Of a stretch of 64,000 nucleotides of DNA, positions 1-64,000 are shown piece by piece. The translations under genes and the position numbers were made by a program. The DNA lies in assembly GCA_026168455.1 (NCBI GenBank), contig CM047431.1, positions 19,381,547 to 19,445,546 of the forward strand, in the 5' to 3' direction. Each line of letters begins with the position of its first letter. Position 1 is the first letter of the stretch. The notes beneath the pieces were generated by a model, which saw only the letters and a list, made by a program, of their open reading frames with translations, had not been told where the DNA came from and searched no databases. Source of the stretch: Theocolax elegans. Its lineage: Eukaryota; Arthropoda; Insecta; Hymenoptera; Cerocephalidae.

Positions 1-739
1 TTATTTAAAACGTATATTTATTATTTATTTATTTATAGGCTATCTCAACACGTGGACTTAGGGATATCAACATCGTAGGTTGGCGACATGGTGATACAGT
101 TGGCAGCAGTACATCCCTATGACGCGGGATAATTCAAAATTGACAGCGCGGGAAATTCAAATATAGATAAGTATTCTTCATAATTAAATACAATTTTAAT
201 TTAAATAATTACTAATTTACTTTTTTTTTATTTTTAGAAAATGGACTGCTGCAGAAGAATATCATTCAATAGATGGTTAAGCGTCAAGAAACTTAAAATG
301 TATCTAGTATGAGTCTACAATTCAAACTAGATATTAATTGCGATTTTAGTACCAAATTGCTCAAGTTTGTACGACAACAAATATCGCTCGATTTATTTTT
401 CAAAAATATATTAACGCAGCCCGGATGGAACAGCTTAACACATACGTAGCAAGTTCTTACAAATGTTGAGATTCTCCTGGTACACCTACGACAAGTAGAT
501 AGTTTTCGTACTAGTGTTCATTAGAGGTCACGAGTAATGATGAAAATAAATGAAAGAACAAAATAAAGATATTTCATGAGTAACATATGACTAAAACAAT
601 TATTTAAGTAAATGAATATTACTATAATTCGTGTAGTTATGAAAATTTAAAAATAAAAACTTAAAAACGCTCGCATTGTAACGTAATATAAACTTCGAAA
701 TACAAGCTAATAATTTCATATATAAAACTAGTAATATAA
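1..739. other. AT-rich DNA, no recognised feature
   Basis: No convincing open frame, repeat pair or RNA gene was seen. The sequence is AT-rich and turns GC-rich abruptly at about 750, where the LINE fragment begins. Confidence 0.6.
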
Positions 740-749
740 TTTAATTTTA

Positions 750-954
750 ACCCCGCGCGGGGTGTCCTGTTCCCGTATGCGGCGCGTCCCCCGGGTGGCG
801 GATGGGGGAAAGCTCGTCACGCTTGCGTGAAGGGTAGAGGTGAAACAAAATAGCCTCCGTGGACCAAACAGTTGAAGATGGATGATGAGCAAGCGAATGG
901 AATACCTACTACCCCAAGCGGGCAGCTCCAAACTAGGAGTAAATCCCCCCGTCG
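750..954 (+). mobile_element. 5' part of an R1/TRAS-like LINE (5' UTR and start of ORF1)
   Basis: This GC-rich block starts with CCCCGCGCGGGG and contains a possible ORF1 start (ATG at 878). It stops at the left end of the Transib-like element. Deleting that element and one copy of its duplication joins base 954 to 14489, and the frame from 878 then stays open to a stop near 14684. The remainder of ORF1 lies in other frames, so the LINE was already decayed or decayed later. Assignment to the R1/TRAS/Waldo group rests on the zinc knuckles in the right-hand part. Confidence 0.6.
950..954. repeat. Left 5-bp target-site duplication CGTCG
   Basis: CGTCG directly precedes CACAGTGGGCC and is repeated at 14484-14488 directly after GGCCCACTGTG. 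Five-bp GC-rich duplications are a known trait of Transib insertions. Confidence 0.85.
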
Positions 955-1492
955 CACAGTGGGCCAAAAAAAAAATCGTGTTTCAAAAATACCGATGCCA
1001 CTGAGTTTTCATCGTATATACACGAAATTTTAACTATAGGTAGCTTTTGATATAGGGAATAGGTATCCGCGTCCCTAGAACCGATATCAGATGATGTAAT
1101 CGATATAAAAAATGATATATGGGCGATATATCGCAAAACCGCTGCAATAAGATTAATTAATGAAGTAAACGAGCAGTTAATACTTTCTTTTCATAAATTT
1201 AGTAGAAGTAAAAGTATACATGTGTGCGTATATTATATATATATAGTATGTATTATATATTCACATACACAACTTATAATCTATATGTATATACATATGT
1301 ACATGGATGTACATATATGTGTATAAATTGATCAATCGGTACTTATGCCGACAAATTCTTACGGGAAATGGGAATTGTGCTTACTTTGGGGTAATTATGC
1401 CGACGTCAGCATAATTCCACCGAAAATTCAACCATGTATCCGTACTTATGCCGACACACAAAAAATCGGAAAATTATCTTTGTGAGCCCCGC

Positions 1493-1618
1493 TTTGACGT
1501 TATAATATTAATGAAGGATTGAAGCTATAACGTCTTTTGAGGTGCCGGAGGCCGGAGGCCTCCGACACTTCGAATGAAGTTATAACTTCAATCCTTCATT
1601 AATATTATAAGGTCAAAG
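1493..1618. repeat. Short hairpin element (about 126 bp)
   Basis: TTTGACGTTATAATATTAAT at the left pairs with ATTAATATTATAAGGTCAAA at the right, and GGAGGCC units lie at the loop. The block is nearly palindromic along its length and looks like a small foldback MITE inside the left-arm insert. Confidence 0.75.
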
Positions 1619-1814
1619 TGTGCTTTTTTACCGGTGAGGGGTATTTAGGTATTTGGGTTATTGGATATTTGGGTTATTGGTTTTTTATGCATTATTCTGT
1701 CAATTAATATTCTCCCCCTTATATCTGAGTCGTTACATATGTTTTATAACCTCAAAACACCAAGATAACACGAAGTGTCACCATAAGTACCGATACTGGT
1801 GTTTATATATATAT

Positions 1815-2811
1815 GGGGTGTTCCACGTGAAGTGGTCCGATCAAAATTTTAAAATGCACCAAATTTTGGGTACACTTTGCAAATGTTTTTCAGAATACAG
1901 AAAAAAATTTTTAGGTACTGGAATCTATTTGCTCAAAAGTTATTCTAACCTCAAAAAGTGAATTTTTCCATATTTTTTTCAACACCAGCTGGGTTTACCG
2001 CTATATAACTCAAAATCTATCAACTTTTACTATAGAACATTATACGTAACATTCGTTGCTAATTATATCTAGAATTTATTCTTCTGGGTTAGAATTTCTA
2101 ATCTCAAGGTCAATGTTACATAAACTACATGTCAATATTCAACTTAAAAAAAGTGCAAGTGCGCCACCTTTGATTTTTTCATCCAAAAGTCTAAAAGAAA
2201 GCTTGGAGCAATACCTTTCAAATGGTCTGTAGCATTTTTATGGCCTCCAATTCTATAAAAAGTTATGACAATTTAAAGAAAGACAAAAAATTCACAAAAA
2301 TTAACATGGTAATTCCCATTTAAATTTTTACAAAAAATTTCGTGTGTCTTTAAATTGTCATAACTTTTTACAGAATTGGAGGCCATAAAAATGCTACAGA
2401 CCATTTGAAAGGTATTGCTCCAAGCTTTCTTTTAGACTTTTGGATGAAAAAATCAAAGGTGGCGCACTTGCACTTTTTTCAAGTTGAATATTGACATGTA
2501 GTTTATGTAACATTGACCTTGAGATTAGAAATTCTAACCCAGAAGAATAAATTCTAGATATAATTAGCAACTAATGTTACATATAATGTTCTATAGTAAA
2601 AGTTGATAAATTTTGAGTTATATAGCGGTAAACCCAGCTGGTGTTGAAAAAAATATGGAAAAATTCACTTTTTGAGGTTAGAATAACTTTTGAGCAAATA
2701 GATTCCAGTACCTAAAAATTTTTTTCTGTATTCTCAAAAACATTTGCAAAATGTACCCAAAATATGGTGCATTTTAAAATTTTGGTCGGACCACTTCACG
2801 TGGAATACCCC
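1815..2811. repeat. Foldback element, about 1.0 kb (GGGGTGTTCCACGTG family)
   Basis: The left arm from GGGGTGTTCCACGTGAAGTG is the inverted copy of the right arm ending CACTTCACGTGGAATACCCC, with the centre near 2313. Both sides are TATA/TG-rich, suggesting insertion into a microsatellite. The same family recurs at 25956-26857, and elements with similar ends occur at 25931-25945 and 32637-42305. No coding capacity is seen; small open frames in the arms are by-products. Confidence 0.85.
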
Positions 2812-3199
2812 ATATGTATACACACACACATACATATATATATGGGAGTTTACGCGTCAAGAATGCAAAAAATTTCTATTATTTCGAACAAAGGGAGTTT
2901 CAAAATTGACTAAGAAAACCCGAAATTGGCTGATAAGTGAAAAATGGATCTTTTTAAAAACAAAGATTTTTAAGCCAATATAATTTGAAATTGATGGGTG
3001 TTAATGAAAAAAGTGATAAAGACACAAAAAGTTGGAAATTTTATGAATAATATCAAACAAATGATCTGGGTATTACATATCAATGGTAAGAGTTACAGCC
3101 AAAATAAATCTTAAATGAAAAAAGGTGATGTGCGATTTGTACTCTTTATTTAATATTTTATTGCATTGAAAAAAATGCACAATCTATATAGTTTTCATT

Positions 3200-3419
3200 T
3201 TATAAATGACTGCTGTCATAGCTACTAATATCGCTATCGGTACTATCTGAATTGTAACTGCATTCTGGTTCTGCATCATCCTGTGCACATTCTAAAAGTA
3301 ATTGTTTCATTGAATAATCTAAATCAATTTCCTTTTTTGCAGAAATATTTCTTAACGTTGAAATAAATGGGTCGGAATTTAGAAGCAGTCTTTTGAAAGT
3401 ATCCGAGTTTGTTAAGATA
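3200..3419 (-). CDS. Transib transposase exon 7 (C-terminus)
   Basis: Acceptor GATTTCAG; reads RILTNSDTFKRLLLNSDPFI and STLRNI, then an acidic Ser/Asp-rich tail ending YDSSHL and a TAA at 3200-3202. SDP-x-ISxLR is usual near the C-terminus of Transib transposases. The acidic tail looks specific to this element. Confidence 0.82.
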
Positions 3420-3886
3420 CTGAAATCAAATAAAGGAACATTTATGAATCGATTTATATTTTAAAATTTGTAATACATAACTGCATCGTTTAGGTAGTTA
3501 AACAAATTAATTTTTCCAATTTTGATCGACGAAAACAGTAAAAATTACTCTTAACCTGTTAAACTCTTAAATCCACTGATAACAATAGTGAAAATTTCTG
3601 TTTCTCTGACAAAATGAACTAATAAATCAGTAGTTTTGCTAATTAAATTTGTTAATAACTATTTAGTATTTGAAGAAATAACTATTCAATTATTATGAGT
3701 GACAACTAAACTTAGCTAAATTAGGTCTGAATTAAAATTAATGACTGTCACTTGCACTATGTAAGATAAAGTTAATACTCAGTTTTGTCATGGAATCAAA
3801 CTACTTTCTTACAAATTGACAAGAACCAGGCATATCAAATATTAACGCTACCGTAATTTAACACACGTGCTAATAAAATACATTAC

Positions 3887-4177
3887 CGTGAAGACTTCCT
3901 TGAAAATTTTTCTCTGTATGCTTTAATATTTTTGTAATTGCTTTCCTGAGCTTCTTCAGAAAGCATGCCTATCGGTAAAATTAACTCCTCCATAATTTGG
4001 TGACCGTGAATTAAAATTACATGCATGGAAGGTGGCATGTTGTACCAGGAGTATAACTCACATATCTTTCTGCAGTTTTGTAAGCAAATACTTTGAATTT
4101 GTCTTTGTCGATTGCACGTTCTGAGGCAATGACAGCTAGAATTGTTTTGAACATTTTCAGCAGTTCTGCGTCAAAAC
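3887..4177 (-). CDS. Transib transposase exon 6 (His pair and catalytic Glu region)
   Basis: Acceptor TTTTTGAG, donor CACG|GTAATG. It begins in frame with FDAELLKMFKTILAV; the frame shifts after KTAERYV near 4060 and resumes with LYSWYNMPPSMHVILIHGHQ and GMLSEEAQESN. The two His and SEEAQE match the zinc His pair and final catalytic Glu region of the family. One lost base, perhaps a G before AGTTATAC, explains the break and makes the exon length fit phases 1 and 2. Confidence 0.82.
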
Positions 4178-4640
4178 CTCAAAAATACGGAGTGTTTTGT
4201 AAATTCATCATATTCATACCATTATGACTCATTTATATTTAATAATATAGGATATTGTATATTTTTCTTGACAAATTAAAAAATTATTTATTATTAAAAT
4301 TATACAAAGAAAAGATAGTATTTTCGCGGAATGAATTACAGTGTGCTGTAGTTTAAAGTTTTGTATAGTAGTTTTTCTATTTAAAAATTACAAACACTTT
4401 TTACTATGTTTTAATTATTTTATCTTAATATCTGAAAATCCTGATAATCAATATTATTAAAAAAAACAATTATTAAATAATGTATAATAAATGAAATTAG
4501 ATGAAATATTTAATTTTCAAAGATTCTTAATCTCAAGTTACTTATTTTTCGTTTACTATAAGTGAATTTAAGTGACAATCAAAAGTAATTTACTAAGTAT
4601 TAAATTATAATTCTAAAATTATACATTTAAAATATATTAC

Positions 4641-4815
4641 CCGTTACTCTAGAAACAGTTTCAATATTATTAAAAAAAGTCCTTGCGGTATTTCCATCGT
4701 TTGTATTGCCGGAACCTTGTGTCGGGGCATCTACTAGTATGCCTAGTTCCTGTCGAAGCTGATTTTGAATGCAAAGCTTGCGTTCTTTAACTATATTTTT
4801 TGTAGCTTCAGAAAC
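4641..4815 (-). CDS. Transib transposase exon 5 (GNTNDGNTAR)
   Basis: Acceptor TTTAG at 4816-4820, donor ACGG|GTAATA, phase 0 to 1. It encodes VSEATKNIVKERK and LVDAPTQGSGNTNDGNTAR, then TFF and SRVTG. The NDGNTAR block is one of the best conserved stretches shared by Transib and RAG1-like proteins. Confidence 0.88.
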
Positions 4816-5068
4816 CTAAATAAATATTCATATTTTAAATTAAATAAATATTATACTAAATAGAAGAGCTGGTTTCATTTTTTCAAATTAAGAATTAATA
4901 CTAAAAAAATTAAATCATAATATTCTTTAATAAATCTCAACGACAGAAGTAAATTTTGTAAATTCATTTAGATTAAGTATGATTGGTATTTTATGAATCT
5001 ATTTAACACCATAAACATCGATTTATTTTAAAATATAATTAAAAGTGATATTTAAAAAATTGCATTTA

Positions 5069-5245
5069 CCCTGGTAAAAAAATAACCAGATTATGGGCAG
5101 AAATTTCTGGTCAACACATGTTGAATTGGCGTATACCTAGAAATTCATGAAATTTTCTCAAATAGATTTCTAACAATATCTTATTTTGAAAAAAAATTTG
5201 ATCAGAAATTCTGGTTAGAAGTATGCTTAATTTTTTACCAGGGTA
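5069..5245. repeat. Small foldback in transposase intron 5
   Basis: ACCCTGGTAAAAAAATAACC at the left pairs with the right end TTAATTTTTTACCAGGGTAG. The spacer also has paired halves around CAGAAATTTCTGG. This looks like a short MITE. Confidence 0.65.
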
Positions 5246-5304
5246 GATAGAGATACTCTTTAAAATTTGTATTTAGATTTAAATTTTATGTGCTGATATA
5301 CTTT

Positions 5305-5800
5305 CTTCCCCTAATCATCTATAAAGTCCACTTTATTGACCTTTGTGAAGGGACTAAAATGGAATATTTTTCCTTTATTACTTTATTCCCCGTTAACCCA
5401 TTTTAATCCCCGTAGACCGACTTTATTCATCGTGGACCCACTTTATCTACTGTAGACTTACTTTTTTTCTTTAAATACTTATTTTAGCCTATTCCTCCAA
5501 ATTCAACATTAAATTTATTTCATTAAATGAAATAAAACCAACATATCATGAACAAATTTAGAAATTTGAAAAAATTTAGACATTTGAAAAAATTTAGACA
5601 TTTGAAAAAATTAAAAAATTTTTAACTAAATTGATGTCGAATAAAGTGGTCTTTTAAATGATAAGGGTGAAAAATTTTCTATACTCTTCGGGAGTAAAAG
5701 GCAATTATTCCTTGGATGAATTATTGCCGTCGCTAAAACTCGGTCAGTAACTTTCATCGCGAGAATAAACGTCTATTTTTGCCCTTGGTGCACGAATAAC
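5305..5800. repeat. MITE-like repeat, copy 1, inside the transposase gene
   Basis: Contains CCTAATCATCTATAAAGTCC at the left and GATAAGGGTGAAAAATTTTC at about 5660, plus several ACTTTATTCCCCGT-like units. It matches, in inverted order, the copy at 8130-8615. It lies in the intron between exons 4 and 5. Confidence 0.65.
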
Positions 5801-5984
5801 TATTTTCTTTTATTTTTTATATTATGCATAAAAGTCAGCGTTTGGAGGAAAGAAAATAAAACAAATATTAAAAAATGTTGAAATAATCATTTTATTTTAA
5901 GGCGAAAGTTGTAAATATTGTTATTCCACTTGTAATTAAGGGGAAAATACTCTTAAAACTGTTAAAATGCATTTTGACTTCAAA

Positions 5985-6535
5985 AATTGTTATAAAAAAA
6001 TATATTATTTTTAACAAAGTATATATATATATATAAAATAAAAACTCAAAGATTTTGTCCTAAATCAATCCAAATTTTATGCTACCATCCTCCAAATACT
6101 GGAAAAATGCATTATGAGCTTTGACATACACTTTTCACCGATTAACCAATCTTGATCTAATCACTCTCTTTTTGTAGCTGAAACGTATCGTTTCGACCTG
6201 AAGCTATTTAGATTGTGATATTTCTAAATCTTTAATTGTTAAGTTAAAAAAATGTCAAAAATTAAAATAAATTACAATTCTTCAAAAATTTTGGCAAAAT
6301 ATTCACATTTTGTTAACCCAATAATTTAGGATTTAGAAATATCACGATCTAAATAGCTTCAGTCTGAAATGACATATTTCAGCTACAAAAACGGAGTGAT
6401 TGGATCAAAATTGGTACATCGGTCAAAATGTACCTTACGCCAAAGTTAAGAATGTATTTGATCTGCAAAACTCACTGCAAAAATCTTTCAATTTTTATAG
6501 TTGTATGTAAATACCTTTAAACTTAAAATAACTTT
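5985..6535. repeat. Foldback MITE, family with CTACCATCCTCC, copy 1
   Basis: The left half (AATCCAAATTTTATGCTACC near 6070) and right half pair around a centre near 6270, with TAGCTGAAA/TTTCAGCTA in the arms. A better preserved copy is at 12726-13335. It lies in the intron between exons 4 and 5. Confidence 0.65.
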
Positions 6536-6621
6536 ATTTTAAGTTATAAAATAAATTTAATTTAGATTAAGAAAAAATAAAGTTTTTTAAACTTGAATAT
6601 ATCAAAATACATTAAACTTAC

Positions 6622-6828
6622 TCTCCACTGTTTGAAATTTAAACGATACGAAATATGAAGAACTAATTCCATAAATCTTATGTACGCATGTAATACGAAA
6701 AATCCATATTTTAAAGCTTCTTGCGTAACAGTACGAGTTATCATGTCTTCGATAATGTTTAATTGAGAAATTAATGCTTGACACAGGAAACATCTTTGGC
6801 TTGAGGAATCATTTAAAGCATTGCAAAC
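6622..6828 (-). CDS. Transib transposase exon 4 (CxxC and LHISYRL)
   Basis: Acceptor ATTACAG, donor TGGAGA|GTAAGT; 69 codons, phase 0-0, intact. It encodes VCNALNDSSSQRCFLCQA, then KYGFFVLHAYIRFMELVLHI and SYRLNFKQWR. The CxxC corresponds to the zinc-binding Cys pair after the second Asp, and LHISYRL is a hallmark of Transib proteins. Confidence 0.88.
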
Positions 6829-7357
6829 CTGTAATATTAAGTTGGCTGAATAAAAGTACATTGACATTTTAGTTTTAGATTAAATAAAATATGGTATTAA
6901 ATAGTAGTAGTCGAAGTCTACCAAATGATATATTTACAATTATTTCTTTGCTTACATTAAGAATACTCATTAATTTTTGATTATTAAAATTTAAGTGTTA
7001 AAATTTTGATTATTTAAAGTACAGTAGGAATTATTTTACAGTCGGAACGTTAGCTTTTATATCGCTTAGGTTGCAATTTCATGGCAAGATTGCAATATTA
7101 TTTTATTTCGTAAAATTACTCAATTTTATGTAAATATGATACTTTAATTCACGGAGACAAATATGTATACCACTTCTATTATAATATAAAATCAGATTAA
7201 AATAAAAGATTGAAAACACATGCATATTTGAGTCCTTCTTTGTTAAAGCATCAATGTAAAGCGTTTTTACAAAAATTTTACTTAACGAAAAGAAAAGTGA
7301 TCACTAAAATATTACACATGTTTGTAAAAGATTATTATTTGTAAATTAATCATTTAC

Positions 7358-7836
7358 CTTCCCATCAATCATGGTCAATAACAACTGAAAACTAACTGTA
7401 AAGGTATCCATTTGAATATCCTCCAGCTCTTCTATTTGCTTCTTTAAATACTCTTTCCCGTCTTTGCATAATGCTGATGTTTCCTTTTCGTAAATAATTT
7501 TAATTGGTCGACAAAACCAAGTTGATGATGGACGAGGATTTTTCCAATAAACATTTTTGTGCTTGTCTATTAATTGTAGCGGGACAAGAGAGGAGCAAAA
7601 TAAGCTGCTACTAAAAGCTTGTGTATCAGCTGCTATTTGTTTATACACGTTTATATTGGTACCATCAAACCCATATTTTACAATAAGGAAAAGTTTCTTA
7701 TTTTCTTCAAAATTCAATGTCAAAAGTTTACAAATTCGTGTTACCGTATGATTTAATAAACTTTGCAATGGAACTTCGCACCTTACTTCCGTTACGATCA
7801 AACCTGCAGGATAAGCTTCTTTTTTGCTTCAGAAAC
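7358..7836 (-). CDS. Transib transposase exon 3 (both catalytic Asp)
   Basis: Acceptor ATGTAG before GTTTCTGAAGC; donor GGGAAG|GTAAAT. The first codons read VSEAKK, then a run of six A breaks the frame; one extra base would restore it, and 479 + 1 = 480 nt fits phase 0 at both ends. The rest holds VTEVRCEVPLQSLLNHTV, KYGFDGTNINVYKQ, SSLVPLQL, NPRPSSTWFCRPI and LLTMIDGK. The Asp of FDG and of TMIDGK correspond to the first two catalytic acids of the Transib/RAG1 core. Confidence 0.85.
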
Positions 7837-8129
7837 CTACATAAGTTTAGTTCCAATTGACAAATTATAACTGAATGCTTTTAGCTCTTTCTCAAAAGAA
7901 GATTAAATTTTGTTTCAAAAAAATCTTTTTTAATAATGATTTACTTCCAACAAATATAAATCAATTTGTGTAAACAAATCGAAACTTTAAATTTATTAAT
8001 AAAAAGTTATAGCTACAAGTAATAATTTATAGATACAAATTGGGATTCGATAAATCGATTTACCAAAATTTCTTTCTTACATTAATCAATTTTTTTTTAA
8101 ATAACATATATTGTTCGTATGTAACAGTA

Positions 8130-8615
8130 ATAATTATTTATGCACCTCAGGAGTAAAGTAGGCGTTTATTCCCGGGATGACAGTTACTGCCCGAGCTTTA
8201 CCGAGGTTTTACAAGTAATTCATCCAAGGGAATAATCGCCTTTTACTCCCCAAGTGCATATAACATATTTCACCCTAATCATTTGGAAATCCACTTTATT
8301 CGACAACAATTTCTTTAAAACTTTCTAAACTTTTTCAATATTGTAAAATTTTTTGCTGTATTTAATTGAACAAAATTAATTTAATTTAGTATTTGTAGAA
8401 AAACACTAAAACAAGTGTTAAAAGACAAAAAAGTAACTCTACGGTGAATAAAGTTGTTTTATCAGCAATAAACTGGGTCTACGGGGAATAAAATGAGTCT
8501 ACGGGGAATAAAGTAAGTCTACGGGGAATAAAGTGACTCTACGTAAGTAATTTTACTCCCTCCGTAGAGGTCAATAAAGTGGACTTTTCAGATGGTTAGG
8601 GTGAAAAATAATATT
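8130..8615. repeat. MITE-like repeat, copy 2, in transposase intron 2
   Basis: Same family as 5305-5800. Contains repeated units of CTACGGGGAATAAAGT and is bounded by CACCCTAATCATTTGG on one side and GATGGTTAGGGTGAAAAAT on the other, which are inverted relative to each other. Confidence 0.65.
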
Positions 8616-8786
8616 ATTGAACTAAAGATGCTATTATCACAATTTTTGTTTGTTTCAAAATTAAATCTTTATGTTTTAAAAATTAGAAAAATTTGGAAAA
8701 AATTAATAATATATGCTTAAAGGTCATAGCTCTTTACTTCTTAAATTATCTGATGAATACAGTCTAGTATAAATCATTAAAATTAC

Positions 8787-9139
8787 CTTTCTATACGATG
8801 GATAGTAGTTAAGATTATCTTTTTTAGCTTGAGCGCGTATGCATTTGTAAGCCGCCTTAGACAACTTAGCATCCAGAAGTAATACCATAGCTTCTGTCGT
8901 TGACATTTGAACGCCTTTTGTATTATTTAAGCTGTTCAATGTAGAACGGCAACTATCATTGTCTGAAATGTTGCTTAGCAATTTAACGCCGGCATAATTT
9001 TCATCTCTCCTTAAATTCAATTTCGTGATGTTCAAGCATTCTTCGGTTGTCAATAAATCACTAAAAGAGGAGTTTATTCGCCATTGAGTGAATCGAGAAG
9101 CTAGTTCATAATTTGCACTAGGTCTTCCTCGTTTACGTT
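8787..9139 (-). CDS. Transib transposase exon 2
   Basis: Acceptor TTGTCAG at 9140-9146; donor AAAG|GTAATT after YPSYRK, phase 0. Carries ERKRGRPSANYELAS, the basic GRP motif typical of the family, and STTEAMVLLLDAKLSKAAYK. Exon 1 (one leftover base) and exon 2 (two bases) join in frame. Confidence 0.82.
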
Positions 9140-11259
9140 CTGACAACAGTTGTAAAAAAACAAATTTATTAGTTTTAGAAATTACATTCACTGTTTCGAA
9201 GGTTAGCTCGATCAGTAGATAGACATATCCATATATGTGGGGATGCGCAATAAAACGGTAAAAGTCGACAATTGTCATTTCGAGGAAAAGCGAAAAAACT
9301 TGCCAAATGTAGTTAGAAACTATGAATCTTCACAATATTTGACATAATTAGCTGGGATTCAATAATAAATGATTATAATGAAGCAAAATTAATAAATATT
9401 CAAAGATATTTAAAATATTTATAAAAATAATTTTAGACTTATACCGTTTTGAAAATTATTGACCCTTTTTTACACTTTAAGAGTTTTATCAAACCAATTT
9501 ATTGTTCACAATATTTAAAATTATAGTACATATAAGTTTATTCATTTTTTAGTAAAATTTTAGTATATTCATACAAGAGTAAAATCATTTTTTTTTAAAC
9601 GGCTTTTGACTTTTTGATACAGTACGTGGAATGTGCGATATTTTACACTGCTCGGTTTTAAAAAATCGCATTTCTGCTTACCATATAAAAAAAATATCGT
9701 TCTTGTGACTGACTCGTGCGAACACTTTTTTAAAAAGGCCTTTCTTTTCGTCCTAAGCATTGAAATACAGTTTTTTTTTAGTTTTTTATTAATTTTTATA
9801 AAACGTGAGGTATTTTGGTCTAAACAAAATAAACAAAAAGGCCTTTTTTAAAAAAGTATTCCACTTCAATTATTGTATTTATAAAAACAAAAAAAAAACG
9901 TGAGTGATTACATTCGATTTGTTTAACAAAGCTTGAGTAATCTCGTAACGCGCAAAGTTCTGTGCAAAAATATAAGGAGTCAATTAAAGGCATTTTTTGG
10001 AGCCTGGAATGAATATACGAAGATTTAGAACCCCCTCAAATCGAATCTCTAAGTAAGTACTTTATGGTAGAATTTTTTTTATGTGCTCAACTCTAAGTAT
10101 AAGAAAATTTTTAAGAGCTTGTTAAAGATGTTATGATTTTTCTCAGACTTATCCCCTTTAGTAATCACGATTTTTCGTTATATTCGATTTAACGGGTTTG
10201 GCAACGTTTTGTATTTATTAATAAATAAATATTATGCACACACTGTGAAAATATAAAAAAAAACTAAACAAGACTATTTCCTAACCGAGATGCATAAATA
10301 TGTTTTAATCATATAGGACAAAGGCTACCATAAAAGCGATGCAAAAACGCCAAAAAATCCGATTTAGTGTGAAAAGCAATAGCAATATCGTATGGTATTT
10401 TTTGATACGACGTGTGGGAAGCTTCAGTGTCGAAAAAACAGTTTGCATAGACTTACAGTTTGTACTTAATCGGTTTTTTCTAATATATGTTGTACATAAC
10501 AAGAAAAATCGGGCCCGGAAGGTGTCTCCGAAAAATTGTTTCGAAAGATTTTGAACGTTTGTAAGGTTGTTTTTCTATGGTGCGTGTTTGTGTGTGTTTG
10601 TGTGCGTGCGTGCGTGCGCGCGTGTGTGTGTGTAAATTATTTTAGTCGAATTCGACAAAAAGTTGTTCAAATATTTTATATTTTGCTTAAATTTCTACTT
10701 ATCCAAAATAAGCAAGTTTTAGATGCCGATAACTTTAGTTTCAATTAATCGATTCAATCGTATTTGAGAGTGAATAAAAGCTCTTAGAAAGATTGAAAAA
10801 TACCGTGTGAATTCTAAAAAAACAATAAATTTGCAAATTTATGATCTATTGGCAACAAATTCACAAAGTTCCGATCAATTAAATGTGACATTAAAATTTA
10901 GCAAAATTTGTTGTACTAAAATTAAAAATGCATCCTAAAAATGATTGCAATTATCCTGTGACTATTTTATTCTGTTAGCAGAACAATAAATGAAGAGAAC
11001 CTTTCACTGTACATGTATATATATGTATATAAATGGCATTCTAGAATCGAACGCCGATAAAGCAATACATTTTTTAAATCAACTTATACAGTTTTCATAA
11101 AAATTATTCTAATTTAAATGTGTTAAAGTCGCTTTTTTTATACAACGTTAATGTCACATTATAGAGCATTCTTAGCAGATTCATTTTATGTGATAAAGTT
11201 ATAAACGATTTAAATCGACTTAGACCGTTTTACCGCGCATCTCGTCACATACTACTTAC
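9140..11259. other. Intron 1 of the Transib transposase (2.1 kb)
   Basis: No conserved coding block was recognised on either strand. It holds poly-A/T runs, a GTGCGTGCGTGCGCGCGTGTG tract near 10600 (shown in part) and small open frames without recognisable motifs. Confidence 0.5.
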
Positions 11260-11569
11260 CTGGTTCAATATATTCAGGAGCTTCATCCAAATCAAAAGGA
11301 ATTTCAATTTCAACATCTAACCAATCTTTATATTTATTTTCAAACACTGAATGCTTATTATTTCGGGGCAGTCGATCGAAATATTTTTTTAATTGTGGAT
11401 AAAAAGATGTCCTCAACTTGTAGGTAATAATGGATTTTACGTGATCACCCTGCAAATTATGCATTTCCATAAGTTGATCAACCACTGCGTTTCTTTTCTC
11501 ACTTTCCACTTTAATATTGCTTATTTTGTAAATATCGTAAATATGTTTTCGCTTAATAATTAAACTCAT
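11260..11569 (-). CDS. Transib transposase exon 1
   Basis: Begins at MSLIIKRKHIYDIYK and ends ...EYIEP at a CCAG|GTAAGT donor, phase 1. It contains FENKYKDWLD, resembling the N-terminal KxxxWL stretch of Transib proteins. No catalytic residues lie here. The frame is open upstream to 11656, but the residues before the chosen Met look unselected. Confidence 0.7.
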
Positions 11570-11819
11570 TTTTATGTATAAAGAAAAATTCTTTAAAAGA
11601 TCAAGCTTGCACGAGTTTACTCGAGAGACTAAAAGAAAAAACTTAAAAATATACATCTATTGAAAGTTTGTTTACCATTAGTTCACGATGCATAGAAAGA
11701 ATCACCTTAGCATTTTCTCGACACAACAATATAAGTCAAAACCATAAACATTTGTTTATGTACTGAGTTTCGAGTCGATGTTTAATGCAAAAAACCGATT
11801 TTAAAAAATTTTAATTTGG

Positions 11820-12110
11820 CTCTAACTTTAAGTCATTTAATATGACTTAAATTTACATATATGCATCTTGAGACAGCTTTGAAAACGCGTCGATTGAACC
11901 CAAACAGGGTCCAATCGGATTGATAGAACCAAAGATATTAAATGTTTACACACACACACACACACACACGCATCCATACAGACATTTTTCAAAAATTACA
12001 TATTTCGAGTCCCAGAGTGTCAAAACATCGATAAATGATGATTAAAAAAAAATTTTTTTTCACGATAACAATGGCTTCCTCTACGAGGAAGCAAAATAAA
12101 AAAACTTACG
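11820..12110. repeat. Microsatellite-linked dispersed repeat, (CA)n centre
   Basis: A CA tract (about 11949-11970) is followed by GCATCCATACAGACA, and a similar CA plus CATCCATACAGACA junction occurs at 13685-13710. This suggests one repeat family carrying its own microsatellite. It ends near CTACGAGGAAGCAAAATAAA. The class is unknown. Confidence 0.45.
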
Positions 12111-12413
12111 TTTATTTGCAACATAAAAATTAAGATTTATAGTAATTTTCAATTAAAAAGAAACGTTACAAAAGGAAAGAATGTGAAGTTTTTTTACTTT
12201 TCCTTACGTTTCACCTTTGACTCAGAAAGATCGACAAATTTTCAACCACTTAATATTGAAAAAATCACCGAGTGATAAAATCAAATCAACTACATAATTT
12301 TCAATTCGAAACTACCAGTTTTTTAAATGAAAAGATATTTTTAATCGACTACGACAAATCTAAAAAAAGTTACTCAAATCACGGAATTTATTTCAAGTTT
12401 ACCATAGATTAAC

Positions 12414-12725
12414 TTAAACGGAGAATCCGTACTCCATGTAAGGTGGTCCACACACAGTAATTTGTATTACCAAAGCATACACACAAATCAACAATTCAAA
12501 CCTGATTATAGGCTTTAAAGTATTATTAGTATTTACTCTAGTTATTCGAAACTTTCTTAAATCTAAATTTCGGTAGTTTTCACTTGATATGTCAAATAAA
12601 TGTATCCAAACAAGTCTGTTTGGACTCATTTGAAAGTAATAATATACATAGTTAAGAGCTGACAAGATAAGGATATTGAGAAAAATACATACACTTAAAA
12701 TTGGTAAAATGAATGTTGTTTTCAA
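12414..12725 (-). CDS. Doubtful 103-residue hydrophobic open frame
   Basis: The frame starts MKTTFILPILSVCIFLNILI, a plausible membrane or signal stretch, but the rest matches nothing I recognise. It lies upstream of exon 1 of the transposase, inside the Transib-like element, and abuts a MITE at 12726. Base use is like the surrounding AT-rich non-coding DNA, so chance is the simplest explanation. It does not resemble RAG2 kelch or PHD sequence. Confidence 0.15.
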   Translation of the reverse strand: MKTTFILPILSVCIFLNILILSALNYVYYYFQMSPNRLVWIHLFDISSENYRNLDLRKFRITRVNTNNTLKPIIRFELLICVYALVIQITVCGPPYMEYGFSV

Positions 12726-13335
12726 AAATTGTTATAAATAAATATTTTTTTGTTATTGAAGTTATATTTACATACAAGTATAAAAATTAAAAGATTTTGA
12801 CCGAAATAAATCCAAATTTCATACTACCATCCTCCGTATACTGGAAAAATGCATATTGAACTTTGTTGTAAGGTGCACTTTTGACTGATCAACCAATTTT
12901 GATTTAATCCCTCGCTCTTTTTGTAGCTAAAATATGCCATTTACGACTAAAGCTATTTAGATTGTGATATTTCTAAATCCTAAATTAAATTAACAATTAA
13001 AAAAAAATCGAATTATTTAAAAATTTAGGAAATTTTTGACATTTTCTTAAACATTTTAAAATTTAGAAGTATCAGAATCTAAATAGCGTACGGTCGAAAT
13101 GACATGTTCAGCTACAAAAAGAGAGTGATTAGATTAAAATTCGTTGATCTTTCAAAAGTGTAACTTACGGCAAAGCTCAAAATGCATTTTTCCAGTAGAC
13201 GGAGAATGGTAGTATGAAATTTCGATTTATTTAATTAAAATTTAGGTCAAAATCTTTTAATTTTTATATTTGTATGTAAATACAATTTCAATAACAAAAA
13301 AAATATTTATTTATAATAATTTTTTAAGACAAAAT
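12726..13335. repeat. Foldback MITE, family with CTACCATCCTCC, copy 2
   Basis: The left arm (TTGTTATAAATAAATATTTT, then CATACTACCATCCTCCGTAT) pairs with the right arm (ACGGAGAATGGTAGTATG, then AATATTTATTTATAATAATT). The centre is near 13030. About 600 bp, no coding capacity. Confidence 0.75.
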
Positions 13336-13794
13336 TCATTTTACTAATTTTAAGTGTACCTTAATGTAAGGTAGAGGGATTTTTTATTTAAGTTTTTAAG
13401 CTATTCTTATAGAGGATTATTTATAAAGATTACAATTGTTGGTATTGTTATATGATTTACAAGCTTTTTATATTTTTAGATAAAATTTTTGTAGATATTC
13501 ATGCAATATACTGCATACTGATATCATGGTTATATAAAATTATGTAAAACTATATAGAGGGTTGATTACTAAATTAATTTTGGTTATTATCATTTTTTTA
13601 CAATAAACACATTAAATGACTCTTTTATGGAGTTTTCTTATGACTTTAAGTATCAAAGAAATAAAATGATTCAAAGTATTATTATACACACACACACATC
13701 CATACAGACACATACACAAACAGTGTTATTGTTGTAGCACTTTCCAGAAGTGAGATAAAATACCCGATTTTTTTTACAGGTTTTTCGCCATATT

Positions 13795-14483
13795 TTCAAC
13801 ATTTTAGCTCTTACCATTGATATATGATACCCAGATCATTTGTTTGATATTATTCATAACATTTCCAACTTTTTATGTCTTTATCAATTTTTTTCATTAA
13901 CATGCATCAATTTCAAATTATATTGGCTTAAAAATTAGTTAATTTCGAAAACTCCCTTTGTTCGAAATAATAGAAATCTTTTGCATTCTTGACGCGTAAA
14001 CTCCCATATATATATGTGTGTGTGTGTGTATACATATATATACACATATATGTACATACATGTACATATGTATATACATATAAACTATAAGTGGTGTATG
14101 TGAATATATAATACATACTATATAATATATATATATATATAATACATACTATATAATATATATATAATACATACTATATAATATATATATACATATATAT
14201 ATAATATACGCACATATGTATACATTTACTTCTACTAAATTTATGAAAAGAAAGTATTAACTGCTCGTTTACTTCATTAATTAATCCTATTACAGCGTAT
14301 ATTGCGATATATCGCGCATATATCATTTTTTATATCGATTACATCATCTGATATCGGTTTTAGGGACGCGGATACCTATTCCCTATATCAAAAGCTACCT
14401 ATAGTTAAAATTTGGTGTATATACGATGAAAACTCAGTGGCATCGGTATTTTTGAAACACGATTTTTTTTTTGGCCCACTGTG
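13795..14483 (-). repeat. Right long terminal inverted repeat of the Transib-like element
   Basis: Uninterrupted arm of about 0.69 kb, inverse to 955-3110 minus its insert. It ends CACGATTTTTTTTTTGGCCC and ACTGTG. The middle is AT/GT microsatellite (14040-14220), whose length differs between the arms. Confidence 0.85.
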
Positions 14484-14488
14484 CGTCG
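14484..14488. repeat. Right 5-bp target-site duplication CGTCG
   Basis: Same five bases as 950-954, directly outside the right terminus. Confidence 0.85.
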
Positions 14489-14685
14489 GTTCCGATCGGG
14501 TGAAAGCCCCGGTGGCCGGCGCTGGCCTCACGGATTTTGGGGGAGGCCACCAAGCGCTTCGTTCTACGAACACGTCAGAGGTGGGGCCCTCGAAAGAAAA
14601 CCCCCAACAGCAGCCGTCGTTACAGATGTTGAGTGTTGCATCCGCAAACAGGTTATGAAGCGGCAGCGTTACCAGCCTTGGTAGT

Positions 14686-15108
14686 GCCATCAGTGGCATC
14701 TCTGCCTATAGTAAGGAATCTCAAGAGGAGATCGAAATATTCCGCAAGGAATACGAGAAGGTAGAGAAGGCGCAAGAGGAGATCGACTCCACCTACGACC
14801 ACCTAAAAAGCGAACTGCAGGCTATGTTGGCTGCTTGCGCAAAGCAGCCTAACATATCCATGGTTGTCAAGACAGGGCTGAAGACCGTACACACTCTTGT
14901 ACAAGAGTTCTATGATAAAACCAAGAAGATGTTTTCGGCAGTCGACGATTACAAGTGCCAAGTCGAGGATTATCGAGTTGGTCGCGAGAATCGTCGGCGG
15001 CCTAAAAGAAGAGGCATAATAGCTAAAGCCGTCTTTACAGCTACAGCTAGAATGCACGCTCAAAAGAGAAGTAGAGAGGGCCCCCAAAGCCCCCCCCGAG
15101 GTCTCTAA
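14686..15108 (+). pseudogene. LINE ORF1, coiled-coil part
   Basis: This frame encodes GSAISGISAYSKESQEEIEI and continues through a Glu/Lys-rich helical stretch (KEYEKVEKAQEEIDSTYDHL) to KTVHTLVQEFYDKTKKMF. Such coiled-coil segments precede the knuckles in ORF1 of R1/TRAS-like LINEs and help form the RNP. It is frameshifted relative to both the N-terminal part and the knuckle part, so ORF1 is broken at least twice. Confidence 0.6.
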
Positions 15109-15149
15109 GAGCCGCAAGAAGAAGAAGCCTCGAAAGGAGGTACAACCAC

Positions 15150-15881
15150 GTGGCATGGACAAGGAGCAATCCAAGTCCGCGTCAGTGGCGGGTAAAAAAG
15201 CCGACAGTCAAGTCGGCTCAGGCGCCTCTTGATAGGAGAAAGCGCCAGATGGCGCCGGTATCCACCCTGGTGGTCACTGTCGCGAGGGACCGTACGTTTG
15301 CTGAAGTCTTGGGGGAGCTCCGAAAGGAAGTCAACCCGGACGACAGCGGCGCCCAGGTTCTGAGCGTACGGCCGACAGGGCGGGGAGATGTCCTGCTCCG
15401 GCTGGGCAAGAAGACGGACGCAACAGCATTCGCTGAGAAAGTCCGCACGGCTACTAAAGGTATGGGAGAAGTTAGGATCCGAGATCGAAGGGTGACCCTG
15501 GAGATCAGAGACCTGGACACTCTCACAACGAGGGACGAAGTGGTGACGGCCCTAGATAAAGTTCTCGCGTCTCCGCCTGAGTCGATGCGACATTTTTGCG
15601 TCGGCTTTGAAAGCTGTCGCGTTCGGGATCGAGTTTTGGTCGAGAGGTGCTATCGGTGCCTAGACTTCGGCCACACGCAACGGAGTAAGGGAGTGGACAG
15701 GTCCTCGTCATGCTACAAGTGCGGCGAGCCTGGATACAACCTTAAGAATTGTAAGAGTGCTCCCCAATGTTTTCTTTGTCCTTCAAAGTGTGCTCAGGGA
15801 GTATCTCACATGGCGGGGTCCGGAGCCTGTGCCATCTTTCGGCGCGCGCTCGAAACCGCAAGGAAGGCTGTTTCACGATAA
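15150..15881 (+). pseudogene. LINE ORF1 (Gag-like) with three zinc knuckles
   Basis: The 243-residue frame ends in three cysteine clusters typical of R1/TRAS/Waldo-type ORF1, an RNA-binding protein of the retrotransposition particle. Knuckle 1 is CYRCLDFGHTQRSK, with Lys where the last Cys should be. Knuckle 2 is CYKCGEPGYNLKNC, with Tyr in place of the His ligand. Knuckle 3 is CFLC...SHMAGSGAC. Two of three knuckles have therefore lost a ligand, indicating decay. The upstream part (VVTVARDRTFAEVLGELRKE) resembles the RRM-like region before the knuckles. The Met at 15150 is arbitrary. Confidence 0.7.
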
Positions 15882-16124
15882 GTGGCAGTCTCAACGTGGG
15901 AGGATAGAATAAGGAACGAATGACGCATGTCACAGACACGCCTCCCAGCTTAAAGTAATGTGAAAAACAGTTCCGGGCTGGGCAGGTGAAAGCGTTGGGT
16001 TTGGAGTTTTAGCCGGTAAGAATCCGGCACTGGCGACGAGTGCGGACCCTCGCCGTCGTCTTATGTAAGATTCCTCCAGTTTCCCAGGAAAAAAACAAAA
16101 TAATAATAATAATAATGTTAATAC

Positions 16125-17230
16125 TATTATAGTAATCCTTCAGATTAGTATCATAATTTTCATAGCGGTGTAAAATTAAAAATCCAGCATTATAAATGTT
16201 TAAAAATTAATTTTTTATAATTGTATAATAATATATGGGTGGTTCTCTGTGACATCGAAGATGAAAAAGTAAATATTGCTATAACTGTGGGAATATGTTT
16301 TAGAGGTATCCAATAGTTCTCCTGAATTTTTTCAGATTTTTTCTGGTCCACTATTTTAAGTTACAGAGAGTCAAAGTTGACATTTTAGCACTTTTTTGCA
16401 TTATATGCCCATTTTCATGAATTTTTAGCTCCCAGGGGATGCATTTTTCACTAAAAACATAAGTATGACTTTTTTTGTAAAATTTTCCGAACTTTTTATT
16501 AAAAATACTTTTAAAGACATAAATTTAAACCTTAAATAGTGAAAATCAGCAATTCTGCTCCGGACTCTGGTAACCTAATACTGTCTAAAAGATGTCTTTT
16601 TATAGTCAGAAACTGCCTAAAAATTTCCAGAGTGGGTCTAAATCATTGAGATCACTTATTGCCAAAATATCCGGGAAAAGTGCCCGAAATATTAATAGAA
16701 ATGTATATTTGTTGCCTTGTAACGATGAATCTATTAGCATGATCATTGTAAAAAAATTTATGCACTTACCTTGGAGTGGTAGAAAAGTATCTTCACTTGT
16801 TTCAGTATCCATCTAATCCCCTGTAAGCTGCTAAAAATACAAATATTATTATACAAATGAAAAAAATTAATTTTTAAACATTTATAATGCTGAATTTTTA
16901 GTTTTACATCTCTTACAAGAATTATAATACTAATCTGAAGGATTACTATAAATGTTTAAACAACATTATTACAATAACTGAATATACGTATTTAATACAA
17001 AAGATATATAAATAAATCGGATATATAATTATAATGAATAATATGTTAACGTGACAGTGACAAGTTTGTGAAATCTAAACAATATATTGCTGAATAATAA
17101 TAATAACAATGTTGATACTTTTATAATAATCCTTCAGCTTAGTATTATAATTCTTGTAAGGGATGTAAAACTAAAAATACAGCATTATAAATGTTTAAAA
17201 AATAATTTTTTATAATTTTATAATAATTTT
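16125..17230. repeat. Three copies of a roughly 105-bp repeat
   Basis: 16125-16230 and 17120-17230 are direct copies (AGTATYATAATTYT then CAGCATTATAAATGTTTAAA) and 16858-16955 is the inverse copy. They lie at the edge and in the centre of the foldback at 16237-17887. Confidence 0.6.
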
Positions 17231-17887
17231 TTTTTTAACAAGTTTTTTTTTAATTTGTATTTTTAACAGCTTACAGGGGATTAGATGGATACTAAAACAA
17301 GTGGAGATACTTTTCTACCATTCCAAGGTAAGTGCATAAATTTTTTTGCAATGATCATGCTACTAGATTCATCGTTACAGGGCAACAAATATACATTTCT
17401 ATTAATATTTCGGGCAGTTTTCCCGGATATTTTGACCATAAGTGATCTTAATGATTTAGACCCACTCTGGAAATTTTTAGGCAGTTTCTGACTATAAAAA
17501 GGCATCTTTTAGACAGTATTAGGTTACCAGAGTCCGGAGCAGAATTGCTGATTTTCACTATTTAAGGTTTAAATGGCTTACAAGAGTGTGTTAGCATACA
17601 TTTATGTCTTTAAAAGTATTTTTAATAAAAAGTTCGGAAAATTTTACAAAAAAAGTCATACTTATGTTTTTAGTGAAAAATGCATCCCCTGGGAGCTAAA
17701 AATTCATGAAAATGGGCATATAATGCAAAAAAGTGCTAAAATGTCAACTTTGACTCTCTGTAACTTAAAATAGTGGACTAGAAAAAATCTGAAAAAATTC
17801 AGGAGAACTATTGGATACCTCTAAAACATATTCCCACAGTTATAGCAATATTTACCTTTTCATCTTCGATGTCACAGAGAACCACCC
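16237..17887. repeat. Foldback element, 1.65 kb (GGGTGGTTCTCTGTGAC family) with exon-like frame
   Basis: Arms of about 0.6 kb are inverted copies, from GGGTGGTTCTCTGTGACATC on the left to its inverse ending GAACCACCC on the right, both next to TATA. Each arm contains a short frame MDTxTSxDTFLPxQGKCIN with a donor-like AAG|GTAAGTGC after LPFQ, and TTACAG a few bases upstream. Related pieces are at 18636-19035 and 24860-25290. This looks like the duplicated end of a larger DNA transposon that kept its first coding exon. Confidence 0.75.
17285..17327 (+). other. Exon-like segment in the foldback arm
   Basis: ATGGATACTAAAACAAGTGG starts a frame MDTKTSGDTFLPFQ that meets AAG|GTAAGTGC. The inverse copy begins at 16812 (MDTETSEDTFLPLQ) and a decayed third copy lies at 18970 (ATTGATACTAACAAGTGAAG). 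Conservation of frame and donor in copies differing at several bases suggests a true exon of the parent transposon. No function can be given. Confidence 0.4.
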
Positions 17888-17894
17888 ATATATA

Positions 17895-18460
17895 TATACA
17901 GGGTGTCCCATTTTAAATAACGGATGAGAATATCTCAAAAAATATTGGAGATAGAAAAAAACTTTCTATACAAAAGTTGTAGGGTTTTTAAGGGGCCAAC
18001 TGACGGTGATATGAACCATAACCTGAGGTCAAGGGTTAAGGTCATTTGAAGGACAAAATGTTTTTTTCAAATAGGAATCACTACTTTTGACCTCGGAAAT
18101 GGAAAGGGCGGGAAATTTTACGTTCAGTATGATCTTGGCCAAGGTTATGGTCAAGGTCATGTTCAGGATTAAAACAGTAAACGCGTACAGACCTTACGAA
18201 AAAAGCCAACCCTATAAAAATATTGAGTTGCAGGAGCTGTAGGGTTGCAAGAAAGCCAACTGACGGTATCCTTGACCGTCACCTCAAGTACAAAGGTCAA
18301 GGTCATGTTAGGAATATTAAGATCTCGACCATCACTCGCTCTCAGCCTTACTCAGGATTAACGACGTGGACGTGGCGAGTTTCTAATCCCTCTGTGTGTG
18401 TGTGTGAAATAAGATCATTCATCCGTCAGACCCTTAGTACATAATGCCTGATTATACCTC
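17895..18460. repeat. Fragmentary repeat beginning ACAGGGTGTCCCA
   Basis: The end sequence is of the kind seen on Tc1/mariner-like elements and MITEs. The internal motif TTGYAGGGTTKYAAG...GCCAACTGACGGT occurs twice (about 17975 and 18240), so the block includes an imperfect duplication of about 260 bp. No transposase is visible. Confidence 0.45.
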
Positions 18461-18477
18461 TAATGAAATAGAAGATA

Positions 18478-19300
18478 TTAACTTTCAGCGTTTGGAATGT
18501 TTGATGAATATTAAACTCCATTTCCAGCGACCCGAACAACATAAAAGTATGGCAATTTTCTCGGCGTAAATCGTTTTTTTTTATTTGGCCTTAAACTGAC
18601 CTTGACCCTGACGTGATGGGGTCAAACCGACCGAGTGTGACAGCATACATTTATGTCTTTAAAAGTATTTTTAATGAAAAGTTCGGAAAATTTTACAAAA
18701 AAGTCATACTTACGGTTTTAGTGAAAAATGCATCCCCTGGGAGCTAAAAGTTCATGAAAATGGGCATATAATGCAAAAAAGTGCTAAAATGTCAACTTTG
18801 ACTCTCTGTAACTTAAAATAATGGCCCAGAAAAAATCTGAAAAAATTCAGAAGAACTACTGGATACCTCTAAAACATATTCCCAGAGTTATAGCAATATT
18901 TATTTTTTTCATCTTCGATGTCACAGAGAACCACCCATATGTATTATTAACAGCTTACAGGAGATTATATTGATACTAACAAGTGAAGATACTTTTCTAC
19001 CACTCCACGGTAACTGCATAAATTTTTTTGCAATAACACCTGCACACAAAAAAAAGCGATCTGATATCGGAACCAGACCACCATACCTGTATGTTTTTCG
19101 AGTCGCTGAATTTGAATCTGGGGTCGGTTTGACCCCATCACGTCAGGGTCAAGGTCAGTTTAAGGCCAAATAAAAAAAAACGATTTACGCCGAGAAAATT
19201 GCCATACTTTTATGTTGTTCGGGTCGCTGGAAATGGAGTTTAATATTCATCAAACATTCCAAACGCTGAAAGTTACTTACCATGTTTGCTACGATTGCTT
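18478..19300. repeat. Inverted repeat pair enclosing a foldback fragment
   Basis: 18478-18635 (TTTCAGCGTTTGGAATGTTT through GATGGGGTCAAACCGACC) is the inverse of about 19100-19295. Between them, 18636-18945 and 18950-19035 are pieces of the 16237-17887 foldback family. Both outer arms begin with a short coding remnant (LECLMNIKLHF) of the arthropod repeat protein also seen at 19260-19740. Confidence 0.65.
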
Positions 19301-19740
19301 CATAGTCAGCACTTTTCTCAAAAAGTTTCAAGCAATATTTCGAAAACTAAGCCAAGCAGCTTTTTCTAAATCGTCGATTGTATTTATGAAATAATCATCG
19401 TAAAATAGTTTTCTGATCTGAGGTCCATCGAATATGTCTCCTTTCAACTTAGCTTCAGTCAATTGAGGAAATTGATTTGTTAGCTATTGAAATCATTGTC
19501 TTTCCTTATCTAAAGCGTTCACAAATTGTTTCATTAACCCGAGTTTTATATGGAGAAGTGGAAGTAACACTTTTGATGGATCACGGAGTGTGCTATTGGC
19601 AAACTTGCGTAATCTTTAGGAACATAATATTCCAGCTTCATTTCATTCATCTTTGTTAAAGTATTTGCGGAATGTCTTCTCTTGATTCCTGTAGAAAGTT
19701 GACTTCATTCCCTGTTCTGTCATTTTAAAACATATTTAAG
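19260..19740 (-). pseudogene. Decayed arthropod repeat protein (IFDGPQIR part)
   Basis: In the minus frames I read HIKLGLMKQFVNALDKERQ, then FPQLTEAKLKGDIFDGPQIR followed by KLFYDDYFINTIDDLEKAAW and LSFRNIA, with intervening stops. This is the central part of a protein family I recognise from many arthropod genomes, where it occurs in high copy; its role is unknown to me and it is presumably transposon-borne. The C-terminal part of the same family lies at 23990-24335 on the plus strand. Confidence 0.65.
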
Positions 19741-19799
19741 TAGTAGTTTAAATAGTTTACTTTAATCAACAGCAAAAATTGTTTAATTTAAACTATAGT

Positions 19800-20331
19800 T
19801 TTGGTTACACTCACCGATGACACGTCAAAATAACCGTCACAGATGTACGGTTGAAGCAGCCATGTTATTTTCTCAGTGTAACGTTCTTTTTTGTTTTGAT
19901 GTTCTCGTTCGCTTGATTGTCTCCCGGTGTCAGCATCTAGGGCACCTCCACGCGGTACGGCGGGCAACGAAATTGCAACGCTATTCGGCTAAGTCCCTGG
20001 ATCACGGTTTTCATGCCGTCATGGCAGGCACAGGTGGATTACCTATTACGATGCCGGGGATCGAAACCCCAGTATCGGCGGCTGGTCTGGGGAGAAAGCA
20101 GGCTCGCAGGCGTCGTCATCAAGCGACCGCAGATTCTTATTGGTTGGCGACTTGGCTGATAAAGAGTATGAGGCTACAAGACGAACTCATGGTTCAACCA
20201 ACCATGACTGTTGTCGCGACAGAAATATGTTCTGCAGTAAAATGTCTAATAAATGTAGATGTATATATCGTGAATATTATAAGAGTGTACTTTCCAGTCA
20301 ATATGATTATATCAACTTATATTATGCACAT

Positions 20332-20377
<46 letters not shown>

Positions 20378-20560
20378 TCACACGTATACAAGCACGCACG
20401 CACCATTGCGCTAAATCTAGGGAGCAAAAGACAATGTAAACAAAAAACACCGAAATTTGAGAAAAAAATTTGTTCTGGATTTTTTTCAGAATTTTATCGC
20501 TAATATAATGTATAATCAAAATATGAAGAAAGACGAAGAGAATAGTTGCACTTTAAACCA
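19800..20560. other. GC-richer block with (TA)n/(CA)n tract, unidentified
   Basis: 19850-20200 is GC-richer than its surroundings and open in one frame from 19817, but no motif is recognised. A CA then TA microsatellite lies at 20331-20375. GGGGATCGAAACCCC near 20058 resembles a tRNA T-arm, but no cloverleaf could be built around it. Confidence 0.3.
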
Positions 20561-20599
20561 TGTATTCTGTGACTGTTTTAGAGCCTTTCCATAGGGCAA

Positions 20600-22100
20600 C
20601 ATTGCACCGTCTAGCTGACAGTATTTGATTGCCCTGGTTCCTCCGTCATTCGACTTTGGCAACCCCTCAGGATCCAAGTAGGTTTGTTCTGAAATGGTCC
20701 CAAGCGCCTCGAATTCGATTCGGCATTTCGATGACTTTTTTGAGTTACAAAAATCGTCAAGAGTCGCCTTTGGGATCGGTTAACCGCGATCTGAGGCCAC
20801 TTAAATCAGTGTACCGAAACTCCTTACGACAGCCCACCGCCTTGCGACGGCTAGCCTAGAGTCGTAATTCTCGGTGAGAATGCGGCGGTGTTTAGCTCCC
20901 CGCCGTCGTCCGCTTTCGAACATAAGCGGCATCCGGGTCAACTTCGCTTCACCCGTCAAGCCTGCTTGCAACCACATACCCCGCAGAGTCCAACCCAATA
21001 CTGGGGACACGCTGGCATTTCACTTTGACTCAGAGGTACGCTAACGTGGGGCTCGGTTCCCAGTCCCTGCGTACCATAGTAAAGTCATATTGGTCCAACT
21101 GTCGACATGCCGAAGCACTTCCTATTACTCCCCGGATCCCCGGGGAGGTTTTGCAGTAGGTGGCCTAACGTTCGAACGTTCGTGAAGGGTAAAGCATTCG
21201 TCACTCCCTTCACAAACTCTCTAAGGGATACCATTCGAAAAATCCCCTGACAGAGAAAAAAGCGTACAAGCCTTCCAAAGGATACCATTCGAAAAATCCC
21301 TTGAAAGAGACAAAGCGTACAAGCCTTCCAAAGGATACCATTCGAAAAATCCCTTGAAAGAGACAAAGCGTACAAGCCTTCCAAAGGATACCATTCGAAA
21401 AATCCCTTGAAAGAGACAAAGCGTACAAGCCTTCCAAAGGATACCATTCGAAAAATCCCTTGAAAGAGACAAAGCGTACAAGCCTTCCAAAGGATACCAT
21501 TCGAAAAATCCCTTGAAAGAGAAAAAAGCGTACAAACCAAAAGGTTTGTACGCTATGGTGTTTAACATCTCACCCTATGCAAAGTCTTCAGTTCGGAAGT
21601 ATACCACAACTCGACTTACTAACTTTATACACAAGGATCTCTTTTCATGAAAGGAACACCCTTCTGTGAGACATCCCAGCAACTTTTATCGTCTGGATGA
21701 GAAACTACTCCGGTCCGGACGTGCCCCAAGACGAACCTCGAGAGGCCCGCCTCAGCAATTTGACGCTACACGTAGTACACCCCGAAAAGTATCTACTTTG
21801 ATTTAGCGGCCATCCCTTCATCCCTAGGTAGAGTCTCCCTTGACGAAGTCGCCCAGATGAATAGAATAATCGTTAACAGCATATCTTCGACAAACTAAGC
21901 GTGTTAGTGAACCAAATATAGCAAGTTAAACAGTCAATCGCCGACACAGGCTCGACGAAACAGCTCAATTTCGAGGCGCACTTGTGGCAATCCTCTTCCT
22001 CCACTATCGTAGGAGGTATATATCGGACTCTCGGAATTGGGGACCGAGTCACTCACCCTCACCCAATTCAGGAAATCTGAGAGCGGATTTCCGCCGAGTT
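20600..22100. other. GC-richer, apparently non-coding block, identity unknown
   Basis: About 1.5 kb with near-balanced composition and no convincing protein signal; it contains the 53-bp minisatellite. The texture (GC-rich, tandem repeats, short hairpins such as GGATCCCCGGGGAG) would suit a ribosomal spacer or an LTR-element internal region. I found no recognisable rRNA, RT or gag sequence. Confidence 0.3.
21227..21540. repeat. 53-bp minisatellite, six units
   Basis: Units start at 21227, 21281, 21334, 21387, 21440 and 21493 with GATACCATTCGAAAAATCCC, then about 33 bp including GAAAGAGACAAAGCGTACAA. The four inner units are essentially identical and the outer two differ slightly. The array ends in a hairpin GCGTACAAACC/GGTTTGTACGC at 21528-21553. 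Because 53 is not a multiple of three, all three minus frames stay open across it; these frames are not genes. Confidence 0.9.
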
Positions 22101-22189
22101 GCAATTTAAACCAGTAATTTTTTAATGAAAAAAATTATTTATATGTACGAAATGTACTAAAATTTACAATTTGTTACCTTTTTGATACA

Positions 22190-22610
22190 TTTACTATCGC
22201 CATATAGACCCCGTCATGTATAAACTATATGGTAAGACATTTATGTTTATCAAAGAAGGTATAATATATAATTTATTTTGATGATTCAAGGTTACTTATT
22301 CGATAAATCAACAATAATTTCAAGAAACGCGTATTATTAAAAAAATACTGATTTACACAACAACTATTCTCTTCACCTTTCTTCATATTTTGAGCACAGA
22401 TTATTTGCAATAACATTCTGGTTTTGTCATTTATCCTTTAAATCTGGCCAAATATTGGACCAGGGATTCTTAAAGAACATAAAATTTTACATCACAGTGT
22501 GTGGAAGCAAAATTTTTTCAATGTCAATAACAAAAACAATCGCATTGTAAAGTCGTTAAAAAATTTGTCCGCTTCAGCACTGAAGTGAGATATTTTTTTC
22601 GTATTGTTCT
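22190..22610. repeat. Diverged dispersed repeat, copy 1
   Basis: Shares the order and spacing of many short blocks with 62990-63475, e.g. TGTATAAACTATAKGGTRAGACA, then CAACTATTYYTTSCACCTTT, then GATTCTDAAARR. No coding capacity seen. Confidence 0.45.
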
Positions 22611-23985
22611 TATAAACTATTTTCAAAAAAATCTGTTACTTTATCTATTGTTTAATGAAATCCATCTATTTTTAATTTATATTTTGTTATTATTAAAACT
22701 TAAAAATGTCTTAGCAATGAATGTCTTAACAATATATACCCAAAATTTTCCAGATTTTTAAATCGATTATTTAAAATTACAATATTTGCGTTGAAAGTTT
22801 ATGACTTTTTTACTAATAATTAGCGTCTAAAAATTGTTCACTCAATTATTATTAAAAAAATTATTATTTCTTAAAATATCAAAAGGCTATGCCCTTGCTT
22901 TCGTTTTAAGATAACAGTATGAATTTTTTGACTAAACAACTAAAATTAATCTTTGACCAGTGCAAAATATAAAAATTACTCTTTACAATAGGGAAAAAAG
23001 TAAAAATTGTTCTTTTAAGAAAAAAGAAAGTGGAACTATTGCTCTATTGATAAGTATAAACTAATATAATCTGAATGGACTTTCCAGTTACTCGAGTAAT
23101 ATAATATTGTATTATTCATTTCCAATGACTAGAATTGTAGTGAATTTCATCATGTTTAAACAAGTATTAATTTATATCCACTATATTGGAGTCACTGGGA
23201 AGTCTATTGAGATTATACGCAAGCTATCTTATATATGTAAAGAATCTATTTTATTACATGAAGATATGCTCTCAAGAGACTTTCTGGTAAATAAATAAAA
23301 GTAGAACTAACCAATTGATAACAATTCATCACATATTATAGTTTGTGTATAATCGGAATGGACTTCCCAGTTACTCGAGTAATATAATAAATAAATAAAA
23401 AAAATAACCAAACAAAGTGCGTTGCAACTGATAGTAGCAGTATATAGCGCCCTCTCGCTGACACGTCTGAACTACCTGCCAATCGCTGGCACCTCTATAC
23501 ACGTTCTCTCACAGGCTAAAAGGCATAGCTTCCTTTTCTATCTCTCGCTTCTCCTATGGCTGTGCCACTTATCTTTTTATTGACTATATATAGATATAGA
23601 TAATGAAAAGGGAAAAGACAAAAATCGAGAAAAGGAAATCTGCAACTCATTTCTTATTCACAACTTTTCTTAAATATGCGCGAATCAATTCGAACAAAAT
23701 TCGTCGTACAGTTAAGAAAAAATAATTAGGAAAAGGTTGCTTGAAAAATTGCGCATATAAATAATGTAATAATGCAGCATTAATGAAAGTAAATACTGAG
23801 GGGCTAGTTAGCTGTATATAATGGCTCTCACACCTATACTTACGTCAGGCGGTATCGCGCCTTTTGATACGTTTGCTCCAGATAGTACCTGTTGCTCTTG
23901 TTATAACATGCTAAAACGATGGATTGAAAAGAAAAACAATAACTTCCATGAATGAAACTTCAACGAGTTCAGAAAAATGTTGTTT
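22610..23985. other. AT-rich DNA, no gene recognised
   Basis: Apart from the short repeats near 23060-23400, nothing is recognised. 23415-23660 is somewhat richer in GC, with CTCTCGC/TCTCTCG tracts. Confidence 0.5.
23060..23400. repeat. Short repeat, about 40 bp, in direct and inverted copies
   Basis: TGGACTTYCCAGTTACTCGA occurs at about 23078 and 23358, and an inverse, diverged form (GTCACTGGGAAGTC) at about 23190. It probably represents ends of a small MITE. Confidence 0.5.
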
Positions 23986-23989
23986 GATA

Positions 23990-24335
23990 CTTTTTGGATA
24001 ATGAGAAAAGTGAAGCAATCGTAGCAAATATGGTACGTAACTTTCAGCGTTTGGGTTATTTGAGGAATATTAACCTCCATTTCTTAGAATCTTGTTAGCT
24101 ATTTTCCAGAGAATTTAGGCGATTACAGCAAAGAGTAAGGTGAGCGTTTCCATCAAGATCTGAAAGAAATCGAACAGCGTTGGCAAGGAAAATGGGATGT
24201 AAATATGATGGCAGACTACTGTTGGCTACTGAAAAGAGACACTAAAGATAATAGTGATTGGAAAAGAATTAGAAATCCACTACATCGATCCTTTGAAAAC
24301 AAAAGAGAACGTTGCAAGCGAAAGAAGGATTAAGC
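23990..24335 (+). pseudogene. Decayed arthropod repeat protein (HQDLK...MADYCW part)
   Basis: Near 24050 one frame gives LGYLRNINLHFLES; after a frameshift another gives FHQDLKEIEQRWQGKWDVNM, MADYCWLLKRDTKDNSDWKR and ends KRERCKRKKD with a stop at about 24332. This is the C-terminus of the same family as 19260-19740, in which an N-x-S-I-K-x-HFL stretch precedes GERFHQDI...ADYCW. The two loci may be remnants of two copies of one element. Confidence 0.65.
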
Positions 24336-24518
24336 AGTTTTCTCAACTGCAATATCCAGCGCTTCGTTTAGAAGAGGCTTGAGTCTTATAAAACTACAAG
24401 AAAGATAAAAAGTAACCAAAATACCACGTCAAAATACACGCATACGTGACCTAATAATGACGAAAAGACTGTTCCGGTATTTTTAATATTTTATACGAAT
24501 TGTGGCAAAACTGTGGGC

Positions 24519-24840
24519 GATGAGGTCAAACAGACCTCGGATTCGTATTTAGCGACCTGAAAAACATAACAGTATGGCATTTTTCTCGGCTTAAACGCTT
24601 GCTTCCCAATTTGACTGATCTTGATCCTGACATGATGGGGTCAAACCGACCTCGCATTCGGATTCAGCGACCCGAAAAGCATCAAAGTATGGCATTTTTC
24701 TCGGCATAAACCGTTTCTTATCGATTTGACCTTAAACTGACCTAGACCCTGAAGTGATGGGGTCAAACCGACCCCGGATTCGAATTCAGCGACCCAAAAA
24801 ACATACAGGTAGGGTGGTCTGGTTTCGATGTCAGACCGCT
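24519..24840. repeat. Tandem repeat, about 126-bp unit, 2.5 copies
   Basis: Units carry GGTCAAACMGACCTCGSATTC, ACATAACAGTATGGC-like and TTTTTCTCGGC motifs at a spacing of about 126 bp. A single inverse unit is in 19100-19220 and a direct one in 18525-18635. The block directly follows the protein remnant at 23990-24335, as it does at the other locus. Confidence 0.7.
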
Positions 24841-24859
24841 TTTCTGTGTGTCGGTGTAG

Positions 24860-25290
24860 TCATCCTAACAGATGCATCGTTATAAGGCAAAAATATACGT
24901 TTCTATTAATATTTCGGGCACTTTTTTTTAGATATTTTGATCAAAAGTGGTATTAATGGTTTATACCCACTCTGGAAATTTACACGCAGTATCTTACTAT
25001 AAAAAGACACCTTTTAGACAGTATTTGGTTTTCAAAGTCCGGAGCAGAATTGTTGATTTTCACTATTTAAGGTTTAAATGGCTTACAAGAGTGTAACGGC
25101 ATACATTTATGACTTAAAAGTATTGTTATTGAAAAATTCAGAAAATTTTTCGAAAAAATCATATTTATGTTTATAGTAAAAAATACATCCCCTAGGAGTT
25201 ACACGTTCATGAAAATGGGCATATAATGCCAAAAAGTGCTAAAATGTCAACATTGACTCTCTGTAACTTAAAATAGACTCGAAAATAGAC
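24860..25290. repeat. Fragment of the GGGTGGTTC foldback family
   Basis: Matches the arm of 16237-17887 (ACAGTATTTGGTTTTCAAAG, ATTTTCACTATTTAAGGTTT, TGAAAATGGGCATATAATGC) but lacks the terminal GAACCACCC and is more diverged than the two arms are from each other. Confidence 0.65.
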
Positions 25291-25955
25291 ACTCGAAGAG
25301 ATGACACCCAGAAATATTGATTATCAAAAAAGGCGAACACACCACAATTGATTTTGATCTAACACCCCTCAAACATTTTTCAAGAGTTTTTAATGGTGGT
25401 AGTTAGATTATTGGCCAAGACCACTGGTAAAAATTATGCCTTAAAATACATGAAAATTAGTGATTTTATGAGGTTTATGAGGCATAACTTTCACTAGCGG
25501 TCTTGGCCAATAATATAACTACCGTCATTCGAAAGCTCTTGAAAAATGTGATCTGTTGAGCGGTATTTGATCAAAATCAATTCTGGCGTGGTCGTCTTTC
25601 TTTGATAATCGATATTTTTTATATTTCCGGGTGTCCTATCTCTTCGAAATTTCAAATAAAGTATTGCAACCTGGGTAGATAAATTCTAGAGATTACTTTG
25701 AACAAAAGTTGTATGTAATGTTTTTTCTTTCAAAATAATCAATAGATTTTGAGATAAATGGCTCTAAAAATAGCAATTTTTTTAAAAAATTTAAAAAGTT
25801 CCATTTTTATGGTGAAATAACTCACAGTCAAATTATTTTTAGAGCCTAAAAATTTTTTTCGATTTTCTGGATGATATTTCGAGCCTGTTCTCAAAATTTG
25901 GTGCAATTAAAAACTTTCATCATACCACTTCACGTGAAATAGCCCATATATATAT
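25285..25955. repeat. Nested foldback with one TTCCACGTG-type end
   Basis: CGAAGAGATGACACCCAGAA on the left pairs with the right part GGGTGTCCTATCTCTTCG at about 25650, and GGCCAAGACC/GGTCTTGGCC pair inside. The sequence then runs to CACTTCACGTGAAATAGCCC at 25928-25947, an end related to the 1815-2811 family and directly next to another member. Confidence 0.6.
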
Positions 25956-26857
25956 GGGGTATTCCACGTGAACTGGTTCGATCAAAATTTTAATATGCAC
26001 CAAATTTTGAGTACACATTGCAAATATTTCTCAGAATACAGAAACAAATTTTTAGATACTAGAATTTATTTTCTCATAAGTTATTCTAACCTCAAAAAGT
26101 GAATTTTTCCAAGTTTTTTTCAACACCAGTTGGGTTTACCACTATTTAACTCAAAATCTATCAACTTTTACTATAGAACATTATATGTAACATTCGTTGC
26201 TAATTGTGTCTGAAATTTATTCTTCTAGGTTAAAAGTCTAAAAGAAAGCTTGGAGCAATACCTTTCAAATGGTCTGTAGCATTTTTATGGCCTTCAATTC
26301 TGTAAAAAGTTATGATAATTTAAAGAAAGATAAAAAATTCACAAAAATTAATATGGTAATTCCTATTTAAATTTTTTTTAAAATTTCGTGTTTTTTTAAA
26401 TTATCATAACCTTTTACAGAATTGGAGGCCATAAAAATGCTACAGACCATTTGAAATGTATTGGTCCAAGCTTTCTTTTAGACTTTTGGATAAAAAAATC
26501 AATTGTGGCACACTTGCACTTTTTTCAAGTTGAATATTGACATGTAGTTTATATAACTTTCACCTTGAAATTAGAAATTCTAACCTAGAAGAATAAATTC
26601 CAGACACAATTAGCAACAAATGTTACATATAATGTTCTATAGTAAAAGTTGATAGATTTTGAGTTAAATAGTGGTAAACCCAGCTGGTGTTGAAAAAATC
26701 TTGGAAAAATCCACTTTTTGAAGTTAGAATATCTTTTGAGCAAATAGATTCCAGTACCTAAAAATTTGTTTCTGTATTCTGAAAAACATTTGCAATGTCT
26801 ACCCAAAATTTGGAGCATTTTAAAATTTTGATCGGACCACTTCGCGTGGAATATCCC
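25956..26857. repeat. Foldback element, about 0.9 kb (second member of the GGGGTRTTCCACGTG family)
   Basis: Arms are the inverse of one another and align with 1815-2811 almost throughout (for example CAAGCTTTCTTTTAGACTTT). Both ends lie in TATA repeats. The left arm is shorter than in the 1815 copy. Confidence 0.8.
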
Positions 26858-27489
26858 ATATATATATATACATATATACAGGGTGTGTCAAAAGTTCTAA
26901 CACGGCATAATAACTCGGCAAACACGTCATCTCGAAGAAAATGTTTTAGTCAAAATTTGTATGATTTTTTCTTAGCTATTTGATGGTGACCTAGAATTTG
27001 ACCTTGAATTTGACCTTCAAGGGCATTTGAAGGTCGGGTTGAGTTTTTAAAATTAGAACCCCCATTTTGTATAGCAGAAATGAAAAGCTGATGAAATTTA
27101 CTATCCAACGATATGCATAACATAGGGGGTCTTTATTGTAATTCTTCTAAGCTTCATAGGCGTTGAAAAAATTTTTCGTGCAGTAGATTGTTACCTGGTT
27201 GATCACTGCTGACCTTGAATTTAACCCATGAAGGATATTTTAAGCTGAAGAGTAGCCTTAGTAGAAAATTATCTGTAGGTGATTTGATGCAGACAAAAAT
27301 TTGTCTGAGTAAGGACTCCTTACTGCCCAGGCACTCAAGGCAAGACCAGGATTATCATTTAGAGTTTTTTAGTCCTCGACACTCTTATATAAATAAAATC
27401 TTACCGTGTGAATGCAACAAAGAAAAATTCCCTTTATCTGGCAACCCTGGGCAAGACCCCTCACTGCCCAGCCAGTGAAGGCAAGGCTT

Positions 27490-28210
27490 CAGAGGTTTTA
27501 ATAGTTGTAGAAGTCTTGACAGTAGCTTAATCTATTGTAAAAACTTTCAACGACATTTGCGAGATACTCTGCAGGTATATTATCACATTCGTCTTGAATA
27601 CGAAGTCGTAATTCTTCTAAACTTCGCGGCATAGTTTTATAAACTCTATCTTTGAGATAACCTTATAGGGTATAATCCAACGGCGTCAAATCGAGGGATC
27701 CTGCTGGCCACTCAATATAGCCTCTTTGTCCTATCCACCTACATGAAAAACGGTGTCTAAATACCTACAAACATTTCTATCGTGATGAGACGAAGCTCCA
27801 TCTTATTGGAAGAAAGTAATCTGGAAGTTTTGACCAATTGCCTCTCTTATTCCCGGGACTATCTAATTACGAAGCATAATCTTATAAATTTCGGCATTCA
27901 TATTTCCTTCGTAGAAAAAGGGACCAATTATTTGGTTGCTCAATAATCTGGTCCAAAGATTCAATTCGTCTCATACTGTTGAGCAAGTCTACAAAGATAG
28001 CAAAGAGGATCCTCCACAGCAGAGAGTAAAATATTCAGTGATGTCTCTTCTGTAGTAGCTGTTTTTGACCTTTCAGTTCGTGGACGATTTTTCACACTAC
28101 CGATAACTTCAACATGTTTCACAATACGTTCAAATGTTGATTTTGATATATGAGGTAACCCTTGTCTGAAAGTTTCATTAAAATGATTTTCATATCATAA
28201 GGAGTGATAT
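27490..28210 (-). pseudogene. Decayed Tc1/mariner-like transposase
   Basis: Minus-strand frames give GSVKNRPRTERSKTATTEET (linker after the HTH domains), then FFYEGNMNAEIYKIMLRN, then RWIGQRGYIEWPAGSLDLTP, LDYTL, GYLKDRVYKTMPRSLEELRL and RIQDECDNIPAEYLANVVES. The block W-I-G-x-x-G-x-I-E-W-P-x-x-S-x-D-L-x-P-L-D is typical of DDE transposases of this group around the last catalytic residues. Several stops and frame changes make it non-functional. The N-terminal DNA-binding domains were not found. Confidence 0.7.
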
Positions 28211-28319
28211 TCTTTCTCTTTCAGAGAGTCGCAGCATTATAACTGCTAGGATACGGTATCGATAAATTGCAATTAACAGTTAGTTAACTAGTTGGTAGTA
28301 AATAAAAAAATTCCAAAAC

Positions 28320-28735
28320 TGTAACGCATCCGCTGGGGATCAAGGCGGAGGTTTTGAATAAAAGAAATACTGGCAGGTTCTTAAAATGTTGCTGGAGATT
28401 TATTACAAATACAGTTCTTAAAATCACGGTCGCCAGTCACTATTCGAGTGACAAATAAATACTAGCACACGCACACTCGTATCGCGCGAGGAAGCCATGC
28501 TTAGGGCCTCACACTCACCGGGAGTCGCGCGCTCGCGTACCGCGTGCGGCATCGGGCGTGTTGCTCGCCGAGCGTCCAGAACGAGAGAGAGCGGGCGAAA
28601 CGCGGCGAAACTTGAACTGCGGCCGCGGCCGATCGCGTAGTTTCGCGGTTGCCCGTGCGCTTACCGAGCGCTGAGAATATGGCCCGACGAACACACATAC
28701 ACACATGTGACTGGCATACAAATCGCCACGTCACA
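28320..28735 (-). repeat. LTR-like GC-rich insertion in the mariner-like element
   Basis: On the minus strand it runs from TGTGACGTGG to GGATGCGTTACA, i.e. TG...CA, is GC-rich and contains an AATAAA-like A-rich part. It has the look of a solo LTR. I could not find a clear target duplication, so the borders are provisional. Confidence 0.35.
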
Positions 28736-29216
28736 ACTCGTGCAAGAGGGTTAAGTATGCATATTTGAATCCACACGAACATAAAAGCCCAAACGACTTG
28801 CCCATGATTAATGTTTTTGGGTCACTGATCCGAGATCATTCCATGTCGAACTAGAAGAATTAAAATTATAATCTGGGGTTGGTTTGCTCTGTTCTGCAAC
28901 ATATGACCAAGCATTCGATCTTCAAATGATCTTCGGATCACGTTTAACCCCCAATGTTATGCATATCATTGGATAGGGAATTTCACCAGCTTTCCATTAC
29001 TGCCGTAAAAAATGACGTTTCCAATTTTAAAAACTCGACTTGACTTTGAAGGTCAAGTTCAAGGTCAAGTTTAAGGTCAAGTTCAAGGTCAAATTTAAGG
29101 TCACATATCAGATACCCAAGGAAAAATCATACAACTCATGTTTGGAACATTGCATATTTGCCGAGTTATGCTGTCCCGGAACTTTTGACACACGTGGCAT
29201 ATACCATTGACATTAC

Positions 29217-29282
29217 GAGCGCGAAGCGCGAGCTGAATTCGGTCGTGCTTTTTAAGTTTTTATTTTCAGGCTCCGTCCCTAG
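29217..29282 (+). repeat. Helitron-like 3' end, short copy
   Basis: GAGCGCGAAGCGCGAGCT, then GGTCGTGC and an end at CCCTAG|TTT, matching both ends of the longer block at 50739-50878 but lacking its GC-rich hairpins. The CTAG|T junction fits Helitron 3' ends. Confidence 0.35.
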
Positions 29283-31190
29283 TTTCTTTTGCTGACAGCA
29301 CAAACATTATTTCATTTGGATTTAATGTGTAAATAATTTGGTCACTATTTTCAGTTGAAATATTTTTTTACAAAACCATCTTTCGGAAGTACTAACCACA
29401 ATGTATGACCACTGTACATATCTCTAAATTTACATACTGTACCCGAACATAAACGTAATTTATCGCTATTAAGATTGACTTCCAGATCAAGGGACGCGCT
29501 CACGCTCCCGGTGTCAGTATGCGTTACGGGAACGACACTATCTTCAATGAACTCTCTCCTATTGGCGATACGGCGCTTGCAAGAAAGATTAGCAACGGTC
29601 AAATACTCCGCCGTTGAGAATGCATTATGACACTTTCCTTCTCTCTCTTACATGTGGGAAGTCTATGTGGATCACTCCCGCCCGTGTCTGTGTTCCCCCG
29701 CGGTGCGAGAAAACTTCCCCCACTTTCACATTCGAGGAGAGATACGTGTACAGTGTCTTTGTTTACAAACGCGTACGCCCATGTGCAATACTATTATCTC
29801 GGGTTTCACAAGTGTTCTCCGGAATCAACACCTTAGTCGTGGGACTAAGATTCCCGGGTAGGATCAAGCAACGCTCCTCGTGATTCTGAACAGGTGTGGA
29901 CGGAATCGGCGGATGTGAGTAACTTTCGCTGGTATGGCAGATGGTATCGTCTCCTCATGCATTTTTCTTCCTTTCATCTCCGTATTATCTCCTTTTTCTT
30001 CAAAACAACAAAACCTTAACCTTTGGTGAACGTCGAAACGGCCTGATAGAAATGCTTTCTTGGAAATATACTTACACCAAATATAATATTATCAATATTC
30101 GTTTATAGATATATTGAAATAATGATGTACCATAAATAATGATATATTGAGTAACTAGTTCAATATAGAATCTATGTAATTTATGTTAATTGTTAAAACA
30201 TAGTTCAATATATTTTCATTTAAAATATAAATTAAAACTAATGATAACAAAGATAAAATCAAGTCTTTTTATAATATTATTTTATTGTATTTTACAATTA
30301 AGTGTATAATAATTATATTTTTGTATTTTAATTTTTAATTTTTAATTTTATTTTTTATAATCTTCTAGTTTATTTTACAATATTCACTTAGTGTTCTGCT
30401 ATTAAGCATATTCGATGGTGGTAGCAAATGCATTACCGATTGTCAATAGTGATATAAATCCGGTACTATACATACAAAATCGCCGCATTCATTATGTATC
30501 AATACACAAATTTTTACAATATTTTCAGTTTCGATTAGATAGACATTGCGAGATATATTTAGTATTTTCTGTAATGAAATTTGTACATTGTTTATGCGTT
30601 ATTTCATTAACTATGACCCGATAATTCGAACGTACCTATTGTCATGTTTAATCGCATAGGAATTGTGAGATCGCAATCGTTTTCGCTTTGAGGAAATATA
30701 TGAGCAAATCCCCAAAACTTCTGTAATTTGCTATTAGAAAAAACCAAAATTGCTTTTTCAAAACACAGCTTTGAAAATTTTTTTCCTCGTTAACTTGACC
30801 TTGAATAGCACTGACAAATATGAGCTTATGATATTTTCAAAACCTTTTCTTTTTAAACAGCATAAATAACCTGAAATTAAATTTGTTTAAATACAGTCAT
30901 TTTTAATAGGTCAAGATTGTCAGATATTGAAATAAAAATGTATCAAATATTTTTACAACAATTAAACTTTATATTTTTCAAATTTTATAAATAATATAAC
31001 AAATTAATAATTATTTATAACAGTACACTAGTTACAAAAACTAACTATTTAATACAACGTACAAATTTAATTGCATATAATATACAAAACACATAGTGTA
31101 ATACAAGTTGTGAATACTAAGTACATTTTGTGGTAGATTTTTAGGCACGACCGTTATACGGGAGAGCCTTATATTTTTGTCATCGAAAAA
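29283..31190. other. No gene recognised
   Basis: 29350-29900 is less AT-rich, with CTCCC/CCCGC stretches but no protein motif in any frame. 30030-31140 is very AT-rich and without clear repeats. Confidence 0.5.
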
Positions 31191-31193
31191 AGT

Positions 31194-32345
31194 GTTGTTC
31201 CAAGAACATCTCAAAAAGTTATTACCCGATTTGGCTGAAATTTTGAGGGTAGTTTTCTCTACTTGTAAGAAGGTGCTGGTTCTATTTCCAGCCTAAACAG
31301 TAAAGCCATTTTAAAGTTATAACAAAGTTTACATGTCTTTAAATAACGGATTTTTTCATACTTCGTACAATATCTCGAAATAGACACCTTCTAAGAAAAA
31401 AAATATAAAGACATAAAATGTTCATATTAAAAAAACGCAGCTTTTTCCCATTTAACATAGTATATTTTCCCCCGTATTTTTGGCGATAGAGACTCGCAAA
31501 GACGCAAATATCATAATATTGAAAAATAAAAAAATCGTTGTTCTACAAATATCTCAAAAAGTTATTACCCAATTTGACTGAAACCTTGAGGGTAGTTTTC
31601 TCTATATATAAGAAGGTGCTGGTTCTATTTCCAGCAACATCGGTGAAACCATATTTAAGCTATAACAAAGTTTACATTTATCTAAAAACGGCTTACATTC
31701 ATTCTCTGTACAATATCTCAAAATATACATATCTTAGCGAAAAACTTACTATTAACAAAATGTTTCTATTAAATAGAAGCAAGTTTTTTGTATTTAACAT
31801 AATATATGATTTTTTACTGTTTTGGCGCTAGAGACTCGCAAAAACGTATATATCAGAAAATTGTAAAATAAAAAAATCGTTGTTCCACAAATATCTCAAA
31901 AAGTTATTACCCGATTTGACTGAAACCTTGAGGGTAGTTTTCTCTACATATAAGAAGGTGCTGGTTCTATTTCCAGCAACATTTCCAGCAAACCACTTTC
32001 GTTCATTTTCCGTACAATAACTCGAAATGTAGAACTCCTATCAAATAACTTTCTATTAACAAAATGTTTTAATTACAAAGACGCAGCTTTTTCCTATGTA
32101 ACGTAGTACATAATTTTCCACTATTTTTGGCGCTACAGACTCGCAGTCGTTAATGTCATAAATTTGAAATTTAAAAATTTCGATGTTCCACAAATATCTA
32201 TTGTATATAAACTAATATATAAATAACTATAGAGTAGTTTCCTCTACCCTTCGGATGGTGCTGGTTCTATTTCCAGTAAGATCGGTGGAATCATATTTTT
32301 ATTGTGCTATAACAAGGTCGGTAGAACCATATTTCAGCTATAACT
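31194..32345. repeat. Tandem repeat of about 345-bp unit, 3.4 copies
   Basis: Units start at 31194, 31538, 31880 and 32183 with TTGTTCYACAAATATCTCAA or a close form, followed by AAGAAGGTGCTGGTTCTATT and, near the end of each unit, GGCGMTAGAGACTCGCAAA. Periods are 344, 342 and 303 bp; the third unit is deleted internally and the fourth partial. The divergence between units suggests an old satellite-like array. Confidence 0.85.
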
Positions 32346-32580
32346 AGACGAAAACTTGGTGCTATACTCACTAATCTGGATATTTTCTTTTGTATTACAA
32401 TGTTTTATCCATTAGTTTTTTTATAAGTCTTTTTTTCCAATTAAAAAAAAATCAGTATCAATAGTAATTATTGATAATATTCTTATTATCTTAAATGCTG
32501 TAAAAGAAAAGAAAAAAAAACAATAAATTAAATGTTTTTAATATAAAAAATACTTTTTTTTAATGAATTACAATAAATTA

Positions 32581-32636
<56 letters not shown>
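32581..32636. repeat. (AT)n microsatellite
   Basis: A pure TA run directly left of a foldback end. Similar TA runs flank other foldback ends in the window (1805, 25950, 26860, 42308), and another lies at 40880-40922. Confidence 0.9.
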
Positions 32637-32638
<2 letters not shown>

Positions 32639-33128
32639 GAGATTCCATGTGAAGTGATCCAGTTAAAAAATAGAATTTTGTTTTAATGTATAGAATCAGT
32701 AAAAAAAACTACTTGAATAGAGTGTAGCTAAAATTTTTAGACCTAAATTTCAATTAGTACCAGAGCTGTAACCAATCAAAAAATCGAATTTATTGAAAAA
32801 AATGACTTATTGGCCATTTTTATCACTTAATAACTCAAAATCTATCAATTTTTTCTTATATAGATTAAATTTGAAAAAGTTTATAAATTTCAAGAAGAAT
32901 CTGTTGAAATATTTCATTTATATTAGTTTAACACATTGAATATTGTTATATTTAATAAAAACCTTTGTAATAAAAAAAAGGGTTGTACGATCAAAAACAT
33001 TTTAGCCATCCAAGAATCTAATTCATCGATGATTAATTACCTTCAAAATGGTGCAAAGTTTGAGTGCGGCAGAGCATTTCAGACAAAGTTATGGTGTTTT
33101 TAGGCAAATTTCTTAAAAAAAGAGAGTG

Positions 33129-33132
33129 AATG
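33129..33132. repeat. AATG target duplication, left
   Basis: AATG just before the left LTR is repeated at 40411-40414 just after the right LTR. The intact opposite foldback arm shows the uninterrupted target AATGCATT. Confidence 0.8.
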
Positions 33133-33937
33133 TGACTTCAACCCAGAAAGGGTTGGTCAAAGGAAAGGGGTACGCTCGCCAAGTAGGTTTAAGGAGAGGT
33201 TAACAAAATTAACAAAACTTTTAATTATTAAAATATATGCGGCTCAGGGCGGTGTATACATACAATGAGAATGCGGTGTATAAGGACACGCGTTCGCGTA
33301 CGCGCACAATGTCGAGGAGGACGAGGTGGAGGCACTCTACGATGTCGCTGCTAAGCGCGAGGCGCTAGGGAAGCGGTCCGTTCGTAAAGACTTGAGCGTT
33401 AGCGTTAAACGCAATTCGCTTTCCTCGGTCTGTCTCCAGTAATAAGTCTGGCGTGAAACAAAGAAACACCCAACAAATTCGCCAAAAGCGCAAGACGCTG
33501 GACAGCGAAGTTTGTCGGTTTAGCACTAGCGCGGACGCGCAATATGCTTGTGTTTTGCCTCGAGAAGGTACGAGAGCTCGTACGAAGTATTACGATAACG
33601 CGGCGCGAAACTCGGACGAGTCAGGTACGCGACCGCTTGAAAAGCGAGGAGTTGTTCGTCGTTCGAGGCGTCGGACGAGAGTCCCCGTTTCGCGGGGCCG
33701 ATCGGCGCGCGCGAGAGGCGGCGCAGCGGCGGCCGCTCGATGCAGCGAATCAGCATCGAGGAGTTCGGGTCACATGTTCTGAAAGGGGAAAGGTCTTTCT
33801 TCGCAAAGACCGACGGGTAAATTCGGCGATTTTGACGACCGTTAGAAAGAGGAGAATTGTTTATTTACTTCTTGGTAATATTTTCTTTACCAAGCGCTTC
33901 TTATTTTTTTCGTGAGTGTGCGAGCGCGCACACGTCA
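33133..33937 (-). repeat. 3' LTR of the gypsy element
   Basis: On the minus strand it begins TGACGTGTGCGCGCTCGC and ends GGTTGAAGTCA. Open frames inside it occur identically in the other LTR and are not genes. Confidence 0.93.
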
Positions 33938-33950
33938 ATTCCCCCCCCAT
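33938..33950 (-). other. Polypurine tract
   Basis: The minus strand reads GGATGGGGGGGGAAT directly before the 3' LTR, the usual site for plus-strand priming. Confidence 0.8.
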
Positions 33951-34256
33951 CCGGACGACTCTTTCTATCGGTCGGCGAAAAGTGTATGTGTATGTGTAAG
34001 TGTGAGCCCGTTTGCCTATGTTTATTCATAAAATAACATCTAGTTTTTTTTTTTTTAATACATAAAGCATGAAATGAATGAATTTATATAATCCAAAATT
34101 ATAAGTAACGCATTGTACAAAATTATTGAAACATTATTAGTTTGAATATAAAGAAATGGTTTTGTTTTAGAGTCTTATTAATCATTACTCGCAGTAGAAA
34201 AATAATATAAATTTCACGATAATTGTATAAGAAATAAAAAATTACACTGAAAATCA

Positions 34257-34649
34257 CTATGCACTAGCACTATAAAGTTTATTGTTCAAGTTCTCTTTAC
34301 AGTTGATTTCGATGCAATCGGCATTCTGCTCTGCTTGAAGACGTCCATCCTTATGGCGATCAGCTGATCGCGCTCCAGTCGCAGGTTTTGTTGTTGAGTC
34401 GATTTCAACGTGAATACCGAGCGCTTTTCCTAATTCTATGTAGGCGTCTACTTTTTCGACGTGATTGTTCGCCTTGTGCGCGTGTAAGCAATCGTCCAGG
34501 ATATTGCGCAATCGCTTCCGGAATCCTCCGCGTTGACGACGAGCCTTTAGTTCGCGGCTACCGATAGTCAATTTGAGCGCGTCGGATCGACCGGTATTTA
34601 GCGATTCGTTTATTGACTCCGAGTCCGATTTCGCAGCGGGTAGCGACAT
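34257..34649 (-). CDS. Gypsy ORF3, 130 residues, unknown function
   Basis: This frame begins with MSLPAAKSDSESINESLNTG, overlaps the end of pol by about 40 nt, and lies in the -1 frame relative to pol. It encodes a basic stretch (RELKARRQRGGFRKRLRNIL) followed by an acidic or neutral helical part (VEKVDAYIELGKALGIHVEI). There is no signal peptide or membrane segment, so it is not an envelope protein. GC content is like gag and pol, and no stop interrupts it, suggesting it is or was used. Its role is unknown; the basic region might bind nucleic acid (inference). Translation could use a second -1 shift or re-initiation at its ATG. Confidence 0.6.
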   Translation of the reverse strand: MSLPAAKSDSESINESLNTGRSDALKLTIGSRELKARRQRGGFRKRLRNILDDCLHAHKANNHVEKVDAYIELGKALGIHVEIDSTTKPATGARSADRHKDGRLQAEQNADCIEINCKENLNNKLYSASA

Positions 34650-37600
34650 GGTTGCGTGTACGCCACTCGATTCTCTGCGGCTCTCCTTGCTGCTTCTGCT
34701 TTCGTTGGCCGTCCTCTTCGGCGCTTCGGTGTGGCTACTTGCGGTAAGAACCCTCTGTCCTGAAGGTTATGTGCGTACGGTTCGGTCGGTAGCAAGGGGG
34801 CTACAGCGACGTATGGAGCAGCTTGAGACTCCGCGGCGTATGATGGTGTAGTAAGTTGAACGGACGAGTACGGATACGTCGTCGCGATCGGGTACGAGAG
34901 CAACTGCGGTGCTTCGTACGACGGCAGCGGCTGGGGCGCTGCGAGGTACGGGGTGGTGGAATACGGCGCGCACACTGGTGACGGCAACAACTGGGGTGCT
35001 GCTCGCGGACACGGCAGCGAATGAGGCGCGTATGTATGCGGAGGCGACGGAAGGGCCGTGCGCGGTTGCTCGTGAATCGTTTCTACCAGTCCAGGTAAAA
35101 CAGCTGCGGTCGAGACGCTCGGCGAGAAAGCAGGACTGCTGCTCGAAGCGTCGGGACGACAAGTTGGTTGGCTGCGATCGTATGCACTTGTTGCGCCGGT
35201 AGGCGGATCGGCTCGCTTTAAGTTGGATATATGTAGCTTGATATTTTCCTGTCCTGGTCGTTCAAGTACATATACGTCCGGGCTGTTGACCTCGAGAATG
35301 CGGAAGGGGCCGCTCCATCGGTCTGCGAGACTCGCGTTAAATCCTTCGGAAGCGTTGGATTGTACGAAGTTGGTAATGTGCACCCACTCGCCAGGCTGTA
35401 GAAGAGCGGGCGCGTCGACGTGTTGACCGATTTTCTCTGACTGATGCTGTCGAGCTCGATCGATGCGAATTTGCGCGTCCTCGTTGTAAGACGTTCGTTC
35501 TCCGGGGCGAGGTAAATTTCGTCCGAAAAGCGCGTAACTCGGTGTTTGTCCTGTCCGGGCGTTCTGACGTCGTCGCAAGCTGAAGAGAATCGTTGACAAG
35601 TCCTTGTCCCAATCTCGATGTTTACGGCCACGTAATTTCAGTCGCATGCCTTTCTTCAACTCTTGGTTGCGGCGTTCGGTTGGGTTACCCTGCGGATGGT
35701 ACGACGGAGTTGTATAAGCTACGGCTCCCCAATCTTGACATCTTTTCTGCCAAGCGGGACCGCGGAACTGCGGAGCGTTATCGGAAAGCAAGACGCGTGA
35801 ATACCCCCACCGCGCAAACACCTCGCGCTCAAGAGTCTCTGCGATCGTCGTGATTTCGGCATTTGGTACGGCGAACGCCTCCGTCCAGCGCGAAAATAAG
35901 TCCGTGGCAACGAGAAGGTAGCGCTTTCCTCGAGCAGTCCTCGGATACGGGCCCATGAGGTCGATCGCGACGGTGTCCCAAGGTTCGAAGGGTTCTCGAC
36001 ACTTTTGCTCGCCTTTCGATATAGGCTTCGATGCCTTGGAGAGCGCGCACTCGGTACACTGGGCAACTGCGCGTCGCACGTCCTCGCGCATGTGTGGCCA
36101 GAAATGCGTTTCTCGCGTCGCGCGTAATGTTTCTTCTGTCCCTGGATGATTGGAAAGCGGATCGTCGTGAAAGTAACGGAGTACGAGCGGACGACAAATC
36201 TCGGGTACATATATGCGAGGAGAATGTTCATTTTCCGTTACATAGTATGTATTGTCGAAGCACTCGAGTCGTTGACTGGGCTGTAGATATTTTTCGAGTT
36301 CGTGTAGATCGGGCGGCTTTTGATGTTGCGCATCGATGATACGACTTCGTAAATCGTATGCAGTCATAGACGCGAGGCGGAGATTTTCTTCCTGCGGTAC
36401 GGTCTTTACGGGAGGTAATAAGGCTTCAACTTCGTCGTCTACGTTATTCGAGTAGACCTCGTCGCTTGGCTCGCGAGACAGTGCGTCGGGGAGCTCGTTC
36501 TCTCGACCCGCTACGTGCTCTATAACGAATCGAAAACTGCGTAAGTACATCGCCCAGCGGTGCAACTTTCCCTTTCCATCTTTCGTGTTATCGAGCCAAG
36601 TTAGTGCCTTATTGTCGGTGCGTAGAACAAACTGTCCGTCTTCGAGAAGTGGCTTAAATTTACGGAGCGCCCATATGATCGCAAGGCACTCTTGCTCGTT
36701 GGAATGATAACGTTTTTCCGTTTTCGTAAATTTAGCCGAGGCATATGTAATAACGCGCCGTTCGCCTTGTTCTCCGAGTTGATAAATTACGGCTCCCATT
36801 CCCGCGGCACTCGCGTCGGTTTGTAAATACATTATTTTGTTACGGTCGGGCCGGTAGAGTTCAAGCGGTGCACTAAACGCTTTTTTAATGTCCTCGAACG
36901 CTTGCTGGGTTTCGTTAGTCCAACGCCACGGCTTATCGGCAGCGAGGAGCGCGGTTAACGGAAGGGCGATCTCAGCGAATTTCGGAATGTAATCGCGCAG
37001 CCAGCCGCACGTGCCAAAGAATTTGCGCAAATCCTTCTTGTTTTGCGGGATCGGGGCGTTCAAAATCGCGTTGACGTGTTGAGGTTTCGCTGCGTTACCT
37101 TCGGTCGAGACGATGTGTCCAAGATATTCAAGCGACTTTTTGCCGAAGAAGCACTTTTTTAATGCACACGTTAGACTATAAATGCGAAGCCGCTCGAAAA
37201 TTAATTGTAAATGTTTTATATGCTCTTCCCACGTGTCCGAATACACCAAAAAGTCATCGAGATAAGATCGCACGAACTTATTCGCGAATCCGCACAACAC
37301 ATATTGTTCGATAAACGAGTTAAAGCATCCAGGCGCGTTTTTTAGTCCGAAGCACAGAACTCTCCATTGGTAAAGCGCACCATCGGGCGTCATGAACGCA
37401 GTGTACGGACGCGACGACTCGGATAATGGAATTTGCCAATATCCGCGCTTTAAATCGAGAGTCGTGAATATATTTGCGGTTCCGACGTCGCGCAACACTT
37501 CGTGCATTCTCGGCAGATTTTGCGCGGTGTCTTTCGTTATTGAGTTTAACCGTCTAAAATCGACGCAAAAACGCAATGTACCGTCTTTCTTATCACTCAT

Positions 37601-38260
37601 CACTATCGGCGAACAATACGGTGACGTAGAGGGTTCGATCATTCCGTCCGCGAGCATTTCGCGCACTTGCTCTTCAATCGCGAGTTTCTTCGTGGGCGAA
37701 TAGCGGTACGGGAAAAGTCGAAATGGTGTAGTATCGGTCAGTTCGATAGAATGTTCGATAAACTTCGTTTGTCGTAAAGGTCCGTTCGGGAAAAATACGT
37801 CCGCGTATTCCGCGATCACGTCCGCGAGTTTGTCCTTGTGTTCGTCGGGAAAACCGTGTTGTACACTCGCGAAAAAGTCTGCTGTAGGTTGTACACTTTG
37901 CACAGGTTTCGAACCGTCGCGGTTTAAATACACGCGGTATCGCGTCGTGTTACCGAAATATATACAGTCTAAGTCGTGGTCGTGTATGACTCTCTCGTCT
38001 TTGAGCCAACGACGTCCATGTGTTACCTCGGTCTCGAGATCGTCGCACACATAGAATTTCACTAAGTTTTCATAATTACCGATTCGCACTGGTAATTCGC
38101 ACACTCGAGTAGTTAACATGGTCGAGCCGCGTCGCGCAAGATTAATCGTCCGATTCACTGTTAGCCCTTTGGTGTCTTTGTTTATAAATCGCGATCGTAT
38201 AAAGCAGTCACTTGCACCTGAATCGATAAGCGCACTAGTTTCCACTCCGTTCACTGTCAT
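34610..38260 (-). CDS. pol: Gypsy Pol polyprotein (protease, RT, RNase H, integrase)
   Basis: 1216 residues from the first Met, all domains intact. Protease: LIDSGASD (D13). RT: TTLDL (D269) and YLDD (333-336). RNase H: LQTDAS (D482) and D549. Integrase: zinc H698, H705, C735, C738; catalytic D767 (VAIDLMG), D827 (LLSDNAP) and E862 (NPTERRN), a 35-residue D-E spacing; WSGPF of a GPY/F-like module at about 982. The tail is Pro-rich and ends with KRRRGRPTK and YPLRNRTRSQ. The frame is open upstream of the Met (RGRFCPDNPIDSSAHFTG) and overlaps the end of gag in the -1 frame, so expression by -1 frameshifting is likely. The polyprotein copies the RNA into DNA and integrates it. Confidence 0.95.
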   Translation of the reverse strand: MTVNGVETSALIDSGASDCFIRSRFINKDTKGLTVNRTINLARRGSTMLTTRVCELPVRIGNYENLVKFYVCDDLETEVTHGRRWLKDERVIHDHDLDCIYFGNTTRYRVYLNRDGSKPVQSVQPTADFFASVQHGFPDEHKDKLADVIAEYADVFFPNGPLRQTKFIEHSIELTDTTPFRLFPYRYSPTKKLAIEEQVREMLADGMIEPSTSPYCSPIVMSDKKDGTLRFCVDFRRLNSITKDTAQNLPRMHEVLRDVGTANIFTTLDLKRGYWQIPLSESSRPYTAFMTPDGALYQWRVLCFGLKNAPGCFNSFIEQYVLCGFANKFVRSYLDDFLVYSDTWEEHIKHLQLIFERLRIYSLTCALKKCFFGKKSLEYLGHIVSTEGNAAKPQHVNAILNAPIPQNKKDLRKFFGTCGWLRDYIPKFAEIALPLTALLAADKPWRWTNETQQAFEDIKKAFSAPLELYRPDRNKIMYLQTDASAAGMGAVIYQLGEQGERRVITYASAKFTKTEKRYHSNEQECLAIIWALRKFKPLLEDGQFVLRTDNKALTWLDNTKDGKGKLHRWAMYLRSFRFVIEHVAGRENELPDALSREPSDEVYSNNVDDEVEALLPPVKTVPQEENLRLASMTAYDLRSRIIDAQHQKPPDLHELEKYLQPSQRLECFDNTYYVTENEHSPRIYVPEICRPLVLRYFHDDPLSNHPGTEETLRATRETHFWPHMREDVRRAVAQCTECALSKASKPISKGEQKCREPFEPWDTVAIDLMGPYPRTARGKRYLLVATDLFSRWTEAFAVPNAEITTIAETLEREVFARWGYSRVLLSDNAPQFRGPAWQKRCQDWGAVAYTTPSYHPQGNPTERRNQELKKGMRLKLRGRKHRDWDKDLSTILFSLRRRQNARTGQTPSYALFGRNLPRPGERTSYNEDAQIRIDRARQHQSEKIGQHVDAPALLQPGEWVHITNFVQSNASEGFNASLADRWSGPFRILEVNSPDVYVLERPGQENIKLHISNLKRADPPTGATSAYDRSQPTCRPDASSSSPAFSPSVSTAAVLPGLVETIHEQPRTALPSPPHTYAPHSLPCPRAAPQLLPSPVCAPYSTTPYLAAPQPLPSYEAPQLLSYPIATTYPYSSVQLTTPSYAAESQAAPYVAVAPLLPTEPYAHNLQDRGFLPQVATPKRRRGRPTKAEAARRAAENRVAYTQPCRYPLRNRTRSQ

Positions 38261-38304
38261 CGGGAGGTACTCAGCTCGAGCGCCTGTAAAATGCGCGGAC
38301 GAGT

Positions 38305-39474
38305 CTATTGGGTTATCGGGGCAGAACCGGCCGCGGCGGTCTCTGTCCCGCGTGCGTTTCCCGCTCCTGTGCGACGGGGATTGTGCGGACAGTCACGATG
38401 CCAATGCCTTTCCGGGCAATAGTTACAACGCGGCAGATTTTGCTGTTGAGCTGCTGCTGCGGGCGCATGTTGCGCTCTTGGTGCAATCGGTGCACTTGAT
38501 ACGTGAGTAGTTTGGATTTTTGGCGCGAAATTAGGCGCGGTCGGAGCAACTCGGCGAAGCGTACTTTTCTCCTCAGCTTCGTCCTGATCAATCTGCACGG
38601 CTCTTTCAATAAGCTCTTCGACTGTTTCAAATCTTGACGAGCGCAGTAATTTACGCGTAGAGCCACGTAGCGATTCGATTAGAACGGCGATTAACTGCTC
38701 CTCCGTAGCGTCTGGTAGTAAGCGACGAGCGAGTAAATGACGCTGCTCAAGAAAGAGGCTTGTGCCTTCTTTTTCACTCTGTTGCTGTCCGTAGAGCTTA
38801 GTCGACAGCTTCATGACAACGGTTTGGGACGCATATTTAGCGCGCATAAGCTCACAAAATCTATCCCACGTAAAATTTAAACTCTTGTACACGGCCCACC
38901 AACGAGCCGCATCGTCTTTCAGAGCGCGCGAGGCTAAACGGACGCGTGCGTTTGCATCGGTGTTATTAGCCGTAAACACTGCCTCGCACTCGCGAATAAA
39001 TACGTTCGGATCTTCGTGATCGCGACCGGAAAACTCTGGAAGCTCAGGCGTCCCGACGGCTACTGCGCGTAAAATGTTACGTAATTCCTCCATAATGATG
39101 ACTTGGGGAGGTCGATCGACAGGCGGCTGTCCTTCTGCCATGGGCTCGTATGGTTGGTTTTCGACTAATTCGTTGATTACTTCTCTTTCTATATGCGCGT
39201 CGTGCCTTTGTAGATTTTGCTGACTGTTTGAATCCGAATCTTCTGAGGATGATAATTCCAATGGCGGGAGCACTATTTCCCTCGGTCGTCCTCTTCTGCG
39301 TTTAACCGGATTCGAAACGCTTGGAAATGTAGATGTAGAAACGTCGAAGTGTTGGTCTCGCGAATGACTTCGCGTGCGACGTGGTGAAATAAATTGGGCG
39401 CCACCGACTGTTTTATGACTATCGGAAGTCAAAGATGTATTTTGTTTTCGATCTTTTGGCGGCGTACGTAGCAT
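38305..39474 (-). CDS. gag: Gypsy Gag, 389 residues
   Basis: The N-terminal 90 residues are Ser/Thr-rich with a basic KRRRGRPRE that resembles an AT-hook. The middle shows the retrotransposon Gag core (PELPEFSGRDHEDPNVFIRE ... DDAARWWAVYKSLNFTWDRF). One zinc knuckle lies near the end (CNYCPERHWHRDC, C350-C362) with spacing C-x2-C-x3-H-x4-C, one residue shorter than the usual x4. It ends 47 nt before the first Met of pol, but pol's open frame overlaps it. Gag forms the particle and binds genomic RNA. The start at 39474 is the first ATG after the PBS in this frame. Confidence 0.92.
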   Translation of the reverse strand: MLRTPPKDRKQNTSLTSDSHKTVGGAQFISPRRTRSHSRDQHFDVSTSTFPSVSNPVKRRRGRPREIVLPPLELSSSEDSDSNSQQNLQRHDAHIEREVINELVENQPYEPMAEGQPPVDRPPQVIIMEELRNILRAVAVGTPELPEFSGRDHEDPNVFIRECEAVFTANNTDANARVRLASRALKDDAARWWAVYKSLNFTWDRFCELMRAKYASQTVVMKLSTKLYGQQQSEKEGTSLFLEQRHLLARRLLPDATEEQLIAVLIESLRGSTRKLLRSSRFETVEELIERAVQIDQDEAEEKSTLRRVAPTAPNFAPKIQTTHVSSAPIAPRAQHAPAAAAQQQNLPRCNYCPERHWHRDCPHNPRRTGAGNARGTETAAAGSAPITQ

Positions 39475-39584
39475 GACTCAACTCATGGCGTGAGATCGAA
39501 ACGCGTCCGCGTGTTCAAAAATGCGATTTCGCGATGCGTCGTTTTTTTTTTTTTTTTTTTCTCGGAACGGAAATGCAATTTCGA

Positions 39585-39602
39585 GCCCCACGTTGGGCGC
39601 CA
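39585..39602 (-). other. tRNA primer binding site
   Basis: The minus strand reads TGGCGCCCAACGTGGGGC three bases after the 5' LTR. TGG at its start pairs with the CCA end of a tRNA. I cannot name the tRNA from memory. Confidence 0.75.
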
Positions 39603-39605
39603 ATT

Positions 39606-40410
39606 TGACTTCAACCCAGAAAGGGTTGGTCAAAGGAAAGGGGTACGCTCGCCAAGTAGGTTTAAGGAGAGGTTAACTAAATTAACAAAACTTTTAATTA
39701 TTAAAATATATGCGGCTCAGGGCGGTGTATACATACAATGAGAATGCGGTGTATAAGGACACGCGTTCGCGTACGCGCACAATGTCGAGGAGGACGAGGT
39801 GGAGGCACTCTACGATGTCGCTGCTAAGCGCGAGGCGCTAGGGAAGCGGTCCGTTCGTAAAGACTTGAGCGTTAGCGTTAAACGCAATTCGCTTTCCTCG
39901 GTCTGTCTCCAGTAATAAGTCTGGCGTGAAACAAAGAAACACCCAACAAATTCGCCAAAAGCGCAAGACGCTGGACAGCGGAGTTTGTCGGTTTAGCACT
40001 AGCGCGGACGCGCAATATGCTTGTGTTTTGCCTCGAGAAGGTACGAGAGCTCGTACGAAGTATTACGATAACGCGGCGCGAAACTCGGACGAGTCAGGTA
40101 CGCGACCGCTTGAAAAGCGAGGAGTTGTTCGTCGTTCGAGGCGTCGGACGAGAGTCCCCGTTTCGCGGGGCCGATCGGCGCGCGCGAGAGGCGGCGCAGC
40201 GGCGGCCGCTCGATGCAGCGAATCAGCATCGAGGAGTTCGGGTCACATGTTCTGAAAGGGGAAAGGTCTTTCTTCGCAAAGACCGACGGGTAAATTCGGC
40301 GATTTTGACGACCGTTAGAAAGAGGAGAATTGTTTATTTACTTCTTTGTAATATTTTCTTTACCAAGCGCTTCTTATTTTTTTCGTGAGTGTGCGAGCGC
40401 GCACACGTCA
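39606..40410 (-). repeat. 5' LTR of the gypsy element
   Basis: Same length as 33133-33937; I see about three substitutions (e.g. 33509/39982 A/G, near 33873/40346 G/T, and one A/T near the PBS-side end). Confidence 0.93.
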
Positions 40411-40875
40411 AATGCATTTTATGAAAAAAACAGAGTAACCGTAAACTTGCATTCAAACAACATAGCACTATTATTCTTCAATAATTCTAAAATATACTAT
40501 TTAATGTTAGTTACTGATACTTTTCAATCTCTAAGCTGCTTACAAACCCGAAACAGTAGGTATAAGCAGTTATACCTGTTATATAATTGGATAAATACGT
40601 GAAACTTTTTATAATTCCAATAAATCCAATTTCCAGTAATCCAGTAATGTACAAATAAACAAATATCTTTCTATCTGTCTACTTATCTTTTAATTAGAAA
40701 AATTATTTCTCTTAGCTACATAGGTAGAAACGCCGTTTTCCACTATTTTTGTTTAATATTAACTGGAAATTATAAATTTCTTATCAGATTAATTCCTACA
40801 GAAAACTGATATCTAGGAAAGTTTCCTTTTTAAATTATCTATCTTTTTTATACAGGGAGATCCAGAAACATAGGT

Positions 40876-40926
<51 letters not shown>

Positions 40927-41815
40927 CGGTTCAGAAAATTAATTCAAGTATAACCCCGTCGGAATTTTTAAAACATATTAATTAGGTGAGGCGTAATTAA
41001 TTTTTGAAATGGGCCAATCAGAGGCCGGATTAGAGAAGAAAGTTGTACGACGTTGCCGCGCGAGACTACTGCAACAAGTGAACGAGCGAAGCGGCCGAGG
41101 CGCCTGAACATAGCTAATGCGTATAGCAGAAGCCAAGATCGCGAAAGCGAATGAATCGCAAAATATATTTTACGAGATTGATTGTATCAATAAAATGTAC
41201 AATCAAGGAAATGATTTTTATTTAAGTTTGAATTAGACCGCAGACTAATAAATTCATTACTACTATTATTAATTTATTTACTAAATCTATGATATGCGTG
41301 CGTTGTAAATATGAGATTATTACAGTTTTTAATCTCATCGTATTTACATTAATTTATTGAAACCTTTATAACGAATTTTAAGACAATAAAATTTTGAATT
41401 AAATTAAGTTTTGGGTACAATATAGGCAATAAATACATTTACCATAAAGATATATCGCTACATATTGGAAATATATTGGTTAATTTGGCAAGTATAATGG
41501 CAATAATATTGCTAGTGAAATAATTCCTAGTGCGTGTGAAATGAAACTTAGCTCAAGCCTCAATTCTCCGCTTCAAAAACATAATGCCACCGCGAACAAA
41601 TAAATACCTGAAACTTATTAAAATTCCAATAAATCCAATTATATAACAGGTATAACTGCTTATACCTACTGCTTTGTGTTTGTAAGCAGCTTAGAGATTG
41701 AAAAGTATCAGTAACTAACATTAAATAGTATATTTTAGAATTATTGAAGAATAATAGTGCCATGTTGTTTGAATGCAAGTTTACGGTTACTCTGTTTTTT
41801 TTCATAAAATGCATT
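40411..41815. repeat. Inner arms and centre of the split foldback
   Basis: 40411-40592 pairs with 41638-41815. The centre holds (TA)n at 40880-40922, then a GC-richer stretch (40940-41110) with GCCGCGCGAGAC and GAGCGAAGCGGCC. No gene is seen. Confidence 0.7.
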
Positions 41816-42305
41816 CACTCTCTTTTTTTAAGAAATTTGCCTAAAAACACCATAACTTTGTCTGAAATGCTCTGCCGCACTCAAACTTTGCACCATTTTG
41901 AAGGTAATTAATCATCGATGAATTAGATTCTTGGATGGCTAAAATATTTTTGATCGTACAACCCTTTTTTTTATTACAAAGGTTTTTATTAATTATAACT
42001 ATATTCAATGTGTTAAACTAATGTAAATGAAATATTTCAACAGATTCTTCTTGAAATTTATAAACTTTTTCAAATTTAATCTATATAAGAAAAAATTGAT
42101 AGATTTTGAGTTATTAAGTGATAAAAATGGCCAATAAGTCATTTTTTTCAAAAAATTCGATTTTTTGATTGGTTACAGCTCTGGTACTAATTGAAATTTA
42201 GGTCTAAAAATTTTAGTTACACTCTATTCAAGTAGTTTTTTACTGATTCTATACATTAAAACAAAATTCTATTTTTTAACTGGATCACTTCACATGGAAT
42301 CTCCC

Positions 42306-42476
42306 ATATATATATATATATATATATATATTGCAAATCAGCGAGAAATCAAGAAAATAATATCAAACCTTTAAAATGTAATTTTATCTACATGTGTTCT
42401 CAGAGTGTCCCATCATCGTTGACTTACCACTCGTAAGCTCATTCACATTTTCATAGTCTTGACAACTTCTTCAAAT
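42306..42476. other. (TA)n and AT-rich DNA after the foldback
   Basis: A TA run at 42306-42332 follows the foldback end; nothing else is recognised. Confidence 0.6.
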
Positions 42477-43767
42477 TTACCCATAGTGTCCGCATCGTGT
42501 TGTTACTATGTTCGATCCATCTGGTAATCGGCGTCTACGATTTCCCGATGATGAAGCTTCAATACCGCTTGCGCTTTCCAATACGCTTCTGTTGCGGCGA
42601 GTAGCAGCTAGTGATCTCGAGAATTCATTTAATTTAAGGCTAAAATTTATAAAGTATACAATTATGTTTATTTAATGATAATTTGGATAATCGAGATTTA
42701 AAAATTCGCAAATTAACACGAATCTTTCATTTAAAGTTTACTTTAAAAATATCCAATCTTAACATAAAATCAATAATTTCCAATAAATTATAGAAAATCT
42801 TTTAAAAACTTAATTCACCTGTACTATTTTAAAATCTTCGATAGTTTTAAATTTATGGAGATATTCTTACAATTTAGTGTCAACAAGAAGTTGAACTAAG
42901 TACTTATAATACTTGAAAAACGCCCAGAATTTTTCCAGTCCATAAACTTGATCTAAATAAAATTAATTTAAATATTATAAACCTATGTTTTATTTACAAA
43001 GATGATTTTAATCTTTACAGCAATATTTTTTTATTTAATTTTTTTAATAATATAATTCAATATAACAATTTCAAAACATAAATTTTATTTGTACCGTATA
43101 ATACAATTTCTATCTAAAAATCCTAAATATATATCTTATGTAGATAAATGCACTTACCGCTTTTATCATTTTTCGCTGTTTCCACTTCAAAATCTTTATA
43201 AAGTTGTGGTTTGAATTTTTGTTCTAAACCGTAATTATAAAAAAAATTCAAAACAGACATGTAAACCCATAACAATATCCTTCATATCCTTCACATACAT
43301 CTCCATAAGCTATTGTCCTAAACTCTTCGTACATTAGTGCAATTGAAATTCTTTAAGAGAAATGACCAAAATTGGAAGAGGGTGTTCACCTCTTTCTCCA
43401 TACCAAGGTTTTAACACTCTGAAATAAAAAGAGATTCCATGAATTCTAAAGTGAATGATGACTTTATGTAAATTTTATAAATAATGAATACAACAACGTG
43501 ATTTATGTCAACATGATTTTAAAACATATATTATAATAATCATCATCACATCAGGAATTTATAACTTAGTTACAAAAAGTAAATTCAAGATTTTTTAATA
43601 ACTTACCTTTTAATCAACGTGAATGATATTTATGATACGCTTGTTGAGTGAAACCGTTTACTTTCAATAATGAATGACTAGGATGTTGGAAAGTTGACAA
43701 TGATTGCGGAGCACTACCGTAACTACTAGCTAAGAAATCTTCGTTTGAACTTGTATCAACACTACTT
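42477..43767 (-). pseudogene. LARP1: Decayed LARP1 3' part (DM15 region), four exons
   Basis: Exons with consensus splice sites: 43767-43607, 43418-43158, 42952-42819 and about 42617-42477. They encode SSYGSAPQSLSTFQHPSHSL and NGFTQQAYHKYHSR; VNTLFQFWSFLLKNF, MYEEFRTIAYGD, FKPQLYKDFEVETAK; and YGLEKFWAFFKYYK and FKTIEDFKIVQ. These are the three DM15 repeats of La-related protein 1, which bind the mRNA cap and TOP mRNAs, in correct order. Breaks: TGA where Cys is expected after HSR, a frameshift before MYEEF, a stop after CLF, and TAA in KL*EYL. Exon 4 (NRSVLESASGIEASSSGN) is a less certain match. Introns are kept, so this is a gene duplicate or dying copy, not a processed pseudogene. The upstream part is cut off near the foldback at 44131. 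Confidence 0.8.
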
Positions 43768-43972
43768 CTGTAAATATTTGTTCATACAATATTACTACAA
43801 AAGAATAATTACAGGAGTGCAGTAATGATATGTACAGTGCAAGTTTTCACCGTGTGTGTCGGTCATGATAAGATTTGTCAATTCAACCACAAATTCAAAT
43901 GGCAGGCAGGCACATATTTAACAACAGTATTTAGTATATACAATACATTGTATCTATACGCTTATACCTGGA

Positions 43973-43975
<3 letters not shown>

Positions 43976-44007
<32 letters not shown>

Positions 44008-44008
44008 T
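43976..44008. repeat. (AAT)n microsatellite
   Basis: About ten AAT units within AT-rich DNA. Confidence 0.85.
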
Positions 44009-44130
44009 AATTCCTAATTATCTTATAAATTATCTTTAAATTTAATTATAATGTATTCTACAATTTAAAACATAAATAAAATGTAAAAAAATAAATATTA
44101 CTTACCCTATCAGCTCACAATGTCTTAAAA

Positions 44131-44652
44131 ACGTTTAAATTACGTTGCGGCTAAAACCTTTAAACGTTAGAATTTAATACTTGAACAAATTTGAACTACG
44201 TTCAAATTTGGTTAAAATGTCCTCTTTAATTTTAGGAAAGTAATATTTTTTAACGTATTTCAAACGTATTTTCAACGTTGGATAAACAAAATTATCCGAT
44301 GTATATTATTATGGAGCATGCGCAGTTGTTACTTATCAATTATAGTTATGCGCAATTGTGATTTTTGCACATATAAATAATTTATATTTATGTATATTAA
44401 TTTATATTTATAAATAAATATAAAAATAGTATTTGCGCATAGCTACGATTGATATGTAACAAATGCTCCATAATAATATAAATTGAATAATTTTGTTTTT
44501 CCAAAGTTAAAGATACGTTTGAAATACGTTAAAAAATATTACTTTTCTAAAATTCAAGAGGACATTTTAACCAAATTTACACGTAGTTCAAACGTTTTTC
44601 AAGTATTAAATTCTAACGTTTAAAGGTTTTAGCCTCAACGTAATTTAAGCGT
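44131..44652. repeat. Foldback element, 0.52 kb
   Basis: ACGTTTAAATTACGTTGCGG on the left is inverse to the right arm ending CAACGTAATTTAAGCGT; the arms share AAGAGGACATTTTAACC and pair to a centre near 44390. It separates the LARP1 remnant from the gypsy remnant. Confidence 0.85.
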
Positions 44653-44747
44653 GGTAACTGGCAACTACTCGTAATCCGGAGTTAGACCAATCAGCCAGTT
44701 AGGTTAGAAAGATTAGACGTAACGAGCGAGTGGCATGAGTATAATTA

Positions 44748-45599
44748 GTGAAATTGCAAAGATTATGGTATCTGCGTATACCCGTAGGGCAATCCTGTAA
44801 ACTCATGCACACATTGAAAAAGCGTAGGAAAGAAGTAGGTTTCGTAGGTCAATACGAGTGGCCAAGATCAATAGCAGAATTAGGTAGAAATTCTTATCTG
44901 CGTAACGGCAAAATATTCAGAAGAAACATGCCGACAATAGGAAACCCGGAAATTAACGAAATGGATACCGCGATGGAAACGAGCCCGCGTAAACAAACCA
45001 TAGAAATTTCCATGGACGAGCTCTTGGAACTCAAAACAGAAATCGAAAGCTTGAAACGTCTAATTAACGATCTAATCGCAACAACAAGGGAAAACAACAC
45101 GCAAAGTCGCGAACCTAACGTAAACAGAATTAATGAGGGTAACCAACGAGGGCCGAACGATGTAAACACAACGCGATTTGAAAGAGTATTAATTGATGAT
45201 AATAACATGTTTACATTCGGATGTAATAACACGGAACACGTACGCGGTTTTAATATTGAGTCGGATTATAGTCGTCAGTCAAGGACAATAAACATTAAAT
45301 TCCAAAACTTTTGGAGACATGATCCGGAGGCATGGTTCACAATGTTAGAATCGTTATTCACGGAAAATAATATTATCGCGGACCAAATGAAATATTGCAA
45401 TCTATTAAAGAATATCGGAGACGATTTGATTCGGGAAAACCTCGATATACTTAAAGCTCTTCCCCCGGACAATAAATACAATACAATTAAGAAAGCAGTT
45501 TTAAAGAAATATACCGAGACGGAGGAACAGAAACTAAACAGACTGTTTACCGACACACGACTTAACGACCGTAAGCCGTCTACGTTTACAATGAATTAG
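44748..45599 (+). pseudogene. Gag of the decayed gypsy-like element, N-terminal part
   Basis: 283 residues. It contains MPTIGNPEINEMDTAM (a more likely start, at 44929), a Leu/Lys-rich helix and the Gag core FQNFWRHDPEAWFTMLESLF, ADQMKYCNLLKNI, KKAVLKKYTETEEQKLNRLF and NDRKPSTFTMN, the pattern of gypsy-type capsid domains. The frame ends at a TAG; the next frame (45599) continues the same protein, so one indel near 45597 broke it. Confidence 0.8.
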
Positions 45600-45838
45600 T
45601 GAACGCGGCAGGAACCCTTATGCCTAGACAAACCGTGTTAAAAATATGGTCCAACAGACTGCCATCTGCAGTTCTAGATAAAATCGTGGATAGGTTGCCT
45701 TTCGAGAAAGAGGTCACAATAATCGACACAGCCGACCTCGCGCACGAAAGGATGCAGCGCGATATGCGCCGTGTGGATCTGTTGGACGCCATATCCACGG
45801 CGAGTACTCCTTTGTCGAATCCTCACATAATGGGATAG
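45599..45838 (+). pseudogene. Gag, C-terminal capsid part after a frameshift
   Basis: Reads NAAGTLMPRQTVLKIWSNRL, PSAVLDKIVDRLPF, then TADLAHERMQRDMRR, the usual continuation of a gypsy Gag after DRKPS. A stop follows HIMG. No zinc knuckle was found. Confidence 0.65.
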
Positions 45839-46045
45839 GCGCGATGTAAGGGATACGCATAATGGTAGCCGCAGCTACGAGCGAGGTCCAACACCGCGTG
45901 GCCTTCGAAGAAACGATAAAAGTAGATCGCCGAAATGTGTTTGGATTTGCGTGCATCACTTCAAATACGGCGATAAAGCGCGATCTTGCTCATCGGAGTG
46001 CAAGTGGAAGGATAGGAAAGAGTCGACTAAGAGTAAAAGCATAGA

Positions 46046-46282
46046 TTGTGTCGCGACGGGAACGAATTCGGAAAACTAGTTAAACCCGACGTTGCGGAGA
46101 CATACGCACCGGGCTTTTCGTTAATACGTCTCCAATTAAAAGATAAGAAAACGGGCGATATGTTTTTGATCGATACAGGAGCTAAAATATCGGTAATACC
46201 TAAACCGACGGGATTTATAGGCAAACCGCTGTTGTTGAAACTTCACGCAGCAAATAACACGCTTATCAAAACCTACGGATAA
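46046..46282 (+). pseudogene. Retroviral-type aspartic protease fragment
   Basis: RLQLKDKKTGDMFLIDTGAK shows the DTGA active-site motif, followed by ISVIPKP, the usual flap-side context. A TAA at about 46280 ends it just before YGxANRVIDFGF-like sequence that continues the protein in the same region. Confidence 0.75.
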
Positions 46283-46345
46283 GCGAATCGCGTTATAGAC
46301 TTCGGTTTTAAAGAGACAATCGGATGGCGTTTTATAATAGCCGAC

Positions 46346-47626
46346 GTGCCTTACCCCATCTTAGGAGGGGACGCGATCGCGAATTTCCACCTGATTCCTG
46401 ACCTTAAAATGGGCAGGCTGGTAAAAGGTGATACGCATGAATACGTACGAGGGAGAGCCGGCAACGCCGAAGTCTTTTCCATATCCGTATTAGGACCGGA
46501 TCATAAGTATACGGACATACTAGCTAAATTCCCGGACGTTCTCGGCATCGATAAACCCGCGTCACTTTCGAAATGCGGGATAGTTCACCATATCACGACC
46601 CGTGGCCCACCTATTTACCATAAGGTTAGGCGTTTGAACGGCGAGAAATCGAAGGCTGCAAAAGCCGAGATAGCCAAGCTGTGTGAGCAAGGCATCTGTA
46701 GACCGTCGGACAGCCCGTGGGCTTCACCCATTCATATGGTGAGAAAGAAAAACGGAGAATGGCGAATCTGCGGAGATCACAGAAAACTAAACGCAGCAAC
46801 AATTCCGGATCGATACCCCGTACCACACTTACTCGATTTCCCCAATAATAAATCACGACCATTCGTATTTATGGACTTACAGAACTGCACACACGTATTT
46901 CTCTTGACTAAACTCATTAAACCAGCCTTAGAAAGACCGTACACTGGACCGCATAAAATCATTAAACGTTCTGCTAACGGACGCAATTTTACTATCGAGG
47001 TGAACGGACGACAGAGACTCGTGAATATAGAACTGTTAAAACCCGCATACTTCATTCGGACGGAACAAACCGAGATAATTAAGAACTCCAGTCTACCCGA
47101 GACTGTTAGAGGCAACACCGCGAACGGGAGTATTTCGCACAATGAAATACCTAGCAACGCTGACATCGACGTCGAGCAAAGTAACACAAATACAATAAAT
47201 GACGAAGTTATTAACGATAATCACAGTCTAGACACAGTCGATGACAGCATTGCATATGACCAGGGCGTAGTAACGCCCAGTAGTTTTTTAACAAGTGGAG
47301 CATACTCCGCAAATGACGAGCAATATTGCGAATCACGCGATTTGGCGGAAAACTCCGAAACGAACGAGACGTTGTATAATCCTAGTCATTCAGAGATTCC
47401 AAAAAATCAAGAACCGGACGTAACGAAGAACGCGAGAACCGGTAAATGCAATTGTAATAAAGACGAACCACATACGTGTTCAGAGCCAAATACTAGTAAG
47501 CCAAAGAAATTTATACCCAGTATTCTAAAACGTAACCGAAAGACTGAATCCATTAATGTAATAAATTGTGATAATAGATGTAAATCGGTAAGCTTTATGT
47601 TAACCCGTGAAATAATGTGTTGTTAA
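46346..47626 (+). pseudogene. Pol remnant: protease end, RT start fused to integrase end
   Basis: 426 residues in one frame. It begins with the protease C-terminal motif PILGGDAIANF. RT N-terminal motifs follow: GPPIYHKVRRL, LCEQGICRPSDSPWASPIHM, VRKKNGEWRICGDHRKLNA and RYPVPHLLDF. After FVFMDLQNCTHVFLL the frame goes straight to LERPYTGPHKIIKRSANGRN and LVNIELLKPAYF, the GPY/F end of integrase. The RT catalytic YxDD, RNase H and the integrase DDE core are all missing, so about 2 kb was deleted without breaking the frame. A long hydrophilic tail rich in Asn, Ser and Glu follows. Confidence 0.85.
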
Positions 47627-47910
47627 GAAAGTGTAGTACAACCTACTCGCAAGCCACTCAAAGCGGTGGAAATATTAGAAATGAGACAAACGTCGAGGAC
47701 GTGAAGCAAGATTGCTTTATGGCGAATACCTACGCGGAAGCATACCGCACCGGAAGAATAACCGTATTTAAGAAAATAACACCTCTGAGGTGTCGAAACC
47801 GAGATATTTGCGCGTCGCAAACAGTTAAGCGCATTATCCATTTCGGAAATAGAAATATCAGCGCGTATGTTAAAACAGATAGTCGAATTGTTCGATATCA
47901 GTGTATTTAG
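47617..47910 (+). other. Open stretch downstream of the Pol remnant
   Basis: 97-codon frame overlapping the end of the Pol remnant by a few bases. It has no motif I recognise; it may be the frameshifted end of the pol tail, since GC and codon texture are like the preceding frame. Confidence 0.3.
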
Positions 47911-48132
47911 CTTAGGTAAAGTTTAGAACCGTGCGACGCCGCCCTCGAGGGTTTAGGCGACGGTAAAGTATTAACTGTCATAAAAATTGTAACTTTCGAG
48001 CGAGTGGATTTATCCAATTAAAACAATTAGAAATGTATAGTTACTACATCAGGGGAGTGGGTTAAATACATCTTCGAGAAATAAGTAAATGTTAACCTGA
48101 AAAAACCCCGGTCAACATTTAGGGGGGAGCAC

Positions 48133-48400
48133 TGTGGGCGAGACGCACAGGAGTATTTACCCCAGTAGCCACCAGTTGGCGCTTCACAGCGAGCGATATA
48201 GAGAGAGCGGAATAACCGCCGAGAGTTAGTCGCGTCGTAGCTTCCGACGCATGAGTCCGCAAGAGCGGACGAGAGCTGTATTAATAAATACTAATAACGT
48301 TTATACCTCTGTCTAGTTATTACTACACCTGTACCTCGAGATCCTGGTAACGCTGAGTGTGGCAGCGATACGATCAAGGCAACAGACCCTGATCCCCACA
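48133..48400 (+). repeat. 3' LTR of the decayed gypsy-like element
   Basis: Starts TGTGGGCGAGACGC directly after AGGGGGGAGCAC and ends GATCCCCACA, giving inverted termini TGTGGG/CCCACA. Contains AATAAATAC near 48288, a possible polyadenylation signal. Confidence 0.75.
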
Positions 48401-49170
48401 TACACATAAGTAAAATGCATATCGAATTTTATGTAACCCGCGTCCCGTATCCAAATTTGAATTTCAAATTTCTTTTATTTTTTTACAAAAATGATTATTT
48501 ATAACAATTCTCTTTTTTTATTTATTTTTTAATACAAAAAATCGAATAGAAAAAAAAGAATTATAATAGAAAAATTTATTTATTAGAAAAAAACTAATAT
48601 TTTTATAATAAAATTTGATATAAAAAAATATTTACCACACACAAAAATAAAATTTTGAAAAAAATGTAAACGTCAAACCCTATAAAGTATGTTTTTAACA
48701 TGTCCAAATTTTTCTGCAATTTTAAATTAAAATTTAATTAAAATTTTAAAATAAAATTAAACAAAAAACTTTGTTCTTATACTTGAAAAATTTGGACTTG
48801 AACGTTAAATAAACACAACGAATTTTTTCTAAATATAAGCCTATCTTTAATATTAAATAATATTAATTATTTTTCTTAAATTAAATTTCGATTCAATTCA
48901 GGAACATAATCAACATAAACAGTTATACCAGTAAATAAAAAATTAACAAAATTAAACAATATACATGAATGTTGCTCTATATCGAATAAATAAATTAATT
49001 ATATGGTTTCATATAGACAAATTTAAATTGTACAATAATTTATCACATTTACTTACCTTTACTGTCCAAAATATACGCGCCATTAACATTGTTTTACCAA
49101 ATATTCTTTAGAAGAAACGTTAATGTAACAAAAAACTCTATGGTTTTATATAAACATATGTAAATTATGT
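48401..49170. other. AT-rich DNA, no recognised feature
   Basis: Very AT-rich with poly-A/T runs; no conserved frame or repeat pair noticed. Confidence 0.6.
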
Positions 49171-49172
49171 AT

Positions 49173-50447
49173 ATAAGGTAAAAGTCCCTATTAATAAACG
49201 GTTTTTAACATGTCTTTTGTTCCGATCTCAATAAAAAATTGAAATAAGCATAAATATTAGAAATTTGCATACCATTCGATGCGCGTAATTTTTCTGAACA
49301 ATTACCTGGTTTAACATTTTAATTTAAACGGTTTTAATTAATTATATTATTAAAAAACGGAGAGCCTTATGTGCACGTATTATTAAACGCCTTGAAAATA
49401 CATGTCCCGACTGTTTAATAATCCTGTCCCTATTTATTAAACACTTTTAAAAACTCAAAATTTAACTATTTTTTAACAATTTAGCTTAGTATTTCGATTG
49501 GTACTACAAGGATTTATATCTTTATTCAGTGTAAGAAATCATAAAATTCTATAAATAGAACGATGTTTAATAATTTTAATCATAATACAAATGGGAGTTA
49601 CTTTGGTAAAATAATGATAAAATGAACCTGTAAGAGTCTTCCGTAAGTCTTGATGCAACTATATTATAAAGATTCAATAGCTCTTTTTCATATACTTTTG
49701 AATTTGAATCGGTTACTAATGAATAATGACGAGCATACACATATTAGTCATTCGATAGATATACGTTTCACTAACATACATACTGAAATAATATCAATTT
49801 TTCCGAAAAAAAACTCAAAAGTAACTTTTAAGTGCGTTTGTAGGTTGACTTTCTATCCAAAAGAAATGCATTATTTAGACTTTATACAACATGCATATAT
49901 CATTTAAATCGATTAATAATGCATTTTTAATTATTTTACCAATGAACATCTATAAATAAATCGGTAAATATTGATTTAAAACAGTGTTTATATCGCTTAA
50001 TAATAGGGACAAGAACAAAATCATATGTACGTAGTATGGAACAGCTAATAATTTAATTAAAATAATATTAAAATTGCAAAAGCAGTCTGTAATTGAAATA
50101 TACGATATAAAAACTATCTCCTAATGCTTAAACGATCATATATAATCCTCCTATTAATGTATTACAGTTAGAAAACTTTGTGCGACAATGCCGTCTTTTT
50201 CCGTAAAAATGTTAATCGATCTATGCAATTTTCCGAGTGCACAGTTTAATATTTTTTCGTAATTTCCCCAGTGCTTCATTCAAATTTATTTCAATTCGTA
50301 AACACAGTTAATAGACTATATTATTTAATAAAATTTTTCTAATCATTAATATACATATACTTTTCTTTTAATTCGTATTACTTTCTCTCTGTTTAGTACG
50401 AAGTACACTTTTCTCGAGGTGTTTATTAATAGGGACTTTTACCTTAT
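49173..50447. mobile_element. Inverted-repeat element, 1.28 kb, unclassified
   Basis: ATAAGGTAAAAGTCCCTATT at the left is inverse to AATAGGGACTTTTACCTTAT at the right; the match goes on through AATAAAC. GTAT borders both sides and may be a 4-bp duplication. Inside, AATAGGGAC-type motifs recur near 49430 and 50000. No transposase frame was recognised. Confidence 0.65.
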
Positions 50448-50738
50448 GTATTTTTTTTAAATCATGTTACCTCTTCTTTCAAAAATATGTTACCTATTAC
50501 TTCTTTCTTACCAAATATTTTTTTTTTAAATGTTGAGATATTTGAGGAACAAAACTTTTTTCTTCAATACATTGATATTCATAATATTAGAATAATATCT
50601 AAAATTTAACAACTATAAATACATTTTAAATTTATTATTAGAACATATACGTATATGCAAAATAATAATTTTGCATTAATTACAATTCTAATTTTTATTA
50701 TTATTATTATTTTAAAGAACAACAAAAACCACCAACGG

Positions 50739-50878
50739 TGCGAGCGCGAAGCGCGAGCTATATGCGGTCGTGCCTTATAAGCTTCTGTTCTCAGGCGCAG
50801 CCTGAGAACAGAAACTTGCGCGCAAAGCGCGCGGGGGGTTGGCGCGCAGCAGCGCGCAGGGGGGCTCGGCCCCCCTAG
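50739..50878 (+). repeat. GC-rich hairpin cluster, Helitron-like 3' end
   Basis: Successive stems: GAGCGCGAAGCGCGAGC, CTGTTCTCAGGC/GCCTGAGAACAG, GCGCGCAAAGCGCGC, GCGCGCAGCAGCGCGC and GGGGGGCTCGGCCCCCC, followed directly by TAG|TTTT so that the element would end in CTAG before a T. A terminal hairpin next to CTRR|T is the known form of Helitron 3' ends. No Rep/helicase gene or 5' end was found. Confidence 0.4.
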
Positions 50879-51890
50879 TTTTGTAACCTTTTTCTTTGAT
50901 TTTGTTACTTTTTTCAATTTTTCATTCACCAGATTCCATTTCGTTGGTTCGAGTGCTAAATGAGTACATATGGGCTTGTTCAAGCGAACATACAGATATT
51001 TGTTCGTTGTACTATATTGATATTAATTTATTATAATTTTTCTAATTGCGTTCTACAGCTTAAAGGGAAGCCGTACAACCTACAGTATGATTATTCATTT
51101 TACTCAATGTAAGCGTATAATTTTGAAATTTCGCCAACCTACCAACAATCTATAGATTTTATAGTATGCAAATACGTTCATACCATTGCGTTTACAGAAA
51201 AATTGACAGCGTAATACGAAAAATCGCGTATGTCGGTATATAGGTATAATACATAAGATTTCGGTATCACCTTAAACACGGTACAAAACGCGAATAAATA
51301 GGATAAATATAAAGTATCCTTTGGTTACACATCAATCGTAAAGGTATTTTTGACGTGCCAATCAAAAACGCCTCTTTTTAACTCGAGGGACGCACCGACT
51401 ACGTTGTCTACAAAAATCTTTAACTCAGAGTATTTACAAGGCACAGAAATAAAAAAAATTCTGTTAGATTGATATTTTGAGTAGAATACATTCTATTTAT
51501 TTATATATGAGTTACAGAAAACTTCTTTTAATAAAAAAATAAAATTTATGAAGTTTTCGAATTTTTAAAAAGTGAGTAAAACTTCTATTAGTATTTTTAA
51601 TTTTTTTCTTGATAAAAACACATTCTTGAACCTTATTTATTTCAATAGTATTTATTGAAAGGAAACTAAAAAAATTTTTGAAGTAAATTGTCCAAGACTT
51701 TTCTTTTTTACAATGGTAAGAAAAATTTTCTTATAGCGAGTTACAACTTAAATTCTTGAAAAAACCATACATTTTCAATTTATAACTTCATAACTACAAT
51801 CGATGGTCCAAAATAAACTAATGGACATTATTAGACACCATTTTTCCATAAGAAACTGTACAGAAGTATCGATTCGTTCATATTATAGCA
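50879..51890. other. No gene recognised
   Basis: AT-rich; no frame with known motifs. A GTACTATATTG-type and several poly-A stretches only. Confidence 0.5.
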
Positions 51891-51893
51891 CAG

Positions 51894-53840
51894 TTATCCT
51901 GGAGTAACAACAATTTTAAAAGTTTTGGGGATTTGCTCATATAGACAATTATTTTTAACCATCTTAATGTACATTCTACTTTCTCGAGCAATTTGTAATT
52001 GATGATTCCATCTTTCGTTTGTTGGACGATTTGTTCCAAAATATCTTGTGGAATTTAACTGCACAGAAAATACCGAATATTTATTATCCAAGTATGCAAT
52101 AAAGCCGTGAATTCGTGAGTATAGTTTAGATTCGAGATTTTGTTGTAAAATAATTTCCACTTCATTGAATTTTAAAGACTTAAACAATTAAATAAGTACT
52201 CCTTAAGCAGCAAGAATTTGTTTTTAAAATTGTCCATTGCCATTTTCAAAAGAGTAACCACTATGGACCCATAATGGTCCCCCGTTGACAACACTTTGGG
52301 TTAAATGGAGCAATTGGTGAACGTTAAATGTCATTGCAGGTTGTGAATAATGCTGCTCAGTTAACACTACAAATTGTACTAATAAATTATGTACACGATT
52401 TATTTTTATAAGAATTATACTGCTTTGAGAGAGTAGATAAAATGCATCCACTAGAAGTGATCTAGCTTTCACCCACTTTCTTACCTTAATACCTATAAAT
52501 AACCTAGTTACTTGATTTGGTACTTTTAAATTCGAGATTAAGTTATCTATGTTATTAATATTTTGATTGCTCAAGGAATATTCCATGTTATTTAAATCAA
52601 TCTAATAAGATATAAATTGTTCTGCGATATCTAATGAAATACAGTGCATACTGTCAGGAACGAAGCTTGAGTTAATTTTAAATTTTTTGAGATTTATAAG
52701 ACAGCTTGGATTTTAGCACCATAAATTGGATTTGCTGATTTCAGACTTTGTCTGATGTGATGACATATTTCAACTTCTATTCGCAACGGTGATAGCTCAT
52801 CAAGTAAGACATATTTGATGCTGCTGCCTCTCAAGGTGGGCACATATACACCATGATGCCTGCACCAATTGCATCCAAAGCAACCGTTCAACTGAATCAA
52901 CCCTTGCATAGGAGCTCATGCAACTGAATCTACGAAAGAGCACAACGTCTTCGTTTCTTCTTAATGAAACTCCTTCATTGCTTAGTTTATTCATCATAGT
53001 AACAAATAAATTTCGAAAAATAGTCATAGCCGGTTTGTTTTTTCCAAACCACAGACAACAAATAATTGGTTTTGAATTTCTAACATTGATAGGCAATTCA
53101 TTCAAGATTAGTTGTATCGGCCATATAGAAAATTTCGAGCTTTCAAAAACTGGTGCTGCAAGGTATTAAATGTTGTTGCTACGCAGTTATTCATGTTATT
53201 TACAGGAAGATCTTAAAAATTCCTTATAAAGTAACCTATCTATAAAATCTTCAATATTTTCACAATTTCTGAATCTATCATTGACAATATTATTATAATA
53301 ATCAAAGTTTTCTTTAATTAAATTAGCAATTACATTTTCTATATTAATAATAACAAAAAGTCGCGCTCAGTTGTATCTTTTAACATAACATTTTCATTAC
53401 ATACATTACAATGTATATGACGATCATTTCGGTCAAATTTACCAACATATGCTTTACACGTTGCACACATCGAGTGAAATTTCAATTCCTCTTTAGTGTT
53501 AAATAATTCGTCAACCAAGTGTTTTAAATCAGGACATATTTTTTGTTGTAAATTTACGTTTATTAATTTAAATGAAGCCGCCATAGCTGTTTGACATAAA
53601 TTATGTTCTTTAACAAATTTTAATCCCGCGAGTATAATATTTGCTTTACTTATACTAATTTGTAAATTAATAAATTCATCATTTTCTACAATATGTTATA
53701 GTTTTCATTTTCATTACTACTGTCGTAATTATGATATTGCAAATCTTCAAAAATGTTAGATTCGTCAGAGAAATCGCTTTCAGTATACGGTACATCAGTG
53801 TTTAAACTTACTTGAACATTTGCTAGGAGTTCTAAATCTT
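51894..53840 (-). pseudogene. Decayed EnSpm/CACTA-like (Tnp2-type) transposase
   Basis: Going 5' to 3' on the minus strand: an acidic start (VPYTESDFSDESNIFEDLQY); LINVNLQQKICPDLKHLVDE and a Cys cluster (FHSMCATCKAYVG, HCNVCNE); NELPINVRNSKPIICCLWFG then KNKPAMTIF; GLIQLNGCFGCNWCRHHGVY; and AMTFNVHQLLHLTQSVVNGG then PLWVHSGYSFENGNG. This order matches insect proteins of the Tnp2 transposase/DUF4218 type. At least four frame changes or stops break it. A DNA transposon origin is likely; no terminal repeats were found. Confidence 0.65.
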
Positions 53841-54570
53841 ATAAGTAAACAAGTTATGTACAATAGTTATTAGATAGAACAAAACTTGTTTCCTTTATTG
53901 TTTTATAGGAATTTTTATTTCTTTATAGGAAGTTTTAAATAAATTTTTATTTTATATCATGTATCAAACTTAATAGACGTATTCTACATTAGGAAAAGCA
54001 CACTTTTTTTTAGCATTTTTTCTAAATTAATAAATGGAGAAGATATTTTGGATCGACAAAACGGTCAATTTTTTACAAATTTGTTTGTACCTTTAAAAAA
54101 AATTGTAGGTTGATAAACACAATGACATTCAAAAGAAAGATAAAATACCTTTATTTCTACAGGTTTAGATTAAAAAAAAATTTTATCATAAAATTACGTG
54201 TCATTAAAAATAAGTAAAATTTTTAAATATATTCTATGTTTTTAAGTTCTTATAGAAAAGTACAAAATATATATTTTATAATGAAACCAACGGAACCTTA
54301 AAGAGATGGCAAATACCTTTCCAAAACGCTACCGCCAATTTCTGTATGCTAATTTTTCACGGTGATATAAAACTTTAATTTTAATTTTAATTTTAATTTT
54401 AAGTAAATTTATGACTAAATTGAAGAAAATTATAATGAATCTGAGGTTAAAACTTCAAAGAATATGATACCATATACGATAATCGTTATTTTTACTGCGT
54501 GGTGCTATAATCACTACAATATTACAAAATAATGTAATTATATGCTTGATGAAAAAAATGATGATCACTT
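53841..54570. other. AT-rich DNA, no recognised feature
   Basis: No conserved frame; a short (TTTTAA)n-like tract at about 54374-54405. Confidence 0.55.
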
Positions 54571-54571
54571 A

Positions 54572-55015
54572 TGTCGCGTCCCGAGGAAAATTATATTATT
54601 ATTTTTCGTAAAAAGTACTGCGTAGTTTAGAATAAAATTACGGCGTAGAAGACGAACGAAATAAGGTTGATAAAGAATGATTCCAAGTAAATGCTGTAAT
54701 ATAAAATATAATTTATAGAGTTAAGGGACAGATTAATTTACGAGTGTTTCAAACGAAAAAGAGACTGATAAGTAGAGTTGAAGATATTATTCAAAGCCAA
54801 TACGCTTATAAGCGGGATTGCCGATAGTGAGATCGAAACGAAGGGTTGCGCAAGAGTTTTTTTTGTACTGCACTATAAAATCAATGCTCGGAGAAGAGCC
54901 GGCGATGGGAAACATGGACAAGAAAATTCGAGCATTACAAGGAAGTAATAAATTAAGCCGTTTTTGGGTAATGCCGCAGTAATAAAAGGGGGACAGCAAA
55001 TTCTCCGAATTAACT
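54572..55015 (+). repeat. Left LTR-like direct repeat
   Basis: Roughly 95% like 56976-57420 by eye, with scattered substitutions and small indels. After 55015 the sequences part company; the left copy may continue to about 55310. Confidence 0.75.
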
Positions 55016-55319
55016 ACGAAGCGATACAGAAAATGCACGGGATTCGATAATTTTTTATCACGCACATCTAACGGTCCAATCAGGTGTAAGCGCAGAAAAA
55101 TCGAGAACTAGAAATACGCATTCAAAACCAAGAGAGATCTTGTATTCGGGAATCGAGACGCATCGTTGGTATCTATGAGCCTTAGTGAAGGAACTACCAC
55201 TTCGACATCTGGCAATCATCGGACTCTGAAAGCATACGCATCTAACGTCGGCGCCCGCAGCTCTAGCAGGACATAATCGAGTCATTTGACACCGCTATCC
55301 ACGTTCGAGGCGGACCATC

Positions 55320-55330
55320 GTTCCTCTCCG

Positions 55331-55370
<40 letters not shown>

Positions 55371-55395
55371 TATATATATATATATCTATATATAT
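55320..55395. repeat. (TA)n/(CA)n microsatellite
   Basis: TA run, CA run, then TA run between the left LTR-like repeat and the AT-rich interior. Confidence 0.85.
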
Positions 55396-56960
55396 TTGGG
55401 TACTTAAGGTATATTTTTTTCGGCTATCTATACGCTTGTAATATTCGTAAAGGCAAACCTGATATTTTATGTTATTTCAATTACTGAACCAACCGTTTTC
55501 TCTTACAACAGTTATTATTTGGAACTGCAATTTATTTTTAAATATTCTTCTTTGCATTGCATTTTATTTCCAATATTTATTATTTGAATCGCAATTTGTT
55601 GACAATAATTCATGTTTTCAACGGGAACAATTTTTAATTTAAACTGCATTTATTTATAATAATTCTTATCTCGATTATTAATTATTAATGTTTATAATAA
55701 AATAACATTGTGTATATTTCATTCTATAATTTGTTAACGTGTTCGCCGTACAATTGTTTATTTAATCAAAATTAAAATTGTTATTTGACTTAAATAATTT
55801 TTTGCAATTATTCCTCAAAATATAAAAATAAAAAGAGTGTAAATTAGTCATTTTAACGTGAAACATTATGGAATTAAGCGAATAAAAACAAACGTTGCTG
55901 TCATAATTCTATGATGCACAAGCATCGGGCAGTTCTGTAACTGCTTGGGTTATTCCGTCGTACCGTGTTAACAGTGTAGTCTACTCTTTGTCCCAAGATA
56001 TAGGAGCATGGTTCTACATGGGCCTACTTAGCATACTCTATTTTCACACTGTCACTTATGTATTGCACATTTAATTTTTTCATTTGTATCGATTGTATCT
56101 TTTTCTTATGAAACTAAATTAACTATTTCCCAATTATATATTATATTATATTAAAAGTGAATCTTTGTTTATAATGGCTTAAAAGAAAATTCTAAACAAA
56201 AAAAAAGTCAAATAATTATGTGTTCGTTTTATTTTGGTGGGGCGGGGGAGCAAAGGAAATTAATTTTTCTTCACTCCTAATCCTTTTATAAAAAAATATA
56301 TGAATATATTATTAAGATAGGATGTACTAACATTGTTCATATTGAAGAGAGAATCTATATTGCATAAGAACAAGAAATTTTTTTTTCTTCTCTTTAACAA
56401 TTCGTAACAGTAGAATTATTAATTGAATAAATGTAGAAAAAAGTAATCTAATATTTAACTCTTTTCTTTAACTTTTTAGAAAATATATATGTAAGCATTC
56501 AAATATTATAGAAGAAAATTGTAAATTTTGTAAAAAGAATGTGGTACCAGAACAAAAAAGCACTAATAACATATATTTTTCACATGACTTGATGTATACT
56601 AAAAATTAGGAGTACAAACTAAAGATAAATACATTTTTAATCTACAGAAAACACATTTAATAATAATTATACAATTTTTGGGAATGTCTAGAATAAAAAT
56701 TGTAATCATAAAACCTTTTTTTTATTAAGTATCTATTTTTATAGGAGAATTATATCAATACTGTTAAACCGATTGGAATAATGTAATAGAAGTATGCAAA
56801 ATTGAACTACGAAATAAATAATTGTAATAAAATTTGCCATAAGGAAAAAAGAAGAATTAATAGAAATAATGTTTCTAATTTAGACTAAAGTATGATATCT
56901 ATGTTAAGAGAAATAATAATACAATATAAATATTGATTTACGACGAGGGCGTCGTTTTTA
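55396..56960. other. AT-rich interior of the provisional LTR element
   Basis: No gag, pol or other conserved frame; nothing else recognised up to the polypurine tract. Confidence 0.5.
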
Positions 56961-56975
56961 AAAATGGGGGGGAGT

Positions 56976-57420
56976 TGTCGCGTCCCGATGAAAATTATAT
57001 TATTATTTTTCGTAAAAAGTACTGCGTAGTTTAGAATAAAATTACGGCGTAGAAAACGAACAAAATATGGTTGATAAAGAATGATTCTAAGTAAATGCAG
57101 TAATATAAAATATAATTTGTAGAGCTAAGGGACAGATTAATAAACGAGTGTTTCAAACGAAAAAGAGACTGATAAGTAGAGTGGAAGATATTATTCAAAG
57201 CCAATACGCATACATGCGGGATCGCCGATAGTGAGATCGAAACGAAGGGTTGCGCAAGAGTTTTTTTTTGTACTGCACTATAAAATCAATGCTCGGAGAA
57301 GAGCCGGCGATGGGAAACATGGATTAGAAAATTCGAGCATTAGAAGGAAGTAATAAATTAAGCCGTTTTCGGGTAATGTCGCAGTAATAAAAGGGGGACA
57401 GCAAATCCTCTGAATTAACC
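56976..57420 (+). repeat. Right LTR-like direct repeat with upstream polypurine tract
   Basis: Starts TGTCGCGTCCCGATG at 56976, directly after AATGGGGGGGAGT. The similarity to the left copy ends at GAATTAAC, where gypsy-derived sequence begins. Confidence 0.75.
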
Positions 57421-57860
57421 ACTTTCCGTGAGCGGAATAAAAGAGTGGAGATGGACGGCGCTGTTCGGCTGTATTGGGTCCTGTGGAGGAAGCCTCTCCG
57501 CACCGATATCTTCACCAGAAATTCCGTAACTTTCTTCGAGTACGCGGCAAAATATTTCGATTGGAACGGGGATACTCTCCTGCTCCTTCCGCTCTTCTGT
57601 GTCGGTGGACGAGTCGACAGAAGTGGAAGCGGAATGGTCCCCATTGGCTGGGACAGCCAATCCAGTGGAGTAGGCACTTTCCTCCTAGCCAAGGCGATGT
57701 CCTCCTGGAGCTGTTGCTGCCTCCAGTCCAGAGCGGTGAAGATGGCTGACAACACATTAGCCGCCTCAGTTTGCCGTGGCCGGTAAGGATGTCAATCATC
57801 CTGGCAAGGAAGAACTCCAGGGCCTCCTGGTCAACCTCGATAATAATCTGCAACATAATT
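57415..57860 (-). pseudogene. Tail region of a gypsy-like element, unknown
   Basis: Minus-strand frames carry IIIEVDQEALEFFLARMIDI, then FTALDWRQQQLQEDIALARR and, in another frame, QESIPVPIEIFCRVLEESYG. Composition and position downstream of the integrase suggest the end of the same element or its extra frame; frameshifts join the pieces. I do not recognise the protein. Confidence 0.35.
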
Positions 57861-58129
57861 CAAATCTAAGGTTATAGTCCATTGTGTCAAACGGTTTTTT
57901 TGCTTGGTCTTTGAGCCAGGAAGACGCCCTCGTCCTTGTCTTAGGGAAACTTGCCTTGGGAGCGCTGAACCTATCTAAGGACGTACGCGACGCCTCGCTC
58001 GGATTACACCGAGTCCGTTCGCTAGGGGACTCGCTCGCATTATTCTCCCTTGTAGGGGAGAATTCGCTCGCTACAGGCAGGTCGCACTTCGGCTGTTGGT
58101 CCCTCGGCGGTTAAGATTACTTAGGTTGC

Positions 58130-58500
58130 TTTTCATCGATTGACTCAGCATCAGTTTCAGGGACATACCTCTTCAGATGCTCGATGTGAGATATTTCTGG
58201 CCCCCTTGATCAGCCTGTATGACATAGGTGTTCATACCTTTTCTACGAATGATCAAATATAGTCCGGTATACTTTGAAGCAAGCGTTGCCGAGATACCTT
58301 GTGCGCTGGTCTTCGTCGCAAGTTGAATATTTCGGCTTGGCGGGCCTTGCAGAGGCAGTCTTTGGAACTCAAACTGTTGCCGGGCAAGCCGGTCTTGCTC
58401 TCGACGAGCTGTACTCAGTGCTTCAGGTTGACAACTGCAGTTTAGAATAGGCGGGCTCCATCCAGCAGAACTTTACACCGCTGTGTTTAGTGCAAAGTCT
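58130..58500 (-). pseudogene. Gypsy Pol C-terminal remnant (GPY/F-like)
   Basis: One minus frame reads SKYTGLYLIIRRKGMNTYVI with QADQGGQKYL, the GPY/F-type module after the integrase core; a different frame ends HIEHLKRYVPETDAES with a stop at about 58112. One frameshift lies between. It follows the integrase remnant at 58521-59366. Confidence 0.65.
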
Positions 58501-58520
58501 AACTCTGGTAGCTTGTCGTC

Positions 58521-59366
58521 CTAGTCGCTGTGCTCATCTTGGATATACGACGCCACCATCGTCTTAAGGGTCCAATTGGCCCTCTCGACGGGATTGGCCT
58601 GTGCGTGATAAGTAGGTGTCGTTGAATGATAGACTCTCCTGGCTTCGAGGTATTCGTGTACGAGTTTATTTTTAAACTCGGTCCCATTGTCCGAATGGAA
58701 CACTTCCGATGTGCCAAACCGGTTAAGCACTCGTTCGTGAAGCTCGCGTACTATTGTCTTCACATCAGCTTTGTGTATCAGAATCGCTTCAATCCAGCGC
58801 GTGAATAAATCCTGGAATACTAGGATGTATTCGTATCCTTGGCTAGAGCGTGGCAGCGGACCGGTGATATCTCCTCCTACCACATGCCATGGTCTTTTCG
58901 ATTGTCGGTGACCCATTAACCCTGAAGGAGGACGTTGCTCGACCTCAGATTGCTGACACACCTGACATCGCTTAATGTAATCCGCAACTTTGGCGTAGAA
59001 CCGTGGCCAATAATAATTCTGGGCCACGCGTGCGAATGTCTTCTCCCTTCCGAGATGTCCAGCTGAAGGGTTATCGTGGCACTTTCTCAAAATAGAGTGA
59101 CGATTCTCTATGGGTACGACCAGCTTCCACGCTTGCTCGTCATCCATCACCTCTTCCAATTCCTTATCTGGCCGATAGATGCATAGATTTCCACCGACTA
59201 GTTCTCCAATCGGGGAAATCCGATGAGCCTCCAATGAGCTCTTTGCCCAATGCCGCGACGATCTACAGCCCGCTTGGTTCCATAACGATTGTGGAGGCTC
59301 CAGGATCGTATAAGACTCTTGTACAAAAGCCTTCAATCTCCAAGAGAAACCACCAACGACTCTCAT
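58521..59366 (-). pseudogene. Ty3/gypsy integrase fragment
   Basis: 281 residues in one frame. Integrase zinc domain: HDNPSAGHLGREKTF, YYWPRFYAKVADYIKRC and QVCQQ (H-H-C-C). Catalytic core: GGDITGPLPRS (D), FHSDNGTEFKNK (D) and NPVERANWTLK (E). GHLG and DNGTEF place it in Ty3/gypsy, in a group different from the element at 33133-40410. RT and RNase H are missing upstream of it, and the frame stops after QDEHSD, so the element is a fragment. The first 60 residues do not look like integrase. Confidence 0.85.
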
Positions 59367-59399
59367 CTTTAGGTTTATATGATGAGGTTGGTTAACTGG

Positions 59400-60355
59400 G
59401 CTCGAGGGGGATTACTAGGAACTCCATTTCATAACTCGTTCGATTCTTCTATTTGTAGTAACGAGTCAGACTGAGGTGCATTTTCTGGTCGGACATTTTG
59501 CTATCCTGTTATCATCATTTCTTCTCAACTGCATACTGCTAGAATGTAACGTATTTGAGGCTGGATTAATTGGGAAACAAAAGGATCGTTTCCCTTGGTC
59601 ATCATTATAAAATTCAGTTCCACTCTCATTGAATAACTCTCAATATTCTCGTAATAAATACCGTCGAACACGCTCTCTTACAGTCACGCCATCGCAGTTA
59701 CGACTCAATCCTTTTTTATCTGCACATTTTAAAACTTTCTATTATGTTAATTTATTTTATTCTTGCAAGATAATTCAACCAGCCTCTACGTCTAAACTAA
59801 CTAAATCTACTCCAGGTAATAAACTTAAGATAAAAAAATGAGATCTAATAGAAGCAACTAGAATCAAATACAAAATAAAAACACACTATCGTAAAACATT
59901 AATGTCTAATTAACATCATTTCAAAATAAATAAAATTTAAAGCGTTATGAAGCTCAATCTAGGCGAGATAAAAAAACATTGATCAACTATATTACTACCA
60001 AGTGAACCATACAAAAAGATTATCAAACTCTTTGCAGGAATTATTTATTAATTTAAAATAATTTATTCAGACGTTATTTTACAAATATAGCAACTCAACT
60101 GGATGCGCCAAAGCCCAGGTTAATTGCAAGCCAATAAAAATATTATGCAAGGTGCTGGATTAAATAATGTGGAGCTAGAATTGCTTAAAGTGCTCGAATT
60201 TCCATTTACAAAGCTTGAAGGATGAGAAGAGTATTGCTTGAAGGAAATAAAGTGGAGCTTGAATGCAAATTAATGGTTGAAAAGTCGTCAACAAATAATA
60301 AAAATACCACAATTTCACAAAACTTTTTACACTGTGGTTTACTAGGATTATTTAT
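59400..60355. other. No gene recognised
   Basis: AT-rich; no RT or RNase H remnant upstream of the integrase fragment was found in any frame. Confidence 0.5.
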
Positions 60356-60358
60356 AGT

Positions 60359-60967
60359 TGTAACGGAGTGGGTACTTGGGAATATGAGGCCCCGGTTAGG
60401 CTCGATTTGTCCCGACTTACAAAGCAAGGTAGTTCTGTCCTACGATGCGGCCGGGTATACCCTCGATTACCGTGCAATGCCGTTATCAAAGCCAAACACC
60501 TTGTTTGGCTTTAAGTTAGTGTGTGAGCCTTATGCCCAAAATTAGCAGACCAGGGTATACGCCGGAGAGGGCGGTATTTCTTGGGAAGGAGAATGACCGA
60601 AAAACTAGTCAACAAGCTTGATATTTCGTTAGTCGGCGAGATAGCCGAGTCAATTTATTAAATAAATAAATATTAACAATTTTACAATAACGATTGAAGG
60701 GACTCGTACCGTCGACTACTCCCGAGGTCTGCGCGAAAAGAACAATGAAAAGGTCACGATTATCGATCTACAAACGATTGATTGCTTAACCTGCTAGCGA
60801 CGTCGCACGCTGTAACGTCACACCTCGTGACGTAGTGGACTCTGACGTACGAACCAGCTACTTCACGCTCTCCGACGCTCGCGAAATAGCTCCCGCGAAC
60901 CACCGACCTGTGTAATCTTCCTCGCCTAGACCGTACCAACAATATATGGGAAAATACGGACGGGACA
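60359..60967 (-). repeat. Possible LTR, weak
   Basis: GC-richer block which on the minus strand runs from TGTCCCGTCC to CCACTCCGTTACA (TG...CA), ending like the block at 28320-28735 (CGTTACA). AATAAATAAATATT lies inside. No target duplication and no partner were found. Confidence 0.25.
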
Positions 60968-61833
60968 CGAGGGTCTAAACGTGGTAAACCACTTAGCGTT
61001 GTACTTTCGTGTCGCCTCTTGAATTCTGGGTTACCATTTAGGGTTTTTCTGTCCTCTATTATCTAATATAAATGAGGTCATACTGTGTGAGTGCAACAAA
61101 GCAAAAATACCTCTATCTGGCAACACTGCTCGAATTATACTAAACGGCGGGAACAGCCACGCACGAAACTCCCCATCAATCTCTCTTTCTCTCATTCTTA
61201 CTGGGCTAGCTGCCTCGGTTTTCCATCCTTCCTGTGGGCGGAATAAATCGGTGGAGGCGTGCGGCTTGGCGTGGCTGTTGGGACTTGTATGGGGGAAACC
61301 TTTCGCAGGCACGATAAAAACTCGGTGTATCGGCCTCTCCCGCTAAACAGCGCGCATGCTATTTCTATAGTCAGCTGGGTGCGCATGGCTCTCCTGTGTC
61401 CGTGCGCGCGCAGCACTCTATCTACTCTTCTGCGTTGCTCACCTAATCGGTAACTCGCTTACTTTATAACGATAACTACTTAATTGATTAATCTCAATTA
61501 AACGAAGATTCAGTTTTACACACAAACTACCCAGGTAGCACTGTCCGTCTCGGAGACGTTTTTAAAACGTTACTAAGCAAGTTACTTAGTCAATTAATAA
61601 AATATTACTTATGTCGACTGTAGTATAACTAAATTAAAACTAAATTACTTAGTCAAACCATAAAATTCACAGTAATTGTTTAAATTTCTAAAAGGGATAC
61701 CGTAAGTAAAACGTTGAAAGAGTTAGATAAAAAAACAACAACGTTTTTTAACAAATATTAATTATATATAATATTTTTCTGCAATTTTTAGTTTATATCT
61801 ACGATAAATCTAAAAGAAAATTACTTTTATCCC
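60968..61833. other. No gene recognised
   Basis: A short shared segment at about 61060-61135 (GTGTGAGTGCAACAAAGCAA then TCTGGCAACACTG) resembles 27373-27450, indicating a small dispersed repeat. Otherwise unremarkable. Confidence 0.45.
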
Positions 61834-61837
61834 TTAA

Positions 61838-62342
61838 GGGGAGTCCGTAGAGTATAGTTCAATATATCACCACCTAAAAATTTGCGAGCAAAAGTGGCGC
61901 TACCGTCAGATAAGCTGAGTTCATATTCGACAACAATTTTGGACAATTAAAAAAAAATAGAGTTTTTACCACACAAAGTCAAAGTTAAGCGCCATAGCTA
62001 TTGATGTAATGATTAATTACATATTGCTTACCTGATCGAAAAGTCAGTATTTTCGACGAATAGTGATAAGTACGAATCAGTTCTAAGAATACATACCGAA
62101 GTCACTTCGTACTTATCACTAATCGTCGAAAATACTGTCTTTTCGATCAGCTAAGTAATATGTAATTAATCATTACATCAATAGCTATGGCGCTCAACTC
62201 CGATTTTGTGTGGTAAAAACTTTATTTCTTTTAAATGTTCATAATTATTGTCGAATATGAACTCAGCTTATCTGACGGCAGCACCACTTTTGCTCGCAAA
62301 ATTCGGGTGGTGGATTTGTGAAGCTATGAGTACGGACTGCCC
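61838..62342. repeat. Foldback MITE, 505 bp, TTAA target
   Basis: GGGGAGTCCGTA at the left is inverse to TACGGACTGCCC at the right (one mismatch), and the arms pair over most of their length (GTGATAAGTACGAA/TTCGTACTTATCAC near the centre, 62080-62110). TTAA lies at 61834-61837 and 62343-62346, as expected for a TTAA-targeting family such as piggyBac or Kolobok. Confidence 0.85.
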
Positions 62343-62346
62343 TTAA

Positions 62347-62985
62347 CTTACTTGAGATATAACTGAGCATGTATAATTTTTAGTATTATTGCTACGGATG
62401 TACTGGTAAATGCCAATTTATTACTTTAAAAACTCTAAAAGGTATTTTTACCTTTTATTATCATTACACGTAGTTATTTTCGAATCAACTGAAGGTCGCT
62501 TCATCAAGTGTAGATTTTGTAGATGGTGAATTAACATCGAAGTAGATCCATGAGTCTGAAGAACTGAGTCGCAAATTAAACAGATCGCTGATTTACCTTC
62601 ATCAGGTCTTAAGTAATGCTCCCACACCTAACCTTTTCTGATTTTACTATAACTAAATTATATAGTAGGAAATTTGAAATCATTAATTGGCCTGTATTTT
62701 ATTTGTTATTATTTATAGTTATTTAATTTGTGTATACTTATAAAATGAATCGGAATCGACATACCTTTTCAACTTTATATGAAAAATTCTGAAAATATAA
62801 TCTTTTTTTAAATAACGCAATCTATTAACACAATTAAACAACGCTTATTATTTAACAGTAATGTACTATATATGAAATACTTTGTACGAAATCTGTTCGC
62901 ACATTGACATCACGTGTAGTTCGGTTTTTAATTAAGTAATTAAGATTATGATCCTTTATTTACAAACAAATTGCTTTCATTACAC
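62347..62985. other. AT-rich DNA, no recognised feature
   Basis: Nothing recognised. Confidence 0.55.
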
Positions 62986-62989
62986 AACT

Positions 62990-63475
62990 TTCAGTATACA
63001 CGTATATCTCGCTATGTATAAACTATAGTGAGACACTTGTATTGATTAAAACAAACAACATATCATTTGTTTTGACGATTTATAGTTACTTAACAATAAT
63101 TGAAATTAAAATTAACAATAATATGATATTCTTTACGCGAAAATGTGTACTTTCCTAAAACAAAATTTTCCGGTAAAACAAAAAATTCTGGCTTCTAATA
63201 CAACTATTTCTTGCACCTTTTTGCATATTTTTAGTATAATTATTTACAATATTATTCTCAAAAAATCAAGAAAAATTTTTTTTCTAAAATTTCGGTGTAT
63301 TTTATTTTTAAATTAGTTTTATCATTTTATTCTTTCAATCTGGACATTATTTTGATCAGAGATTCTGAAAAAGCGCAAAATGTTATTTTAAATTGTGCAA
63401 AATAAATTTATTCAATGGCAATAGCATAACAAATAATCGCGATGAAAAGTCGCTAAAAAACTGATGCGCTTGGGG
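62990..63475. repeat. Diverged dispersed repeat, copy 2
   Basis: Direct-orientation relative of 22190-22610; blocks such as TGTATAAACTATAGTGAGAC and AAAAGTCGCTAAAAAACTGA correspond in order. Strongly diverged. Confidence 0.45.
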
Positions 63476-64000
63476 GTTAATGGGTTAATAATGATATAAT
63501 AGTAATAATATAAATGGCAAGAATAATAAAAGATTATTAACTTTAAAATAATAATTTTAAATTGTCAAATATTTATAAAACTTCAAAGCTTCGAACCTTT
63601 GAATGCCATTTTTAAACAGCTTTAAAGCTTTGAAAAGGAAACATTCAAATGTCACGTCTATAGTGACCGGTTGGCGATTTTTTTTCCTTTTCTCTCTTAC
63701 GTATATTGATGTTTATTATGCAAGAGTAACACAGAGAAAAGATTGCCATGTGGCAACCCTGGTCACGCCCTAACCAAGTTTTTTGACTAAATCGGAGACA
63801 CGTGACATTAGTCAAAAAATCAAAACTTCGGATAAAAATGGAAATGCAGAACTTGCATGACCGGTTGCTGTAAAAATTCGTTGAATCAATCAACGAGAAA
63901 GCAGATGATACCAGAAACATTTTTGCCAAATCAACTTGTATTCGTCGAATTCGTCACTCCAGTCGACTTGAAAGGGAAATGCTTAGATAAAAAGTAAATT
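63476..64000. other. No gene recognised
   Basis: AT-rich; GCCATGTGGCAACCCTGG near 63746 recalls the TGGCAACMCTG motif of the small repeat at 27373 and 61060. Confidence 0.45.

Follow-up and report, generated by a model that had tools for sequence, protein, structure and literature searches.

What kind of mobile element lies between positions 955 and 14483 of a 64,000-nucleotide stretch of Theocolax elegans DNA (the window), and do its ends, tipped with the consensus heptamer of the V(D)J recombination signal sequence (RSS), read as more than a transposon border? Transib transposons are the accepted closest source of both RAG1 and the RSS. The element is a Transib, a RAG1-related cut-and-paste transposon, in a copy that is complete yet disabled (a reading to which we give a probability of about 0.97), and represents a new family within this known superfamily. 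It is nested in another mobile element, a non-LTR retrotransposon (LINE), near the start of ORF1.

Borders, family copies and empty site

Several features by which a Transib is recognised are present: termini that begin with CAC and resemble the RSS heptamer, a 5-bp GC-rich duplication of the CGNCG type, and a Transib-type DDE transposase. The original prediction of a complete Transib, with CACAGTG at both ends and CGTCG on both sides, stands (Table 1). Direct observation of the ends, the duplications, the empty site, sister copies with the same borders, and transposase homology that takes in the catalytic residues bears it out.

Table 1. Coordinates of the element and its parts in the window
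Feature	Position	Strand	Basis or remark
Left target-site duplication CGTCG	950..954	.	Read in window; single copy in empty sites read
Left terminal inverted repeat (TIR), ~658 bp, insert-interrupted	955..3095	+	Arm alignment
RSS-consensus heptamer CACAGTG, left end	955..961	+	Also at 40/47 family ends
Nonamer-like box AAAAATACC, left end	985..993	+	23 bp from heptamer; 7/9 to ACAAAAACC
1.48-kb insert in left TIR arm	1329..2811	.	Arm alignment
Transposase exon 7, with stop	3200..3419	-	
Transposase exon 6, with the catalytic Glu region SEEAQE and an internal frame break	3887..4177	-	
Transposase exon 5	4641..4815	-	Alignment to Transib proteins
Transposase exon 4	6622..6828	-	Alignment to Transib proteins
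Transposase exon 3, with a frame break close to its start and the catalytic aspartates of GFDG and TMIDG	7358..7836	-	
Transposase exon 2: KRGRPS module similar to RAG1 nonamer-binding domain (NBD), and start of dimerisation region	8787..9139	-	
Transposase exon 1 (N terminus)	11260..11569	-	Alignment to Transib proteins
Right TIR, 679 bp	13805..14483	-	Arm alignment
Nonamer-like box AAAAATACC, right end	14445..14453	-	23-bp spacing from heptamer
RSS-consensus heptamer CACAGTG, right end	14477..14483	-	Closes element at 14483
Right target-site duplication CGTCG	14484..14488	.	Read in window

The TIRs are about 0.68 kb long, and their arms align with each other at E 7e-142, in collinear blocks that extend inward as far as 3095 (left arm) and 13805 (right arm). 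The 30 identical bp first reported at the ends are real; as a measure of the repeat they fall short, since the first 69 bp are identical, with mismatches only at 70, 124 and 168 within the first 182, and the inverted repeat runs far beyond. A palindrome at 1799-2827, each of its arms 490 bp long, lies mostly inside the insert of the left arm. Three sister copies were examined; their TIR arms measure 655-752 bp and contain nothing like the insert. Nested inserts add to the element's length. Long TIRs were set aside as a novelty for Transib, 'long TIRs' being already described for Hztransib in PMC1852546.

Relatives of these ends are abundant in the host genome. Searching for the CACAGTGGGCC ends, as had been proposed, returned 36 sites, of which 16 belong to this Transib family and 20 are unrelated and were excluded. 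A heptamer-free, 33-base pattern containing AAAAATACC recovers at least 47 family ends, counts that are lower bounds; because the pattern contains AAAAATACC, conservation over those bases is biased in this set. The exact CACAGTG stands at 40 of the 47, and 44 match it at six or more of the seven bases; the other three were excluded from the flank and spacing counts. Flanks fit CGNCG, a Transib insertion site according to PMC4735498, at 30 of 44 ends. Thirteen pairs of ends face inward, 11 with perfect 5-bp duplications and two matching at four of five bases, and a search for differing borders found none among the 13. Three sister copies of 12.1-12.2 kb have ends, exon structure and TIRs in common; two carry stops or frame breaks, and one has none in its aligned exons. 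Judging from sequence, current activity of the family is possible. Beyond the host, 36 pattern matches in a scan of viral contigs yielded no confirmed relative and the TIR pattern had no match there, while 60 matches in prokaryote genomes were all short along the TIR (longest 26 bases among the 20 alignments shown) and are therefore taken as chance. A search of the window against Rfam was negative.

An empty LINE site with a single CGTCG had been predicted, and 40 of 40 scored places match it over all 200 bases; the six that were read each have one CGTCG and no gap, and no LINE copy lacking it occurs among the 40. The reading frame across the site was indecisive, since a frame stays open whether the join has one CGTCG copy or two, and it was the genome search that settled the question. 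A preference for this LINE was considered, since a Trichogramma kaykai protein record has a Transib fused with a LINE ORF1 that carries the same motif; two cases prove nothing, and the idea was dropped. Chance origin of the ends is excluded by the arm alignment, the paired ends with their duplications, and the empty site.

A transposase of this family would bind the CACAGTG-tipped inverted repeats and cut exactly 5' of the heptamer. The CGTCG duplication would then result from joining of the element at a staggered 5-bp CGTCG target close to the start of the LINE ORF1. By analogy with HzTransib and RAG, cleavage would follow nick-hairpin chemistry. The window copy presumably moved before its own gene broke, or by means of another copy's transposase.

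The transposase and its relatives

The gene comprises seven predicted exons that encode a DDE transposase of the Transib/RAG1 type. The exons match Transib proteins along their full length, and all exon edges are GT/AG in the window copy as well as in the three sister copies. Alignment columns at both Asp regions and at the Glu region are invariant or nearly so, and frame breaks fall in exons 3 and 6 of the window copy. In the model of window exon 2, the alignment placed the first residue at the first methionine of the full-length relatives, a small artefact. The GRPS module of this exon is a candidate NBD-like module, aligning in part with the RAG1 NBD.

Identity between the window protein and 20 Transib-type transposases ranges from 36 to 44%. 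Exon 3 matches the HzTransib structure (6pqn) at 1.9e-23. With the window protein included, a profile reaches 6.9e-189 for HzTransib, 5.1e-12 for amphioxus RAG1L, and no better than 1e-7 for vertebrate RAG1. Taken alone, the window protein falls short of the Pfam RAG1 family, which 12 of the 21 aligned members reach; three single exons gave no Transib/RAG1 family match in Pfam, and exon 2 alone found no sequence in the PDB. In the tree, two chalcid-wasp proteins group with the window protein: that of T. kaykai (P0005, trimmed to its Transib part; 52% identical over 404 columns) at 97/87, and the trio including Eretmocerus hayati (P0008, on a long branch flagged as unsure by the tree tool) at 100/100. 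Both come from other species and show only distant likeness; such relatives point to a host among the chalcid wasps.

Hztransib from Helicoverpa zea (6pqn, 6pqr, 6pqx, 6pqy) is homologous in its DDE core, as the profile value indicates. According to PMC1852546 and PMC8289069, respectively, it also resembles the window element in its long TIRs and 5-bp GC-rich duplication (GCTCG), and in its RSS-like heptamer. It differs in size: PMC1852546 gives 3518 bp and a 489-aa protein, against 12-13.5 kb and seven predicted exons in the window copy and its three sisters. Against a full-length Transib model, the alignment of the solved HzTransib chains begins only near residue 183, so that they lack the N-terminal GRPS/NBD-like module. 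Drosophila melanogaster transib1-4, placed in the same superfamily by name rather than by sequence comparison, are listed in PMC10299278 at 2.2-2.9 kb with TIRs of 40-45 bp; the window element is several times longer, and the sister TIR arms exceed theirs by far.

The nonamer-like box and its spacing

The original prediction placed an A-run 4 bp from the heptamer, as is found, and concluded that the spacing is not that of a standard RSS. This conclusion suits the family, with its 21-23 bp, and fails for the window copy, where exactly 23 bp separate the heptamer from a 7/9 nonamer match. In 44 ends the heptamer matches at no fewer than 6/7; inspected for the box at 20-23 bp only, these ends place AAAAATACC 21 bp from the heptamer in 5 cases, 22 in 22 and 23 in 17, so that it is not a fixed signal. 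The constant spacing of 12 or 23 bp that marks V(D)J signals is not found, and an exact 23-bp rule was abandoned. Nor does the window copy show 12/23 asymmetry: both ends have 23, and at 12 neither has a nonamer match that reaches 6/9.

This layout is fairly probably a chance outcome of A-rich termini, with no RSS-like function. The variable spacing argues for it, as does AAAAAAATC, which likewise matches the nonamer at 7/9, at a spacing of 7. Over roughly their first 80 bp the 47 ends remain highly conserved, the box not standing out, and the notion of a box marked out by conservation was given up. Hztransib ends, moreover, are said in PMC8289069 to have little or no nonamer similarity, in contrast to the box seen here. 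Against chance, a heptamer of 6/7 with a nonamer of 7/9 at 12 or 23 bp occurs in the 64-kb window only at the two element ends, while first-order Markov sequences give a mean of 0.21 and a maximum of 3 (100 runs); in shuffled TIR sequence the value is 0.005 if the spacing must be 23 bp and 0.028 if 12 or 23 +/-1 is allowed. The transposase also carries the NBD-like module. AAAAATACC is present in all 16 family ends found by heptamer and GGCC alone. That the heptamer and the A-rich AAAAATACC at 21-23 bp form a working bipartite signal, read by this module, seems unlikely.

Position between Transib and RAG

Vertebrate RAG1/RSS and amphioxus ProtoRAG have a homologous catalytic core and 5-bp duplications in common with the window element, and the vertebrate RSS also has its CACAGTG heptamer. 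The RSS works as a 12/23 pair, in contrast to 23 at both ends here and 21-23 in the family. A RAG-like element of the RAGL/ProtoRAG type, with a RAG1L-RAG2L gene pair, would also show CAC-starting ends, GC-rich 5-bp duplications and a RAG1-type core. This identity is nevertheless very improbable: a second gene is not apparent, as every ORF of at least 120 aa that lies within the element is a transposase exon, and by eye no RAG2-like frame appears in the ORF lists among segments of at least 55 aa. The identity to Transib-type transposases and the far better fit of the profile to HzTransib than to RAG1L point the same way. A composite, in which a Transib transposase fossil lies within unrelated inverted repeats and nested inserts have enlarged the whole, is a negligible prospect, refuted by the three sister copies with the same ends, exons and TIRs and opposed by the 13 paired ends in the genome.

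The Transib identification extends a well-described superfamily and opens no new one. Modestly new are the combination of a constant RSS heptamer and an A-rich box with an NBD-like module absent from solved HzTransib, and the transposase-free, near-palindromic derivatives. If the bipartite signal were real, a plain, symmetric Transib without RAG2 would follow the heptamer-spacer-nonamer logic of V(D)J recombination, and Transibs lacking the module, such as HzTransib, would have lost the nonamer along with it. With its exact consensus heptamer, clean duplications, dozens of ends, an empty site at every scored place and a transposase whose N-terminal module can be aligned in part with the RAG1 NBD, the family makes the time at which nonamer reading arose directly testable.

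Insertion, empty site and neighbouring repeats

The Transib element at 955-14483 has precise ends, a 5-bp duplication, an unoccupied counterpart site, family copies and a homologous DDE transposase. Each terminus reads CACAGTG, then GGCC and ten A, and CGTCG flanks the element at left and right, as the original prediction held. The identical ends it described were also found, although their extent had been underestimated: the first 69 bp are identical rather than 30, and aligned inverted-repeat blocks extend to 3095 (left) and 13805 (right). The arms of this terminal inverted repeat (TIR) are 98.4% identical across the outer 182 bp, compared with 93-95% deeper inside (Fisher p 0.020). The left arm is broken up at 1329-2811 by additional repeats, including a palindrome with 490-bp arms (1799-2827) to which sequence at 25679-26880 is related.

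An empty site in LINE sequence had been expected, and a 200-base query joining both flanks through one CGTCG was matched over its full length at 98% in all 40 places scored (of 1246 candidates). All six of these that were read carry a single CGTCG, ungapped. The flank itself is ORF1 of a non-LTR retrotransposon, and close to the junction four of the 23 relatives examined (P0005, P0122, P0124 and P0128) share N-x3-[GD]-S-[DY]-RVKAP, a motif not seen in the other 19. P0005, a database protein from Trichogramma kaykai, combines a Transib, a stretch that we read as integrase-like, and a LINE ORF1 whose RVKAP motif is also that of the LINE hosting the window element. The placement of Transib beside this LINE type may be recurrent.

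Other repeats surround the element. A probable LTR retrotransposon at 33396-40388 has near-identical ORFs in direct orientation (33396-33915 and 39869-40388) and, between them on the minus strand, gag-like (38305-39477) and pol-like (34610-38392) frames. In the right flank, 16231-17893 is a large inverted duplication (~87% identical); additional copies lie around 18.6-19.0 kb and around 24.9-25.3 kb.

Family copies and short derivatives

Across the 658-Mb host assembly, CACAGTGGGCC occurs 36 times, at 16 family sites (the window's two included) and 20 others. A second pattern, from the interior of the end with the heptamer left out and up to three mismatches allowed, found 47 ends; its reversed form, used as a control in the same assembly, had 0 matches. 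CACAGTG is exact in 40 of the 47 and matches at six or more of seven positions in 44, and 30 of these 44 have outer five bases that conform to CGNCG, the insertion site reported for Transib in moth-derived baculovirus genomes (PMC4735498, PMC5704228). Pairing neighbouring ends that face each other within 40 kb gave 13 pairs. Eleven have identical 5-bp duplications (CGTCG, CGCCG, CGACG and CGGCG twice each; CAGCG, CAACG and CGCGG once), and the remaining two match at four of five bases.

Three sister copies (12.08, 12.20 and 12.09 kb) have the ends and exons of the window copy, bearing out the proposed borders, and their TIR arms of 655-752 bp are without its insert. Two carry stops or frame breaks; in the third, the aligned exons are unbroken except for the in-frame loss of one residue.

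The ends split into type A (GGGCC, n=21) and type B (GGGCTG, n=26), named by their commonest letters, with ~300 bp of end sequence in common at roughly 77-86% identity. Transposase exons are present in the window copy and the three measured sister A copies, and further large type A pairs span 13.0, 19.8 and 33.8 kb. By tblastn, no transposase was found in five elements of ~0.7-7.5 kb, four of type B and a short one of type A. Two of these five, L164 and L165, are ~0.7 kb long and almost full palindromes; they represent both types, and their 5-bp duplications are CGCCG and CGCGG. The transposase-free elements resemble non-autonomous derivatives mobilised in trans.

At two places in the host assembly (C2:61696848 and 61699403; C7:19909793 and 19911140), adjacent ends carry the same flanks, which suggests local duplications taking in Transib ends. 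A separate genome-wide repeat starts with CACAGTGGGCCC, followed by GTCGGAGTACATGG or GGCGGAGTACATGG and often preceded by CTGTGACGT; it has its first 11 bases in common with the Transib end.

The transposase gene

Predicted transposase exons in the window copy
Feature	Position	Strand	Status
Exon 1	11569-11260	minus	predicted
Exon 2	9139-8787	minus	predicted
Exon 3	7836-7358	minus	predicted
Exon 4	6828-6622	minus	predicted
Exon 5	4815-4641	minus	predicted
Exon 6	4177-3887	minus	predicted
Exon 7	3419-3200	minus	predicted

All 12 inner exon edges are GT/AG, as are the same edges in the three sister copies. The predicted product aligns at full length to 20 Transib-type transposases (36-44% identity), and exon 3 matches the HzTransib structure (E 1.9e-23). 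A 21-protein profile matched HzTransib at 6.9e-189, amphioxus RAG1L at 5.1e-12 and vertebrate RAG1 at 1e-7 and weaker. Pfam RAG1 was matched by 12 of the 21 members, the window protein not being one of them. In a 49-row tree, the window protein groups with that of the chalcid wasp T. kaykai (support 97/87), and the protein of another chalcid, Eretmocerus hayati, joins at 100/100, though its branch is long and marked as uncertain. On this grouping the host is probably a chalcid wasp too. Exons 3 and 6 of the window copy contain frame breaks; with its own gene broken, this copy presumably moved earlier or in trans.

Recombination-signal likeness and proposed mechanism

At both ends of the window copy, a spacer of exactly 23 bp separates the heptamer from AAAAATACC, which matches the nonamer consensus ACAAAAACC (PMC8289069) at 7/9. 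Only the two element ends within the 64-kb window combine a 6/7 heptamer and a 7/9 nonamer at 12 or 23 bp, while first-order Markov sequences gave a mean of 0.21 and a maximum of 3 (100 runs). Shuffled TIRs gave 0.005 for exactly 23 bp and 0.028 when spacing was loosened. However, spacing across 44 family ends is 21 in 5, 22 in 22 and 23 in 17, and conservation in the 47 ends (the first 33 bases biased by the search pattern) reaches ~80 bp inward without picking out the AAAAATACC box. This varying spacing and unfocused conservation count against a strict recombination-signal reading. The earlier statement that the spacing is not a standard 12 or 23 bp needs amending for the window copy, with its exact 23 bp; across the family, the 21-23 bp are not a fixed signal.

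RSS-like Transib ends are already in the literature: in the legend to a review figure, symmetric Transibs are listed with spacers of 20-22 bp and some Transibs with 12/23 (PMC8355894), while nonamer likeness is reported to be slight or absent in Hztransib ends (PMC8289069). The layout here is thus an instance of a described kind. By analogy with HzTransib and RAG (PMC6941560, PMC8355894), the transposase would nick the DNA immediately 5' of the heptamer, a hairpin would form on the flank, the transposon end would be blunt, and insertion would follow with a 5-bp stagger.

Titles and abstract openings on Transib ends, TIRs, TSDs, spacers, Hymenoptera and Trichogramma, together with passages from some of these papers, contained no description of this family among the matches listed, with subscription papers and Repbase outside the scope. 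We file the family as newly described here, within the known Transib superfamily.
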